From Amphiura filiformis (Eukaryota; Echinodermata; Ophiuroidea; Amphilepidida; Amphiuridae): DNA of 64,000 nt. A model generated the notes under the pieces. It did no database searches and was not told the origin of the DNA. It saw only the letters and a program-made list of their open reading frames with translations. Of this stretch, positions 1-64,000 are shown piece by piece. The stretch spans positions 36,326,784-36,390,783 of the forward strand of contig NC_092640.1 of the NCBI RefSeq assembly GCF_039555335.1, given 5' to 3'. Numbering within the stretch: position 1 is the stretch's first letter; the number at the start of each line of letters is the position of its first letter. The translations under genes and the position numbers were made by a program.

Positions 1-135
1 CCATACAATCACCCCCCCCCAATGTTGACACATGTATCATGTGTATGTGGAATTTTGACTAAATTAACCTCATATTTGGCCATTTTAGCCCCCAAAGTGA
101 CAATTTTTGCGCAAATTTGCATCATAAACCATGGA
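1..135. repeat. partial hAT-like MITE cut by window edge
   Basis: The C-rich run followed by AATGTTGAC, the phrase TTAACCTCATATTTG and the later GCAAATTT track the interior of the short elements at 45610-45946 and 50463-50802. Only one end is inside the window, so the terminus and target duplication cannot be checked. No coding content. Confidence 0.6.
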
Positions 136-179
136 CGTACTAGTAAATCAAACAGGTTTCTTAATATCACGAATATCCA

Positions 180-2560
180 TTTTAAAAGCCAGGGGAAGTG
201 AGGAAGTGAAGGAAGGAGGGGTCGAGGGGTGAAAAGAGGAGAGGAAGAAGGAGAGTGAGGGAGTGATAGGCCCTAAAGTGTAGGTATAAGAAAGAATAAG
301 TGCAGAGAAAGGAAAGAAAGGAATGAATAAATACAATGATAGTTATTATTATAAAAACTAAACACAAAACAGCACTAGGCAGCCTAGACCTTCCCTCGGA
401 CCCATGGAGAACGACTGGTAATGTAGATTATATAACATTAAATAAAACTGATACCTGGACCCTCACAATCTGCAGGCAATTTCCCTTCCACTTCCCAGCA
501 TTTTGTGGGGATTCACTTTTACCGATCCTGGGTCAGACGAGTTTTCTGTATATCACGTCCGTGGTCTCACTGTCTTGCCGTTTGTGTAAGCGGCTACTTA
601 GCCTGACCAATCAATGTAGATCTCAGCATGCAAGGCGATATTTGAAGTAGTTGTCATTGATAGTCTATTGATCATAACCAACGCGCGCAAAATGACAATA
701 GAACTGGGTCATGCATGTTATGTGCCTACCATATTTGAATTGACAATGGGGTGGGGCTATCATAATTGACGCCACAGTCATGTTACATAGCTTGATGTAC
801 TTTTCTGTTCAAAATCTAACAGTCTCGGATTAGGAGAGCTATTATAAAAAAAGGAGCACTAAAACTTTGTTGCTGGCAGTTAGGGCTTAGTGGTGTGTTG
901 GTATTATCTGTGGAGTGACAGGGAAGGTGGTTTTAGCTCTAAGTATTTACCCAGAGATGGAACCGAGACTGTGGGGGCAGTCTATAGGCAACCATTCAAT
1001 GATGCCAAAACCTTTATGCGTTACGTAATTAAAACACACAGTCCGATGTATTTCACACCTGCCAAACACAAGTCACCCATTTTCAAAAGCTGTACTTTGA
1101 ATGTACACTCTCATGAATATTGATTGGCAACATTTTCCAATATGCGACCGTACATTGGTTCAATGCATAGGTACCGCGTAAAAAAATTGAAATTTACTTA
1201 TTTTTATTTTAAAAAAAAAATTGAAAAAAAAAAAATTGGTCAGGCCTTAATTTGAGGAGCGGGCGGTGGAGGACAAACAAACAACTATTTTTTTTTGGCC
1301 TAAGGCATACACACTGTAAAAATTATCCAGCCATTTTAATTTTCTTCTAGTGCGGACAGACGTGTGTCTTCAGGAATTTAAAGAACCCCAAACCTCGGAG
1401 AATTTTAAGATGGCGTCCAAAAAAACCAACAATGGCTTGTTCAAGGAGAGAGAAATTGCAAGAGAATGGAAGAAGAAGGTCTTAACCCAATAGAGAAATG
1501 TTGTGGTCTAGTCTAAAAGAAAGGTTTTTTGAAACTCCTTATTGCAAAATCATAACACCACTTACAGATAGAGTCCAGAGTGTATGGCAAAGCCTAGATA
1601 AGAATAAGGAACTTCTTGTGCCATTAGTTGACATTATTTCTGTGGCAAGCGTGGTTTGGAGGTATCATGGTGATTGACCACCAAGGATCCTATGACTTCA
1701 AATAAAATTGTTTAACATCTCTAGTCTCTACTCATGTAACAACATAACAAATAACAAGTAGCCTTGAAATGCATTGTGTGAGTTTCATTTTAAACATGTT
1801 ATAAATGCTTTTGGGTAGGGGCGGAACGAACTTATTGCACACGGTATAGTAAAAATTGTATTCATCTATTGTTATTGTAGTTAATCCGATCATTACGTCA
1901 CTTCTACAGCGAATAGGTAGCTTATTTCCACACTCAGCTTTATATATGGTATAATTAACTTTTGTAGGTATGATGTGACACGATAAAATATGAACAATCA
2001 ACTATATAGTCATATTAGAGGTTTATACCAGCGCACTGAATGGTCTATTGTTCTATTGTGTCCGATTTGAGCGCTGACATATTGGAAAATGTTGCCAATC
2101 AATATTCATGAGAGTGTACATTCAACGTCCAATTTTCAAAATTGGGTGACTTGTGCTTGGCAGGTGTAAAATACATCTGACTGGGCGTTTTAAATACGTA
2201 ACGCATAAAGGCATTGACATCATCGAATGACTGCCTATAATAGTGCTGTTAGTCTTAGGCCTATGTGGGGGGGGGGCTGTGTTTAGTTTCTATAATGATT
2301 ATTATAAGGCCTACATTTATTTGTCATTCCTTTCTTTTCCTTTCTCTGTACTTATTCTTTCCTTGCTAAAGTATCACTCCCTCTTCTTATCTCCCTTCCC
2401 TTCTCCATCCCCTCATACTTTTTGTCCCTCTTTCTCTCTTCCTCCAGCCCCCTCTCATTCTTCATGTTCCCTCCTCCACCTCTTCCTCCCTCATCCCCTC
2501 CCAAGACCTCTCACAAAAGAGCTTCCCCCCTTCAGTATGCCACTGTTTATGACATTCTCC
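180..2560. repeat. large foldback (inverted-repeat) element, no coding capacity
   Basis: Two sets of inverted arms nest. The purine-rich outer arm at about 180-345 (GAGGGAGTGATA, AAAGAATAAGT, GAAAGGAATGA) is the reverse complement of the CT-rich stretch at about 2280-2560. The inner arm at about 978-1147 (ACGTAA, ACAAGTCACCCA, TGAGAGTGT reversed) matches 2081-2242. About 530 bases at 350-890 are present only on the left. Between the arms (1147-2080) nothing recognisable is encoded. The open frames here, including a proline/serine-rich one over the CT tract, are composition artefacts. Confidence 0.7.
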
Positions 2561-4027
2561 TTCTTAAAATAAAATAAAAATCAATTTTATTTTATTTTAA
2601 TACAGGCTATTTTATACAGGCCTATACCGGTATACTTATTATATGTTACATGTATACGTAGCTATTAGCATTATACAGTACTAGACATGCAGACATGGCA
2701 GCCTTGGTGTGTAATCATTCAGCAAGCGCATTCAATTTATTTAAATGAAGCACCTACAGTCAGTGGGGTGACAACGAACTGCATCAGCGGCTAATGTGTG
2801 CCTTTTGTGCTTACGGCTACTCAATCACACCCTTGGGTGGTATGACAACAAAAGGTACACTTTTCGTTATAGTAAGCGCTTTCACGCGACTTTCGTTTGA
2901 TCACTTATTGACAGTAGCCTGCTAGGAAAAGCGTTAATACACTGTCGGGTCAGCTTACCGATTTAATGGTGGAAGCCCTTTGTCCCAAATAAAAGGTACC
3001 TTTCGATGAATAGCTTGTCAGATTTCAAATCGGCACAAGTGTACAATGCGTTACATAATCTATTGCCTCTCCATTCTTAATAGCTCCATGGTTTATACTG
3101 CTTAACTATGAGTATGAGAATCCATATCATTTAATGCAAGAGTACACCAATTTCAGACAGAGAAGCGAAGTGGGAACAAAGATGAAAGAGAAGAGAGGGA
3201 GGACAGATCAAAAGACTGAGAAAGATGATAATAGAGCGAGAGCGAGGGGGGTGCCAATGAACAGAGCTATTAAGCAAGGGTTATACATTATTTAAGGGGG
3301 GGGGAACGAATTAAGCATTAGTTATTCCGATTTTAGAATTTCATTGAATTGAACGCGTCATTAAACAGTTCTATAAAAAGATGATATTACAAGTAAAAAA
3401 TATTAAAAAGAAGATATTACAAGCAGATATTGAAAAGAAGATATTAAAATGAAGGTACTCATTTCTCATATTTATATTTATAAGAAACAAATGCGATGCA
3501 GCACATCAAAAGGGGGAGAGTTTTGTGGCAAAGTGCTTTCAAGATAGATTAAAATAGACACTAAAATACATAAAAAATACAAAAAGAAACTATTACGAGT
3601 TACACTTCTGGAATGCCTATGGCAAACTGTCAAAAACGTGTATTATATTCTGACCTGATTTTCAGAGGCTATAAAGTTCAAAACAATAATGGTTTCAGGA
3701 AGTTGTCATGGTGAACCTTTTTGATTAAAACATTTATTGTATTGGTATACTTTTTATATCAAATCTGATATTGAAAAAAAATAATACCATGATCTACCAT
3801 GTAAAATTCAATTTTGGGGAGTCAAAATTGAACAACATCACAAACATAATAACAATGTATTTCGCTTCAAATAATACATCAAGATAAAAAAAATATTATG
3901 TTCATAGTTATAGTTGCTCAATTTACCTTCAAAGTTAAAGATAATAATTGACATTTTTGGTAAAAAATAGTACAAAAATGACAAACAATGGTTTTTTTGC
4001 AGCTGACCTATATCATTATCTCAATAA
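2561..4027. other. intergenic, AT-rich, nothing recognised
   Basis: No convincing exon, RNA or terminal repeat was seen. There is a small AAAATAAAAT/ATTTTATTTT palindrome at about 2567-2602 and a short degenerate tandem of AAGATATTACAAG-like units at about 3378-3450. Confidence 0.6.
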
Positions 4028-4168
4028 GCCTTTTTTGAAATATGGCGGGCGCAAAAGGAGAGGGCGTACTTTGAAGTGAGTAATCGTTTGTCAGCTGAGA
4101 AGCATACAAAAGATTACTCACTTCAAAGTACGCCCTCTCCTTTTATGCCCGCCATATTTCAAAAAATA
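4028..4168. repeat. hairpin MITE (about 140 bp)
   Basis: Arms of about 50 bases are nearly perfect reverse complements (TGAAATATGGCGGGC on the left, GCCCGCCATATTTCA on the right, both enclosing GGAGAGGGCGTACTTTGAAG), separated by about 27 bases. It looks like a miniature foldback transposon; superfamily undetermined. Confidence 0.8.
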
Positions 4169-4363
4169 ATGCTTATTCACATCGCGTTTCAGAGATGACC
4201 ACTAGATCAGAGATGGTAAATGAAAAAAACTGAGTGTGTAATAATACATCTTGGAAGGTTGGTCCAAAATAGTTGCACGAACATCTTATAATAGAAGCTT
4301 CTTGACAATATGGTCAGCATACAGGGTGTCCCTAAAAGAACTGTATCGTCGGAAACTTAATTG

Positions 4364-6280
4364 TTTGGCTTTTGAAGAAGTCTCAACTTGAAGTTGATAG
4401 ACAAATTCACGTTGATCAATGTAAGAGCTACACTCGCATGTTGGAACAGGCGAAATGTGACCACCATCGCGCAGAAATATCTGAGTGTAATGACCGCCAG
4501 CTATTTCGTGTCGTCGATAAATGAGTCGTCCAGCTGCTGCTTCAACACCTGCGCTTCCATCCCACGATGATGCAAAGTCTCTCGCTAACAGATTCGCCGA
4601 TTTCTTCTGCACAAAGATCAAGAAGCTTCGGGAAGAAATGGATAAATCTACGTGTCCAGAGATATCTGTTGACATTCGCGATACATGTAATAGTGAGTTT
4701 AGCGCTTTCAGCCCGGTTTCGGAAGAGACAGTAGGGAAGATTATTCTCGAATCAGCCGCAAAATCATGCCCTCTTGACCCGATTCCATCTTCGCTGCTCA
4801 AGGACTGCCTAGATGTCATTCTTCCGTGTATTACTAGCGTAGTCAACAAATCTCTGACGACGGGCGAAATGCCATCTGAGCTGAAAGTCGCGAGGGTAGT
4901 TCCACTGCTGAAAAAGCCTGGTATTGATCCGGAAGCATTGAAAAACTACAGACCCATATCAAATCTAAAGTTCTTGTTTAAGACCATCGAAAGGGTAGCA
5001 TCATCACAGATCAATGCTTATTTGCAAGATAAAGGTCTATTTGCACCAATGCAGTCAGCATACCGCAAGTATCATAGCACTGAGACGGCCCTGTTGCGTG
5101 TTCAAAATGATCTCCTGCGGGCAGTTGATCAGCATCAAGAAGCCGTGCTGATCCTGCTCGATTTCTCGGCAGCGTTTGACACGATTGATCATGACATCCT
5201 TCTCCATCGTCTGTGTCAACGCTACGGTATCACTCAAACAGCCTTGAAATGGTTCTCCACGTATTTACGGGGTCGTACTCAGTGCATTGATATTGGCGGT
5301 GTGCTTTCTGATGAGCACTTGTTGGAAGAAGGTGTTCCACAGGGTTCAGTGTTTGGTCCTTCTATTTTTACTATGTACACTGCCCCTCTTGGTGATATCA
5401 TTGCTTCTCATGGATTAAATCACATGATCTATGCTGACGATACCCAGCTATATATGATACTGGATCGGTCTGAGAGATCCAAAGATTTTAGCAGGCTTGA
5501 AAAGTGCGTCAGCGATGTGAAGTCATGGGCTGTTTCCAACAAGCTTATGCTAAACGACTCAAAGACGGAGGTCGTTCACATGAGTTCCCGATATGTTCAG
5601 TCATCACCTCTCCCACCTTTGACGATCGGTGATTCTGTCATTAATGCATCTGAGTCAGCACGCGATCTTGGTGTCATTTTTGATAGCAGACTTGATATGA
5701 AGCAACATATTAAGAGCATCACCAAATCTGCATCATTTGCCATCTACAGAATAGGTCAGATACGCAAGTACCTTAATTCCAACGCAACAGAACGCCTTGT
5801 TCACGCATTTGTGTCATCACGCCTGGATTGCTGCAACAGTTTACTCTTCGGCCTCCCTGATTGTGATATCGCCAAGTTACAGCGTCTCCAGAATTCAGCT
5901 GCAAGGTTGGTTTCGCGGTGCAAATATCGCGACCATATCACACCAGTTCTGGAAGAACTACACTGGCTGCCAGTTCAATACCGTATCGAGTACAAGATAC
6001 TTCTACTTATACATACAAATCTTTGTGTGATTTGGCACCAGCATACATTAAAGACCTCGTCTGCTCATATCACCCGAGTCGCTCTCTTCGCTCATCGTCA
6101 AAGAACCTTCTTCGTCCGCCGTCAAAAGGAAACACTATTTATTATAGTGACCGTGCCTTTTGTGCTTCCGCTCCTCATCTATGGAATCAACTTCCGGATC
6201 ACATCAGGCTAGCGTCTTCTGTCACCAACTTCAAAACGTTGCTTAAGACCCATTTATTTAAGAAGGCATACAATTGTTAA
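4364..6280 (+). pseudogene. LINE reverse transcriptase ORF2 remnant (L2/CR1 group)
   Basis: The product would copy the element's RNA into DNA at the target site. Three frame segments make it up. About 4364-4520 carries the linker ahead of the RT. From 4521 to about 6010 lies the RT itself, with LLDFSAAFDTIDHD (block with the first catalytic Asp), EEGVPQGSVFGP, and IYADDTQLY (the YADD catalytic pair). From about 6010 to 6280 lies the C-terminal thumb with SAPHLWNQLPDHIR and TLLKTHLF. Frameshifts near 4520 and between about 6000 and 6015 break the frame, so this copy is dead. The long open stretch begins at an ATG that is internal to the original protein, not a true start. Confidence 0.9.
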
Positions 6281-6373
6281 ACAATTTTTATGTCATTTTG
6301 ATGTTTGCTGTTATCTTGAGTCATATTTGTTTTTGCATGTGTAATTTATTATGTATAGTTTATGTTAATTTTC

Positions 6374-7440
6374 GCATAATGCATGTTGCAGGGCTTCTTG
6401 CTTTTCTGATCTCGATTTTTATTGTTGCTTTTATGTTGTGCAATATGTATTGTGTGCATTGTTTGCTATTTTAGTGGTTTTACAATATATATTTCACAGT
6501 TAATTGCATTTTGATCATTCTCGCCTTTTTAGGCTTACGCTGTGCAATATATATATATTGCTTGTCTTTTTAAACTGGTTTTAATATATTGGTTTTTGTA
6601 TGTTTTTAAGATTGTAAATTCAAATATTGTTCATAAATCTTATTGTATGATTTGAGAAATGTAATTGCAATCGCATTCCAAGGCATTTATTGTTTCCTTG
6701 CGCTGTAGCCTATTCACTTGTGAGTGCGTATTGCGGTAACATTTCTCTTATTTATTTTTTGCATAATGCATATTGCATGGCTTCTTGCTTTTGTTCTCGA
6801 TATTACTGTTGCATTTATGTTGTGCAATATGTATTGTGTGCATTGTTTGCTATTTTGCGTGTTTTATAATGTAGGTTAATTGCAGATTGATCAATCGTGC
6901 CTTTTTAGGCTAACACTGTGCAATATATATATATTGCTTGTCTTTTTTAAACTTGTTTTAATATATTGTTTTAAGATTGTAAATTTAAATATTGTTCATA
7001 TATCTTGTTGTATGATTTTTGTGAAATGTAATTGCAATCGCATTCCAAGGGTTTTTTGTTTCCGTGCGCTGTGTTTACTTGTGAATGTGTATTGCGGTAA
7101 CATTTCTCTTATTTCATTTTTGCATAATGCATGTTGCATGGCTTCTTGCTTTTCTTGATCTCGAAATTGCTGTTGCATTTATGTTGTGCAATATGTATTG
7201 TGTGCATTGTTTGCTATTTGTCGTTTTATAATGTATAATTTCACAGTCAATTGCATTTTGTTCGATCTTGCCTTTTTAGGCTCATGCTGTGCAATATCTT
7301 GCTTGTCTTTTTCAAACTGGTTTTTAATATTTTGGTTTCCTCAAACTATTTGTATGTTTTAAAATGGTAAATTCAAATATTGTTCTCATATTTTACAAAT
7401 GTATGTGCTTTTAATGTCATGTTTTGTAAAGCGCCTTGAG
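6374..7440 (+). repeat. triplicated 3' UTR segment of the L2/CR1-like LINE
   Basis: Three head-to-tail copies begin at GCATAATGCAT on 6374, 6761 and 7122 (units of about 387, 361 and 320 bp). Each carries TTGTGCAATATGTATTG, a GCCTTTTTAGGC palindrome, CTGTGCAATAT and AATTGCAATCGCATTCCAAG. Copies differ by scattered substitutions, so the array is not very young. Small open frames here are shadows. Confidence 0.8.
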
Positions 7441-8027
7441 TTCTTTTGATGTAATTGCGCTATATAAGAAATAAATATTATTATTATTACTATTATTTTT
7501 TAACGCCACAACTAAACATAACTAAATAACTTGGTATGGTTGAGGAACAAATCGGCTTTCACATACTTTTTTAATCTTGACAATTGACCACACCGTTCTT
7601 GAAATATAAGGATTTTACGAAACTCCCTTATTTTCAAGCCTATCGATGATCTGTATTAGGAGTGCTAATCACTGCGCATCATCAGCGCATGTGGCGTGTA
7701 CTGTCACTTATAGATATGTGACTCCGTGGAACTGATTGAAAATGAGGTGGTTTCGTAAACGTCTTTCATTTAAAAAACAGAGCGGTCAATTGTCAAAATT
7801 CAAAAAGTATGTGATAGTCGATATATTCCTTAACCGCATCGGTTATTTTGTTATGTTTAATTTATGCGTTAAAATACCGACGATGCAGTTCTTTCATTTC
7901 AGGGACACCCTCTACTATTATAACAAAAAAAGGCCTAAGTGTAATACAATTTAAGCCATTTTAACTTTTACGGTTTTAAATTTCGAACTCTTGATCAACG
8001 AAACGTGTCCTCCATCATCGCCTTGCT

Positions 8028-8087
8028 TCACGTCCGCCTCAGAGCTACTCTGATATTGCCATGGGGGTCATCTGCTGGAGCAAATAC
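8028..8087 (-). CDS. UOX: uricase exon 7 (C-terminus)
   Basis: Residues 298-316 plus TGA: VFAPADDPHGNIRVALRRT. The DDPHG block matches the family's C-terminal DNPHG/DNPYG. Acceptor ATCACACAG|GTATTT. No SKL-type peroxisomal signal follows. Bases 7912-8027 would be 3' UTR before the foldback element; no AATAAA is obvious there. Confidence 0.92.
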   Translation of the reverse strand, partial: VFAPADDPHGNIRVALRRT

Positions 8088-11000
8088 CTGTGTGATAACA
8101 AAACAAATTAATGATTATCATGATTATTTTCATTTTTGATATACCCTTTACGTTACTTGTCTCTTTCAGTTGTAACCATTTCTCTCTGGCAGCTATAGTT
8201 TTAAAAGGGAACATTTTTATTGTCCTAGAGATAAGCGGTTTTCCCGATTAGGCCCCATGGGGGAAAATGGTAAATCGCACATATTTAGCAGCATTTCTGC
8301 TCATTTATCACCATTTTGCAGAATTCAGCAGTGTTTCAACAGATTTTGTTGCGATTTCTGCCCACCTTAGGACATTGATCAAAATCCGAAACAACCTTTG
8401 TAAAATTTACCGCAATTTTCCGGTGATTTATTAAAATTGATCACGATTTGTATTGATCGGTCGCAATTATGCAAAAGATTTGCAGTGATCGATTACAATT
8501 CAGCATTATGATAATTTTAGGTAATTTACAGCAATTTTTTTCACAATGTTCCCATAATCTATAACAATCTGTTTGATTTTTTGATGATCTCCCACTTCTC
8601 CCCATGTGAAATGGGGCCTCTGATTCGTCTGTAGTAGATGACCAAGATGCGAGTAAAAGTGAGAAATTTAGTAGCTGTCTAATTTTCACAACTGGCATGA
8701 CATGTGTCAGGCATTGGACAGGATATGTTTGAATTGGTTACCATAGCATTACCTCCTTATTCATTTAAACATGTTGGGTAAACTATGGCAAATTGTTTAA
8801 GGCGCCTGACTCAGTAGCGTAATATCATGAAGGACAATCATCACCACGGGCTAGCTACAAGACGTATTCAATAATTTCCATTTAGTTAATATATTCGGAA
8901 TATTTAAACTAAAATTGCTAACCTGACATCGGTTATAATTTAAGAATGTGTCAATACTAAAGCACTCCATACATTATGAATCGGATGTAGGACCTGCGAC
9001 TAGAATATATAGGCTAACAATGAAATTGAGTTGATTATTATTCTTTGTTCTCCAGGATAACATACCTCATTGTTGTTCTCGATGCCAATTTTGCCTAAAT
9101 TAGCCGAGAAGTAGTGAACATTGGGCATCGCGATCTCTGCACGATGAATCTGAAATCATTATAAAACAAATTAATATTAAAACATACATGTTTAAGGGTG
9201 GGTGGTTCATCTTTGATATTGTATTTATTTATTTTTTGGAAGAAAAATATGAGCTCTATTCTGATATCAAAATTTTGATAAAGTAAATTGGCGGGAGGGA
9301 AGGCTGAAGCTGTCGATCCGGTCACCCATCATGAGTACATATTGTCAATTGTCAAATTGGTAATCCTCTTTAGTTTGCTCTACTCTATATCATGATATCA
9401 TGATATGCAATGACTTTTTTACTTTTTTAGAGTTCTGTCGGGGTCCCTCCACTGCGGTTGAGCTCATACAGGATGTATCAAAATGATTTTTGCACGAGAA
9501 TTGGGGGTGTGCTAACAACAGATAGATTGAGAATTTGTCCGCACGGACACTAGTAGCTAAATGAAATCGAGCTTTTGTAATGATTTAATATTAACACTGT
9601 CGTTCCTTCTGTTTTGACACCTTTTAAATACTTGTCTTGACGTATCTTCTATTACGTTTACATGGGAAGTGCCGCGTGCCGTAAATATATCGTAACAGTG
9701 AAAAACCCAAATTACAGGTCATATATATATATATATATGTAATGTATATATATATATATATATAAATATAGACACAGATATTAAAATTTCACCAGCTCTA
9801 ATTAATTCTACCAATTATGAGCACTGTATAGCTGTCTGTATATATATAAATGGAGAAATAGCCAAAAATCTGCCGGGGTGATTTTTTCACAATTTGGGTT
9901 TGTTGCAAATTTGTGATGTTATTAATGTTAAAAATATTGTGTGATAGTTTCAGACCGGAATATAACTGGCATCTTGTATTTTTGAGACATTTTTCGAGGT
10001 AATTCGTAACTTACGAACTCAATATCTTCGCTTAGGAATGTCCGATTTCATTGGGGAAAACGGCGTTGTGGATCAAAATATCTCTTTATTTAAGATATTT
10101 AAAAACCTCAAAATTGATAACCTGCCCAAAAGTGTCTCCTTTTGACATGACACGTCACAAATATGCTGGAGACGGGGTCGTCTCAGTGGCTGGCCCCAAA
10201 GCTTGGAATAATCTTCCAAATCATATCCGTAATTCTCTAACCCCTTAAAATCTGCTCTCAAAACTTATCTGTTTCAGATTGCCTATGTTTCGTTTCTCTT
10301 GCTTTTGCTTCTTTGTTTCCGCTTTGAATCCAGCGGTAAAGGCGCTATGAGTGTTGGTTAATATTAATGATAAAACTTTTTTTCAATGCTCCAGCTGGGA
10401 TTTTTAAGTAGTCAATGATCGAGTCTTGGTTAAACACCATTAACCCATTATATTTATAAAAAAATAATTTCCATACCCCCGGGAATTCCTTCAGTATCTT
10501 CTCAGCAGTCTTATACGCTGTGCGTTGTACGGATTCAGTGAACTCTCCAGTTTCTGCAGGACCGCTGAATACTTCTAATGTAACGTTCTTCACTGACTCC
10601 CTGCGTTAAGAATAAATAGCAAAACAATACATTGCCTCAACACCAAACGAGGGTAAAAATTAATAACAATAAGAGACTTATTCTTACTACGTTGACTTAT
10701 TCTTGGTAATATGCTGTACTAAGGTTCAACACCGGGCCCTATGCTTTTCTATTTGGTTTCAACATCAATGGATAGTCGAGGGTCAGTTCTAACCAGTGAT
10801 ACAATAAGGTACCAACATCTTCCACATCAGTACGCGCTATGACATCACGGCATATTTTAGCTATGCGCAGAACATCTCAGTAAACACAAAAATGTTCTTA
10901 AAACGTTTATTGTTTTAATAATATTTTAATACGTTTTTAAAACATTATTGTAAAATATTTTGGGCAAACATTAAATATTTTTGCAAAATATTTTGTCAAC

Positions 11001-14000
11001 AGTTAAATAACATTTTGTTTGAATGTTTTGCATCACGTTTTCAAATATGTTAGTATGAATGTTATTAAACGTTTTTATGCCCTTTATAACCCGACATTTA
11101 AACCCTTTATGTAAAACGTTGTGTGGGGGTAGTACCGATAGGGTTGTGGCAACAGGTTGTACATCCTCCCCCATATTGGGGTTAAGACATTTTATTACAA
11201 CAACAACTCCCAATTCTCTTTTAGATTAGTCAGTATAAAAGCAACTGAAGATGTGAGCGCAAGAAGACCTCAACATGTATACACTCAAGTTGCGTATAGT
11301 TTCGTATAGTTTGGTAATGTTTTATACATGTTCAGGGGCCAAAGCAAATCTTTCACAACCTTTCATGATGTTTTCACCCTGGAACATGTAACTATTAAAC
11401 ATTATAAAACCCTAAGAAACTATACGTAACTTTAGTGTATACATGTTGAGGGGCCAAGTGGACTTACGGTCTTCTTGCGTTGCTTACCATGTCTCGTCGT
11501 AGTCTTCAGCAGTATCGATGTACAGCCATTTGACATATGCAACAGTTGACAGCACCCTGTCATACGCATCAGGGAGAGAAGTGTATTCATCCTTAAAGAA
11601 CCCGGCAAACCCCGATTGGGTTGTCTTCAAGATTCGCATGCCCTTAATACCGGAGAAAATCTTGGCTTGCTCTGAATATTTAAAAATGACATACAATGTA
11701 ATGAAATAAATTATCAAAGGTCAATGGTCACAAACGTATGATATTTTAACAAAGTTTCGTTTCTTATTGTTTTTAGTTCTTCTTTTTCAACAAACCAATA
11801 TTGTAATATAATGGTATATGTGATAGTTTGAATCAACGATAATATAAAACGTTCATTTGCCGAGTCGAGTACTTTGAAATGAAATCTCATAATTATATAC
11901 ATGAATGTAAGACGTGTGGGATCCATCCTTGTAAAGTATTCGACTTGTGGTGCTCATTGTCGATTTTTAAAGCCTCTTACACCATACGGGTCAATACCAT
12001 ATTTTGAGCCTCTTACCTTCTCTTTCATAATGCACGTCAGTGAATCTGATCGCTTCTGAGTTGCTGATAAACGCATACTTACTTATCGCCTTTCACCCCT
12101 TCCCGGGGTATAGGCCGCCAACAAGTGTTCTCCAGATCTGCCTGTCTTGGGCTTTGACTTCAATCTCACTCCAGCTGTATCCCATCTTTTTAGTGTCAGT
12201 CTGTAAGTCCCTTCGCCAACTGTTTCTTGGTCGGCCTATACTCCGCTTTCCCTGAGGGTTCCAGGTGAGTGCCTGTCTTGTTGTGTTACTTCTTGGTTTC
12301 CTAAGCGTATGTCCTATCCAACTCCATCTCCTTCTGCCTATTGTTTCTTTCACTGGTTCTTGATGGGATTTCTTCCACAAGTCAGAATTACTGATCTTGT
12401 CTGGCCAATGTATCTTGAGAATTCGTCTTAAACAGCTATTTATAAATGTCTGCACTTTGTGTGTATTGCTCTTCGTCATTCTCCATGTCTCCGCACCATA
12501 CAACAGTACTGATTTGACTATTGCATTGAAAAGCCTGAGTTTTGTACGTTGTGACAATAGTTTTGAGTTCCAGATATTTTTAAGCTGCATGAATGATGTT
12601 CTTGCCTTTCCAATCCTAGCCTTAACATCGGCATCTGAGCCTCCTTTCTTATCAATGATGCTGCCAAGGTATGTAAATGACTCTACCTCTTCCAGAGCAG
12701 CACCCTCCAATGTAACTGGTTCAGTACTACTTGCATTTACTTTCATTACTTTTGTTTTCCCTTTGTGTATATTGAGTCCTGTTGAATGTGAGATGGCTGC
12801 AAGTGTGTTGGTCTTATCTTGCATCTGATGTCTAGTATGCGACAGTAATGCCAGGTCATCAGCAAAATCCAGGTCCTCTAGTTGTTCCCACAATGTCCAC
12901 TGAACTCCATTTCTTTTCTGTTTCGTTGTTGTCTTCATTATCCAGTCGATGACTAGAAGAAACAGGAAAGGAGAGAGCAGACATCCTTGCCTGACACCAG
13001 TTTTCACTTCAAATTGTCTGGTGAACTGCCCTTCGTGTAAGACCCTGCAGCGAATACCATCATAGCTATTTTTTATTAGATTGACTAGTTTGGTGGGTAT
13101 GCCATAGTGTCGTAGAAGTTGCCAAAGAGTCTCTCTGTTCACACTGTCAAATGCTTTCTCGTAATCAACAAAGTTTACATATATTGATGAATTCCATTCT
13201 AAGGATAGTTGCAATCTGGTCTATACAAGATCGGTTCTTGCGGAAACCTGCTTGTTGATCTCTAAGTTGTGGATCCACTGCATTTTTAATTCTTTCGAGG
13301 ATGACTCTGTTGAAAACTTTTCCAGGCACTGACAGGAGTGTAATTCCTCTGTAGTTAGCGCAATTACTGAGATCTCCTTTCTTTGGGAGTTTGAATCAGG
13401 TCCTGTTGCTTTACCATTTTTCAGATGGAGGATTGCCTTTCTGATTTCAAATTTACTTGGTCTTTCACAGTTGATGTTGAGATCTGATTTTGCTGGTTCA
13501 ATGTCTGGTGGATTTGGTGGTGTTGGTCTGTTGAGCAACTCCTCAAAATGTTCAGCCCATCTGTCCAGTTGCTGTTCCTTGTCCAAAATTTTTGTCCCTG
13601 TCTTGTCTTTCACTGGTCGTTCCGGTTTACTATATTTGGCCAATTTGTAGTGTCATAAAGATGTTTCATATTTCCATTGTTTGCCGCAGATGTACTTCCT
13701 CTTATCAGCTTTGATGCTTTTCTTAACCTCCCTGTTTGCCCTTGCATGCCAAAGCCTTTGACTGTCTAGTCTAGCTTCTTAAGTGTTTGCTGTAATCCAA
13801 TCTTTCTGCTGATGCTTGTGTCCCACTACTTTTTAAGTAGATGTTATTGTCTCTTGATGCTTTTCTGGTTTCACCCGTATTTTCTTTGAAATCCTTTGGG
13901 AGTTTGATGATAGCCTTCCTTCCAGTCTGATGGAACTTTGTCTTCATCCCAGATTTTTCCAAACAGTGTGTACAATAGCTCAGTTGTGGTGTCAATATCT

Positions 14001-16998
14001 GCCTTGAGTTTGAAATTGCCTTTCTGATTTCAAATTTACTTGGTCTTTCACAGTTGAAGATGGTTCAATGTCAAGCAACTCCTCAAAATGTTCAGCCCAT
14101 CTGTCCAGTTGCTGTTCCGATTCCGCGACCTTTGTCCCTGTCTTGTCTTTCACTGGTCGTTCCGGTTTACTATATTTGCCTGCCAACCTTCTTGTAGTGT
14201 CATAAAGATGTTTCATATTTCCATTGTTTGCTGCAGCCTCTGCTTCATCTGCCATCTTATCTATGTACTTCCTCTTATCAGCTTTGATGCTTTTCTTAAC
14301 CTCCCTGTTTGCCCTTGCATATTCTTTCCTTTGCCAAATGATTTCTTCTGTTTTCTTACTTCTATCTTAAGTGTAAGCTGTAATCCAATCTTTCTGCTGA
14401 TGCTTTGTGTCCCCTACTTCTTTACAAGTAGATGTTATTGTCTCTTTGATGCTTTGACTGGTTTTCAACGGTATTTTCTTCTTCCATCCTGCAATGCCTG
14501 AAACCTGTTGGAAAGTTTCAAGCCAAAGTCTTTTTCTTGTTTGTTCCTCTTTCAGGAGGTCTACATTGTACTTCTGTCTCTTTATAGTTGTTTCCTTGTG
14601 ACTTGATGATCTGATGCTACATCTGCCCCTCTTTTCACTCTTACATCTTGTAATGTAAACTTCTTGCCAATGCAGAAGTGGTCAATTTGATTTTCAGTCT
14701 TGTGGTCTGGTGATACCCATGTTGCCTTGTGGATTCTCTTGTGTGGAAAGACGCTGCCTCCTATTACAAATTTATTTAATGCACATGTGTTGAGAAACCT
14801 CTCTCCATTTTCGCTCATATCTCCAATTCCATGTCTTCCCATAATATCCTCATAACCAGTGTTGTCATTTCCAATTTTTGCATTAAAATCTCCCATGATG
14901 ATGTTGACATCTTTCTCTGAGCACTTGTCTAGGACACTCTGCAGATGATCATAAAATTCTTCCTTGACTTCGTCCTCACTCTCATTCGTTGGTGAGTAAC
15001 ACTGTATAACATTCAACTTGATTTTCTTCTCTGTTGTCCTGAATGCAGCCCTGATAATTCTTGATCCATGAGCTTCCCAACCTATTAGTGAGTTCTGAGC
15101 CTGTTTAGAAAGCATAAATCCAACGCCCTCTGTGTGATGGGCATCATCATTTTCATGCCCTGATAAACGCATGGTTATGTTCAACCCCAAGATTGTCCAT
15201 TCTCCGCCATGGTACCTCCTCTATGTGTGCTCTACACTTAACAACTTGTCCATAAGCGTCAAGGTGATTTTGACAGATATCTATGGCGAACTGCTCAATG
15301 GTCTCTATCTGTTAACAAGCAAGCAAAAATCAGTATAATTGACTTCCGAAAGAGAATTCGAAGAATGCGAAATCGAAGTAGCAGAAGAAATCGAAGTAGG
15401 AGCGGGAAGAGGAAGAGGAGGAAGAAAATGACGATAAAGATGAAGCGGAAGAGGAGAAAAAGAAGAGGAGGAGGATCAAAAGAAGGATGAGGACGAATTG
15501 GTTTTCTCAAAAACATAATTCCAAAAATCAAGTCCACTCTAACCCTGACTAACATACAACATTAAAGGTATACATCACTGAACAATATTATAGATGTACG
15601 ACCTTTCCCATTTCCCTATGATTCAAAACAATATCCCAATTTTACGAATTTCGCATTTTTCCTGGCTACATAATAGGCCTAGTCTATGTAAAATATCATA
15701 CGAAGTTGAAGTGGTTCCAAGTGAGAATTTTTCCGAATGGGGTTTGGACAAACTTGCAATTGGGACAAGTGGCAATGGAAGGGATTGGACTAAATAGGAT
15801 ATGGACCAATCGAGTTTGGACTAAATAACTTCTCAAATATATTTCTCAATTATTGTTCTATGGCCAACGGTCAAGGGAAAATCGCTAGCGCTGCTCTACC
15901 AGAATCCACCAGAATATAGGCCAAATGTTAGTGCAAGCTTAACTACCATAATGACCTGAATAGAAGGTGGCAATAGTATCCCATTAACATGCAATAATCG
16001 TCTCACTTCAGTCCTGGTTGCGATGGTTTCTAGATGTATATTGATTAGGGTTCTGAATGAGTTGGAACTGTTTGGCGTTGCTCGCTATAGATCACTTTTA
16101 TTTTTGCAAGAAAACACGCTCCGGGAACTTACGCTCCGGGAAACTTACCCCTTTCTCCTTTGCCAATGCATAAACTCTGTTAAGCATGGTATCTGTAGCA
16201 AAAACGTTGGTGTTGTTTCCATACTTATACTCGTCATGTGTCTTTAGCTTCATTTTGACATCAACAACGATTTCCTTTATGAAGTAAACATTTCCTTCTT
16301 GACGCATGCGCATAACACGTATTCCTTCCTTGCCGTAATTAGTGAGTTCTTCTATGAATTCAAAATCTGACAAAGAGAATATGGTATTTTTTTCTTTTTA
16401 AGATATAACACTCCACCAAAATAAAGATATGACACACAAAACCAATTACCAATATCAACCCCACCTCGATCGTCACTGTTCTATAGACCACATACGGTAG
16501 AGAGTTGCTACACACAGACGATTTTGTGGATGTGACTATTGTAAAAAAAAAGCATCCGCTTGATTGTTTCTCGTAATCAGACCAATAGTTTTCAGCATAA
16601 TGTATTTTCCCGAATTCTATTACTTTACCTCAAAAATATTTTTCGCTATTTCAAACTTGAAAAACAAAGCAAAACGACCGTGAATGTGCCGCTCTACCTG
16701 GTTTCGGTATATATGGTCAATAAAAATTATTCCTATTTTCTTTTACACAGTCGATACACAAACTTTGTCAAATGTGTGTCCTTTTCCAACGGCCTCGATA
16801 TTGGTTGATTTGAACTACTTCCATCCGGCTGGCGCGTCGAGAAGTAGTGCTTCCCCTCAAAACATGACTGTTGTATAACAAATTTGTATGTCTAAAAGCA
16901 ACGGTTCGGTTACCTTTTTTGTCCTTTTTCTTGTGCGCTTCAACAAGAAGGAGACAGAGCAAGCCTATCACCGCAACGTTGACTATGGTTGTATTCAT
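8028..16998 (-). CDS. UOX: urate oxidase (uricase) with predicted signal peptide; exon 3 interrupted by a LINE
   Basis: Uricase oxidises urate to 5-hydroxyisourate with O2. Exons (minus strand): 16998-16914, 16366-16149, 15308-15160 continued at 12063-12017, 11671-11488, 10600-10477, 9149-9066, 8087-8028. Lengths 85, 218, 196, 184, 124, 84 and 60 sum to 951 nt, 316 residues plus TGA. All introns are GT-AG and phases match. Residues matching the Aspergillus flavus active site: Lys41 (YGK), Thr86-Asp87 (ATDT), Phe188 and Arg205 inside the signature LKTTQSGFAGFFKD...DR, Gln253 (SVQ), Asn279 and His281 (PNVHYF). Residues 1-21 are a hydrophobic signal-like leader ending near VEA; the C-terminus ALRRT has no SKL. 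An upstream in-frame TAA fixes the start. A 3.08-kb RTE LINE splits codon 151; in this sequence translation would stop after residue 152. The gene identity is secure; secretion is inference. Confidence 0.93.
9066..9149 (-). CDS. UOX: uricase exon 6
   Basis: Exactly 28 codons (270-297), reading IHRAEIAMPNVHYFSANLG and GIENNNE. Asn279 and His281 match the active-site pair of the family. Acceptor GATTTCAG|ATTCATC, donor AATGAG|GTATGT. Too short to appear as an independent open frame. Confidence 0.93.
9720..9772. repeat. (AT)n microsatellite in uricase intron 5
   Basis: Two AT runs separated by GTAATG within the 1,327-bp intron 9150-10476. Confidence 0.9.
10150..10350 (+). pseudogene. 3' fragment of an L2/CR1-like LINE in uricase intron 5
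   Basis: Antisense to the gene. Reads VVSVAGPKAWNNLPNHIRNSLTP, then after a stop LKSALKTYLFQ in the same register, the conserved C-terminal tail of L2/CR1 polyproteins (compare SAPHLWNQLPDHIR and TLLKTHLF at 6200-6265). The sequence GGTAAAGGCGCTATGAG follows as the element's 3' end. Only the last 60 or so codons survive. Confidence 0.75.
10477..10600 (-). CDS. UOX: uricase exon 5
   Basis: Completes Trp228 and encodes residues 229-269, including TGEFTESVQRTAY with Gln253, the urate-anchoring glutamine. Acceptor TTAACGCAG|GGAGTC, donor CCGGGG|GTATGG; the run of five G makes the exact donor base dependent on phase, and this choice keeps frame with exon 6. Confidence 0.92.
10874..11133. repeat. 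AAACGTTTT-rich repeat fragment in uricase intron 4
   Basis: Starts AAACACAAAAATGTTC and repeats ACGTTTT, TTGGGCAAACATT and AACCCGACATTTAAAC, the internal vocabulary of the element at 23285-23974. One end is missing. Confidence 0.7.
11258..11485. repeat. foldback repeat abutting the exon 4 donor
   Basis: CGCAAGAAGACC and CTCAACATGTATACACT on the left (11258-11325) recur reversed on the right (about 11400-11485), which ends at the GTAAGC donor of exon 4. It is intronic, about 225 bp, noncoding. Confidence 0.6.
11488..11671 (-). CDS. UOX: uricase exon 4 (signature exon)
   Basis: Residues 167-227 plus two bases of codon 228. Acceptor ATATTCAG|AGCAAG, donor ACATG|GTAAGC. Carries the PROSITE-type uricase signature from LKTTQSGF to DAYDR; only the first and third positions of that pattern differ (Met and Ile). 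Phe188 and Arg205 are the urate-stacking and urate-binding residues by alignment. Confidence 0.95.
12017..12063 (-). CDS. UOX: uricase exon 3, downstream part
   Basis: Last base of codon 151 through codon 166 plus one base, reading NSEAIRFTDVHYERE, then donor GAGAAG|GTAAGA. It continues the 15308-15160 frame exactly once the LINE and one copy of the duplication are subtracted. Confidence 0.92.
12064..12076. repeat. target-site duplication, 3' side of the RTE
   Basis: CTGATAAACGCAT on the plus strand, 13 of 13 identical to 15160-15172; directly abuts the GATAAGTAAGT tail. Confidence 0.95.
12093..15159 (-). pseudogene. RTE endonuclease-reverse transcriptase, rearranged
   Basis: Endonuclease part (15159 to about 14590): IIMGDFNAKIG, ATWVSPDHKTENQIDHF and ADVASDH, the Asp/His motifs of AP-type endonucleases. 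A linker part is present twice (see 13435-14480). RT part (13214-12093): VDYEKAFDSV, GVRQGCLLSPFLF and LDFADDLALLS (FADD catalytic pair), then a thumb with SVLLYGAETWRMT and GHTLRKP, ending GGLYPGKG. Frame breaks follow the endonuclease and lie between linker copies, so this copy is not autonomous. Confidence 0.93.
13435..14480 (-). repeat. internal tandem duplication within the RTE linker
   Basis: Segments starting at 13435 and 14018 (offset 583) share long near-identical runs: GCCTTTCTGATTTCAAATTT, CAGCCCATCTGTCCAGTTGC, GTCTTGTCTTTCACTGGTCG and CTTCCTCTTATCAGC. Both encode YSKPERPVKDKTGTK and EQQLDRWAEHFEELL on the minus strand. The downstream copy has small deletions. The duplication adds a second linker and would inactivate the polyprotein. 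Confidence 0.9.
15160..15172. repeat. target-site duplication, 5' side of the RTE
   Basis: CTGATAAACGCAT on the plus strand, identical to 12064-12076. In the uncut gene this 13-mer encodes MRL-frame shadow but in the uricase frame covers codons for HAFI and part of Ser151. Confidence 0.95.
15160..15308 (-). CDS. UOX: uricase exon 3, upstream part
   Basis: Residues 102-150 plus two bases of codon 151. Acceptor GTTAACAG|ATAGAGACC. Reads IETIEQFAIDIC, then HIEEVPWRRM and NHAFI, all recognisable uricase blocks. Ends at the 13-bp target duplication bordering the RTE insertion. Confidence 0.93.
15345..15485. repeat. purine-rich tract in uricase intron 2
   Basis: Plus strand is GA-rich (GAAGAGGAAGAGGAGGAAG and similar), so the gene's transcript carries a long polypyrimidine tract upstream of the exon 3 acceptor. 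A simple-sequence repeat; the antisense open frame across it is low-complexity and not a gene. Confidence 0.75.
16121..16148 (-). promoter_or_regulatory. UOX: duplicated 5' splice site of uricase intron 2
   Basis: On the minus strand GTAAGTTTCCCGGAGC is followed directly by GTAAGTTCCCGGAGCG: a tandem copy of the donor 16 bases downstream. The first donor keeps frame with exon 3 and was used in the model; the second would add 16 bases and shift frame. Confidence 0.6.
16149..16366 (-). CDS. UOX: uricase exon 2
   Basis: Residues 29-101. Acceptor TTTGTCAG|ATTTTGAA, donor AAAGGG|GTAAGT. Contains the YGKE segment with the catalytic Lys41 and NVFATDTMLNRVYALAKEKG with Thr86-Asp87, the conserved N-terminal half of the tunnelling fold. 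Confidence 0.93.
16914..16998 (-). CDS. UOX: uricase exon 1 (signal-peptide exon)
   Basis: Encodes residues 1-28 plus the first base of codon 29. ATG at 16998-16996 is preceded in frame by TAA triplets. Residues 5-18 are a continuous hydrophobic run (IVNVAVIGLLCLLL), then VEAH and a Lys-rich HKKKDKK stretch. Donor is AAAAAAG|GTAACC. Typical peroxisomal uricases start directly with a short polar segment, so this exon is the unusual part. Confidence 0.85.
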
Positions 16999-17023
16999 CG
17001 TTTACAGTGGGTGTTAGTGATGT
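16999..17023 (-). promoter_or_regulatory. UOX: uricase 5' UTR with upstream splice acceptor
   Basis: Minus strand reads TTTGTTTTACAG|ACATC 25 bases before the ATG, a good pyrimidine-AG acceptor. It implies a 5' UTR intron with a noncoding first exon further upstream; candidate GTAAGT donors on the minus strand lie at about 18683, 18757 and 19764, not distinguishable by eye. Confidence 0.5.
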
Positions 17024-17639
17024 CTGTAAAACAAATATATAATATAATAATTCCAAGCGAGATAAAAAAACAATGATTGCTTAAGTTCTCAACCATCTAG
17101 CGTAAGTTATAGGCCCTCTTGGACTTATTGGAACGTTCAAAACGACCCCCGCGACTGTCAAGGTAAAATTGATTTATTATAAGACTTGAGATGGTTTGTG
17201 GTGATCCATGGGGACTTAATTTCGTTAGTTCTACATTAATACTACAAAATTGATGTTCTTCTACATCTCACAAATACAACAAATTTGGCTGATTCTAATT
17301 AAGTGTTGGTTGGGTTGTTAGAAGAAAAACACACAAAACCGAATTTATTTTTTGGCAAAAAAAATGTACGTTTGTTTCTTAAACCCGCGTGTTAGGTATG
17401 TAGCTATGTGAAAGCAATCCTAGCGCCTAGCGTAGCTCTGTGCGCTGTGGATCTTTTACAGGTTTTATTATTTATTAAAGGGAAAAATTTAAAGTGGGTT
17501 AACACACAACACCTACCCATACCGCACACAAAAATCCCGCACAGCGTAACACTTTTTTTACATGTTTACGAGAGACATTTTTTCATTTGCCTTTGAATAC
17601 CGTACATTATGTATTTAATGGTAATAGATGGGATTAACC
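17024..17639. other. upstream of uricase, nothing recognised
   Basis: AT-rich, probably within the 5' UTR intron. No exon or terminal repeat identified. Confidence 0.5.
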
Positions 17640-18147
17640 AAACAAACATCTCAAAAAAAGTAACTAACCTCCCTTAAATAATGGCCATTATACAAAAACG
17701 GGCTATTATATCACAAATCTGTAAAATGCGTTGGAAGTAGAATTTATTTCTGCGCATGTTGATACCTCATTTGATACGATAGCCCAGAAAACAATAAACC
17801 ACCGGTCAATTTAATGTAGTGAGGTCCAGATTTGAAAGTTGCACTTACATACAAATTTTTACAATACAAAAACACTCAGATATCATTACACAGATTTCCT
17901 TCCATTACACTGAATACAAAATCAATACAAGTTACTGCAACTTTCAAATCTTGGGGTACATTGATTTAAATGTACGCTGTGACGTCAATATTTAGTCAAT
18001 TGCTGCAAATGTGGTGTCAAAATGTGCAGAAATAAATTCTGCTTCCAACGCATTTTACAGATTTGTAATATAATCACCCGTTTTGAATAAGGGTCATTAT
18101 TTAAGGGGGTTAGTTACTTTTTTTGAGATGTTTATATTGGGTAACAT
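17640..18147. mobile_element. foldback MITE, about 505 bp
   Basis: Arms of about 125 bp: AACATCTCAAAAAAAGTAAC and GTAAAATGCGTTGGAAG on the left reappear reversed at about 18020-18145. A second inner pair (TTTGAAAGTTGCA against TGCAACTTTCAAA) brackets the loop. Noncoding. Confidence 0.8.
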
Positions 18148-18263
18148 ATAGACATGTGCATCACATGCAAAAGCTACAGTTTGTACATAATAAAGACTCA
18201 CTCTAGTAGCTCAAATAGTAAGAGAATGTTGCAATAACTAATTGTTACCCTCGCGGAAATTAT

Positions 18264-18640
18264 CACAGCAAACACAAAAACGGTTTAAAAACGTTTTATA
18301 TAAGTTACATTTTGGGTTTTGGTTTAGGTAAAAACGTTTTAATAACATTAAATTGTCGGATTATATAAAGGTCATGAAAACGTTTTAAAACGTTTTGTAT
18401 GAAAACACATTAACAACAATATTTTAAAAATGTTTTCGGAAATGTTATTGTAAACTATTTTTGCAAACAATTGTTGCCAAATATTTTTCAACACTTAAAT
18501 AAAATTATGTTAAAATATTTGCACCCAGCAAACACAGAAATGTTTTTAGAATGTTTTGTTTTTTCAAAACGTTTTATAACATTTAAATGTTGGGTTATAT
18601 AAAGGTCATGAAAATGTTTTTAAAACGTACTTTCTCAAAG
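18264..18640. repeat. CAGCAAACACA / ACGTTTT element, two partial copies
   Basis: CAGCAAACACAAAAACG at 18268 and CAGCAAACACAGAAATG at 18534 each begin a copy with GTTATATAAAGGTCATGAAAA downstream; neither reaches an opposite terminus here. Confidence 0.75.
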
Positions 18641-18762
18641 TTGTATTTGTGTAGAAACCACTATCCTAGAAGTACTTACGCCTTGAAATCAAGCCAGCCA
18701 ATGTTTTGATACGATTATCTTGCCACAAAAGGAGATTTCTAACTTCTGAATCACTTACAATA

Positions 18763-18804
18763 GAATAACCAGTAAAACAGAATATTCTGTTTTACTGGTT
18801 ATTC
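18763..18804. repeat. 42-bp perfect palindrome without spacer
   Basis: Arms of 21 bases, from GAATAACCAGTAAAACAG to its exact reverse complement, centred on AATATT. It lies just inside a region with several minus-strand GTAAGT sites. Confidence 0.95.
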
Positions 18805-20319
18805 ACTATGCATGACTGCTTAAACTTAAGGACAATTCCTTAGATAACACACCTAGTTTTGGGTTCTTGCTTAATACTCCCAATTTACTCCTACTTACAC
18901 CAGTGGCAGTAACCACACCTACACATAGCATCTTTATACAATGTTTCGCATTACTTTACTAAGTTTTGCAGTTACTATTATGGAAACTCACAATTTGATA
19001 TTGGCCATAAATATCTATATCAACTGGTTGTTAAAATCCAATCTTATTAAAAAGTAGCTTTGCATAGTTAGTAGTTACCTTAATTAGGCCGATGTAATAT
19101 ACTCTATCGAGAGCGATAGCATGTTATAAGGCCTACGTGTTCATGTTCATATTATTAGTATTATACCATGATTACTAGTCTTCTGACTAACATGAAATGA
19201 CTTACATAATTAAGTTAATAATATTAACATCATTTGAAGCATGTCCTTAATTTGTTAAGAACATCATGTACTGATATATTATTTCTTTTATACTTTTGGT
19301 CCTGAAACATATTATGAGCGATCGATCAAGTTTCAACTTAATAAGTTATAATGTAGCAACCATAAGTTCTAAACACTTTGAAATACATGTAACTATATCA
19401 GTACTGGCATACCAAATTTACAATATCAATAGTTCAAAATCATCTTTCAGAATATCCTTTAATATTCATTTTAATGATAAGAATCACATATCAAGCACTT
19501 TATTTAATATAATCAAATAATTTGCACATACCTGTAATGATGCAAGGACCAAATGTAATCAGTGATGCCATTCAGTAGAGTGATGACATTCCAATTTAAG
19601 CATCTTCACAACTCACTGGACTGTACCAAAATTTGTGAGGGGTGACTGATTTTCCACAAAACATTTGACATACAGATTTTAGCCTACATAAATTTCATGG
19701 GCCTTACAATGTTAATACAAAATTGTCTACATTGTAATATACAATTTTTGTAAACCAAACTTACCTAAATGCCTAGAAAACCGCCCTGGTGATACGTGTG
19801 CGTGGTTGTCAATATGTGCAGCAGATCGACAATGAAATGCAGAAGTGTGTCAGTATTGGCTGTCCCCAGGAAACGTTTCTGCTATAAGTAATTATGATAA
19901 TAACATAAAGCACGCTTTAACCTCTTGCACTCGAATGGTAACATTTCCAGTACCTAAAGGGCATATCTATTCAAAAAACAAGTTAAACTTCATTCGAAGA
20001 GAATAATTATTACATTAAAAGTTGAGACTCGTTGCAATTCGGCGTATTTCTCCGGAAAAAAGAGAAATTGTTTTGGTAATGTTCGGGCTCGTACGGGTCC
20101 TTCCCCCGTTCGATGCGAAATTAATGTTCAAGGCAGCGGGCTGATGACGTAAGTAAATGAAGCGGACATTATATAGCTATGATCACGATAACACATGAGC
20201 TATAATAGAGCTCTTTTTATGTTCATTCATGTATAGATCATCTAGATGATCTATGATTCATGTTACTCCTCTATTCGCCAAACGCCAAAAGTTTCTAGAA
20301 TGCTGTTAAAATAAGAAAA
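18805..20319. other. intergenic, no gene recognised
   Basis: Contains a possible minus-strand noncoding exon ending at about 19765 (CATTTAG|GTAAGTTTGG) but no coding exon. A short stretch at about 19905-19980 resembles 22795-22860 (old local duplication). Confidence 0.4.
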
Positions 20320-21335
20320 TTTTTAATGCTAATTTATTGCACATTCTACGGAAGCGTGGTTACCTTTTTGAAATGACCGAGTGAGAGGGTTTTCAATAAA
20401 ATATTTTTCCTGTCAAAACTGAAGCATCCTCTGTATAAAAGAAAAATATGAATATTAACTGCACTTCATATATGTGACCCGGCAGCACAAATGAGCCGTA
20501 AATTCCCTAAATTGTATTCTGAGTTACGGTGTAAAATGTGTACGAAGGTCATATTCATCGGCAACTTAAGCTGGCCCGACATCCGTCTCATTTTCATAGT
20601 CAAAAACTAATCAATTCTCCTATTGTTGAAGTGGATAATAAGCTTCTACCTTAGATGGCTATAGAACTTTTAATAGCTCAGGTCTTTGTTTGCTTTTGCT
20701 AAATCCTGTTCAAGTGGTGGGTTACCGGGCATTGTATTTTGTACAGGTATGCATAACCAACAATTAACAATGAGAGAATTTTCTTAAACCTCGTTGACTT
20801 GGGGATGATTTGAAATGACCGCCAATTATGACTGTTTGATATTTATTGCCAGCAATGTGGAAAAAGAGACACGTGTAAAAACGTAAAAAGCTATAATTTT
20901 GTTGAAGGAGCAAAGTTTAACAAACCATAACCCCGCTTCTGGATATCGTTTGAAGTCAAATGATATACCATTTTTAAGTTTATGATGTTTATTTTTTAAA
21001 CACGAAATAAAACAAAATTGAACGGGGAGGAATTTACGGCTCATTCGCCGTGGACGGTCACATATAACGATTCATGATACCCAATTGTGGCACATTTGAT
21101 GTCGTTTATGAGGCAGAGAATTTTATTTCAATTTTATATACGCCAAAATATTTTTTTTTAATTGAACAAGAATGGCGATAGAAAAAAAAACGTTGAAATT
21201 TCCATGTAAAAATTACATTAGACCCCGCCAAAGATTACTGTTTCGTTTTTATGGTAATCTAATCTTTTATTTCCTGAAATAAAATTAGGTGTCTAATGCG
21301 GATTTCTTGTATAAATGATCAAAACATCGACGTAT
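20320..21335 (+). repeat. dispersed duplicate A, shared with 56570-57135
   Basis: TTTATTGCACA, GGGTTTTCAATRAAATATTTTT, GATACCCAATT, CAATTTTATATACGCC and CCCCGCCAAAGATTACTGTT occur in the same order at both loci. Copy A carries an extra 590 bp (20473-21062). Unknown repeat family or an ancient segmental copy. Confidence 0.8.
20473..21062. mobile_element. TA-flanked MITE, 590 bp, TGTGACC termini
   Basis: Left TGTGACCCGGC ... GAGCCGTAAATTCC and right GGAATTTACGGCTC ... GGTCACA are inverted, flanked by TA. The empty site is visible in duplicate B (ACATCATATACAACG at about 56735). A TA target suggests Tc1/mariner-type mobilisation; no transposase inside. Confidence 0.85.
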
Positions 21336-23284
21336 ACAAGAAGCCACAAGAAAAATGGTAGGCCACATACCGACCGACATATACGGCGAGTAGCCACGTG
21401 CGAGTCAAAATCGATATAATGTATGAACAAACTGTTGTGCATGTTTAGGCTCATTTATTGTCGGATTTCTGTATATAGAACACGCAGTTATCAACAATTG
21501 AGCGCACATCTCATATCATGACGTCAACTTTTTTCTTGGTCAAATCTATCTCGTTCGAAGGAACTCGCCGCTTAAGTTGCTTTTTGCTGAATATCAATTT
21601 TACGTCTTATTTTCTCAAAAAGGAGTCATTTTCATTGTCCTCATAATATTAGCTTGCCAATGATATGATGTTGCCGAGCAATATATATGACCTTTATTTG
21701 ATGACCGATCATAGTAAAATGGTCATCACTGGTCATACACACATTCCCTCATTTCAAATTATAAATTCTGGTTTCTCTTTTGTTCAGAAACCAAAAATCA
21801 AGGGATTAAAAAGTAGAGCAGATCTGGTCTGCAATCATAACACTATTGTCTGTGCTGGGAGGACACAGTATAGGGTATATAACCAGAAGTATATAATGGC
21901 CTAATGTGCCAACATAATTATTATCGGATATCTATCACTGCGGGCGGTAAATGATTTTTGAAATCTGACTTAGTTTTACTTCAGAGAAGTCTGTCGTAGG
22001 TGGTATACTTTCATATGTCACCGTATAATTACACCCGAGTTCTAGGCCTAGAAATCATGCGCGTATATTGAGCGGTGGGGAGCTTTGTTTAAAACATAAA
22101 CGATGCATGATGATGGAGAGGATTTGATAATGAATTAGTTTATTGTCCCCGGTAAGTACATCCCATACCTCTTACCTAAGCCCTCTCCCCCACCTATATA
22201 ACATTCTCTTCCCAAGTGTCTCCTCCCCCCCCTCCTCGCTTCCCCCCTACATTCAATAACTCCTCTATTTCGAGCTCTCCTCCCCCTTCCCTTTCCACTT
22301 CCAAAGCTCTCTCCCATATGTTTTTCTTTCTCCCTCCCCACCCCCCCCCCCCCCCCCCCCCCCCCACACACACACACCACTCTTTCTCCCTCTTCTCATT
22401 TTATAATATCTCGAGTAACAAATAAAAGTCTAGATATTTAGCCTAGATAGTCAACCAGCCTAGATAGTGGAAGTCAATATAGCTTTCTATTATCAATCGT
22501 ATGCATGCGATATACATAAAAATTAATAGAGAAGTGTATAATAGTGTATATATCACTCAAGTGTCTATTTTCAGGGTATTCTTTTGTTATATCGGTGGAA
22601 ATATTTCGATGGCCGATTACATAACAAACCAAACCAAAACGGCTTACTACAAATTTTAAGTTTCTAACAAATGGTACAGACAAAGATAGCAATAGCTATC
22701 GATAATGACGTCACTCAAGAGCTTAGGCAGGATAATAGGAAACCACGTGACCAAAACCAAAACTAAAACTCAATATTTGAAATGACCGAATGTTAACACA
22801 AATAATTACAATAACATTGGAGCACGTTTAAACCTCATGCACTTGAATGAGTACTCCGGCACTTACCGTTGATGACCGATCATTAGAATGATCATCACTG
22901 GTCATTCACCCATTGCTAACACAAAAGTCAATAATAGACCTAGCATTAACCGGAGACTGGCATATCGTCATAGGGGCACATGGTCATTCCCCCATCAGTT
23001 TGAAAATTTAGAAAATCCCACAGGAAAATTGCCAAAAAATGGCTTGTGCCCCCAACCAGGCCCGGTCCTGCCTTCCCCAATCATGGTCGGTGCCCCCTTG
23101 TCCCCCCCCCAAAAAAAACCCCAACAACAAACAAAGTTTAGATGATTCACGTCACGCCAACTTCAACAATGTTAGTCGATGGTCTGAACTTACTAGTTTC
23201 TACATCTGTATAATTAAACTATAGGGAAACCTTTTTAAGAACAAAATGGATATTTAAACATTAATGGTTAAAATATTATACGTT
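21336..23284. other. repeat fragments, simple sequence, no gene
   Basis: TGATGACCGATCAT ... GGTCATCACTGGTCAT occurs at 21698-21745 and again at 22870-22905. A CT-rich tract (22140-22400) includes 25 consecutive C at 22341-22365 followed by (AC)n. Nothing coding recognised. Confidence 0.6.
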
Positions 23285-23974
23285 CCCAGCAAACACAAAA
23301 ACGTTTTAAAAACATTTTAAATAAGTTATATTTTGGCTTTTAGTTTAGGTAAAAACGTTTTAATAACATTAAAATGTCGGGTTATATAAAGGCCATGATA
23401 ACGTTTTAAAACGTTTTGTATGAAAACACACTACAACAATATTTTTAAATGTTTTCAAAAAATGTTATTGTAAACTATTTTTGGCAAACATTTCTGCCAA
23501 ATATTGTGTCAATACTTAAATAACATTATGTTAAAATATTTGAACCCCGCAAACACAGAAATGTTCTTAAAATGTTTTTTCAAAACCTTTTAATAACATT
23601 TAAATGTCGGGTTATATAAAGGTCATGAAAACGTTTTTAAAACGTTATTGAAAATATTTTGGGCAAACATTTTTCGCAAAATATTTTTTCAACCCCAAAA
23701 TAACATTCTATTTAGAATGTTTTGTATTAAGTTTTCAAGAATGTTTTTGGAATGTTATTAAAACGTTTTTATACCCTTTATATAACCCGACATTTAAACG
23801 TTTTTGTAAAACATTTTTGTTTGCTAAGCAGTAGATTATCAAAAATGTTTTTAAGGTTATGAAAACGTTTTATACTCTTAATATACCCTTTATATAACCC
23901 GACATTTAAACGTTTTCTGACAACCTTTTATAACCTTTTGCGAATGATGTCGAAAACGTTTTGTGTTTGCTGGG
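23285..23974. mobile_element. complete CCCAGCAAACACA element, 690 bp
   Basis: Inverted termini CCCAGCAAACACAAAA / TTTTGTGTTTGCTGGG bound a noncoding body built from repeated ACGTTTTAAAACGTTTT, GGGTTATATAAAGG and their inverted forms (CCTTTATATAACCC). Related partial copies lie at 10874-11133 and 18264-18640. Superfamily undetermined; target duplication unclear. Confidence 0.8.
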
Positions 23975-24501
23975 TTTAGCTAAGGGAAGACTTCATTAAT
24001 AAACCATCCAATAACAGTTTTTGCTGTTACCATGGCAACAAGCAAAAATTGCATTTTTCAAGTACGTTTCATCACTTTTTTACCTATCACGACACGGTAA
24101 GTAGTTAGGTGCATCATCAAATTAGGTTAAAATATGTCACTAAAATACGTTTCAAAATGTTACTAAGATGAATAAGAAACATCTAATTACGAGTAACTTG
24201 ATTGAAGTTCGTCGTGGGTAAAGCCCAATCTAACTGTAAGTACCATATAGTTTGGAGTTTCCCTTTCCGTAGTGAAAGTAGTATAAGGGTATAAACTCCA
24301 AGTACAGTAATAGGCCATATCCATGGCTTGAATAGGCCTATGACTGAGCTGATTAGATTAACAATAAATATTCTCCCTGCTTTTCCCGTCTCGCATTTCT
24401 TATGGGCAAAATGTACTCGTATAAGATAATCACTTGGACCAGAGAATTATGGCACCTATATTCGTTTCATGATATAGTCATTTATAGCATATCTTAATAC
24501 T
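23975..24501. other. intergenic, nothing recognised
   Basis: No exon, RNA or clear repeat terminus seen. Confidence 0.5.
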
Positions 24502-25711
24502 AATTACGGCGTGTCCGTCCGTCCTCTGTCCGCGCGCTATCGCGTTCGCGTCCCGGGAGTTTCGCGTTCACGCGGTGCACTATCGCGTGCTCGCGGTGCG
24601 CTATCGTGGAATATCAACGGGAGTGTGCGCGGAGTACAGTGCTCGCATCGGAAAAGCATTACAGTGTGACTAACAGGTGCATCTCATCGGACCAATAATT
24701 ATGGGCCTTATTTTCAACACATATTTCAATACCGAACACGTGCACACCCCAACCACGTGCATATAGGCCTATTTCAGCAGAACATGACTAATGGTTAACA
24801 TAAACAATTATCCGTTGTGGTAAGGCCTATAACCGTTTTTGCGTTCACGTTTCTCGCGATTGATTTCATTACTTTAGTAACGGCCTATATCCACGTCCAG
24901 ATACTAATTTCGGTTTCTCTAAATGTGGTAACAGGGCCGGCAGGGCTTGGGAGAGGCGAATGATTGGTTTCTAGATTATGGGTAGGCCTACCGAGCTACC
25001 GAAGTAAGCATCACACCTATAAAATAGAGTTGATTAAGTTGTGTCAAGTTGGTCTTGATCATTGAGAGACGCATTTCATAGTAGTTTAAAAAGTCAGGGT
25101 AGGTATATGGGTAACGGGTTTGGGTAATTAGAAATAGGCCTATCACGAGAAGCGCCCGACCCGAGAACCGCGAAATCTAGTTCACTTATATTTTTCACAA
25201 GGATCATTTTATTTTGATACGTGGGCATTAACCAACATTATTAGCTAAATAACTTTTAATGTTTAATGGCATGTAAAAATGTTACCACATTTAGAGAAAC
25301 CGAAATTAGTATCTGGACGTGGATATAGGCCGTTACTAAAGTAATGAAATCAATCGCGAGAAACGTGAACGCAAAAACGGTTATAGGCCTTACCACAACG
25401 GATAATTGTTTATGTTAACCATTAGTCATGTTCTGCTGAAATAGGCCTATATGCACGTGTTTGGGGTGTGCACGTGTTCGGTATTGAAATATGTGTTGAA
25501 AATAAGGCCCATAATTATTGGTCCGATGAGATGCACCTGTTAGTCACACTGTAATGCTTTTCCGATGCGAGCACTGTACTCCGCGCACACTCCCGTTGAT
25601 ATTCCGCGATAGCGCACTTCGAGCACGCGATAGTGCACCGCGTGAACGCGAAACTCGCGGGACGAGAACGCGATAGCGCGCGGACAGAGGACGGACGGAC
25701 ACGCCGTAATT
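24502..25711. repeat. 1.2-kb inverted repeat with 432-bp near-identical arms
   Basis: Left arm 24502-24933 and right arm 25280-25711 are reverse complements with only a few differences, spacer about 346 bp. The outer 120 bases are unusually GC-rich and full of CGCG and GCTATCGCG words. The spacer's last 100 bases (25181-25280) are repeated directly after the right arm (25710-25822), so one arm lies between two direct repeats. Confidence 0.9.
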
Positions 25712-25822
25712 CACTTATATTTTTCACAAGGATCATTTTATTTTGATACGTGGGCATTAACCAACATTATTAGCTAAATAACTTAACGGCCTCACGGATG
25801 TTTAATGGCATGTAAAAATGTA

Positions 25823-27077
25823 GTCAGTTTTAAGTAAATGTGAAATTAGTAATAAACGATCTTTATTGCGATCACATGAAACAACCGTGGCCTCTATAGA
25901 CCATAAACATCCGTGGAGCTCAATCATTTCACCTATGAAGAGAGTTCAGGCAAACATAAATGATTTTAATTTGATTAAAGAATGTTTGTGTACAGAAGTG
26001 GTGCCTTAAAGCATAAATGTGTGATTTGCATAAAGAATAGATTCCTATTTAAATGTTTAGTTTCACTGATCACATTATCCTCTTTTAATTTCGAGCCAAA
26101 CAAATGAGGTATAACGAAGTAAATTGCGATTTCATTGCAGCGCCTGCCATGCGTGTACTACGCTCGCCCTCGACGTGTGTACACATAAGCTGACATCCAC
26201 GGGAGATGTTAGCAAGCACTCGATCGATCAACTCTGAATAAAACCGGGTCAGGCTTAGTCTTTTACGTGGTATTTTAGTACACCACTGGGCATTATAATT
26301 ATGCAAAAAGTAGAAATCCGAGTAAAATTGGGGGCGTCGCTGTGAAGCAAATCACACATTATGGCTTTAATAAGAACAGAGCATGTAGACCACACTCGGC
26401 CATGTACCAACTTCGGTGCTCGTAGAGACGTCGGGCACTGATAGCAATACTTTTGGCAAAGCCGCAAACGAGCACGTCTTCCTTTCTAAACATGTACGCA
26501 TTGAGGAGCTTTTATTTCTTCACGTATGGTATATCCGGTTATCCAGCCCAAATCATCATGGATACGTGGCCTCACCTAACGCCACGAGCGGCTGATACTT
26601 GTTAGTCTACAAGAAAACCTTTGTACAGGGTGTGCCGGGAGGAATATTTTGACTTTCTCTACACCTATCCAGAAATAAATGTTACGACCCATTAATTAAC
26701 AACTTTTCACAAAAAGGTTCCAATTGTGTCAAAATTGGGAGGTAATTGGTCAAATGAGCCCAATTTTTATACTTTAGAGGTATTTTCTCTGCTGAAATTC
26801 ACGGCAAACATTTTCATATGAGGGGACATCACTGTACCCCAATTGTTGACAATGCTCCCCTGTCCCGGGACGCATCTTCGGAACTTGGCCAAAATCACCA
26901 AAACTATATTTTTCCCACCAAAATGTCTGAACTACGATATTATGCTTAAACTTCTCATGATTACAAGCGAGAAACTAATCTTCAAGATGACAAACCACCG
27001 ACAACCACTGACGTTTTTTTCCTCTATTCCCCGTTTGACGCTCTCTTCCATAATTCAACTTTTTTAATCTTATTCAG
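25823..27077. other. intergenic, no gene recognised
   Basis: A single ACAGGGTGTGCCGGGAGG sequence at about 26629 recalls the AGGGTGTCCC ends at 4322 and 57844. No convincing exon. Confidence 0.5.
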
Positions 27078-27346
27078 ATGAATTACGAGAAATAACGAAT
27101 GAATGAATATTAGTAAACATTCTTATTTAGTAAATATTTGAAATGGTGACCTTGACATTTTACTTCATAATTACAGTAGTATTATTGGTTATCATAACAT
27201 TTACCATATTCAAAAAAAAATATTACTTGAAATTGACAAGTAAGGTATTTATCGTTGATAAGAACTCCATTCACAAGCGCATTGATCAAGATTCAATTAG
27301 TGTTTACTTTTTTATCCAAACGATGAGCAATTTTTAACTTGTTTAA

Positions 27347-27945
27347 GGCAAGTCGGGACCCAATACACACATATCGTACACGTAACACAGTGTGTCAATA
27401 CGGCCGTATTGGCACGGTAGATGCCGTGCTGGGGTGGATATTCTGTATTACAGTATACGTATGGTCACGGTGTATCCCGTTGTCAAAATACCACGTACTT
27501 TAGTACAGTAATAGCGCCCTCTGTTGGTCATAATTCACGTTAATACGTATTTTCAACGTAGTGAAGAAATATTTGAGGTAATATAACACTATAGAATATA
27601 AAAACATATGTACATATGTGTGTATCGGGTGAAGTCGGAGCCTTCGTGTCATCTTTTTCCAGCTTTGGTTATTTTACTTAATAATACAGTTTATTTATGT
27701 AGGGTTAATACATGTTAAATGAGGAAAATGAGTCAATGATGGTCACATTTATATTTCTATAATTATGTTATTGAGTTATGCAAATAATAGGCCAGGAAGG
27801 AATCGTGCACATGGGGGAAAAACAATTAATAAAAAGATTCTAGGGACCTGACGTGTTGAACTCATGCATTTCCCTGTGAAGGTGGGCTTTTTTTCTCAAT
27901 ATTTGAGCACAGACAATTCTAGCTCAGGCACCGCCCCGACTCGCC
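27347..27945. mobile_element. TTTAA-flanked MITE, 599 bp
   Basis: Termini GGCAAGTCGGG and CCCGACTCGCC are inverted and flanked by TTTAA at 27342-27346 and 27946-27950. The other duplicate has the empty site AACTTGTTTAAGATCACC at about 54595. Noncoding. Confidence 0.9.
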
Positions 27946-28250
27946 TTTAAATCACTAAGTATGTCCATAGATGCATAATTGAAATGTGTTTTAGCCGAGT
28001 ACGTGCGCATGCGTTGTGAAGATTTATAAACGGATTTCTTCAGACTTGGTTTTAAGTTTCAATATCGCATCAGAAATTGAAAACTCTTATTGCACATGAG
28101 CAAAGTTTAAAGCAACTTGAAACAATTTAAGCCGTCAGCGTATCAGGAGAATCGGCTTGCTTGCAAAAGTGCTAACACATTAAGAGTGAGAACAAGCCGA
28201 TACAGCGGTATTCAGATAAGAAGGCGTCAACAATAGGCTAATTCTGCACA

Positions 28251-30376
28251 TTGATGTCATCACAACCCAAGTCGGAAACGGGAAAAGCAACGACAAATGC
28301 TTCAAGCCGTGTCACATTTTCGGTAACTTCTTATGTCATTGGGCTTCTCACGATCATACTGAACGGTTTTATAATCGTTTCGTTTTTACAAGTTCGTGGC
28401 ATGAAACATAAACCCGGAAATATATTCATTCTTGCTCTCTCCGTGACCGATCTTCTGTACGGGATCTATGAGTGTGTGTTCCTAGCAATCCCATACTTTT
28501 TTCATAATAGGTATCCTTATGGAGAAATCGGTTGTCTCTTAACAAGTGCTTTTAGCGAACTTTACATTGTTAGCCATCAGCCTTATGCTTATCTCATTGC
28601 CGTACCCACGATATTTAAAATGTCTTACTGTTTTCCGCGTAAAGGTGGTAATCTTTGGTTGCTATGTTGTTGGTCTTGGAGCGGTTTTAACAGATCTTGG
28701 TCTCTGGAAATACGCAAGAGTAACCGAACCTGATGCTGCGAGTATTAACTTTAACATATTTGCCAAAACCCGACTAGAAGGTTGAAATGGTTCGCACTGG
28801 TGTATTTTATAGGGTTAACATGCCTCCCTGTGGTGCTCATTGGTATCCTTAGTGCCGTGTTCTTCTGTCTTCTTCGTCGTCGCATCAAGCAGAACAGACA
28901 GGTGGCAGCTACCGAAGCACCTTCTAATATCAGCACCATAAGTGTGACAAGCGCACAGAATTCCAGCCAACACAATTATCAAAATGAGGAGAGTCCAGAA
29001 GAGTTACGCATGAGAAATCGATATATTAAGCCCGCCGTCACTCTATTTGCCCTCGTCGCGGAAGCTGGAATTAGTATGTTCAGTTGGAGGGCCATTCAAC
29101 TTTGACGCGCTATTATTAAACTGTACGCTATGAATACGCACACAACGAAAATTTAAATTTGCTTGATTTGGGTTGCAGTTTTAAAAGCTTCCAAATTTCT
29201 CTCTACAACTCCTAATAGCTATATATTTTATATATAACTACAAGAAAGGCTTTCAACATTCCATATATGTTCACAAAAAATACCGTAACTTTGCAAGGAA
29301 TATGATATGGACAGCACATAAACACAAATTTTTGTCATGAATTGAGATAAAAGAGTAAGAAAAACTGCGTTATTTTAAAAATGGTGCGAGTTCATAAATC
29401 AGGAATTTGCATATGATTAGAAACATGGCTTATTATCCTCATATTAAAAATCAAGATTTTTGGTTGGTTAAGACAAAACCTGCCGGGATGAAAAGGGTAT
29501 TTTTACAAGACGGAAAAATACCAGTAAACAGTAGGCCATGCGACAACAGCATTGAGAAGGTTCATGCGAGCAGTGTTAAACTGCGCGCGCGTATTTCACT
29601 GAACGCAGATGAATGGCGCGCTTGGGCGCAACAAAGTCACGCGCGTGTACTCGTTCATGGTGTCAAGTCACGCGGTATTGTTATGAAGTTGTTTACTTAA
29701 TTTTCGTCGATGGGCCTAATCTGGGTAACCAATTTAAACTATTATAACAATTTAGAATTTTAAGTTCAAAATTTGGGACAAAGACTAATCGATAGATAAA
29801 GGTTGAAATTACTTGTCTGGCTAAAAATTAGAATGATTAAAGCGTTAAGACAGAAAATATCCGGGTTAGAAGTCCTTAGCAACGAAAATAAATTTGAAGG
29901 TAAAGCAAACGCAAAATCACGAATTCTAACGACAAAAAGTAGACAAAATGGAAATCAAGTAGAGAATTGTGAAGATATTTTCTAATAAAACTTATTTGTT
30001 AATTGCCCAAGATGATTGGCTACACATAATACGATACATTTCAAATCGAAATTTTCCGCGGGAAAAGTAAAAAAGCATACCCAAGAGTGCGACGGTCATT
30101 TTTGCCAAGGTCGCGTCCGTTAATAATTTGACCTTTAACGGAAAACGCGCATGATGGCCCTCCGACTGTGTTTCCATTATGTGCCTATATCTTCACAAGA
30201 ATGTTCTCAGACAGCAGTGTTGGAAAATCTGGCGCCGGGGGAGGAGGATTCAGTTTTGCTATAGTGTCACTGGTATCGCAGTTAAACCCACTTTTGGATC
30301 CGTTGTTTTACGAAGCTACGCAGAAGAGTGCCAAAGAGTTTTACAGGAACAAGTTTAGGTTTAGGTCACGACACTG
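28251..30376 (+). pseudogene. class A (rhodopsin-like) GPCR pseudogene
   Basis: A seven-helix plasma-membrane receptor gene, intronless, ligand unknown. Intact parts: TM1 with ILNGFIIV, TM2 with LALSVTDLL, GEIGCLL before TM3, TM5 with TCLPVVLIG, an Arg-rich loop LLRRRIKQNRQ, TM6 start NRYIKPAVTL, TM7 with QLNPLLDPLFY. Defects relative to the copy at 54846: deletions totalling about 28 bases around 28570 remove the end of TM3 including the DRL (DRY-equivalent) motif; a lost base and an in-frame TAG at about 28760-28777; and a 1,089-bp element within TM6 at 29081-30169. Reading resumes at 30170 and ends near 30376. Clearly non-functional. Confidence 0.92.
29081..30169. mobile_element. TIR element inside the GPCR pseudogene, 1,089 bp
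   Basis: Ends CAGTTGGAGGGCCAT and ATGGCCCTCCGACTG are inverted (14 of 15), flanked by TGTT at 29077-29080 and 30170-30173. Removing it and one TGTT restores the sequence seen at 55675-55690. No transposase recognised; a 97-codon open frame at 29407-29700 has no identifiable motif. Superfamily open; a 4-bp duplication excludes hAT and Tc1/mariner. Confidence 0.88.
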
Positions 30377-31115
30377 AGCAGATATTAATAGTATTCTGAT
30401 ATCATGAACCGGCTGATGTTGAAACAGCACAACTTATTACGGACAGAGCATATCGTTAACTTACAATGTAAATTTTACACACAAAATACAACTGATATAA
30501 AGTTTATACTTATCCTGATACATGTATTAATTATAGAATTGGAATTATAATAATTCCTGAGCTTTATTGGCTAAAACTAAGTCATAATTATTTTGTGTGT
30601 GTTTCAAATTCGTTCGTGTGATAGAAACGTGTATATTCGTCAATTAAGCATGTTAAGTCTGACATGTCTGTAGAATGTTTCTGGGAGTTCAATACAAGAA
30701 CCTGCCATAAATAATGAAGCTTAGTTTACACCATCTCTATGAAAAAGGTTCTGAATAACAACTTAAGGTGGTACTACACCCTTGGCAAATTTTGTGCCTA
30801 TTTTTGCATTTTTCTCAAAAATTATAGCGCATTGGTGACAAGTAAGATATGTATGTTATAGGGGCTAGGACTACAACTACTGCACTGAAAATTTTATTTT
30901 AGCGCAGACAACAGTAAAAAGCGAGGGAAAACCAATACCGTAAAACCCCGTCTACAAGGATATACCTAAGAAACGCCCTCAATAAAATTGGTTGCTTGTT
31001 GTATTTGGAGTTTGAGCAAATATATACTGGCACTGGGTGGCTATGCATTCCATCTAAGTATGTTGTAACACCAATCAATTGTATTGACATAATAACGACT
31101 GTTCGTATATCAGGA

Positions 31116-31196
31116 TCGTATAGCTCAATTGATAGAGCGTCAGACTTTGGAACTGAAGACATGCTGAAGAGAGCATGGTCCGGGCACCGGTTCCGT
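31116..31196 (+). repeat. tRNA-like sequence (SINE head or tRNA pseudogene)
   Basis: TAGCTCAATTGATAGAGC is a good internal A box/D arm; TCAG...CTGA could form an anticodon stem; CCGGTTCCG is a degraded B box. An extra 20-base hairpin (CATGCTGAAGAGAGCATG) lies between, and a T-rich run follows. Not a functional tRNA. Confidence 0.5.
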
Positions 31197-31839
31197 TTTT
31201 TTCATTCTCGTTTAATTTTAACTTTTGACATGTTCTTTTTATCTTTCTTCAAATCTACCTTTCTACTTTTAATTTTAGGTGTGTTTTTTGTGTTTTTTGT
31301 GTGTTTTTTTTGTGTTTTTTTAGTTTTTTTATAGTTTTTTTTAGTAATTTTGTGGTTTTATAGAAACTAGTAAAAGCATTTATTCTAAATAATAGCGAAA
31401 CCCACGGTTAGACAGATGTGTTGTAACTACTTGTCTGTCCTCGTCTTTGCAATATAAACCTATGTTGCACCTTTGTGCCATCCCAATTCTTGAGGAATGG
31501 TAGGTAGGGTGCGTTTTTGGCTTAAGCACGATTTTGTTTCTACTTGAAATGAAATCAAAATAAATATTGTTCTGTTGCCACAATTGCAGTTTTTCAATAA
31601 TAGATGAGGAATAATAATTATTCCATATTTGAATCTATTGTCCCATCAAGAATAGAGTGTCTTCAAAAACTTCAATCAATTCATCTGACAAAGGAAACTA
31701 TTCTAGTCATTCAATTTTGTTTCGCTTGCACCTGTTATATCACAGGCGTTGGTAGAGAAGGCACACTTCTCTTGTCTTCACCGAAGTAGTGATGTAAACA
31801 CTAACATGATTAATTACCATAGCTAGCAATGGACATACA

Positions 31840-32480
31840 CTATTTTTTGTTCCACTTGAACCCATACTATAGGCTATTCGCTGTCGATGTGACGTAATTA
31901 ATCGGATTAACTACCATAGCAATTGGTGAATACAATTTCGAATATATAGCCCTGCACTTCATCGTTCACGTGGCACCTATGCATTAAACCATAGTTGTCA
32001 AAGAAATGCTAATCACTCGCCATGTAAGATTAGTATTTATGAAAAGAGTGGTATTCAATCTATGTTTGGTGACATACGCGGGTGATTAGTGCAATTTGCT
32101 TGACGGTAGTTATTGCGATTATTACGTCACTTCGACAGCGAATTGTAATATAGACGAATCCAACAAGCCAAGTGATGGTCAGAATTTATTCGGCCATTAT
32201 ACGCTGGTGAAATTGCGTAATTAATCGGATTAATTAAGCAATAGGTGAAAACAATTTTGAACATTCGCGCTGCGCTACAAGCAGGTTACACTCATCACCT
32301 GTACTGTGTATGTCTGCAATCATAGATTGAATACAATACTGGTCTTTTCAAAAATCTTACAGGTGCAGCATGATATGGTTCAATGAAGAGGTACCGCCTG
32401 AACGTATCAGTGTATAACGCGGTATATTCAAAAATTGTTTTCACCTATTGCTATGGTAGTTAATCCGATTATTAATAACT
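31840..32480. repeat. nested copies of an ATTAATCGGATTAACTACC repeat
   Basis: GTAATTAATCGGATTAA and its reverse (TTAATCCGATTATTA) recur at about 31893, 32108, 32219 and 32458, each near GACAGCGAAT or ACAGCGAATAG. The same word occurs at 1876-1920. Overlapping copies of one foldback family. Confidence 0.6.
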
Positions 32481-33511
32481 TCGCCAGCGTATTGAATAAA
32501 ACAGGAGGATGTGAGTTCATAAGGACAATGTCGGGGATTATAGGTCACAATCGATGTGGAGAGATGAGAGGTCCGACCAACAGCCATAGCGAATGGTTCA
32601 TGTTCAACTAATTCCAGCGGACGGTCTGTGGCTAGTAAGGAATCGTCTTTGACCACATGCGCAGATCTGTCTCGTCAGGAAGATATTTAATATCCCGAAT
32701 TTATAATAGGCCTATGCCTACCAGTTCCATCGTATAACCGATCTGCCAGAGAATATTTGTTACCGTGTTTAATAAATTCGTATTTATCGTATAATAAAAT
32801 GTAGCCTATATTATGTGTCACACGGTTTTCTGCTGAACCACTAGCAGGCTATGAATTTTGATGATTTTTACGATCGTCCGGATGAGCAAATCACTGAATG
32901 GGTCTTTAGTTCCCTCCTCTCCTTATCCTGCCAATATTATATGAATCAAAGAAAAATAAAGAAAAAATAAAATTAAACAAGAAAAAAAGACAAAGAAAAG
33001 AAACAATAAAAGAAAAACAATAGAATAAATTAAACTAAATATGAAAAAAAAAATGATCACGAAAGGAGTCTTTAGAAAATGCAAGAAAATATAAATGAAA
33101 AGTTTGAACAATATTTTGTTTATAAAAGTTTGTGTGACCGTGATGAGGCTCAAACTCACCATCTTCCGATCTAAAGAACCAAAATGTAAGTGAGCTATGC
33201 TCGTGAGATGCGAAATAAAGATAAATAATACATTGTATACCTGCTTGTGTCGGTAAATGATTTGCTCAAATTCCATAATGATATAATATTGTGGAGGGCG
33301 CTAGCGTGAAATATGCTATCATCACAGTCGCTTCTATTCCTTATAGACGGGTTTCTACGGTATTTGTTTAGGGATTCAATCATGTTTCACCGTTGTTCAT
33401 CACCGATTAACAACTCGCGTCCGGCCCGTCTGCGTGGTTTACTTCGCTCGGGCAGCTTTTGAAACATGATTGAATCCCTTTCAACAACGAAAAGAAGCTA
33501 AAGATCGTACC

Positions 33512-33858
33512 GGTGATCGTATAATTCACGATTATTTTACGAGGAATGTCAGTTAATCATTGCTACTCAGCCTTACAAAAACTTCNNNNNNNNNNNNNNN
33601 NNNNNNNNNNNNNNNNNNNNNNNNNNNNNNNNNNNNNNNNNNNNNNNNNNNNNNNNNNNNNNNNNNNNNNNNNNNNNNNNNNNNNNNNNNNNNNNNNNNN
33701 NNNNNNNNNNNNNNNNNNNNNNNNNNNNNNNNNNNNNNNNNNNNNNNNNNNNNNNNNNNNNNNNNNNNNNNNNNNNNNNNNNNNNGGTGATCGTATAATT
33801 CACGATTATTTTACGAGGAATGTCAGTTAATCATTGCTCTCAGCCTTACAAAAACTTC
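33512..33858. other. assembly gap of 200 N between 74-bp direct repeats
   Basis: N run at 33586-33785. The sequence before it (33512-33585, from GGTGATCGTATAATTC) is repeated straight after it (33786-33858) with a single base missing. Either a true tandem repeat collapsed in assembly or unmerged overlapping contig ends. Open frames across the N run are meaningless. Confidence 0.95.
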
Positions 33859-34608
33859 GATGATTTCTCTGTTGATATCAGCAATAAAACTACAGAATAA
33901 AACGGCAATATTTACCCGATACCTGAAAATACTGAATTCAAATTGTAAGCTTGCATACGCACAAAGGTTCCAGGCATGATGAATTTTACGCGCTCTCGCG
34001 TAACGCGTAGTCTCGCTCGCGTTCGCGTATACGCTACAGTAAAAGTGTGGATTCATCACGGATTAACAACGGTTGGCTCCTGTACAAAGGTATAGGAAGA
34101 GTTGTTGAATCATAAATCAATAACCACTCGTCTTGAGTCACTGAAATTCCTGTGTAGTACCTGGATTCATTGCCCTATAATACACATAACTTTTTACCAG
34201 TGTTTTATTAGTTTTTGAGAAAATGCAAAAATAGTCACACATTTATCAAGGGGTGTAGTACCACCTTAAGGTAACGTTAGAATATCATTAAATAAATATA
34301 ATAGGGAAATCAGGGTTCAAAAAGTTAGTGAATTTAGTGATTTTGTGTGAAGGGGCAAAATAACTTCGTGAATTGTTGCTCAAAAAGCCGAGAATTATCA
34401 GCAAAATCATAAGTTTGGTTTAAAGAACCGACGTAATGTAGTCGTCCTCGAGCAATTAATTATAGGTATGTCTTGAGATGCACTGAGATATGAGATCCAG
34501 TCAAACCGGCAACCCAGCTAGAGTATGTAATGGCATCTAATACCGGCAAATTCCAGATTATTTCGGTTGTCCGGCACGCTTCATTTCTCTTTGCAACTGT
34601 AATGGGCC

Positions 34609-34745
34609 AGTATCGCTACGTTAAACTCACTTTTAGATTCCGCTATTTTACGGCGTTACGAGGAATTCGGAGTGTCAAAGGACTCTACAAGAGAAAACTG
34701 ATTATGTGGCTATCATGCTTTTATGTCACAAAACTGATCAGATAT
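34609..34745 (+). pseudogene. 3' remnant of the same GPCR
   Basis: Aligns with 55783-55900: GTATCGC..GTTAAAC, CGGAGTGTCAAAG, CTGATTATGTGGCT. TM7 is scrambled (the NPLLDP block is lost) and only the last 40 or so codons remain. Downstream sequence to about 34990 still follows the 3' flank of duplicate 1 (CAGATATTAATA, GATTGATGTTGAAACAGCAC, GGACAGAGC). Confidence 0.75.
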
Positions 34746-34997
34746 TAATATTGTTCTTATATCATTAACCGATTGATGTTGAAACAGCACTTAATAAAGG
34801 ACAGAGCCTTACGTTAACTTGTAACGATGTGTTTGAAGCATTATGTATTATTGTCTAAGAATTTTATTATGTCATGTCTATGGAATCTGTTTCTGTTACT
34901 TGAATACACGAACCTCAGTGTCATAAATAATGAAACTTTATAAAGATTATAAACAGGTTCAGAATCACAACTGAAAGAGACGTTAGAATATCATTAA

Positions 34998-35355
34998 GGG
35001 GGTACTACACCCCACGATAAAGTTGTGTCTATTTTTGCATTTTTCTCAAAAACTAATAACACAGTGGTAACACAAGTTATGTATATTATAGGGGCAAGGA
35101 ATCCGATTACTACACTGGAATTTCAGTGACCCATGACAAGCGAATCGTTATTTATGATAAGAAATAAGTTACCGCTAGGATGTACCTCGTTTCCTATCAT
35201 ATGTACTGAACCGCTTGTCTTGAGCCACTGAAATTTCAGTGTAGTAATTGGATTCCTTGCCCCAATAATATACATAACTTTTGTTACCAGTGTGTTATTA
35301 GTTTTTGAGAAAAATGCAAACATAGTCACACATTTAGCACAGGGTGTAGTACCCC
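34998..35355. mobile_element. complete TTAA MITE, 358 bp
   Basis: GGGGGTACTACACCCC and GGGTGTAGTACCCC ends, almost fully palindromic body (GCATTTTTCTCAAAAACTAATAAC against GTTATTAGTTTTTGAGAAA). Flanks TTAA (34994-34997) and TTCA (35356-35359). Confidence 0.88.
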
Positions 35356-35947
35356 TTCAAATCATTACAGAGCATGTCGAGGTTGAGAGCCAGAAAGCCT
35401 CAACTCATAATCACCTACTCCCACAAAATGATCCTCGCCAGGGCACTATAAGATACAGTCCATGAATCATGACAAAATTCAATAGAAAACAAAAAGACAT
35501 TATGGAGGAAATATTGATTTTTGAAGACCAAAGCAAGGACTTTATAATGCTCATTTTGTGAGAGCTGGTCATAATGAGTTACGGCTTTCTGGTTCTGAGC
35601 CCTCGATATGTATCGCATTTTTGTAAAGAGCGAAATCACGTGCAAGGTTAGTCGGGGTAAAATTTGGCATTTTAGTCAAAATTAGAGGAATCTGTCCATA
35701 TACGGGCAATTCCAACTACACGTAGTTGCATGCTTCATAATTATTTTCCCCCAGCATTGCTTCTTTCTTACTTTTGGTAAATTTTCTACTATAAATTTCA
35801 AATGTAAATAGTATGTTTAACTACCTAGCAATGTTGATTTAAAACGGGTATTGAAGGGCGTTGTTAACTTCGATGTGGCTAAAATATTTACCGTTAGTAG
35901 TGTAGGTTGACTAGTTTTTGCCATATCATTACCTGTCTTGCTATAAA

Positions 35948-36312
35948 GGGGGTACTACACCCCTATGGTAAATTTGTGACTATTTTTGAAAAAAAAAAAA
36001 AAAATAATAAACACACTGGTAACAAAAGTTATGTATATTATTGGGGCAAGGGATCCAATTACTACACTGAAATTTCAGTGACTCAAGACAAGCGGTTTAG
36101 TATATATGATAGGAAATGAGGTACATGTTAGACCTAGCGGGTACCTTATTTCTTATCATAAATAACGAACTGCTTGACTTGGGTCACTGAAATTCCAGTG
36201 TAGTAATTGGATTCCTTGCCCCTATAATACGCATAACTTTTGTTACCAGTGTGTTATTAGTTTTGAGAAAATGCAAAAAATAGACACAAATTTATCGAGG
36301 GGTGTAAAATTC
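35948..36312. mobile_element. second complete TTAA MITE, 365 bp
   Basis: Same family as 34998-35355; the left end is GGGGGTACTACACCCC, the right end is eroded (GGGGTGTAAAATTC), TTAA at 36313-36316. Confidence 0.82.
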
Positions 36313-36316
36313 TTAA

Positions 36317-37574
36317 GGTATCACTAATTTGATTACTCTACATTATTCTCAATAGCCACCGCAGTAAATTAAAGGCGGTGTTCCCATTGTAACACATAGT
36401 GGTTTTTTAACCTCACATTGAGGCCCATCACCCACAATAAATATTCGAAGTTTAGAGTTAAATTGGTTGCTGACAGGGCCCCTTGCTAACTTGGTTTTTC
36501 TGCCCCCTACTAGTAACAATAACGCCAATCATCACAAAGCACAATTGTGCTGCTTAGTACGAGTATAAAAAATATGGTGGTGGGCCCAAATATATTATTT
36601 GGACCAAGGGGTCTGAAGATCAATAACATATAACTTTTGGCTCTAGGGCCCCAAATGTGTGATATCAGTTACAAGGGTCTAATGGCATAACATTACAGGC
36701 GTAAATGAAATCTTCGCACCATGTCATAACTTAGGCCAAAAACAAAAAGGTTTGTTTGCCCAGACATGGGGTAGAAAATGAGTGGGTCAGTAGGTCGATT
36801 TCCTTTTCTCTTTGGCAACAAAATCTTGATAAAGATTCAGTATAAATTCAGTATAAATGCATGCTTGTTGCAAGGGTGACGGCTGGAGTACAAAATCCCA
36901 GACCATATTGTCTTGTCATGCTTGGTTCTCTATATTGATGTTGATTGATGGTAAAATATTGTTGGGGAGGGCTAAATGGGACACATGAAAGCTGCGATTG
37001 CCAGGAATATTAACTTTCAAGTGTCATTTGGCATTTTTATAGACAGAATACATCATTTTCTTTATTTTTATATCATCGTAAAAAAAAAAAAAAAGTGTTT
37101 GATGTTTTTTGATTTTTTTGGGTCGGTCGTGTCTGGGCAAACAAACACCCTTTTGACCTTATACAATATAAACCAGCAGCGTTTTAAAACGTTGAAGTTT
37201 AGTGACCGTAAGGTGCTTTTGTTTTTATCCCTGCTTTGTTGAGTGAAGTGCAAAAATTATCTTTCCTGTAAATTCCTGTTATAGTAAGTCATTATTATAT
37301 AAAAGATTAAGAAAATCCATTTATCATTTCATCATCAGAATTAAACATGGATTAAGAAAATCATCCATTTATCATTTAATCATTGGAATTAAACGTGTTT
37401 GCTTACTTGTTTGTTTACTTCTTCTTCAATTAATATTGTCTGCTTACGTAATTGCAGGGTCTACTGGATTGTACAGCTACAGAGATTTCGGAGAAAAAGG
37501 CAGGTTATACCTTAATGTTTGCGTGTGTTTTGCTAGGCGGTACTAGGACGTACGAGGCTGACGAAACTACGGCT
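36317..37574. other. intergenic, weak inverted repeat only
   Basis: GTTTGTTTGCCCAGACA at about 36750 has an inverted partner TGTCTGGGCAAACAAAC at about 37129. No gene recognised. Confidence 0.5.
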
Positions 37575-37852
37575 CAGGGATAGTTCACAAACACATTTTA
37601 GGGGGGCCTGATGCAAAAAAAAAAAAAAAGGGGGGGGGGGCTGAAAATGTTTGACCCTCCTAAGGGGGGCCCTGAAAGAATGACCACAAATTTGCTTTTG
37701 CTTTTCTATGGGTTGACCCATAATTTTCATGTAAAAAGGGAGGGGGCTGAAAATGTTGAAGTCTGTAAAGGGGGCCCCGAAAAATTTTCGCGATAAAGTT
37801 TTTGCATCAGGCCCCCCTAACAAGTGTTTGTGAACGGTCCCTTAGACAGTTA
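37575..37852. mobile_element. MITE, about 280 bp
   Basis: GTTCACAAACAC...TTAGGGGGGCCTGATGCAAA at the left is the reverse complement of the right end TTTGCATCAGGCCCCCCTAA...GTGTTTGTGAAC. The interior is G/A-rich. Noncoding. Confidence 0.85.
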
Positions 37853-38597
37853 ACAGTTACACAATTAACAGTTGCTTTAGCAGCACATACCACATTTAGA
37901 ATTATTTGTGAAGATTTAATGAATACGCGTTATTCCAATGGCGACGTCATAATGGCGATATGGCGCATCTGATCGGTTAGTGACAAAAGGTGTTGACCTT
38001 TGATACACCCCTACTAGGGGGCATCCACGGCCCCTAATGGCAAACATATTTTTTTCTACCTAGTGTCAAACTGTGCCATTGAACTAGAAAATCATCCCCT
38101 CCAAATGTAAATTCAATCAGAGGTCGGGAAGGGGGTCCACCGTGAGCTTAAAATTCGGACAGAGGCAACCAGTAAAAATTCGGCCGGCAGCTATTGAATT
38201 ATATACAGTTATATATACATATATTAATAGCTGCCTTTAGTAAATGTTTTTATATTACCTCATATCTCAGACAATACTCAATAAAATGCAAATCCATTTG
38301 AACTAAGCAAAAAGGCAGCTATTTTCAGACATATTTGAAGTTATAATAATAGCTGCCATGTGCACGTTTCTCTATTAACACAGCCATTTCTGCATGGAAA
38401 ATGGGTCCATCGTGTGCTGCGAGCTTAAAGTTTGTGCATTACAGGTGCCTTTTACTAATGACAAAACAATCAGGCAGCTATTTAGTTTTCATTACTTTAT
38501 ACTGAACATCACTGTGGCTGCCATATGAATAACAATCATGACAATGTAATAAATGTACTCATCTATGTTGCTTATCAGTCCATATGATATTGGCAAA

Positions 38598-38945
38598 TTA
38601 GGTATCATCATTCAGTTTATGCTCTCTCAGATTAGGTGTCTGTTTTCTATCTTGCTCCACCACTTGCAAGACATTTTGATTATGTTCCTCACTCTGGGCA
38701 GCATCTGCACTGAGTTTCACGCCACGTTCTACTGCATCATTTACCACACTGACGGCTCTTACATTGCTAAGCAATTGCAGATAAACTGAGGACTCGGGCC
38801 AAGTGTCAACATTGTCTGCTAGGAATTTGTTATTGATCTGCAGGATGTTCATAGTGAACCTTGCCTGCAAAATCAGCTTTGACGACTGTTGACTAAGTGA
38901 TATTCTCAGGGTCAGGGAACTTTGGCTTTCCAAAGCCTGCGCCAA
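38598..38945 (-). pseudogene. C-terminal part of a transposon-encoded protein
   Basis: Reads VRAVSVVNDAVERGVKL, then EEHNQNVLQVVEQDRKQTPNL, ending at TAA near 38600. I recall the pattern VVND-AERGV...Q-LLQ-VE-R as a C-terminal block of DNA-transposon proteins found across invertebrates; that recall is from memory and the family name is uncertain. The upstream region (MAQALESQ...) is open but unrecognised. No catalytic domain is present. Confidence 0.5.
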
Positions 38946-39428
38946 GTGAATACATGGCTTTAGTGCTGCTGCATCAGGTTTAAGATGAAGTAGCCTTCTC
39001 GCTAAAGCTTGTCTCTATTATACTGGTATCTTTCCACTGAAGACAGCAAGCGGTGCCATCTCTTCGGTGAGATACATGTACCATATGTCTGTTCAGGGCT
39101 TTGTGGGTTTGCGTGCACTTGTTGCAACACCGAAATTGATATCGGCATACTGCAGGAGGCGCTTGTACAACTGAAGATCGTTCCATGGCGTGTCAGAAGC
39201 CACTGCATGTTATCCAGCAGGAACTTTAGATTATTGTTGCAAATACAACAAATTCACATATCTTTAGTAGCTGCAGTGCTTTGTTGTCACAGTGCCTTGC
39301 AGAAGCTGTTAATGTGATTCTGCATTAGAGAGATTTTGATACTATACAACAGTTTGGACATACATGTACATGACTGCTTGAATGTAATTGATTGACCTGA
39401 GTCCGTAGCTTTACTGCTATCGCTTGGC

Positions 39429-39570
39429 GATGTTAGAGCCGTCAATGTGGTAAATGATGCAGCAGAAAGTGTTGTGAAACTCATACATATATCCTAGCTA
39501 CTGCTCAGAGTGAGGAACATAATCAACTGTCTTGCAAGTGGTGGAGCAAGATGGAAAACAGACGCCCAAT
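39429..39570 (+). pseudogene. mirror copy of the same C-terminal coding block
   Basis: Plus strand reads DVRAVNVVNDAAESVVKLI, then a TAG, and out of frame EEHNQL and a stop after RRPI. It is the inverted partner of 38598-38790, with a small indel. Confidence 0.6.
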
Positions 39571-40142
39571 CTGAAAGCATATCATATGGACTGATAAATA
39601 TTAAGCAATTTATTACATTGTTATTCATATGGCAGCCACAGTGATGTGCAGTATAAAGTAATTAAAACTAAATAGCTGCCTGATTGATTTATCATTTAGT
39701 TAAAGGCACCTATCATACACAAACTTTAAGCTTGTGGCGTGTGATGGATCCATTTTCCATGCAGAAACAGCTGTAAATAGAGAAACATGCACATGGCAGC
39801 TATTATTATGACCTCAAATATGTCTGAAAATAGCTGCCTTTTTGCTTAGTTCAAATGGATTTGCATTTTATTGAGTATTATCTGAGATATGAGGTATTAT
39901 AAAAACATTCACTAAAGGCAGCTATTAATATGTATGTATAACTGTATATATAATTCAATAGCTCCCGGCCGAACTTTTACTGGTTGCCTCTGTCCGAACT
40001 TTAAGCTCATGGTGGACCCCCTTCCCGACCTCCGATTGAATTTAAATTTTGAGGGGATGATTTTCTAGTTAAATGGCACAGTTTGACACTAGGTAGAAAA
40101 AATATGGTTGACATGAGGGGCTTTTGATGCACCCTAACCCCT

Positions 40143-42335
40143 ACGCACTTAGAGTCACTTTTTAATTTTGGAAACATCTTGAATGTAATTTGAGACCATC
40201 TAAAGAACCTAAAGAAGTTTAGTTTATTAGTCCTGGAGGGTGCAACTATTAAAGCTAGTGGTGTTACCTGCCGTCTAAGTCGCATTTGACCATTATAAAT
40301 TCATAGGGATATGATACATACATGGCCATATAAGTCCTTTGGTCCCCACATGGCCCAAGTGTAAATACAGGACTGTGCAATAATTATGAAACCCTAAGAG
40401 GGTACATAGTGCAGTTATACTGCACAGCAAACATGATTTGACCTTTGCAGTACTTAAACCTGGTTAATATGAAACTATTCCAGCAAATCAATCGACGAAG
40501 TCTAGTTTATTCCTCCACATTGAATGGTGGACTGCAGTTATGCCCAAATGTGGCACTTGCCAATCAATAATCACCCACTTCAACTCCCTGACTCGCTGCA
40601 CTGACCAAAAGTTATGGACAGATATGGGAGCTGTTTTTGCTGTTATCTGTCATTTACATATCAGGGTGGTACGAACATTTGCAGATGCCCCACATACTCA
40701 GTTGTTAACCTACATGTTATGTATACATTATTCTTGATTGACAGCAAGTACAAACAATATCCGTCAAGTGGTTTAGCTTTAATGCTCTCTGGAAGAGAGC
40801 GGTCTACAAGTGAGTGATAGTCACTAAAGTTGCATTCGATTTACACAGGGAATTTTGCAGGCCATGCCGTACCGTACTTACTAAAACACCAAAGTGCGAA
40901 TATTTCCAAATATCTAAATTAGCTAACAATTTAGGACATGTTACAAAACTATATTTCCTAGAATTTCAGAGAGTACAATAAATATTGGCCGCTTATTTTT
41001 CACACAGTGAGGTTAACTAGGAAATGCCCTATACCTCCAACATACACTGTTTGTAGAGGTCACACCTCAATGGTGAGAGCACTGTGTATTTTGTACAGGA
41101 AAATGAACAGTAACTGCAGTATGAAAATTAGGAGGAAGTTTCCCGCGAGATATAACTATATAGACATTTTAGGTTTGCAAAGTGGGTATCCCCAAAATTG
41201 CCATTTGCAAAGAGGGGGGGGGCATGTTTTTTATTTTTGACAGGCGGGAGGCAGGCAAGCAATTTGACAGGCCGGAGAATGAGGGATAAGCATTTTTGAA
41301 CACCGTTTGGCAATCTTGAGCCCCCCCCCCTGCTCCTTCCTACTGCACAAGACCAAAAGAGCCAAGTCTTTATGATTTGGACCCAAAATGTGTGAAATTT
41401 GAAGATTTTTATATTATTTTGTTTTTTGCATTTTTCTAAGATGATGGAACTATGTATACTCCCCAAGAAAGGGCCAAAGTAACACTTTTACATCTCCTTT
41501 GCACAAATGGATCCAGGTCTCTACCTCTCTGGAAGGACTCTTTGCTGACAGGGCTCTTCACCTTTAAATCCGCCGCTGTTGGTCCTCCTGATGCTTTGTG
41601 TTTTGAACGTTATTGTAAGGCAAAGGTTTATACGATTTATACTTGTATTTGGTGGTGTGTGCATGTTTGTTTTATTTATATTTCTGTTTATTTATTTTTT
41701 ATACACTAATACCCAGTGTCTTACGCAAAGGCCCCACCCCTATTGATTACTCATTCAGGGATTTACCTATTACGGCGAGCGGCGAGTTTAGTGTGTCGAC
41801 ATTTTTGAACAGTCAGGGAATCGAGACAAGTGCCCTCTTTCAGGCCATATTTATCCAGTTTTGGTATCTTTGCTTTAAAATAATACAGTTTATTTTTGCA
41901 GGGTAATACGTTTATCTTCCAGGAAAAGAGTCAAGCAAGTCACTGATCACATTTATATTTTCATATGTATTGTGTTATTGAGTTATGACAAATAGGCCAG
42001 TTTTCGCTATTTCCCACCTCTCAGGAATTCAATCGTTGGTAATCATCAATAAAAGTTTCATAAACTACGGTATAGCCAGGTTTTCCCATAGCGTTGACCA
42101 ATAACATAGCGCATGTTTACTTGTTTACCTTTACATCTGTGCTGGGGCATATTAATGATGATAAGTGGAGGGATGAGGTGAGAATGGGTGACTTTGAAGA
42201 ACGTACGTTGCAATTCTGGAACAGAGTCGGCATTTTTGTTAATATTTAAAAAGGCAAAATAAATTAAGGGTCATAGGAGAATTATAAAAACTAAGACTCT
42301 TGAGAAACTGTACTTCCCTTGTTTTGTATGAGAAT
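40143..42335. other. intergenic, no gene recognised
   Basis: G- and C-runs at 41212-41222 and 41321-41331 mark eroded MITE ends. No exon convincingly identified. Confidence 0.5.
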
Positions 42336-42359
42336 GGGCTATTCCAGAAAATAAGCGCA

Positions 42360-42790
42360 CACCCCTATAGAGGAGTTCGGATATCCAGACTTTTCCATCC
42401 ATCCAAGCTCCGGATATCCGGACTTTTCAAACAGAGGAGTTCGGATATCCAGACTTTTCTGTCCATCAAGCGCCGGAAATCCGGACTTTTCAAACATCTT
42501 CCCTCGATAAGGCCATGCTCGACCTATAGAGGAGTTCGGATATCCAGACTTTTCTGTCCACCCAAGCTCCGGAAATCCGGACTTTTCAAACATTTTCCCT
42601 CGATAGGGCCGCGCTCGACCTATAGAGGAGTTCGGATATCCAGACTTTTTCTGTCCATCCAAGCTCCGGAAATCCGGACTTTTCAAACATTTCCCCTCAT
42701 AGCCATTTGCTCGACCTATAGAGGAGTTTGGATATCCAGACTTTTTCTATCCATCCAAGCTCCGGAATTGAGTCTGGACTCAGACTTTTT
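42360..42790 (+). repeat. subterminal tandem array, left end
   Basis: About four and a half units of 95-115 bp, each with TATAGAGGAGTTCGGATATC, CAGACTTTT, TCCATCCAAGCTCCGG and AAATCCGGACTTTTCAAACA. Long open frames on both strands here are a by-product of the repeat period. Confidence 0.92.
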
Positions 42791-43184
42791 TGTCGGATTC
42801 GGACTCCGTCCGACACAAACAGACTTGGCTGGCTAGATTCACACTCAGATACAAGGGGCAGTCATTTTCATATGAAAAGGTTTGACTACAAAAACGATTC
42901 TCTTATAAATACTTTTTCTCATTAGGTCAACAGATAACGCAATTCAAAGTTTATAGCAAGGCAAATGTGGTCTGTAGAAGCGACCTATCCCAGCACAATT
43001 TTTGACCAAAATAGTCAACTGGGTATTTGAGTCTGTGTATTGAAAGGGTCATAAAAATGTATAGTATCTGCAGAGGGGCTCAAAACAGGTAAGATCATAA
43101 AAATAGTGGTCCTGTACTATCCCTATTTATGGACCACCTCCCTCCCCACCATCACCCAAAAAATGACCCAAACTCAGAGACGAC

Positions 43185-43545
43185 CAGTGGTGTAGCTGCC
43201 GGGGCAATTGCCCCCTGGCAATGTCTATTTGGGCCCCGCTCCCCCCTAGCGTAGGGCAAAATAATAAAGGAGTGAGAGAGATGGAAAAAAGGGGAAAAGA
43301 AAGAGAAAGAGAGAATCCATATGCCAACGATATAAGGTGCATATAGAATTTGAACAATTTCAAAATTTTGTTAAAAAATGGCACTATATTATTCCCTTTT
43401 TTTTTTGGCTCTTAACTTTTCAAACCACCGGAAAAAAATTAGGTCAACCTTTTTGAGGAAGGGGCAGCAAATTTTTGTTTGGTAGATTTGGCCCCACCCC
43501 ATACAGGCTTGCCCCCCCTGGAAAAAAAGCCCAGCTATGCCACTG
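43185..43545. mobile_element. hAT-type MITE, 361 bp
   Basis: Termini CAGTGGTGTAGCTGCC and (inverted) CAGTGGCATAGCTGGGC, flanked by the 8-bp duplication GAGACGAC at 43177-43184 and 43546-43553. CAGTGG-type ends with 8-bp duplications are standard for hAT elements. Confidence 0.92.
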
Positions 43546-43734
43546 GAGACGACTCATTTGATCCTAAATTGGTTGACTTCTATTTAGATATATCAACTAA
43601 ATTTAATCAAAGGGGTAATATTTAGATTTATCTGTTACAAAAGTTGAATGTTATCACATAATAACAGAATATTTATTTGTAGGCCTAATTGTAATAAATA
43701 AATTTGCCTATATATCCCACTTCAACTTCTCACA

Positions 43735-44112
43735 AAGCAGTTCTTGTAGCAGTCAAGTTAGCTTGGTTGTGGGTTCGAACCCTGGCGGTGCCTAGTACGC
43801 TCACATGGAAAGAAAATTGAGTTAGCTTGAAATTCCCCTGGACAAGGAACTCACTGCTAATTTGCCTCGTTGTAACCCGTATGAAACTCGGGGAGCTGAA
43901 CCTGGTTGCGATGGTTATTTGTGGAATGTCTAGGGTGTGCGCTCTTGAAGCAGCAAAGTCCCTGATTTGTTGTTTAATGGTTTGTGGAATGATGTGGGCC
44001 GTAGTGGTCAGCGACAACCTGTAAAGTGTGCTGAGGCTTGTGGATCAACGTCTAGGTGTTGTGCCTGTGCGTAGCGCACTATAAATCACTGCGCTTTTTT
44101 TTTTTTTTTTTT
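43735..44112 (+). mobile_element. tRNA-type SINE, copy 1
   Basis: GTGGGTTCGAACCCTGG is a textbook tRNA B box; the body follows (TAGTACGCTCAC, GAATGTCTA.GGTGTGCGCTC, GGTCAGCGACAACCTGTAAA), ending GCGTAGCGCACTATAAATCA and poly(T). The A box is not convincing, so the head is partly eroded. Confidence 0.85.
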
Positions 44113-45384
44113 GCTTTTTTTCTTTAAGGACTTGAGTTTACGGGCCCGCCTTTTGGGTGCTTCACCCCGGATTTTTTTAACCAACTCAACTATTCATACC
44201 TACTATTTCACAGTAACATGAGTGAAGAGAGGCAAATGCATAATATTATTTGTATTTTCTACCCATGAATATTTTATTGAAGTAAATAATATTAAGGCCT
44301 TTCACAATTAATTCTTAGTTTACTGTTTAAGATCTTTAAAAAGGCATGAGGTAAAACTTATTAATTACATATTATTTTCTTATTTTGAAACGAGTGGTCA
44401 CAGCCCAGCACCACAGCATTTGTGATGCGGACGGAAACAGTAAACTCAAAATCAATTGTAAATGGCCGAACATCCATGTTGTTGGGATTCAATGAGTCAG
44501 TCCTACTATCCAATTAAGTGCTGGCTTGTGGCACTATCTTTTTAGTGAACGTATAGGCTTGGGGTATGATGAAAAAATAATTTGTTAACAAAATCATAGC
44601 CTATACTCAAAATTTTGAATGCATAGACTTCCAAGGGCCAAGTCTTTGATTTTTTGAGTGCAAAATTGTAAGAAATTGTGCAAAATTGCATGTTTTTTGC
44701 TAATTTTTCCTCAAATTGGAAAAGTATTGAAATTTGACTTTCATTGCCAGTTGAAAATAACAACACCGGAGAACGACATTAGGGGTCTATGGCGATTTTT
44801 GTCAAAAAAATGGGTCATTAAAGCCATAATGTACGATCTTATAATAACAAAAAAAAAATTTCAAACCTGATTTTTTTGCATATTTGTAATGTTAACACAT
44901 GTCCCAACTTGCACCTAAATGGATGCGGCCAAATTTGTTGCCTTAAATTGTAGGTCAACAGAGCAAAGTTCGACATATTATCATAATAATGTGTCCTCCC
45001 ATAGAACTGCATATTAAATGGCCAAAATAACCAGTGGGGTTTCTTTCATTTTACAATGTTATTTCAACTTAAAATGGACAGCAACCCTTCCCACAGTTAT
45101 TACTAATATAATTTCAACATTTTGAATAGAGGATAACTAAATTAAAATTTGACGTAAAATTGACGTTCTTAGTAGAACAGAAAAAAAGGTTTTTTATCCA
45201 AGAAAATGATTTTTTAGTACCAAAATGGGTTAACACTACGTTTTACTTTTCTTAACTTTGTGATGAGTCCCTGAATGAATGAATTAGCATGTTCCCAGGC
45301 CTACTTTTTAGAACCTTATTACTGCTTTATAGGGTTCTACATAGAGGACAAAAAAGGTTCTAAGTAGCACCTTTTTTTCTGAGA

Positions 45385-46050
45385 GTGTAGTACGCTCACG
45401 TGGAAAAATTGAGTTAGCTTGAAATTCCCCTGGACAAGGAACTCACTGCTAATTTGTCTCGTTGTAACCGTACGAACTCGGGGGGGGGCTGAGTGATCGT
45501 TGCAATGGTTATTTGTGGAATGTCTATGGTGTGCGCTCTTGAAGCAGTAAAGTCCCTGATTTGTTGTTTAATGGTTTGTGGAATGATGTGGGGCCATAGT
45601 GGTCAGCGACATAGGCGTAGATCCTGGGGATGGGGTGATAAATCCCCCAATATTTTGTCGGGGGGATACAATCATCCCCCCCAATGTTGACGCCTGATAA
45701 TGGGTTTCTGCCCAAATTAACCTCATATTTGCCCCAAAAGTGCAAAATTTCGCGCGCTTCGCGCGCATTTATTCTACTTTTACACCATATTTCATCATTT
45801 TAGCTTTAAAATAGCAATATTTTTCACGCGCTTCGCACGCATTTGTACCATCATCTTCTTCTGTCGCTAAAAGGTACTGGATTGACTATACTTGAATTTT
45901 TTCCAACTCCACCCCCCCCAATGTCAAAAAGAAATCTACGCCACTGGTCAGCGACAACCTGTAAAGTGTGCTGAGGCTTGTGGATCAACGTCTAGGCGTT
46001 GTGCCTGTGCGTAGCGCAATATAAATCACTGCGCTTTTTTTTTTTTTTGG
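45385..46050 (+). mobile_element. tRNA-type SINE, copy 2, split by a MITE
   Basis: Starts at TAGTACGCTCACGTGG, matches copy 1 through GGTCAGCGAC, is interrupted by 45610-45946, resumes at GTCAGCGACAACCTG and ends in the same GCGTAGCGCAATATAAATCA plus poly(T). The tRNA head is missing. Confidence 0.9.
45610..45946. mobile_element. hAT-type MITE inserted in the SINE, 337 bp
   Basis: Ends CATAGGCGTAGATCC and inverted CAGTGGCGTAGATTTC, with 8-bp duplication GTCAGCGA at 45602-45609 and 45947-45954. SINE copy 1 supplies the empty site. Interior contains CGCGCGCTTCGCGCGC. Confidence 0.93.
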
Positions 46051-47168
46051 TTTTTTTTAAAATGGCTAAATACAGATTGCTGCATAAAAAGGTGGTCAGG
46101 TTATGGAAATTCCCTATGGTATGTGAGTTTGAATTTCTAGTTGATAGATGACTTGTTGCTGTTATAATAAAGGTTCTTTGGGTGACAGATCAAATGGAAA
46201 CTAGGGTCCCCTAATGGCCTTTGGGTGACAAAGCATGATGTGCTCATAACAATATATGGGGTCTTTGGGTGACAGCGTAGACTATGCCATAGTCTATTTT
46301 TGATCAATAAAAGCAGGTTATTAATGTTAATCATGATGAAAGCATTCAGTTGAACTCGAAATTATACTGATATTTATTACATCAAATTATATACTAGTAT
46401 AAAATTGTTATGAAAAAGTTTATATAATTATATTAGTGACAGTAAAAGTAAAGTGTACGTACTAGGCTTATATTATTGAATGCAACATATCATAATGTCA
46501 TAATTGTATTGGCACTTCACTGAACAATTCTGATTTTAAAATCTGCCAGTTTATTAATCGCGAAATTTCAGGTTTAAAATAGACTATGGACTTTTAATTT
46601 TAAACGGGATTTTGAGCGGGCAAAGTCCCTAACACTCACACTGTCAATCATACTTGTTTATCAATCAAATTTAACCGCAAGCAAATACAATACGCGCTCA
46701 TGCACTTATTGACACGTTCATACAGTTACATAACACAATGGCGGCATACTTGTGTACCATGTAGTTATTAATGGTAATGATAGGTACCGGAGGATTTAAA
46801 CCATAACGAGATCTGGGCGACCAATCACAAGCCAGATCCATTTAAAGATGCATTACATCATGGCCAATTTTAGTAGGCCAGATTACCGACAATCTCATCC
46901 ATAGAAGCTCATAGACAGCCGTGTTAAGCATGAAAACCCCCGGTGAAAACCGCAATCCAATGTCAGTAGTCCACTTGGGGAGCTAACAAACAGAGGGTGT
47001 AGGGAAAAGATCAGATGTGAAAATCTATCAATTGTGCACACATTAATTAAATCAGAGTTTTAAGCTTAAATACAATATCCAAAGTATATGCAGAATGGGC
47101 AAGTGGACTACGGGTAGTCTAGGTGACAGCGATGCTGAAAAAGGGGTCTTAACAGCTCTACAAATACA
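46051..47168. other. no gene recognised
   Basis: A triple occurrence of CTTTGGGTGACA (46179-46275) forms a short imperfect tandem. Otherwise AT-rich and featureless. Confidence 0.5.
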
Positions 47169-47170
47169 TA

Positions 47171-48114
47171 GGGAAACTGGGGTAATTGTGGCCCCTTTAT
47201 CTTTTTACCATCTAATTCTTGAGTATGAACTCCAGTTAAATTTCTACATGAGTGGATAGAGGCAATGGGTACCTATAATAATGTGATAAATATAATTGGA
47301 AAATATATTACAATTTGCATAATAATTAACATATTGTTAATTAGTTTACGGGCCACAATTACCCCAAGCGTTGGGGTAATTGTGGCCCCCGAACAAAATA
47401 AAGAATTTAAAGAGTATTGTGAATCCAGTTCTTCCTGATAACTATTAATAACATGTTTTATAGTCATTGCAATGATTCTAGGCAATTTGAACTGGTTTAT
47501 TTTCCAGAAAAAAAAAAGGCGTTTTAAGACATTTTGTAACATACTTGTTATTATGCTAATTTTTGAATGCCGAAACTGCGGCCGGATCTGACTGTTCATT
47601 ACACTTCCTTGTTTTGACTTGAAAACTTACTAAATGGTTTCAATAATGACCCCCAAATGGCTAATTTGATTAACATTATAACAGATTAATGACCAAAAAT
47701 AGCTTTTTAGGGGGGTCAGATGCAAGTAATTTGCATAAGACATGAACTGAGCCACATTTACCCCAAGCCGGGTATTACATAATATGCAAATTTAGCTCAT
47801 TAAATAAACAATTTTTTTTACTGTTATGATTACCTTTCATGTCAAACACATACCAAATAGTCAGTGATACAGCCAATAAGTACCACCCTATGAATAAAAA
47901 AGTGGACTTTTTAAAGCGATGTCGCTCCACTAATTAGACCCCCTCATAAAAATTTTAATGCTATTTGAATAATTTTTCACCAAACAGTAACATAAAGACC
48001 ACTCTTTCATACAATACAAAGTTAAGTCACCTAGACCAATGCTTAGTATAAAGACACCCTGATAAAGACAAAGGGGCCACATTAACCCCGGGCCACAATT
48101 ACCCCAGTCTCCCC
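47171..48114. mobile_element. TA-flanked MITE, 944 bp
   Basis: Ends GGGAAACTGGGGTAATTGTG and inverted GGGGAGACTGGGGTAATTG, flanked by TA. Internal palindromic GGGCCACAATTACCCC motifs recur at 47349-47390 and 48072-48105. Open frames inside show no transposase motif. Confidence 0.85.
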
Positions 48115-48116
48115 TA

Positions 48117-50462
48117 CACGTCACCTCCCAAGTGGGAGTTCCCGCTCTCCCGGAACACCCGGGGAAGACAATGGACCTTTTCTTTGTGGTCATCAGTATA
48201 TATTCAACTAATCAACTTTTAAATAAAATGTTCATTATATCAGTCAGTATAAAGCCGAATAAAAACTAAAACATTTTTCTTGTCTCCTACCGCTTCCTTT
48301 TTTAAGGTTGCTTCAATTTTATTTATTTTATTTTTAATTGAGTTATATAATTTTTTTAAGATGTCTAGGAAGTTGAGATGCTTTATAGCCTCCCTAATAT
48401 AAAAGAAACACTTTTGGAAGGTTTTCATTAGAGGGGCTTACTTACCAGAAAGAACAATTTTACTCTGCCTATTAAAGGTAGACGAGGTATTGTTGGTCGA
48501 AGCAACCTAAAAATCGATTTTCATTATCTAGATCAATATATTATTGAAAATTAACACCTTGATGTTTTGCAAAAGTTCATTCTACAAATCGTATACTCTG
48601 CAAACTTGCTTAATTTATTGTTGTTAATTAGTTATGTACGTTTTACAAAAGTGTTGTTGTTTCAGCCCTCTTCACAACGTGACTCAAGAACCGCAGCACC
48701 TATAAAAGTATATCTGTGATATTTTAATTCTTCTATACGCTCGGAATGAATTGAGCAATGCAATTTTTGCCAAAGCTCACTACCATTCGTAAGATGCTGT
48801 GAACTACCAAATCACAACAGTTTAAAATTAATAACCTTATTAAAAGGTGACAAAACTTTATCATCGTCATCACTAATTCATAATTATTATAATAATTATT
48901 TCAGGTCATTTCCCACCATAGGTACTCAAATTACCTTTGTTTGCACCAATTTCCATTTGGTAAATAGTTGGACCCATTTCCATTTATAAGGCACATTTTG
49001 ACCCATTTCCACTAGCTTCTACATATCAATATGCTTTGACACTCTACAAAATATTATTTTCAAACACCCATTTCTGAACATACATTTATATTGATGATAT
49101 CATGATTCATGATAGACTGGTAGGCCTATAGACTGAATGTACAATTCACTATAGGCTTGACTGCAAGTTAATTTTGCATAACAAAATGTGCATAAAACTG
49201 CATAAACCAATTATATCAGACTAGTATTACTGTATTACCAGGCAGGCGGGCAATACAAAAACATTTTAAACTTGAACTTCTACAATTTCATGTCTAATTG
49301 ACCTCGGTAATTGACTAACTCCAAAAGTGTGCAACACAACACCTTTCTTTTCCCACTATCAGACATTTCCTCAATTGATACATATTTATGACATTCTGAA
49401 ATGATAAATATAAACACAGACATCCTTGGGACAGGGGTGAAACATGTTTGTTAAAACAATTAATATACCACAAGTCACATAACATAATAACATCTTCCAG
49501 TACACAGTACTTTAAATCCAATATATTTGTATACCCATAGAATGACCTTTGAGTCTGTTGGGTAAAAAATTCCATACTCTCTAATTGGAGGTCAACTTTG
49601 AGCTATATTCTATTGAATGGAGGTAATTGAACTTTGCCATAGGAGATGAGATCATTTTGGCTCAATAGTATCTCATATAGGGATGAATAACTCCCTCATC
49701 CTTTTCAGTCTGCAAAGCCAAATCCCATTTTGTATTAAAATATGCAGTTGTATGCCATTTCTGTTATGCAAAATAAACTTGCCGATGTTCAAGCAATGAG
49801 AACTTCCCTCTGAAACTTCTATAAAATCCCTGTTTGCAAAAAACTTCCTCATGGAAATTATTCCAAACAAATTCATATAACATTATTAGGACTGGAGTAA
49901 ATAAATAAAAATATTAATGCAAAATGCCAAAAGCATAATGTCATGGACAGTGTTCATTTCATTAAAATAGGCCCTATATCATAGAAAGTACATTATTTAT
50001 GTACATTGTACTTTGCATCAGTGCAAATACTCTAGTACTCTATCTAGTAGGGCCCAACCTTAAAAAATTACATTTCCAGCTACAGTATCAAAGAGCTTCA
50101 GAGGTCAAATAGTGGTTGGCTCAGGGTTAAACATTGCAAAACAACTGCTCCCATTTGCAAAACATTAAACAGCTAAACACCAGATCAGATACAGCCAAAA
50201 ACCCTGTCAATGTATTACAGATCTAAAGTGTGATTCAAAAATCATGCAGTTTATGAATTTCAAAAAGCTTTCAATAGTATTTTAGTAGTAGTAGCCCATA
50301 ACTTTAATAAAAACAACCCATACATTTATTAAATTCACAATCATGTTAAAATAAAATGGAATTTATTTAATGTAAAAATAAAGATAAATTATAGGTATAA
50401 AGTCCTAAACTTTTAAACCAGTAAAAAATCAACCATGTAGGCCTAGGCTGTAGTGTAGCTAA
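48117..50462. other. no gene recognised
   Basis: AT-rich, no convincing exon, RNA or terminal repeat on either strand. Confidence 0.5.
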
Positions 50463-50802
50463 CAGTGGCGTTTCGATTTCTTTTTGACATGGGAGGGGGG
50501 TGTAGTTGGAAACAAATTCTTCAAGTATAGTCAATCCAGCACCTTTTGGCGACAGAATAAGTTTGTGGTACAATTTTTACTATTTTGAAGCTAAACTGAT
50601 GAAATATGGTGTAAAGTAGAATAAATGTGTGCGAAACGCGCGAAAATTTGCACTTTTGGGGCTAAAATGAGCAAATATGGGGTTAATTTGGTCATAAACT
50701 CATTATCAGGCGTCAACATTGGGAGGATGATGATTGTATGGACCATCCCCCGGCAAAATATGGGGGGGGGGGGTGATAAATCCCCCGGGATCTACGTCTA
50801 TG
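50463..50802. mobile_element. hAT-type MITE, same family, opposite orientation, 340 bp
   Basis: Ends CAGTGGCGTTTCGATTTC and inverted CATAGACGTAGATCCC, 8-bp duplication GTAGCTAA at 50455-50462 and 50803-50810. Interior AATATGGGGTTAATTTGG and GGCGTCAACATTGGG are the reverse complement of 45660-45730. Confidence 0.93.
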
Positions 50803-50974
50803 GTAGCTAAAGTAATACAAATACTGTATTCAAGCCCCCCTCCCCATTGTTGCTTTTATCACAATTAGAATGTCTATCACCCCAAAATATTTTTTCTATT
50901 TAAATATACCACTTGGAAATCTGAACATGTCCTACTTGTCGCTAAAAATCAGGACATTTTCATCGTATCCAACG

Positions 50975-51480
50975 CCACTCCTCTATTCCCTTGAAATCCG
51001 GACTTTTGACACTTGTCACTAAAAATCCGGACTTTTCAACATATTTGATGTCACTCCTCTATACCCCTTGGAAATCCGGACTTTTGACACTTGTCACAAA
51101 AAAATCCGGACTTTTTCAACATATTTCATGTCACTCCTCTATACCCCTTGGAAATCCGGACTTTTTCACACTTGCACTAAAAAAATCCGGATTTTTTCAA
51201 CATATTTGATGTCACTCTCTATACCCCTTGGAAATCCGGGCTTTTACCCACTTGTCACTAAAAAATCCGGAATTTTTCCTCGTATTTAATGCCACTCCTC
51301 TATACCCATCGGTGCAATATGTAGTTGAAATTCCGCAACTTCAGCATGAAAGTGGATAAAATTTCCGGCTTATTTTCACTTTCTAATGAAGAATATGGAT
51401 ATCCGGTTTTTCTTTGATTATTTGTGGCCGGAAATCCAGACTTTCGTAGAGAGATAAGCTTGGAAATCCGAGTTTTTCTC
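50975..51480. repeat. subterminal tandem array, right end
   Basis: About five units of 75-80 bp with CTCTATACCCCTTGGAAATC, CGGACTTTTGACACTTGTCA and AAAAATCCGGACTTTTTCAAC, decaying toward the terminus. Open frames are repeat artefacts. Confidence 0.9.
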
Positions 51481-51535
51481 TCATTTTAAATTCACTCCTC
51501 TATAGGGGGTGTGCACTTATTTTCTGGAATAGCCC

Positions 51536-52003
51536 AATATTGGCCACCAAATTGAGAGATCGGGTAACCATTTTAAGCTTGAATACCGAATCACCCCGCC
51601 ACGTAAAGCTACCAACCATTACATTTGACATGTTTGAGGCGACCAGGACACTAAAAGTGAGCAGTAATATTCAATGGGAGAAGAAACCCCCCTCTTCACA
51701 ACAAGAAAGGACGACAGCGTCGTCACATAGTGACAGCGTCTTCGCGACAGTAAACCGTTTCCTTATTATAAAAAACAAACACAATTATGTCAACAATTGA
51801 ATTTATGACAACGCGATATTTTGCAATAGTTTAAAAGAGCTTAAACCATATTAAACACCTCTTTGAACAAGTTCATTTCGATGGATTTTGTTGGATTCAA
51901 CTGTAAACATGGTTCATTTTGGACAATTCTAGTGAAAAATGATGTTGACTACTCACATTTTTAGTGACGTTTCACCACTACACTATAGTGGTTTCATCAG
52001 ACT
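51536..52003. other. flank of the 9.2-kb element, no recognised gene
   Basis: An 86-codon open frame at 51540-51800 (MATKLRDR...) starts right outside the terminal repeat; no domain recognised, probably chance. Confidence 0.4.
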
Positions 52004-52136
52004 GGCAACTCATCACATAGATTATGACCACTTCCTTTTATAGGTAGCAGGAACCGTGAGGGCGTTATGAGTTGGTCACAGATGTTGTTGAGTGAACTGT
52101 TGGCTATAAAAGGAAACGGTCAGATGTGATGAGTTG

Positions 52137-52137
<1 letters not shown>
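52004..52137. repeat. short inverted repeat
   Basis: GCAACTCATCACAT ... TTCCTTTTATAG at 52004-52043 against CTATAAAAGGAAAC ... ATGTGATGAGTTGC at 52104-52137. Preceded by CACTATAGTGGTTTCATCAG. Confidence 0.8.
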
Positions 52138-52184
<47 letters not shown>

Positions 52185-52235
52185 TATATCATCATCGTCA
52201 TCAGCAGCAGCAGTAGCAGCAGCAGTAGCAGCATC
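52138..52235. repeat. trinucleotide microsatellite, LINE tail
   Basis: CAT repeats (about 16 in the first block) then CAG/TAG repeats on the plus strand, directly after the RT C-terminus on the minus strand. Confidence 0.9.
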
Positions 52236-53560
52236 CTAATCCATCGTCGACCCACTGCAGGGCGAAGGCCTCTCCCCAAGGTGACGCCACTCTGATTTAT
52301 TCCACGTCTTTCTCATCCAGGTTACATCAAGAAATTGTGTAATTCCATCACTCCATCTAACTTTCTGCCTTCCTGGGTGCCTGGTATAATTTCTAGGTAT
52401 CCATTCTGTAACCAGTTTGGTCCATCGTCCATCTGATGTCCTAACTAGGTGACCAGCCCAAGACCACTTCTTTTCTTTCACAGTCTGCAAATGGTCTGGA
52501 TGGCATCGGTGACCCGTGTCATGCTTCTGATCCACTCATTTGTTTTTCTGTCTCTTTTTGTCATCCCTAGAATGCTCCTTTCCATACTTTGTTGAGTCAC
52601 TCTCACGTTCCGCTCCATTCTCTTAGTCATGGCCCAAGTTTCTGAGCCATACGTCATGGCTGGGAGGACACACTGGTTGTAGGCTTTCTTTTTAAGACAT
52701 AATGCCATATTGCTCTTAATCACCTCATTTAAGTTTCCAAAAGCACTCCATCCTGCTCTTATTCTTCTAACTTTGTCAAAGTGGTTGTAGCTCATTTTGA
52801 CAACTTGACCCAAGTACAAATATTCTTTTACTTCTTCTAGTGCTGTTTGGTGAATGTAGAATTGCTTTTTGATGACAAATTTTGTTGAACATTCTTTTTG
52901 TCCTGCTCATGTTGATCTTCAGCCCCACTTGGTTACTTTCAATGTTGAGGGCTTGCAGCTGTGATCTCCCAAGTGTTAATGCTTGTTTTGTCTTTTTGTA
53001 GCTTCTGCCTGCTTCCAAGGTTTGCTGTATCTTTGAGACTCTTAGCACCCTCTGCTCTCTCACCTTTCCTACCGCCCCCGTGGTTGGTGGCTTGAAAGCT
53101 GCTGCAGACCGAGGGCCTTGTCCTTAGTTGTGCCGCATAATTATATGGAGGTTGTGGCATACTCACCAGTCACCATGCTTGCCAGAGATGAATGTTGGTG
53201 AGACTTTACATTACTTACTTACTTTCCAGCAATGTCATATATATGACAAGGTTCTGCCAGCCGTTGTCCTAAAAAACAGGATCCTCCGCCTGCCATAATG
53301 CAGAAATTGCCGGTGACCACTTTTGTAGTTCGTACGCCATCTTTGCTACTTCGACCTTTTTGCTGGCCAGTCGAAGGAGGTGCTGGATGTCCATGGCTCC
53401 CCTGTGAGCTCATACGACCTTTGTAGGTGAGTCTTATTTTTAATTTCACCAGGGTATCCAGCTACCCTCCACACCATTGATTTCCTCCAAGAAAACTGAT
53501 TTATTTCCCGGATCTGTGGTGTGACAGGCAGTTTAGTCGCCGTCGGCTCGACCTTGAAAA
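52138..53560 (-). mobile_element. RTE-type LINE, internally deleted and frameshifted
   Basis: Minus strand. The 3' end (52138-52235) is a (GAT/GCT)n trinucleotide tail. RT thumb region (52236-53060): VGLKINMSRTK, YLGQVVKMSYNHFDKVRRIR, YNQCVLPAMTYGSETWAMTK, GHLVRTSDGRWTK, RQKVRWSDGITQFLDVTW, broken by several frameshifts. About 53205-53560 reads KIRLTYKGRMSSQG and HPAPPSTGQQKG, which I take as the element's 5' region. Endonuclease and catalytic RT are absent between. Different family from the copy at 12077. Confidence 0.88.
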
Positions 53561-54189
53561 GGGTACGATACAGTAATTACCCCTATCCCCCAAAAGTGGC
53601 TTTCATTCTAACCCTTATTTGGTAAGTTGCGATTTTTTAAGGAATAAATTATTTTATCGGACAACTGGGAGGGTGTCGTCACATTTACTTGCTACTAAAG
53701 ACAACAAGCTCAGAGCAATAATAAGCTGTGTCTTTACGGTGTGGGGTGTGTTGGCATGGGGGTGGGGTACTCAGTACAAAATGACCATACGATGACGTGC
53801 CGCAAACATGGGTAGGAATTTCGGCCTTTTGGTACATCAATTACCCCTTTTTCTAGGGCAATTATGGTTAATGAATGGGTCCGGGTTTTTTTCAAAACTT
53901 TCTGAATTTGGTTGGAAAAATAGCTCTTTTTCCATTACTGTAGCCTAAATTTTTGAAACTTACCCACATTTTGGGGAAAACTGTAAAAATTAACACAATT
54001 TGTGTTAAATTTAGGCGAAAATTTTGAATTTTGGTGGTCCAAATTTCTTTAAAAATTGGTATACTGATGGGTCCACTTTTAAATTCTCAGCGACACACGC
54101 CTATCTAAACCAACCTTGAATACCCCCGGGTCACTCAATGAAAGCACTGAAAGTTCACAACGTGAATAATTCAATCTCTAGGTGCTTTT
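53561..54189. other. intergenic, nothing recognised
   Basis: No coding exon or clear element terminus. Confidence 0.5.
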
Positions 54190-56160
54190 GATGAATTACA
54201 CTAAGAAATGATGAATGAATGAAAATAGTAAACATTCTTATTTAGTAAATGTTTGAAATTAAAAGCCATGAATGAATATAACTACAATTAATTCTCATGG
54301 GTCTCCTTTCAAAATATGACTTAATCATGGTCAATTCATAGCCTTATAAGTTCATACAGTCACGGCAATAGCTATAATCAAATTCAAGGCATCCTCGACA
54401 TTTTGCTTTAGAATTACAGCAATATTATTAGTTATCATAACATTTTACAATTATTCGAAAACTTAGCGATTAAATATTACTTCTTATTAACAAGACAGCA
54501 TGGTTGTTTATCGTAGATAACAACTCCATTCACAAGCTCGCTATTAAATCAAGGTTCAATTACGTTTTCTATCTAAGATTAGTAAATTCTAACTTGTTTA
54601 AGATCACCGAATATGTCAAAACTGCATAATAAAATTTCTTCAGACTTGTTTTAATATCGCATAAGAATTTGAAAACACTTATCGCACATGAGCAAAGTTT
54701 ACAATCGAACAAGGGCGTTACGCCTTAAGAATATAATCAGGAGAAAAGTGCTTACACATTCAGAGAGAGCAAGCCGGATACATCGGTATTTAGATAAGGA
54801 GTCAACGATAATATTTCTGCATGTCATTACAAGAGCTCACAAGCCATGTCGGAAACAGAAAAAGCAACGATAAATGCTACAAACCGTGTCACATTTTCGG
54901 TAACTTCTTTTGTCATTGGGCTTCTCACGATCATACTAAATGGCTTCATAATCGTTGCGTTTTTAAAAGTTCGTGGCATGCAACGTAAACCCGGAAATAT
55001 ATTTATTCTTGCTCTCTCCGTGACCGACCTTCTGTACGGGATCTATGAGTGCGTGTTCCTAGCAATCCCATACTTTTTTCATAATAGGTATCCTTATGGA
55101 GAAATCGGTTGTCTCTTAACGAGTGGTTTTACCGAACTTTACATCGTCGGTAACCTGCTCCTTTTAGCCATCAGCGTAGACAGGCTTATGCTTATCTCAC
55201 TGCCTTACCCACGGTATTTAAAACGTCTTACTGTTTTCCGCGTAAAGGTGGCAATTTGTGGTTGCTATGCTGTTGGTCTTGGAGCGGTTTTGACAGATCT
55301 TGGTCTCTGGAAATACGCAAGAGTAACCGAACCTGATGCTGCGAGTATTAACTTTAACATTGTTTGCCAAAACCCGACAAGAAGGTTGAAATGGTTTGCA
55401 CTGGTGTATTTTATAGGGTTAACATGCCTCCTGTGGTGCTCATTGGTATCCTTAGTGCCGTGTTCTTCTGTCTTCTTCGTCGTCGCATCAAGCAGAACAG
55501 ACAGGTGGCATCTACCGAAGCACCTTCTAATATCAGCACCATAAGTGTGACAAGCGCACAGAATTCCAGCCAACACAATTATCAAAATGAGGAGAGTCCA
55601 GAAGAGTTACGCATGAGAAATCGATATATTAAGCCCGCAGTCACTCTTTTTGCCCTCGTTGCGGCAACTGGAATCAGTATGTTTCCCTTCTGTGCATTTA
55701 TCTTTGCACGAATGTTCTCAGACAACATCGAAGAACAGTCTGGCGCCGGGGGAGGAATCAGTTTTGCTATAGTGTCACTGGTATCGCAGTTAAACCCACT
55801 TTTGGATCCGTTGTTTTACGGAGCTACGCAGAAGAGTGTCAAAGAGTTTTACAGGAACAAGTTGAACAAATTGATTATGTGGCTTAGGTCACGACATTGA
55901 CCACATAGAAGTGTTATTCTAAACATGTCTCATGTCAGAACCGTCTGATGTTGAAGCAGCACAACTTACTAAAGGACTGAACGTGTCGCTAAACTTACAA
56001 TGTAAATAATTTCACACACAAATACGCCTATAAACTGGTGTTATGTTGAAGAATTGTAATTATAATACCGTCGTTCCCTTGCATTATTGGCTAAAACCAC
56101 AGCTAAAAATAAATCATAATAATTTTGTGTGTTTCAAATTCGTTTCTCGGTATGGTGTAT
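54190..56160 (+). repeat. segmental duplicate 2 carrying the better GPCR copy
   Basis: Collinear with 27078-30760 without its two inserts, and so provides empty sites for both. Similarity ends near ATAATTTTGTGTG.TTCAAATTCG at about 56145. Confidence 0.9.
54846..55900 (+). CDS. class A (rhodopsin-like) orphan GPCR, one-base frameshift
   Basis: Seven-helix plasma-membrane receptor, single exon, about 351 residues after allowing for one missing base. Features: N-glycosylation site NAT (10-12); TM1 Asn32 in ILNGF; TM2 Asp61 in LSVTDLL; Cys89 before TM3 and Cys174 (NIVCQN) in loop 2 for the usual disulfide; DRL 112-114 in place of DRY; TM5 Pro in TCL-PVVLIG; basic loop LLRRRIKQNRQ then a Ser/Asn-rich stretch; TM6 with MFPF rather than CWxP; TM7 QLNPLLDPLFY (DPxxY). 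TM4 lacks the usual Trp. The break is at 55427-55431, where CCTCC lacks one C present in copy 1 (28827-28832). Either sequencing error or an early pseudogene. Ligand unknown. Confidence 0.9.
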
Positions 56161-56169
56161 TACCTAAGT

Positions 56170-56200
56170 CTACGAGGGCCATTCAATAAGTTCTACCCCC
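56170..56200 (+). repeat. single mariner-like terminal sequence
   Basis: TACGAGGGCCATTCAATAAG resembles terminal repeats of mariner elements (family recall). No inverted partner was found nearby. Confidence 0.3.
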
Positions 56201-56569
56201 GCTCTTACAACTTTGGTTCGGTAAACGGTCACTTCTGCAAACTCAGCATGATTATATATTGGAATGTCATCTAAAAGGAAGGTAAATGTAAATCGATACC
56301 CTTTTCAGATTTTTGTAGGTGACCTCAGAACCAAAAAAAGATATGATACACTACAAACGGTAAAAAATCGTACAACATTTACATGAATATTAAATGTGTG
56401 TATCCCTCCTACGAGATTGATATTGATATGCAGGTGTAATGATTATGCTAACAGATTGTAACTGAAAGTGTGCAACCAAGCAGCAAGATGGTCAGTAATA
56501 AAAATGCATTTTTAACTTTAAAAGTTAATAACCAATATACAGCAGCATACGCCATAGGCCAAGTGTTTT

Positions 56570-57135
56570 TAAATGCGTAAAAAATAATTTTAATGCCAAT
56601 TTATTGCACACGCTAAGGAACCTTTTTTGAAATAGCCGAGTGGGCGGGTTTTCAATGAAATATTTTTTGAATGTAAAAACTGAATCAACCATGTATAAAA
56701 GAATATGTGAATAATTATTAACTGCACATCATATACAACGATTTGTGATACCCAATTTTGGTACAGTATGTCGTTTAGGAGACAGAGACTTTTATTTCAA
56801 TTTTATATACGCCAAAATTTAGTGAAAATGAAGACTGAAAAGATTGTGAACATATGTGTAAAAATTACATAGAACCCCGCCAAAGATTACTGTTTCATTT
56901 TTATGGTAATCTAAGCTTTCATTTTCTGAAATAAATGTTGGGGTTCTATGTAGATCACTTTGTATATAAATGGTCAAAAACCCAGAACGTCTATACAAGA
57001 AAATTCATTGGCACTATATAGCCATGTGCAGTCCGGCGAGTCAAAATCGATATTGCATTGTATTATTGTATATAGGCCCATGTATTGTCGTATTTCTGTA
57101 TGTAGAACACGCAATTATCAACAATTTTGCGCTAT
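56570..57135 (+). repeat. dispersed duplicate B, shared with 20320-21335
   Basis: Same order of shared words as duplicate A, uninterrupted by the TGTGACC MITE. Ends near GAACACGCAATTATCAACAATT, which also occurs at about 21479. Confidence 0.8.
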
Positions 57136-57246
57136 AATACACATTAATGTTTAAAGCAGATAAAACATTGTACGTTTTCTGTCTTTGCATGTCACCTGGT
57201 ATGTTGAAGTTGCGATTGTATTATTCAAATTTCAAGATGGCTACCA

Positions 57247-57335
57247 ATAAGTCAGGTAGACAAGCGGTTTAAGGCGCTGGAAGTATACTCTATCCATTAT
57301 AGCGGCGTGGGTTCGAGCACCACCTCTGCCGAACT
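57247..57335 (+). repeat. tRNA-Leu/Ser-like pseudogene or SINE head
   Basis: GTCAGGTAGACAAGCGGTTTAAGGCGC resembles a class II tRNA D arm, GGCGTGGGTTCGAGCACCACC is a T arm with B box. The acceptor (GTCAGG against CCTCTG) and anticodon stems do not pair, so it is not a working tRNA. Confidence 0.5.
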
Positions 57336-58298
57336 CAATTTACTTTTTTTAAATAATTTCATATTAGGGAAATGTGGATGGGATCATTTATGTATGGCGT
57401 AGGGAGGAGTGGTTAATAACAGCATCCAATTTTAATTTGAAATGTCTCAGAGCTGAAAGCTAAAAATAAAGACACCTAATCACTTTTTGTCAATTGCTAT
57501 TTTAAAATTAGTCTCCTTGGAGTTCAATTAACAAATGATATTTCCACAGCAGCCCATGTTTAAAAACGTTTCTAATTAGCATTTTATTTCTAATACACAT
57601 GAATTTCTGCATAAATGTCTTGAACATTTTAAAGAAAAGCATTAAATTTAATTTCAGTTCTTATCTGCTCTTGTCATTTCTCTGCTAAAAAGCAGGTTTT
57701 GTTGGAGTGAACCAGCTATTTTGCTTATTTATATAATTTTCAATATTTTTTTTCTTTATGTTAGAATTTAAGCCAACTAAAATGACAAAATGGTATTTCA
57801 TGGTCACTTAAATTTAGTCTACTTATATTTTGTAGATATTCAGGGTGTCCCAGAAAAAAAAATCGGGTGAACGACTTTGGACATAAGTTGAGAAAACAGG
57901 TACATGTGTATTACAATCCAAACATTTAAAAAGGAGTGTGTAGCCCTTATCTTATTTGGATCTTATAAGCTATTTTAACTTGAATCGGTGACTGGTTCCG
58001 ATGAAAGAATACATGTAAATGCATGCATCAATTCATTTCATTCCAAGTTTGAAAGAAATATCATTCAGCACAATGTACTCTAGTGGTTAACATGCATGTC
58101 AATGGACTTTATATTTTGTAATGTGAAATCCTTCTCGTTTTTTTTTTCAACAATCTGTTTCTTGCAAAATATTTTAAATATTTTGTTCACATTTGAACAA
58201 AACTTAATTAAAAATAAGTTTTGTTCAGAATGTGAAAATACTGCACGATATTAAAAATTATGCTCGGTACCTATTGCATAAAGAATTGAATACCTAAG
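57336..58298. other. intergenic; isolated CAGGGTGTCCC motif
   Basis: At 57844 TTCAGGGTGTCCCAGAAAAAA begins an unpaired copy of the terminus type seen at 4322 and 7911. Nothing else recognised. Confidence 0.5.
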
Positions 58299-58846
58299 TG
58301 GAAGAAGGGCCCAACTCCAATTTTTTTACAAAAATGAGTTAGACTCAGCATTTTAAAGCCTTGTGTGTGAAATGAGCTAAAATCCACTCTCTAAATAGTC
58401 TTCCACTTACACTTAATCACAGGTTTCATGGAAGAAAGGCTCCATGGAGTTGGGCCCTTCTTCCGCATATTGGGTTAAAGAGGAATTTTGTTCATCCATG
58501 AAATCTGCTTTACACTACAATAAACTTTCATGCTACCATATTACATGCTTCTATTTCTGCAATTAATGGATAATTACTCAAATTTCTGTAGCTATTTATA
58601 ACATATCTGCTTACGGAATTGGCACTTGCAGTATATTGGTGGAAGAAGGGCCCAACTCCAGCTCGTATCAAGACCTGTGTACTGTTGCCATGGAAACATC
58701 ATATATAATTCTGAATGAATGTAATACTGTATGTCATTGTATGTGTTAAAGGTCCCCTGAAGATGAAAACATTCTGTCTATAAAACTTTTCCAAATATTA
58801 AGTTTTTTCTAATATCTCAAAAACATGGAGTTTGGCCCTTCTTCCA
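58299..58846. repeat. four copies of a 21-bp motif in alternating orientation
   Basis: TGGAAGAAGGGCCCAACTCC at 58299-58319 (+), 58445-58464 (-), 58640-58660 (+) and 58826-58846 (-). Adjacent +/- pairs could be the ends of two tiny MITEs of about 166 and 207 bp. Confidence 0.75.
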
Positions 58847-60293
58847 CGCAGGAAATCAATTTCAGCTGGCTAAAATGTTAAAAGTTTTCCCACACATTCA
58901 TGTTTTTGGAATATTTCCAAGAAATGGTTGTGCAAAATGTAAATCTTCAACATAATGTTGCATCCGGTTAAAGAACGCATAAATTTTAAACTTCTCACCA
59001 TCGTATTTCAGTGTCTGCATTGAGCATTCATCTGCTAACACCAGACATCATTTGCTTTGTTCTTGAATGTATGTATATCAAAAATTACACTTAAAGCTGC
59101 ATGAAAGCACTTTTCTTGGCTCAAATTTTCTTTGGAAAGTTAAAATATAACATACTGCACGACATAAAGAAAGCTGGAAAGTTTCTATTAAATTGAAAAA
59201 AGCAAAGTTTTCTCAGACAAAATGTTGCTTCAAATATTGTCATGAACAATGGATGCAGAACTGTTAACATGGTTCATCTTAAGAATGAATGCAGAACTGC
59301 TAACCTAAAACAAACACTTATAGCAAAACATAATATAGTACAGTATCAAAAATTAGAAGCTATACAGCTCATCACTTAATCATGTCTCTCTTGGGTTTTT
59401 TTTAATTTTTAACATATTGCATAACGAATTAAAGCTGTTAATGTTATAGCTATCAGGAATCCATGTTAAGTTTCTTACAATTCGACCACTGTGTATCATT
59501 GTGAAGGCAAATCAAAAGTTTTATTTACAGCTTCAGTAAAAACCATAACTTAACACCGTCGGATTATAAAATAGGTAAGGACTAAATTTGATGAGATGCA
59601 CAAACTTTAGGAAGGGGTGAGGAGTATTAAAAAAAAATGCCTGTTGATCAAGTTTGGAACGAATTACATTGATGATTGCATTATGTAATTGCTCATATCT
59701 TCGCAACCAGTCAACTGAATCAAATAAAATGTGCATATTTGATACCTACATATACAGACAGAAATAGTGACTGCATATTCATTAATGAACATGCAAGTTA
59801 AGGCGAAACAAAAACCATCAACTGTCAACCAAATTTCCAGTTTTCAACACGATTTATTTCATATTACGTGATAACAGTTTGAGTAAATAACCGTTTGTAA
59901 ATACATCAAGTTGGTAAAAACATAATATTGAACCTCATAAATTATTACTAGATTGTTTTGTAATGTCTATTACATTTATACTGATATCTACTAATAAATA
60001 ACCATACATGTACATGTAAAAAGGTATGTAGCCCTATTTGTTCTACACATGTGCACCAATTTGTGTTCAGTGACAATGGCCAATTGTGTAAGAAATGAGG
60101 CTGTTTTAAAAGTTGCTCATGAGTCCATATCAGTCAGGTTTTCTTTAACAAACACGTGAATAGACCTAATTTACTGTATTGTTTGAGAGTTGACTGCTAT
60201 GGACTCAAATGCAACATTTAACACTGTTTAAAATGGGATTTTTTTACATAATGAACCATTGTGACTGAACACAATGATGTGTGATGTTATACA
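58847..60293. other. intergenic, nothing recognised
   Basis: AT-rich, no supported exon or repeat. Confidence 0.5.
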
Positions 60294-61978
60294 TTATGGT
60301 CCATATATGGTCACACGTTTTAAACTCGCCACCCAAAAAGGGTGGAGATGTTACGCTTTTTGGTATCAAGCTGCAGTTAATCTCATATATTTTCATAATT
60401 ACAAAAGCTAGATCAATGCATGTGGTCTCATTTGAAAGCTGTGTTATTATGCCATATTCCTGCAAAGTGGCATTGCCATAGTCCATCCATAGGTGAAGAT
60501 ATACCTTTTTGTAGCTTGAAGTACAGGGGTGGAGGCGGAGGCGGCGCCGGCGCCCGCCTGTACAAACTATATGGGAAATTGACATTTTTAGTACAATTTT
60601 TGCAGAAACGATTATATTTTTGTCAAATCTTTGTGTATGGCTATAAATTTGGTACCAAAACAAAGCTAACATATTCTACTTTATTGTTTTATGATTGACA
60701 AGTAGGTAAATGAATGTACATGTATAGTATGGACAAACCAGGTGATAATAAAGAAAATAATAATAACATAGGTGATTTTGTGACAATTATAAACTTGCAA
60801 ATCGGTAGGAAAATAATTATTTTTAAAATAATATTTCATGTCCATTGATTTATTTTATTTTAAAAAGCCAAATAATGTTAACTGTTGGGCCTATATACCT
60901 TCCAGTAATTAAGAGTGCACATTTTTGTTTATTTTAAGTCAATTAATGTCAGCATGATGCTAAAGACCTTTTTGCATCCAATAAATCGGAAAATCCATCA
61001 AAATGAAGATGAATTTGGACATCAAGATCAGTATCCTCCAGGAACTAAGGTCATCAATGGATACTACTAAAATGTACAATCTGCACAACATTCAGGCAAT
61101 CCAGATCACTACAAAGCCAATCCTAAAGCCAATTGATGCTGTCATACCTAAAGACTGTGTATCATATTTTGGTATCAAAACATGCTATCGGACACAACCT
61201 GCATGGACTATGTGGATGTAAATGTGTGCAATTGCACTCTTTAAATACTTTTACAGTCTATGAAGTTAAAATCCTAATATTTGTGTATGTATGTTTGAAA
61301 GAATCAGCCTGTTTTCATGGGACATAGATAAATTTCATGTACTATCTTTAAGATGCATTCCCATCGACATATTTAATTACTCGGTAAACATAAGTTGTTT
61401 ATCAGGTATGTTAATGTTTTTTAAGTAAATTATGATGACTTGTTTCAGTGATTCTTCCTGCCACAAAAGCATGTTGGAATGTGTTTAGTTAGTCTGATAT
61501 AAATAGATAGGTTTTTGGGGTGATAATGGGCAACTAAAGACACTTACATACATGGAATCTGTGAAAAGATTAAATTTCCGATTATAAATTTGCACCAAAT
61601 TGGGATGGAAATATTTATTTTGGGTGAATCATGAACCCCATGCAATTTGATATTGTTGTATGGGCCTAAGTGTGCTCTGCAAGAAAATAGCATTATTTTT
61701 GCTATAGGGTTACCACAGAAAATGTTATTGTAAAAAACATTGAATGACTAAAAATATATAAAAATTCACATTTCAGTCAATGTTACCTTTTTATCTTACA
61801 TCTAGTGTCAATTCTGAGTGCATATTTGGATTCCTTGGGCAATTTCCTTTCAGAAAATGTATACTTTTACTACCATAGGGGGTATACTTCAGCAAATATG
61901 AATTTGTAAAGGTAAAATCACCATGTAACACGAAAGGAGGCGACCTTAAAACGCGCGACCATATGTTTGGTCCATAAA
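60294..61978. repeat. possible 1.7-kb element with degraded TIRs
   Basis: TTATGGTCCATATATGGTC..ACGTTTTAA at 60294 and the reverse of GTTTTAT/GGACC..ATATGGTCGCGCG at 61930-61978 match at about 80 percent over 45 bases. An open frame at 61003-61221 lies inside with no recognisable domain. Confidence 0.45.
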
Positions 61979-62929
61979 ACAAATAAGGCTACCCATACCC
62001 TTTTACATGTTTGCATTTCGTCAAATATTTTTTAAATTTCTTTCAAAAAGCATTTAGGGGAACTTTAAGTTGTGGACCCTATAGCATCAATATAAATGCA
62101 TAGCATCATTAGATGCATCATATCATTGACCTGTGGAATATGTTAATAGTTTTGTTTGTTTTTGGTCACAATTAACCCCAAAGAAATGAATTCATACAAC
62201 AGAATTGTCATACACACACCTTGTGGTTAGCTTATAGAACAAACATAGCCAATTGCAATAATTTGTACCATCCCAGAATTCAACTGTCAAAATTCAAATT
62301 TCTCACATATGGTGGAAACCAATTCCAAAATATTTCTCTGGACATAATAAAAGGATTCAGAAAATTACACTTTTGACCTATCTGAAATTTGGTGAAAAAG
62401 TGAACATTTTGGTTCCACAAGCATCAAAAATAGCCACAAAATTTGATGAGAAATGTTCCAACTTCAACTTTCCTCACTTTCCCAAATTCTACTTAACATC
62501 TGCATTTTGGTCAAGGTCCACAACTTAGAAAACACTCATCCACCATTTTGTTCCATCAAAAATTTTGCTCATAACCCCAGTTAAATTCTAGGCCTGAGAT
62601 GTTTTTGATGGTAAGTGGTAGCCTTGTCACCCATGTTATCCTAATCTTTTGATTTAAAATGTATTGTTATGTTCATTTTTGGAAACATGTTTTCTAAAAT
62701 TTTAATCCAGTTTTGTGTTTGCTGCATTTTAGACAAGAAGCAATCAAATTTAATTCAAATAAGTGCTTACAAGATGGAAAATATGGAATTAGTATACATT
62801 GCTAGTAAATTGGGATTACTGTGTAGTAGCAGCATTGGTACTTTGTAGGTACTCATCTATGTGTACAAGACAGGTACCTTGGTGACAGTGTAGCTGTGCA
62901 GGGCAACCCAATATGAATCTTGTATAATG
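61979..62929. other. intergenic, nothing recognised
   Basis: Only a weak inverted word AAGTTGTGGACC (62067) / GGTCCACAACTT (62516). Confidence 0.45.
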
Positions 62930-63331
62930 AAAGACAAAGATAGACAATTTATCGCGTCTGACGTCACCTGTCAATCAAACTCGAGCACGGTTTGTTTACA
63001 AAGTGTCGTGATGATGACTTGCTGAACGCGGATTTATAAGCGGGCGCCGTATTGTTAATTTTGCACCTTTGGACATGCAAACCATCTCAAAAGTGAGGTC
63101 TTTATAGTAGGAAACTTTTTTTGGTGAAGGCACAATGTCCACAATGCCTAGAAAAGCTGCTTTTGCCTTGTTAAAGTCTAAATTTTTCGCCATTTGCTGC
63201 TATTCCTTTTCTCCGATCAGCACCAGATAGATCGGTCTTCCTTTCTGCGCTGATTAACCTGTGTAAACCAATCAAGGATCGTAATTGACAGTGACATCAG
63301 GCGCGATAAATTGTTTTTATCTCTGTCTTTA
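62930..63331. mobile_element. MITE, about 400 bp, AAAGACAAAGATA termini
   Basis: AAAGACAAAGATAGACAATT...ATCGCGTCTGACGTCA at the left against the reverse of TGACATCAGGCGCGATAAATTG...TATCTCTGTCTTT at the right. A 65-codon minus-strand frame (62996-63193) lies wholly inside and is not taken as a gene. Confidence 0.8.
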
Positions 63332-63661
63332 ATTATAGTATGTGTCTTCCATTCCATGTTGTGCAGATCTCAAATTTTGATGCTTCAGGATGCTCATTTC
63401 TAGGCATTCCAGTGCCAAAGGAGTGTCCATGATGCACAGAGCATGTGACTCCTGATCTCAAAGTGCTATTGGATATCAGAATCAGATCACATCCTCCATG
63501 TGAGCAACCATGGCACACATCACATGCCAAGATGGTCAACATTAAGCAAGTCACCAGCATGGATTGGGATATTTTGATACTGACTGTGAGCTACATGTAT
63601 TGTACAGGTACCTGTATGGCTCTCTGTACAAGGAACCAATGGCTTAATATCCTCTCTGAAA

Positions 63662-63726
63662 CACAAGGTTTTGAATTAAATCAAATACTGGAACTTACAG
63701 TATTTGATTTAATTCAAAACCTTGTG
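63662..63726. repeat. perfect hairpin, 29-bp arms, 7-base loop
   Basis: CACAAGGTTTTGAATTAAAT... at 63662-63690 is exactly complementary to 63698-63726; loop GAACTTA. Confidence 0.95.
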
Positions 63727-63838
63727 ATTTTAACGACTGGATGACTGAGAATATTCACTATTTTATCCTCTCTGAAAGGCAGGACACACTTACAGAGCTC
63801 ATTCACTAGGAGATATTTTCCATGAAAAATCTGACCGA

Positions 63839-63894
63839 TTGAAAAATCTGTGAAACATCTGTGTTGGATGACAGATTTGTCACAGATTTTTCAA
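63839..63894. repeat. inverted repeat, 15-bp perfect outer arms
   Basis: TTGAAAAATCTGTGA (63839-63853) against TCACAGATTTTTCAA (63880-63894), with partly paired CATCTGT/ACAGAT inside. Confidence 0.9.
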
Positions 63895-64000
63895 CCGAGC
63901 ATACATGTACATTATTACAAAAGTTAAAATAAACAATAAATTATTTTGTATTTATGTTACAATATATAAAATACTTCAACAATTGCCAGTTTATACAATT

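Follow-up and report, generated by a model that had tools for sequence, protein, structure and literature searches.

Uricase (Uox) is described as peroxisomal in animals in excerpts of PMC5138847 and as typically single copy in excerpts of PMC10517255, and the excerpted text of PMC9208542 places the Uox gene head to head with DNase2b in nearly all chordates, a hemichordate, and a brachiopod. For the zebrafish enzyme (DrUox; PDB 5ll1), roles are named for residues K159, F165, R182, F184, V188, F216, and V229 in the excerpts of PMC5138847. Reptiles have lost the PTS1 from their Uox, and in reptilian and avian Uox this loss resulted from the addition of about 20 residues at the C-terminus, with cysteines enriched, the active site kept, and the N-terminal exon altered; the sauropsid enzyme was co-opted in skin, and the excerpts of PMC10517255 report no inactivating mutations in it. 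The initial annotation of the locus described here had named birds together with apes as classic cases of uricase loss, which does not agree with that account of sauropsid Uox. A hominoid UOX pseudogene is mentioned in the excerpts of both PMC10517255 and PMC5138847. Outside the uricase family, a catalase of Trichinella that carries a signal peptide and no PTS (PMC4690255, excerpted) offers a parallel only. Among the matches listed in a search of the titles and abstract openings of the open-licence literature, there was no LINE inside a uricase exon and no secreted animal uricase.

In the 64,000-nt stretch of Amphiura filiformis DNA analyzed here (the window, from contig NC_092640.1), a uricase gene of seven exons on the minus strand is interrupted within a coding exon by a LINE on the same strand. 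The explanation that best accounts for the locus as a whole, to which we assign a probability of about 0.68, is that target-primed reverse transcription placed a 5'-truncated APE-type LINE in exon 3 of a gene of the uricase family, with a 13-bp duplication of the target, and that a stop just past the edge of the insert would leave this allele without a working enzyme. The gene would encode a divergent, non-peroxisomal, and probably secreted uricase, a copy that the animal can presumably do without, and the insertion may be so recent that it still segregates; the corrupted stretch in mid-LINE would most likely be an assembly join within the repeat that left the junctions untouched.

All six introns of the uricase gene are GT-AG, an in-frame TAA stands immediately 5' of the ATG, and each exon is present in one copy within the window. 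Exon 3 spans 15308 to 12017 with the insert inside it. When the insert and one copy of the flanking repeat (3,096 nt of exon 3) are removed, the seven exons join into a single uricase frame of 951 nt (316 codons and a stop) that has no stop codon or frameshift, which bears out the earlier description of a spliced frame with no other defect. The joined frame matches Pfam Uricase (PF01014) in two stretches (4.6e-53), and its closest match among solved structures is zebrafish uricase (1.7e-81, residues 29 to 311), with which it is identical at 122 of 281 aligned residues (43%). Five of the seven residues named in the zebrafish enzyme (K159, F165, R182, F216, and V229) are kept, as are the YGK, TDT, SVQ, and PN-HYF positions, and the substrate-binding and catalytic residues that mark the Uox family are present. 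The other two named residues, F184 and V188, which belong to a hydrophobic cluster in zebrafish, are L and A in the present protein.

The 13-mer at the edges of the insert, ATGCGTTTATCAG, occurs exactly twice in the window, once per edge, and is a perfect target-site duplication (13/13) of the kind left by target-primed reverse transcription. The chance of a 13/13 match at two given edges is about 1.5e-8, or 3e-8 under the base composition of this sequence. The duplicated bases span codons 147 to 151 of uricase. The claims first made for this site, that a 13/13 repeat flanks the insert with the frame resuming after its second copy and that a same-strand LINE lies inside a uricase coding exon, both hold: the two copies are exact, there is no third in the window, the insert carries LINE domains, and the gene is otherwise complete. 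Both junctions of the insert are sound, whatever the state of the LINE core. Given the anatomy of the LINE, with an endonuclease, a reverse transcriptase, and a 5' truncation, the best reading of the insert is target-primed insertion of a LINE into a coding exon.

Table 1. Coordinates of the uricase exons, the LINE insertion, and its parts in the window
Feature	Position	Strand	Details
Uricase exon 1	16914..16998	-	start codon; signal-peptide-like N-terminus MNTTIVNVAVIGLLCLLLVEA; GTAACC donor
Uricase exon 2	16149..16366	-	TGTCAG acceptor; GTAAGT donor; in frame
Uricase exon 3, 5' part	15160..15308	-	TAACAG acceptor; in frame to codon 150; last bases are copy 1 of the target-site duplication
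Target-site duplication, copy 1 (ATGCGTTTATCAG)	15160..15172	-	exact match
LINE insertion, same strand as uricase	12077..15159	-	3,083 nt; Pfam domains; edges set by the 13-bp repeat
LINE, clean 5' end	14585..15157	-	endonuclease frame, 191 codons open
LINE, corrupted core	13221..14584	-	imperfect tandem duplication, copy A starting at 14518 and copy B at 13905; numerous short gaps
LINE, clean 3' end	12096..13220	-	open reverse-transcriptase frame of 375 codons, followed by a stop and the 16-nt tail
Target-site duplication, copy 2	12064..12076	-	exact match
Uricase exon 3, 3' part	12017..12063	-	frame resumes (translation); GTAAGA donor
Uricase exon 4	11488..11671	-	K182, F188, and R205 conserved
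Uricase exon 5	10477..10600	-	V252 and Q253 conserved
Uricase exon 6	9066..9149	-	N279 and H281 conserved
Uricase exon 7	8028..8087	-	C-terminus ...NIRVALRRT; no SKL/SRL-type ending

An endonuclease (Exo_endo_phos_2, 2.8e-6; 27.6 bits, barely above the cut-off of 27.4) and a reverse transcriptase (RVT_1, 1.9e-23) were both found by Pfam in the one element, as in RTE-like LINEs, along with DUF6451. The sequence begins within the endonuclease, and the LINE is therefore 5' truncated. A very short 3' untranslated region ending in a simple repeat is typical of RTE-type LINEs; here only 16 nt separate the LINE stop from the duplication, and this tail ends in GATAAGTAAGT. The insert shares with RTE-type insertions the APE and reverse transcriptase domains, the 5' truncation, the very short 3' tail with a TAAG-type repeat, and the 13-bp duplication, but is set apart from them by an assembled core that consists of a corrupted duplication. 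This anatomy is in keeping with the clade name RTE. Pfam recovered no RNase H domain from the clean LINE frames or from three read-through frames, in which sensitivity is limited. No further copy of the LINE was found in the window (blastn, E 1e-3), and its reverse transcriptase had no pattern match in a collection of viral contigs.

The core of the LINE differs in quality from its ends. The reading frame is broken many times between 14584 and 13221, and the reverse transcriptase domain is split in two between different read-through frames. In the alignment of copies A and B, the first 560 of 704 columns comprise 400 matches, 8 mismatches, and 152 gaps, so that the gap-free columns agree in 400 of 408 cases; the remaining 144 columns, in which A and B each have a piece absent from the other, lie outside this count. 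Within the 560 columns, copy A lacks 61 nt, 49 of them in its last third, and copy B lacks 91 nt, 85 of them in its first two thirds, in both cases nearest the join. Because the losses are concentrated towards the join and the LINE ends are clean, the core looks like an assembly join, probably a faulty one near 13.9 kb at which two poor sequence ends were abutted. Counting against this, the frame breaks on the copy B side extend to 13221, about 700 bp from the join, and the indels could be real, having arisen through a true rearrangement. A natural tandem duplication of the core is less likely, as 152 gap columns in 560 beside agreement in 400 of 408 is an unusual ratio for natural decay, and the confinement of the indels to the core speaks against uniform decay of the LINE. 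The element had been described as a 3,083-bp RTE; the insert does span 3,083 nt in the assembly, but with a core that looks like a faulty join this length is unreliable and describes the assembly, not necessarily the element. The present case is a warning that the interior of a repeat can be misassembled though its junctions are sound.

Several other features are found in the window. A 563-codon open frame on the plus strand at 4521-6209, with a match to RVT_1 (1.2e-31), is a further retroelement downstream of the uricase gene, and two overlapping open frames at 52239-52906 on the minus strand resemble the terminal part of another RTE-type reverse transcriptase. A palindrome at 4031-4166, with 66-nt arms (4031-4096 and 4101-4166) that are 92% complementary and 4 nt apart, is like a small hairpin or MITE-type element. 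Repeated peptide motifs are open on both strands at 42288-42833 (plus, 182 codons) and 42342-42746 (minus, 135 codons), and similar-looking repeat peptides occur at 50946-51286. A rhodopsin-type GPCR gene is present in two copies on the plus strand, at 28242-29102 (and 30132-30374) and at 54798-55897, which are identical in 852 of 948 alignment columns over their main stretch. Where one copy has a frame break the other stays open, and vice versa; the first copy is split by about 1.1 kb and lacks 17 and 9 nt in a short patch. A scaffold gap of exactly 200 N lies at 33586-33785.

With the insert in place, the predicted protein ends ...HNHAFIRA* after 152 residues, the first in-frame stop within the LINE being at 15155-15153. 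Since translation would end before F188, R205, V252, Q253, N279, and H281, the insertion allele is likely a null allele that makes no working enzyme. There are no stop codons in the 948 coding nt of uricase or in 1,677 nt of the LINE ends, which limits neutral divergence to about 0.026 or less (95%, from stops only), a bound that is somewhat optimistic in that the LINE ends were picked for being open; taken singly, the bounds are 8.6% from uricase and 11% from the duplication. The substitution evidence supports a young insertion, and the 2.6% bound would fit an allele still segregating in a diverse population. The initial annotation had argued from the absence of decay in the gene that the insertion is young, segregating, or tolerated; of these, youth is supported by the intact uricase frame and a divergence of at most about 2.6%.

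The two ends of the protein are unusual for a peroxisomal enzyme. Residues 8 to 19 (VAVIGLLCLLLV) are its most hydrophobic 12-mer (mean Kyte-Doolittle 3.33; the best past residue 25 is 1.12), and EA follows directly. By hydropathy and by the (-3,-1) rule of signal-peptide cleavage, and not by a trained predictor, the N-terminus is signal-peptide-like, V and A preceding a putative cleavage site that follows residue 21. The C-terminus, ...VALRRT, is not a PTS1 tripeptide. Next to the peroxisomal Uox of zebrafish, the gene thus differs in its start, in having ALRRT in place of a PTS1, in the two substitutions in the hydrophobic cluster, in the absence of a DNase II neighbor from the region scanned, and in its interruption by a LINE. 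With reptilian and avian Uox it has in common the kept active site, the lost PTS1, and an altered N-terminal exon, but it has no C-terminal extension and only 2 cysteines past residue 21. The hominoid pseudogene carries fixed point mutations in a single-copy gene; the present gene shares with it an interrupted uricase coding sequence but is interrupted by a LINE in a possible paralogue.

A DNase II neighbor was sought in 30 pieces over 17.0-28.8 kb (11.8 kb upstream) in the three plus-strand frames, and none was found at E 0.1. The same scan recovered the 7tm_1 control at 28 kb, and its remaining matches were under the Pfam cut-offs. In a size-matched control of 8 pieces over the uricase gene, a Uricase match at E 0.1 was obtained for five of seven exons (2, the 5' part of 3, 4, 5, and 6), two of them above the cut-off, and exons 1 and 7 were missed; a whole DNase II gene should therefore have appeared, with the reservation that sensitivity for the DNase II family itself is uncalibrated. 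An earlier, coarser scan of long read-through frames also found no DNase II and missed the 7tm_1 control at 28 kb as well. The region beyond 28.8 kb was weakly tested, by that coarser scan and by a search of the window for DNase II motifs, which gave a single out-of-context match at 7041.

From these sequence features we infer a non-peroxisomal, perhaps secreted, divergent uricase copy. The signal-peptide-like start, the lack of a PTS1, the identity of 43% to zebrafish, and the failure to find DNase II together mean that a conventional peroxisomal uricase may well exist elsewhere in the genome. Alternatively, a lineage might have shed both the DNase II neighbor and the PTS1 from its only uricase, leaving a lone retargeted gene. 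A search for uricase relatives in a collection of genome contigs gave 40 pattern matches, of which seven were confirmed. All seven loci are bacterial, with an identity of 28-35% over a stretch that begins at residue 38 or 39 and runs to 315, and are uninformative on animal paralogy. Viral contigs gave 4 pattern matches, none confirmed.

The locus had been presented as a uricase loss caught in the act and comparable to that of apes. For such a loss to be in progress, this gene would be the only uricase of the species and the LINE allele would abolish urate oxidation in its carriers. The substrate-contact and catalytic positions are indeed kept, Uox is typically single copy (PMC10517255, in excerpts), and there is no other uricase copy in the window; however, the signal-peptide-like start, the end without a PTS1-like tripeptide, the 43% identity, and the missing head-to-head DNase II all point away from the ancestral peroxisomal gene, as do L and A at the positions of zebrafish F184 and V188, and we consider this unlikely. 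Since the gene that was hit resembles a retargeted copy, the insertion establishes neither a loss of uricase nor a loss of urate breakdown by the animal. The LINE could instead have entered a paralogue that was already dead or relaxed, the insertion being old and fixed. Such a history would suit the divergence of the protein and a LINE core full of indels, but it is made rather doubtful by 951 nt of uricase without a stop or frameshift, by the kept active-site positions, by LINE ends that remain open for 191 and 375 codons, and by indels confined to the core, unlike those of uniform decay.

Cryptic splicing might also remove the LINE, so that a shortened in-frame uricase is made and the insertion is tolerated. 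Between GT donors at 15308-14760 and AG acceptors at 12476-12017 there are 22 frame-keeping, stop-free pairs, and repeat copy 2 ends in TTTATCAG, an acceptor scoring -0.22 (with a splice-site matrix put together for this analysis) that is no worse than two native acceptors (-0.81 and -1.79). As the CAG of the repeat is as good as those two, the missing part is a donor: the best pair, 15238/12063, sums to -5.2 bits and would cost 26 residues, its donor scoring -5.0 versus 3.1 to 6.3 for the six donors of the gene, and the top-scoring donor, 14980 (2.63), is absent from the 12 best frame-keeping pairs. Skipping of exon 3 gives 755 nt, with a remainder of 2, and is out of frame. With no adequate donor in the 12 best pairs and a frame shift on skipping, both routes are unlikely, and a tolerated insertion is quite improbable. 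The chance that the assembler joined a LINE into the exon, and that no animal carries the insertion, is very slight. The imperfect tandem duplication with clustered gaps in the core, as where two poor sequence ends meet, and the 200-N gap elsewhere in the window would be in keeping with such an artefact, but a false join would not yield an exact 13-bp duplication at both edges together with a resumed exon frame, and the junctions and the LINE ends are clean.

Under the preferred reading, that of a target-primed LINE insertion into a divergent and expendable uricase copy, the mechanism of insertion is itself ordinary, and the uricase gene may be more interesting than the insertion. With its clean junctions, a LINE that disrupts a coding exon provides a loss-of-function allele that can be dated, and should the insertion segregate, null and working genotypes would occur naturally in the species. 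A uricase that has a secretion-type start but lacks a peroxisomal C-terminus makes one ask whether urate is oxidized, and hydrogen peroxide produced, outside the cell. Tentatively, the lineage may have evolved a secreted uricase, with a signal peptide, a lost PTS1, and a position away from the DNase2b-linked locus, and a segregating LINE insertion may now be removing this extracellular enzyme; if so, the insertion would be a natural knockout for testing extracellular urate removal or hydrogen peroxide production.
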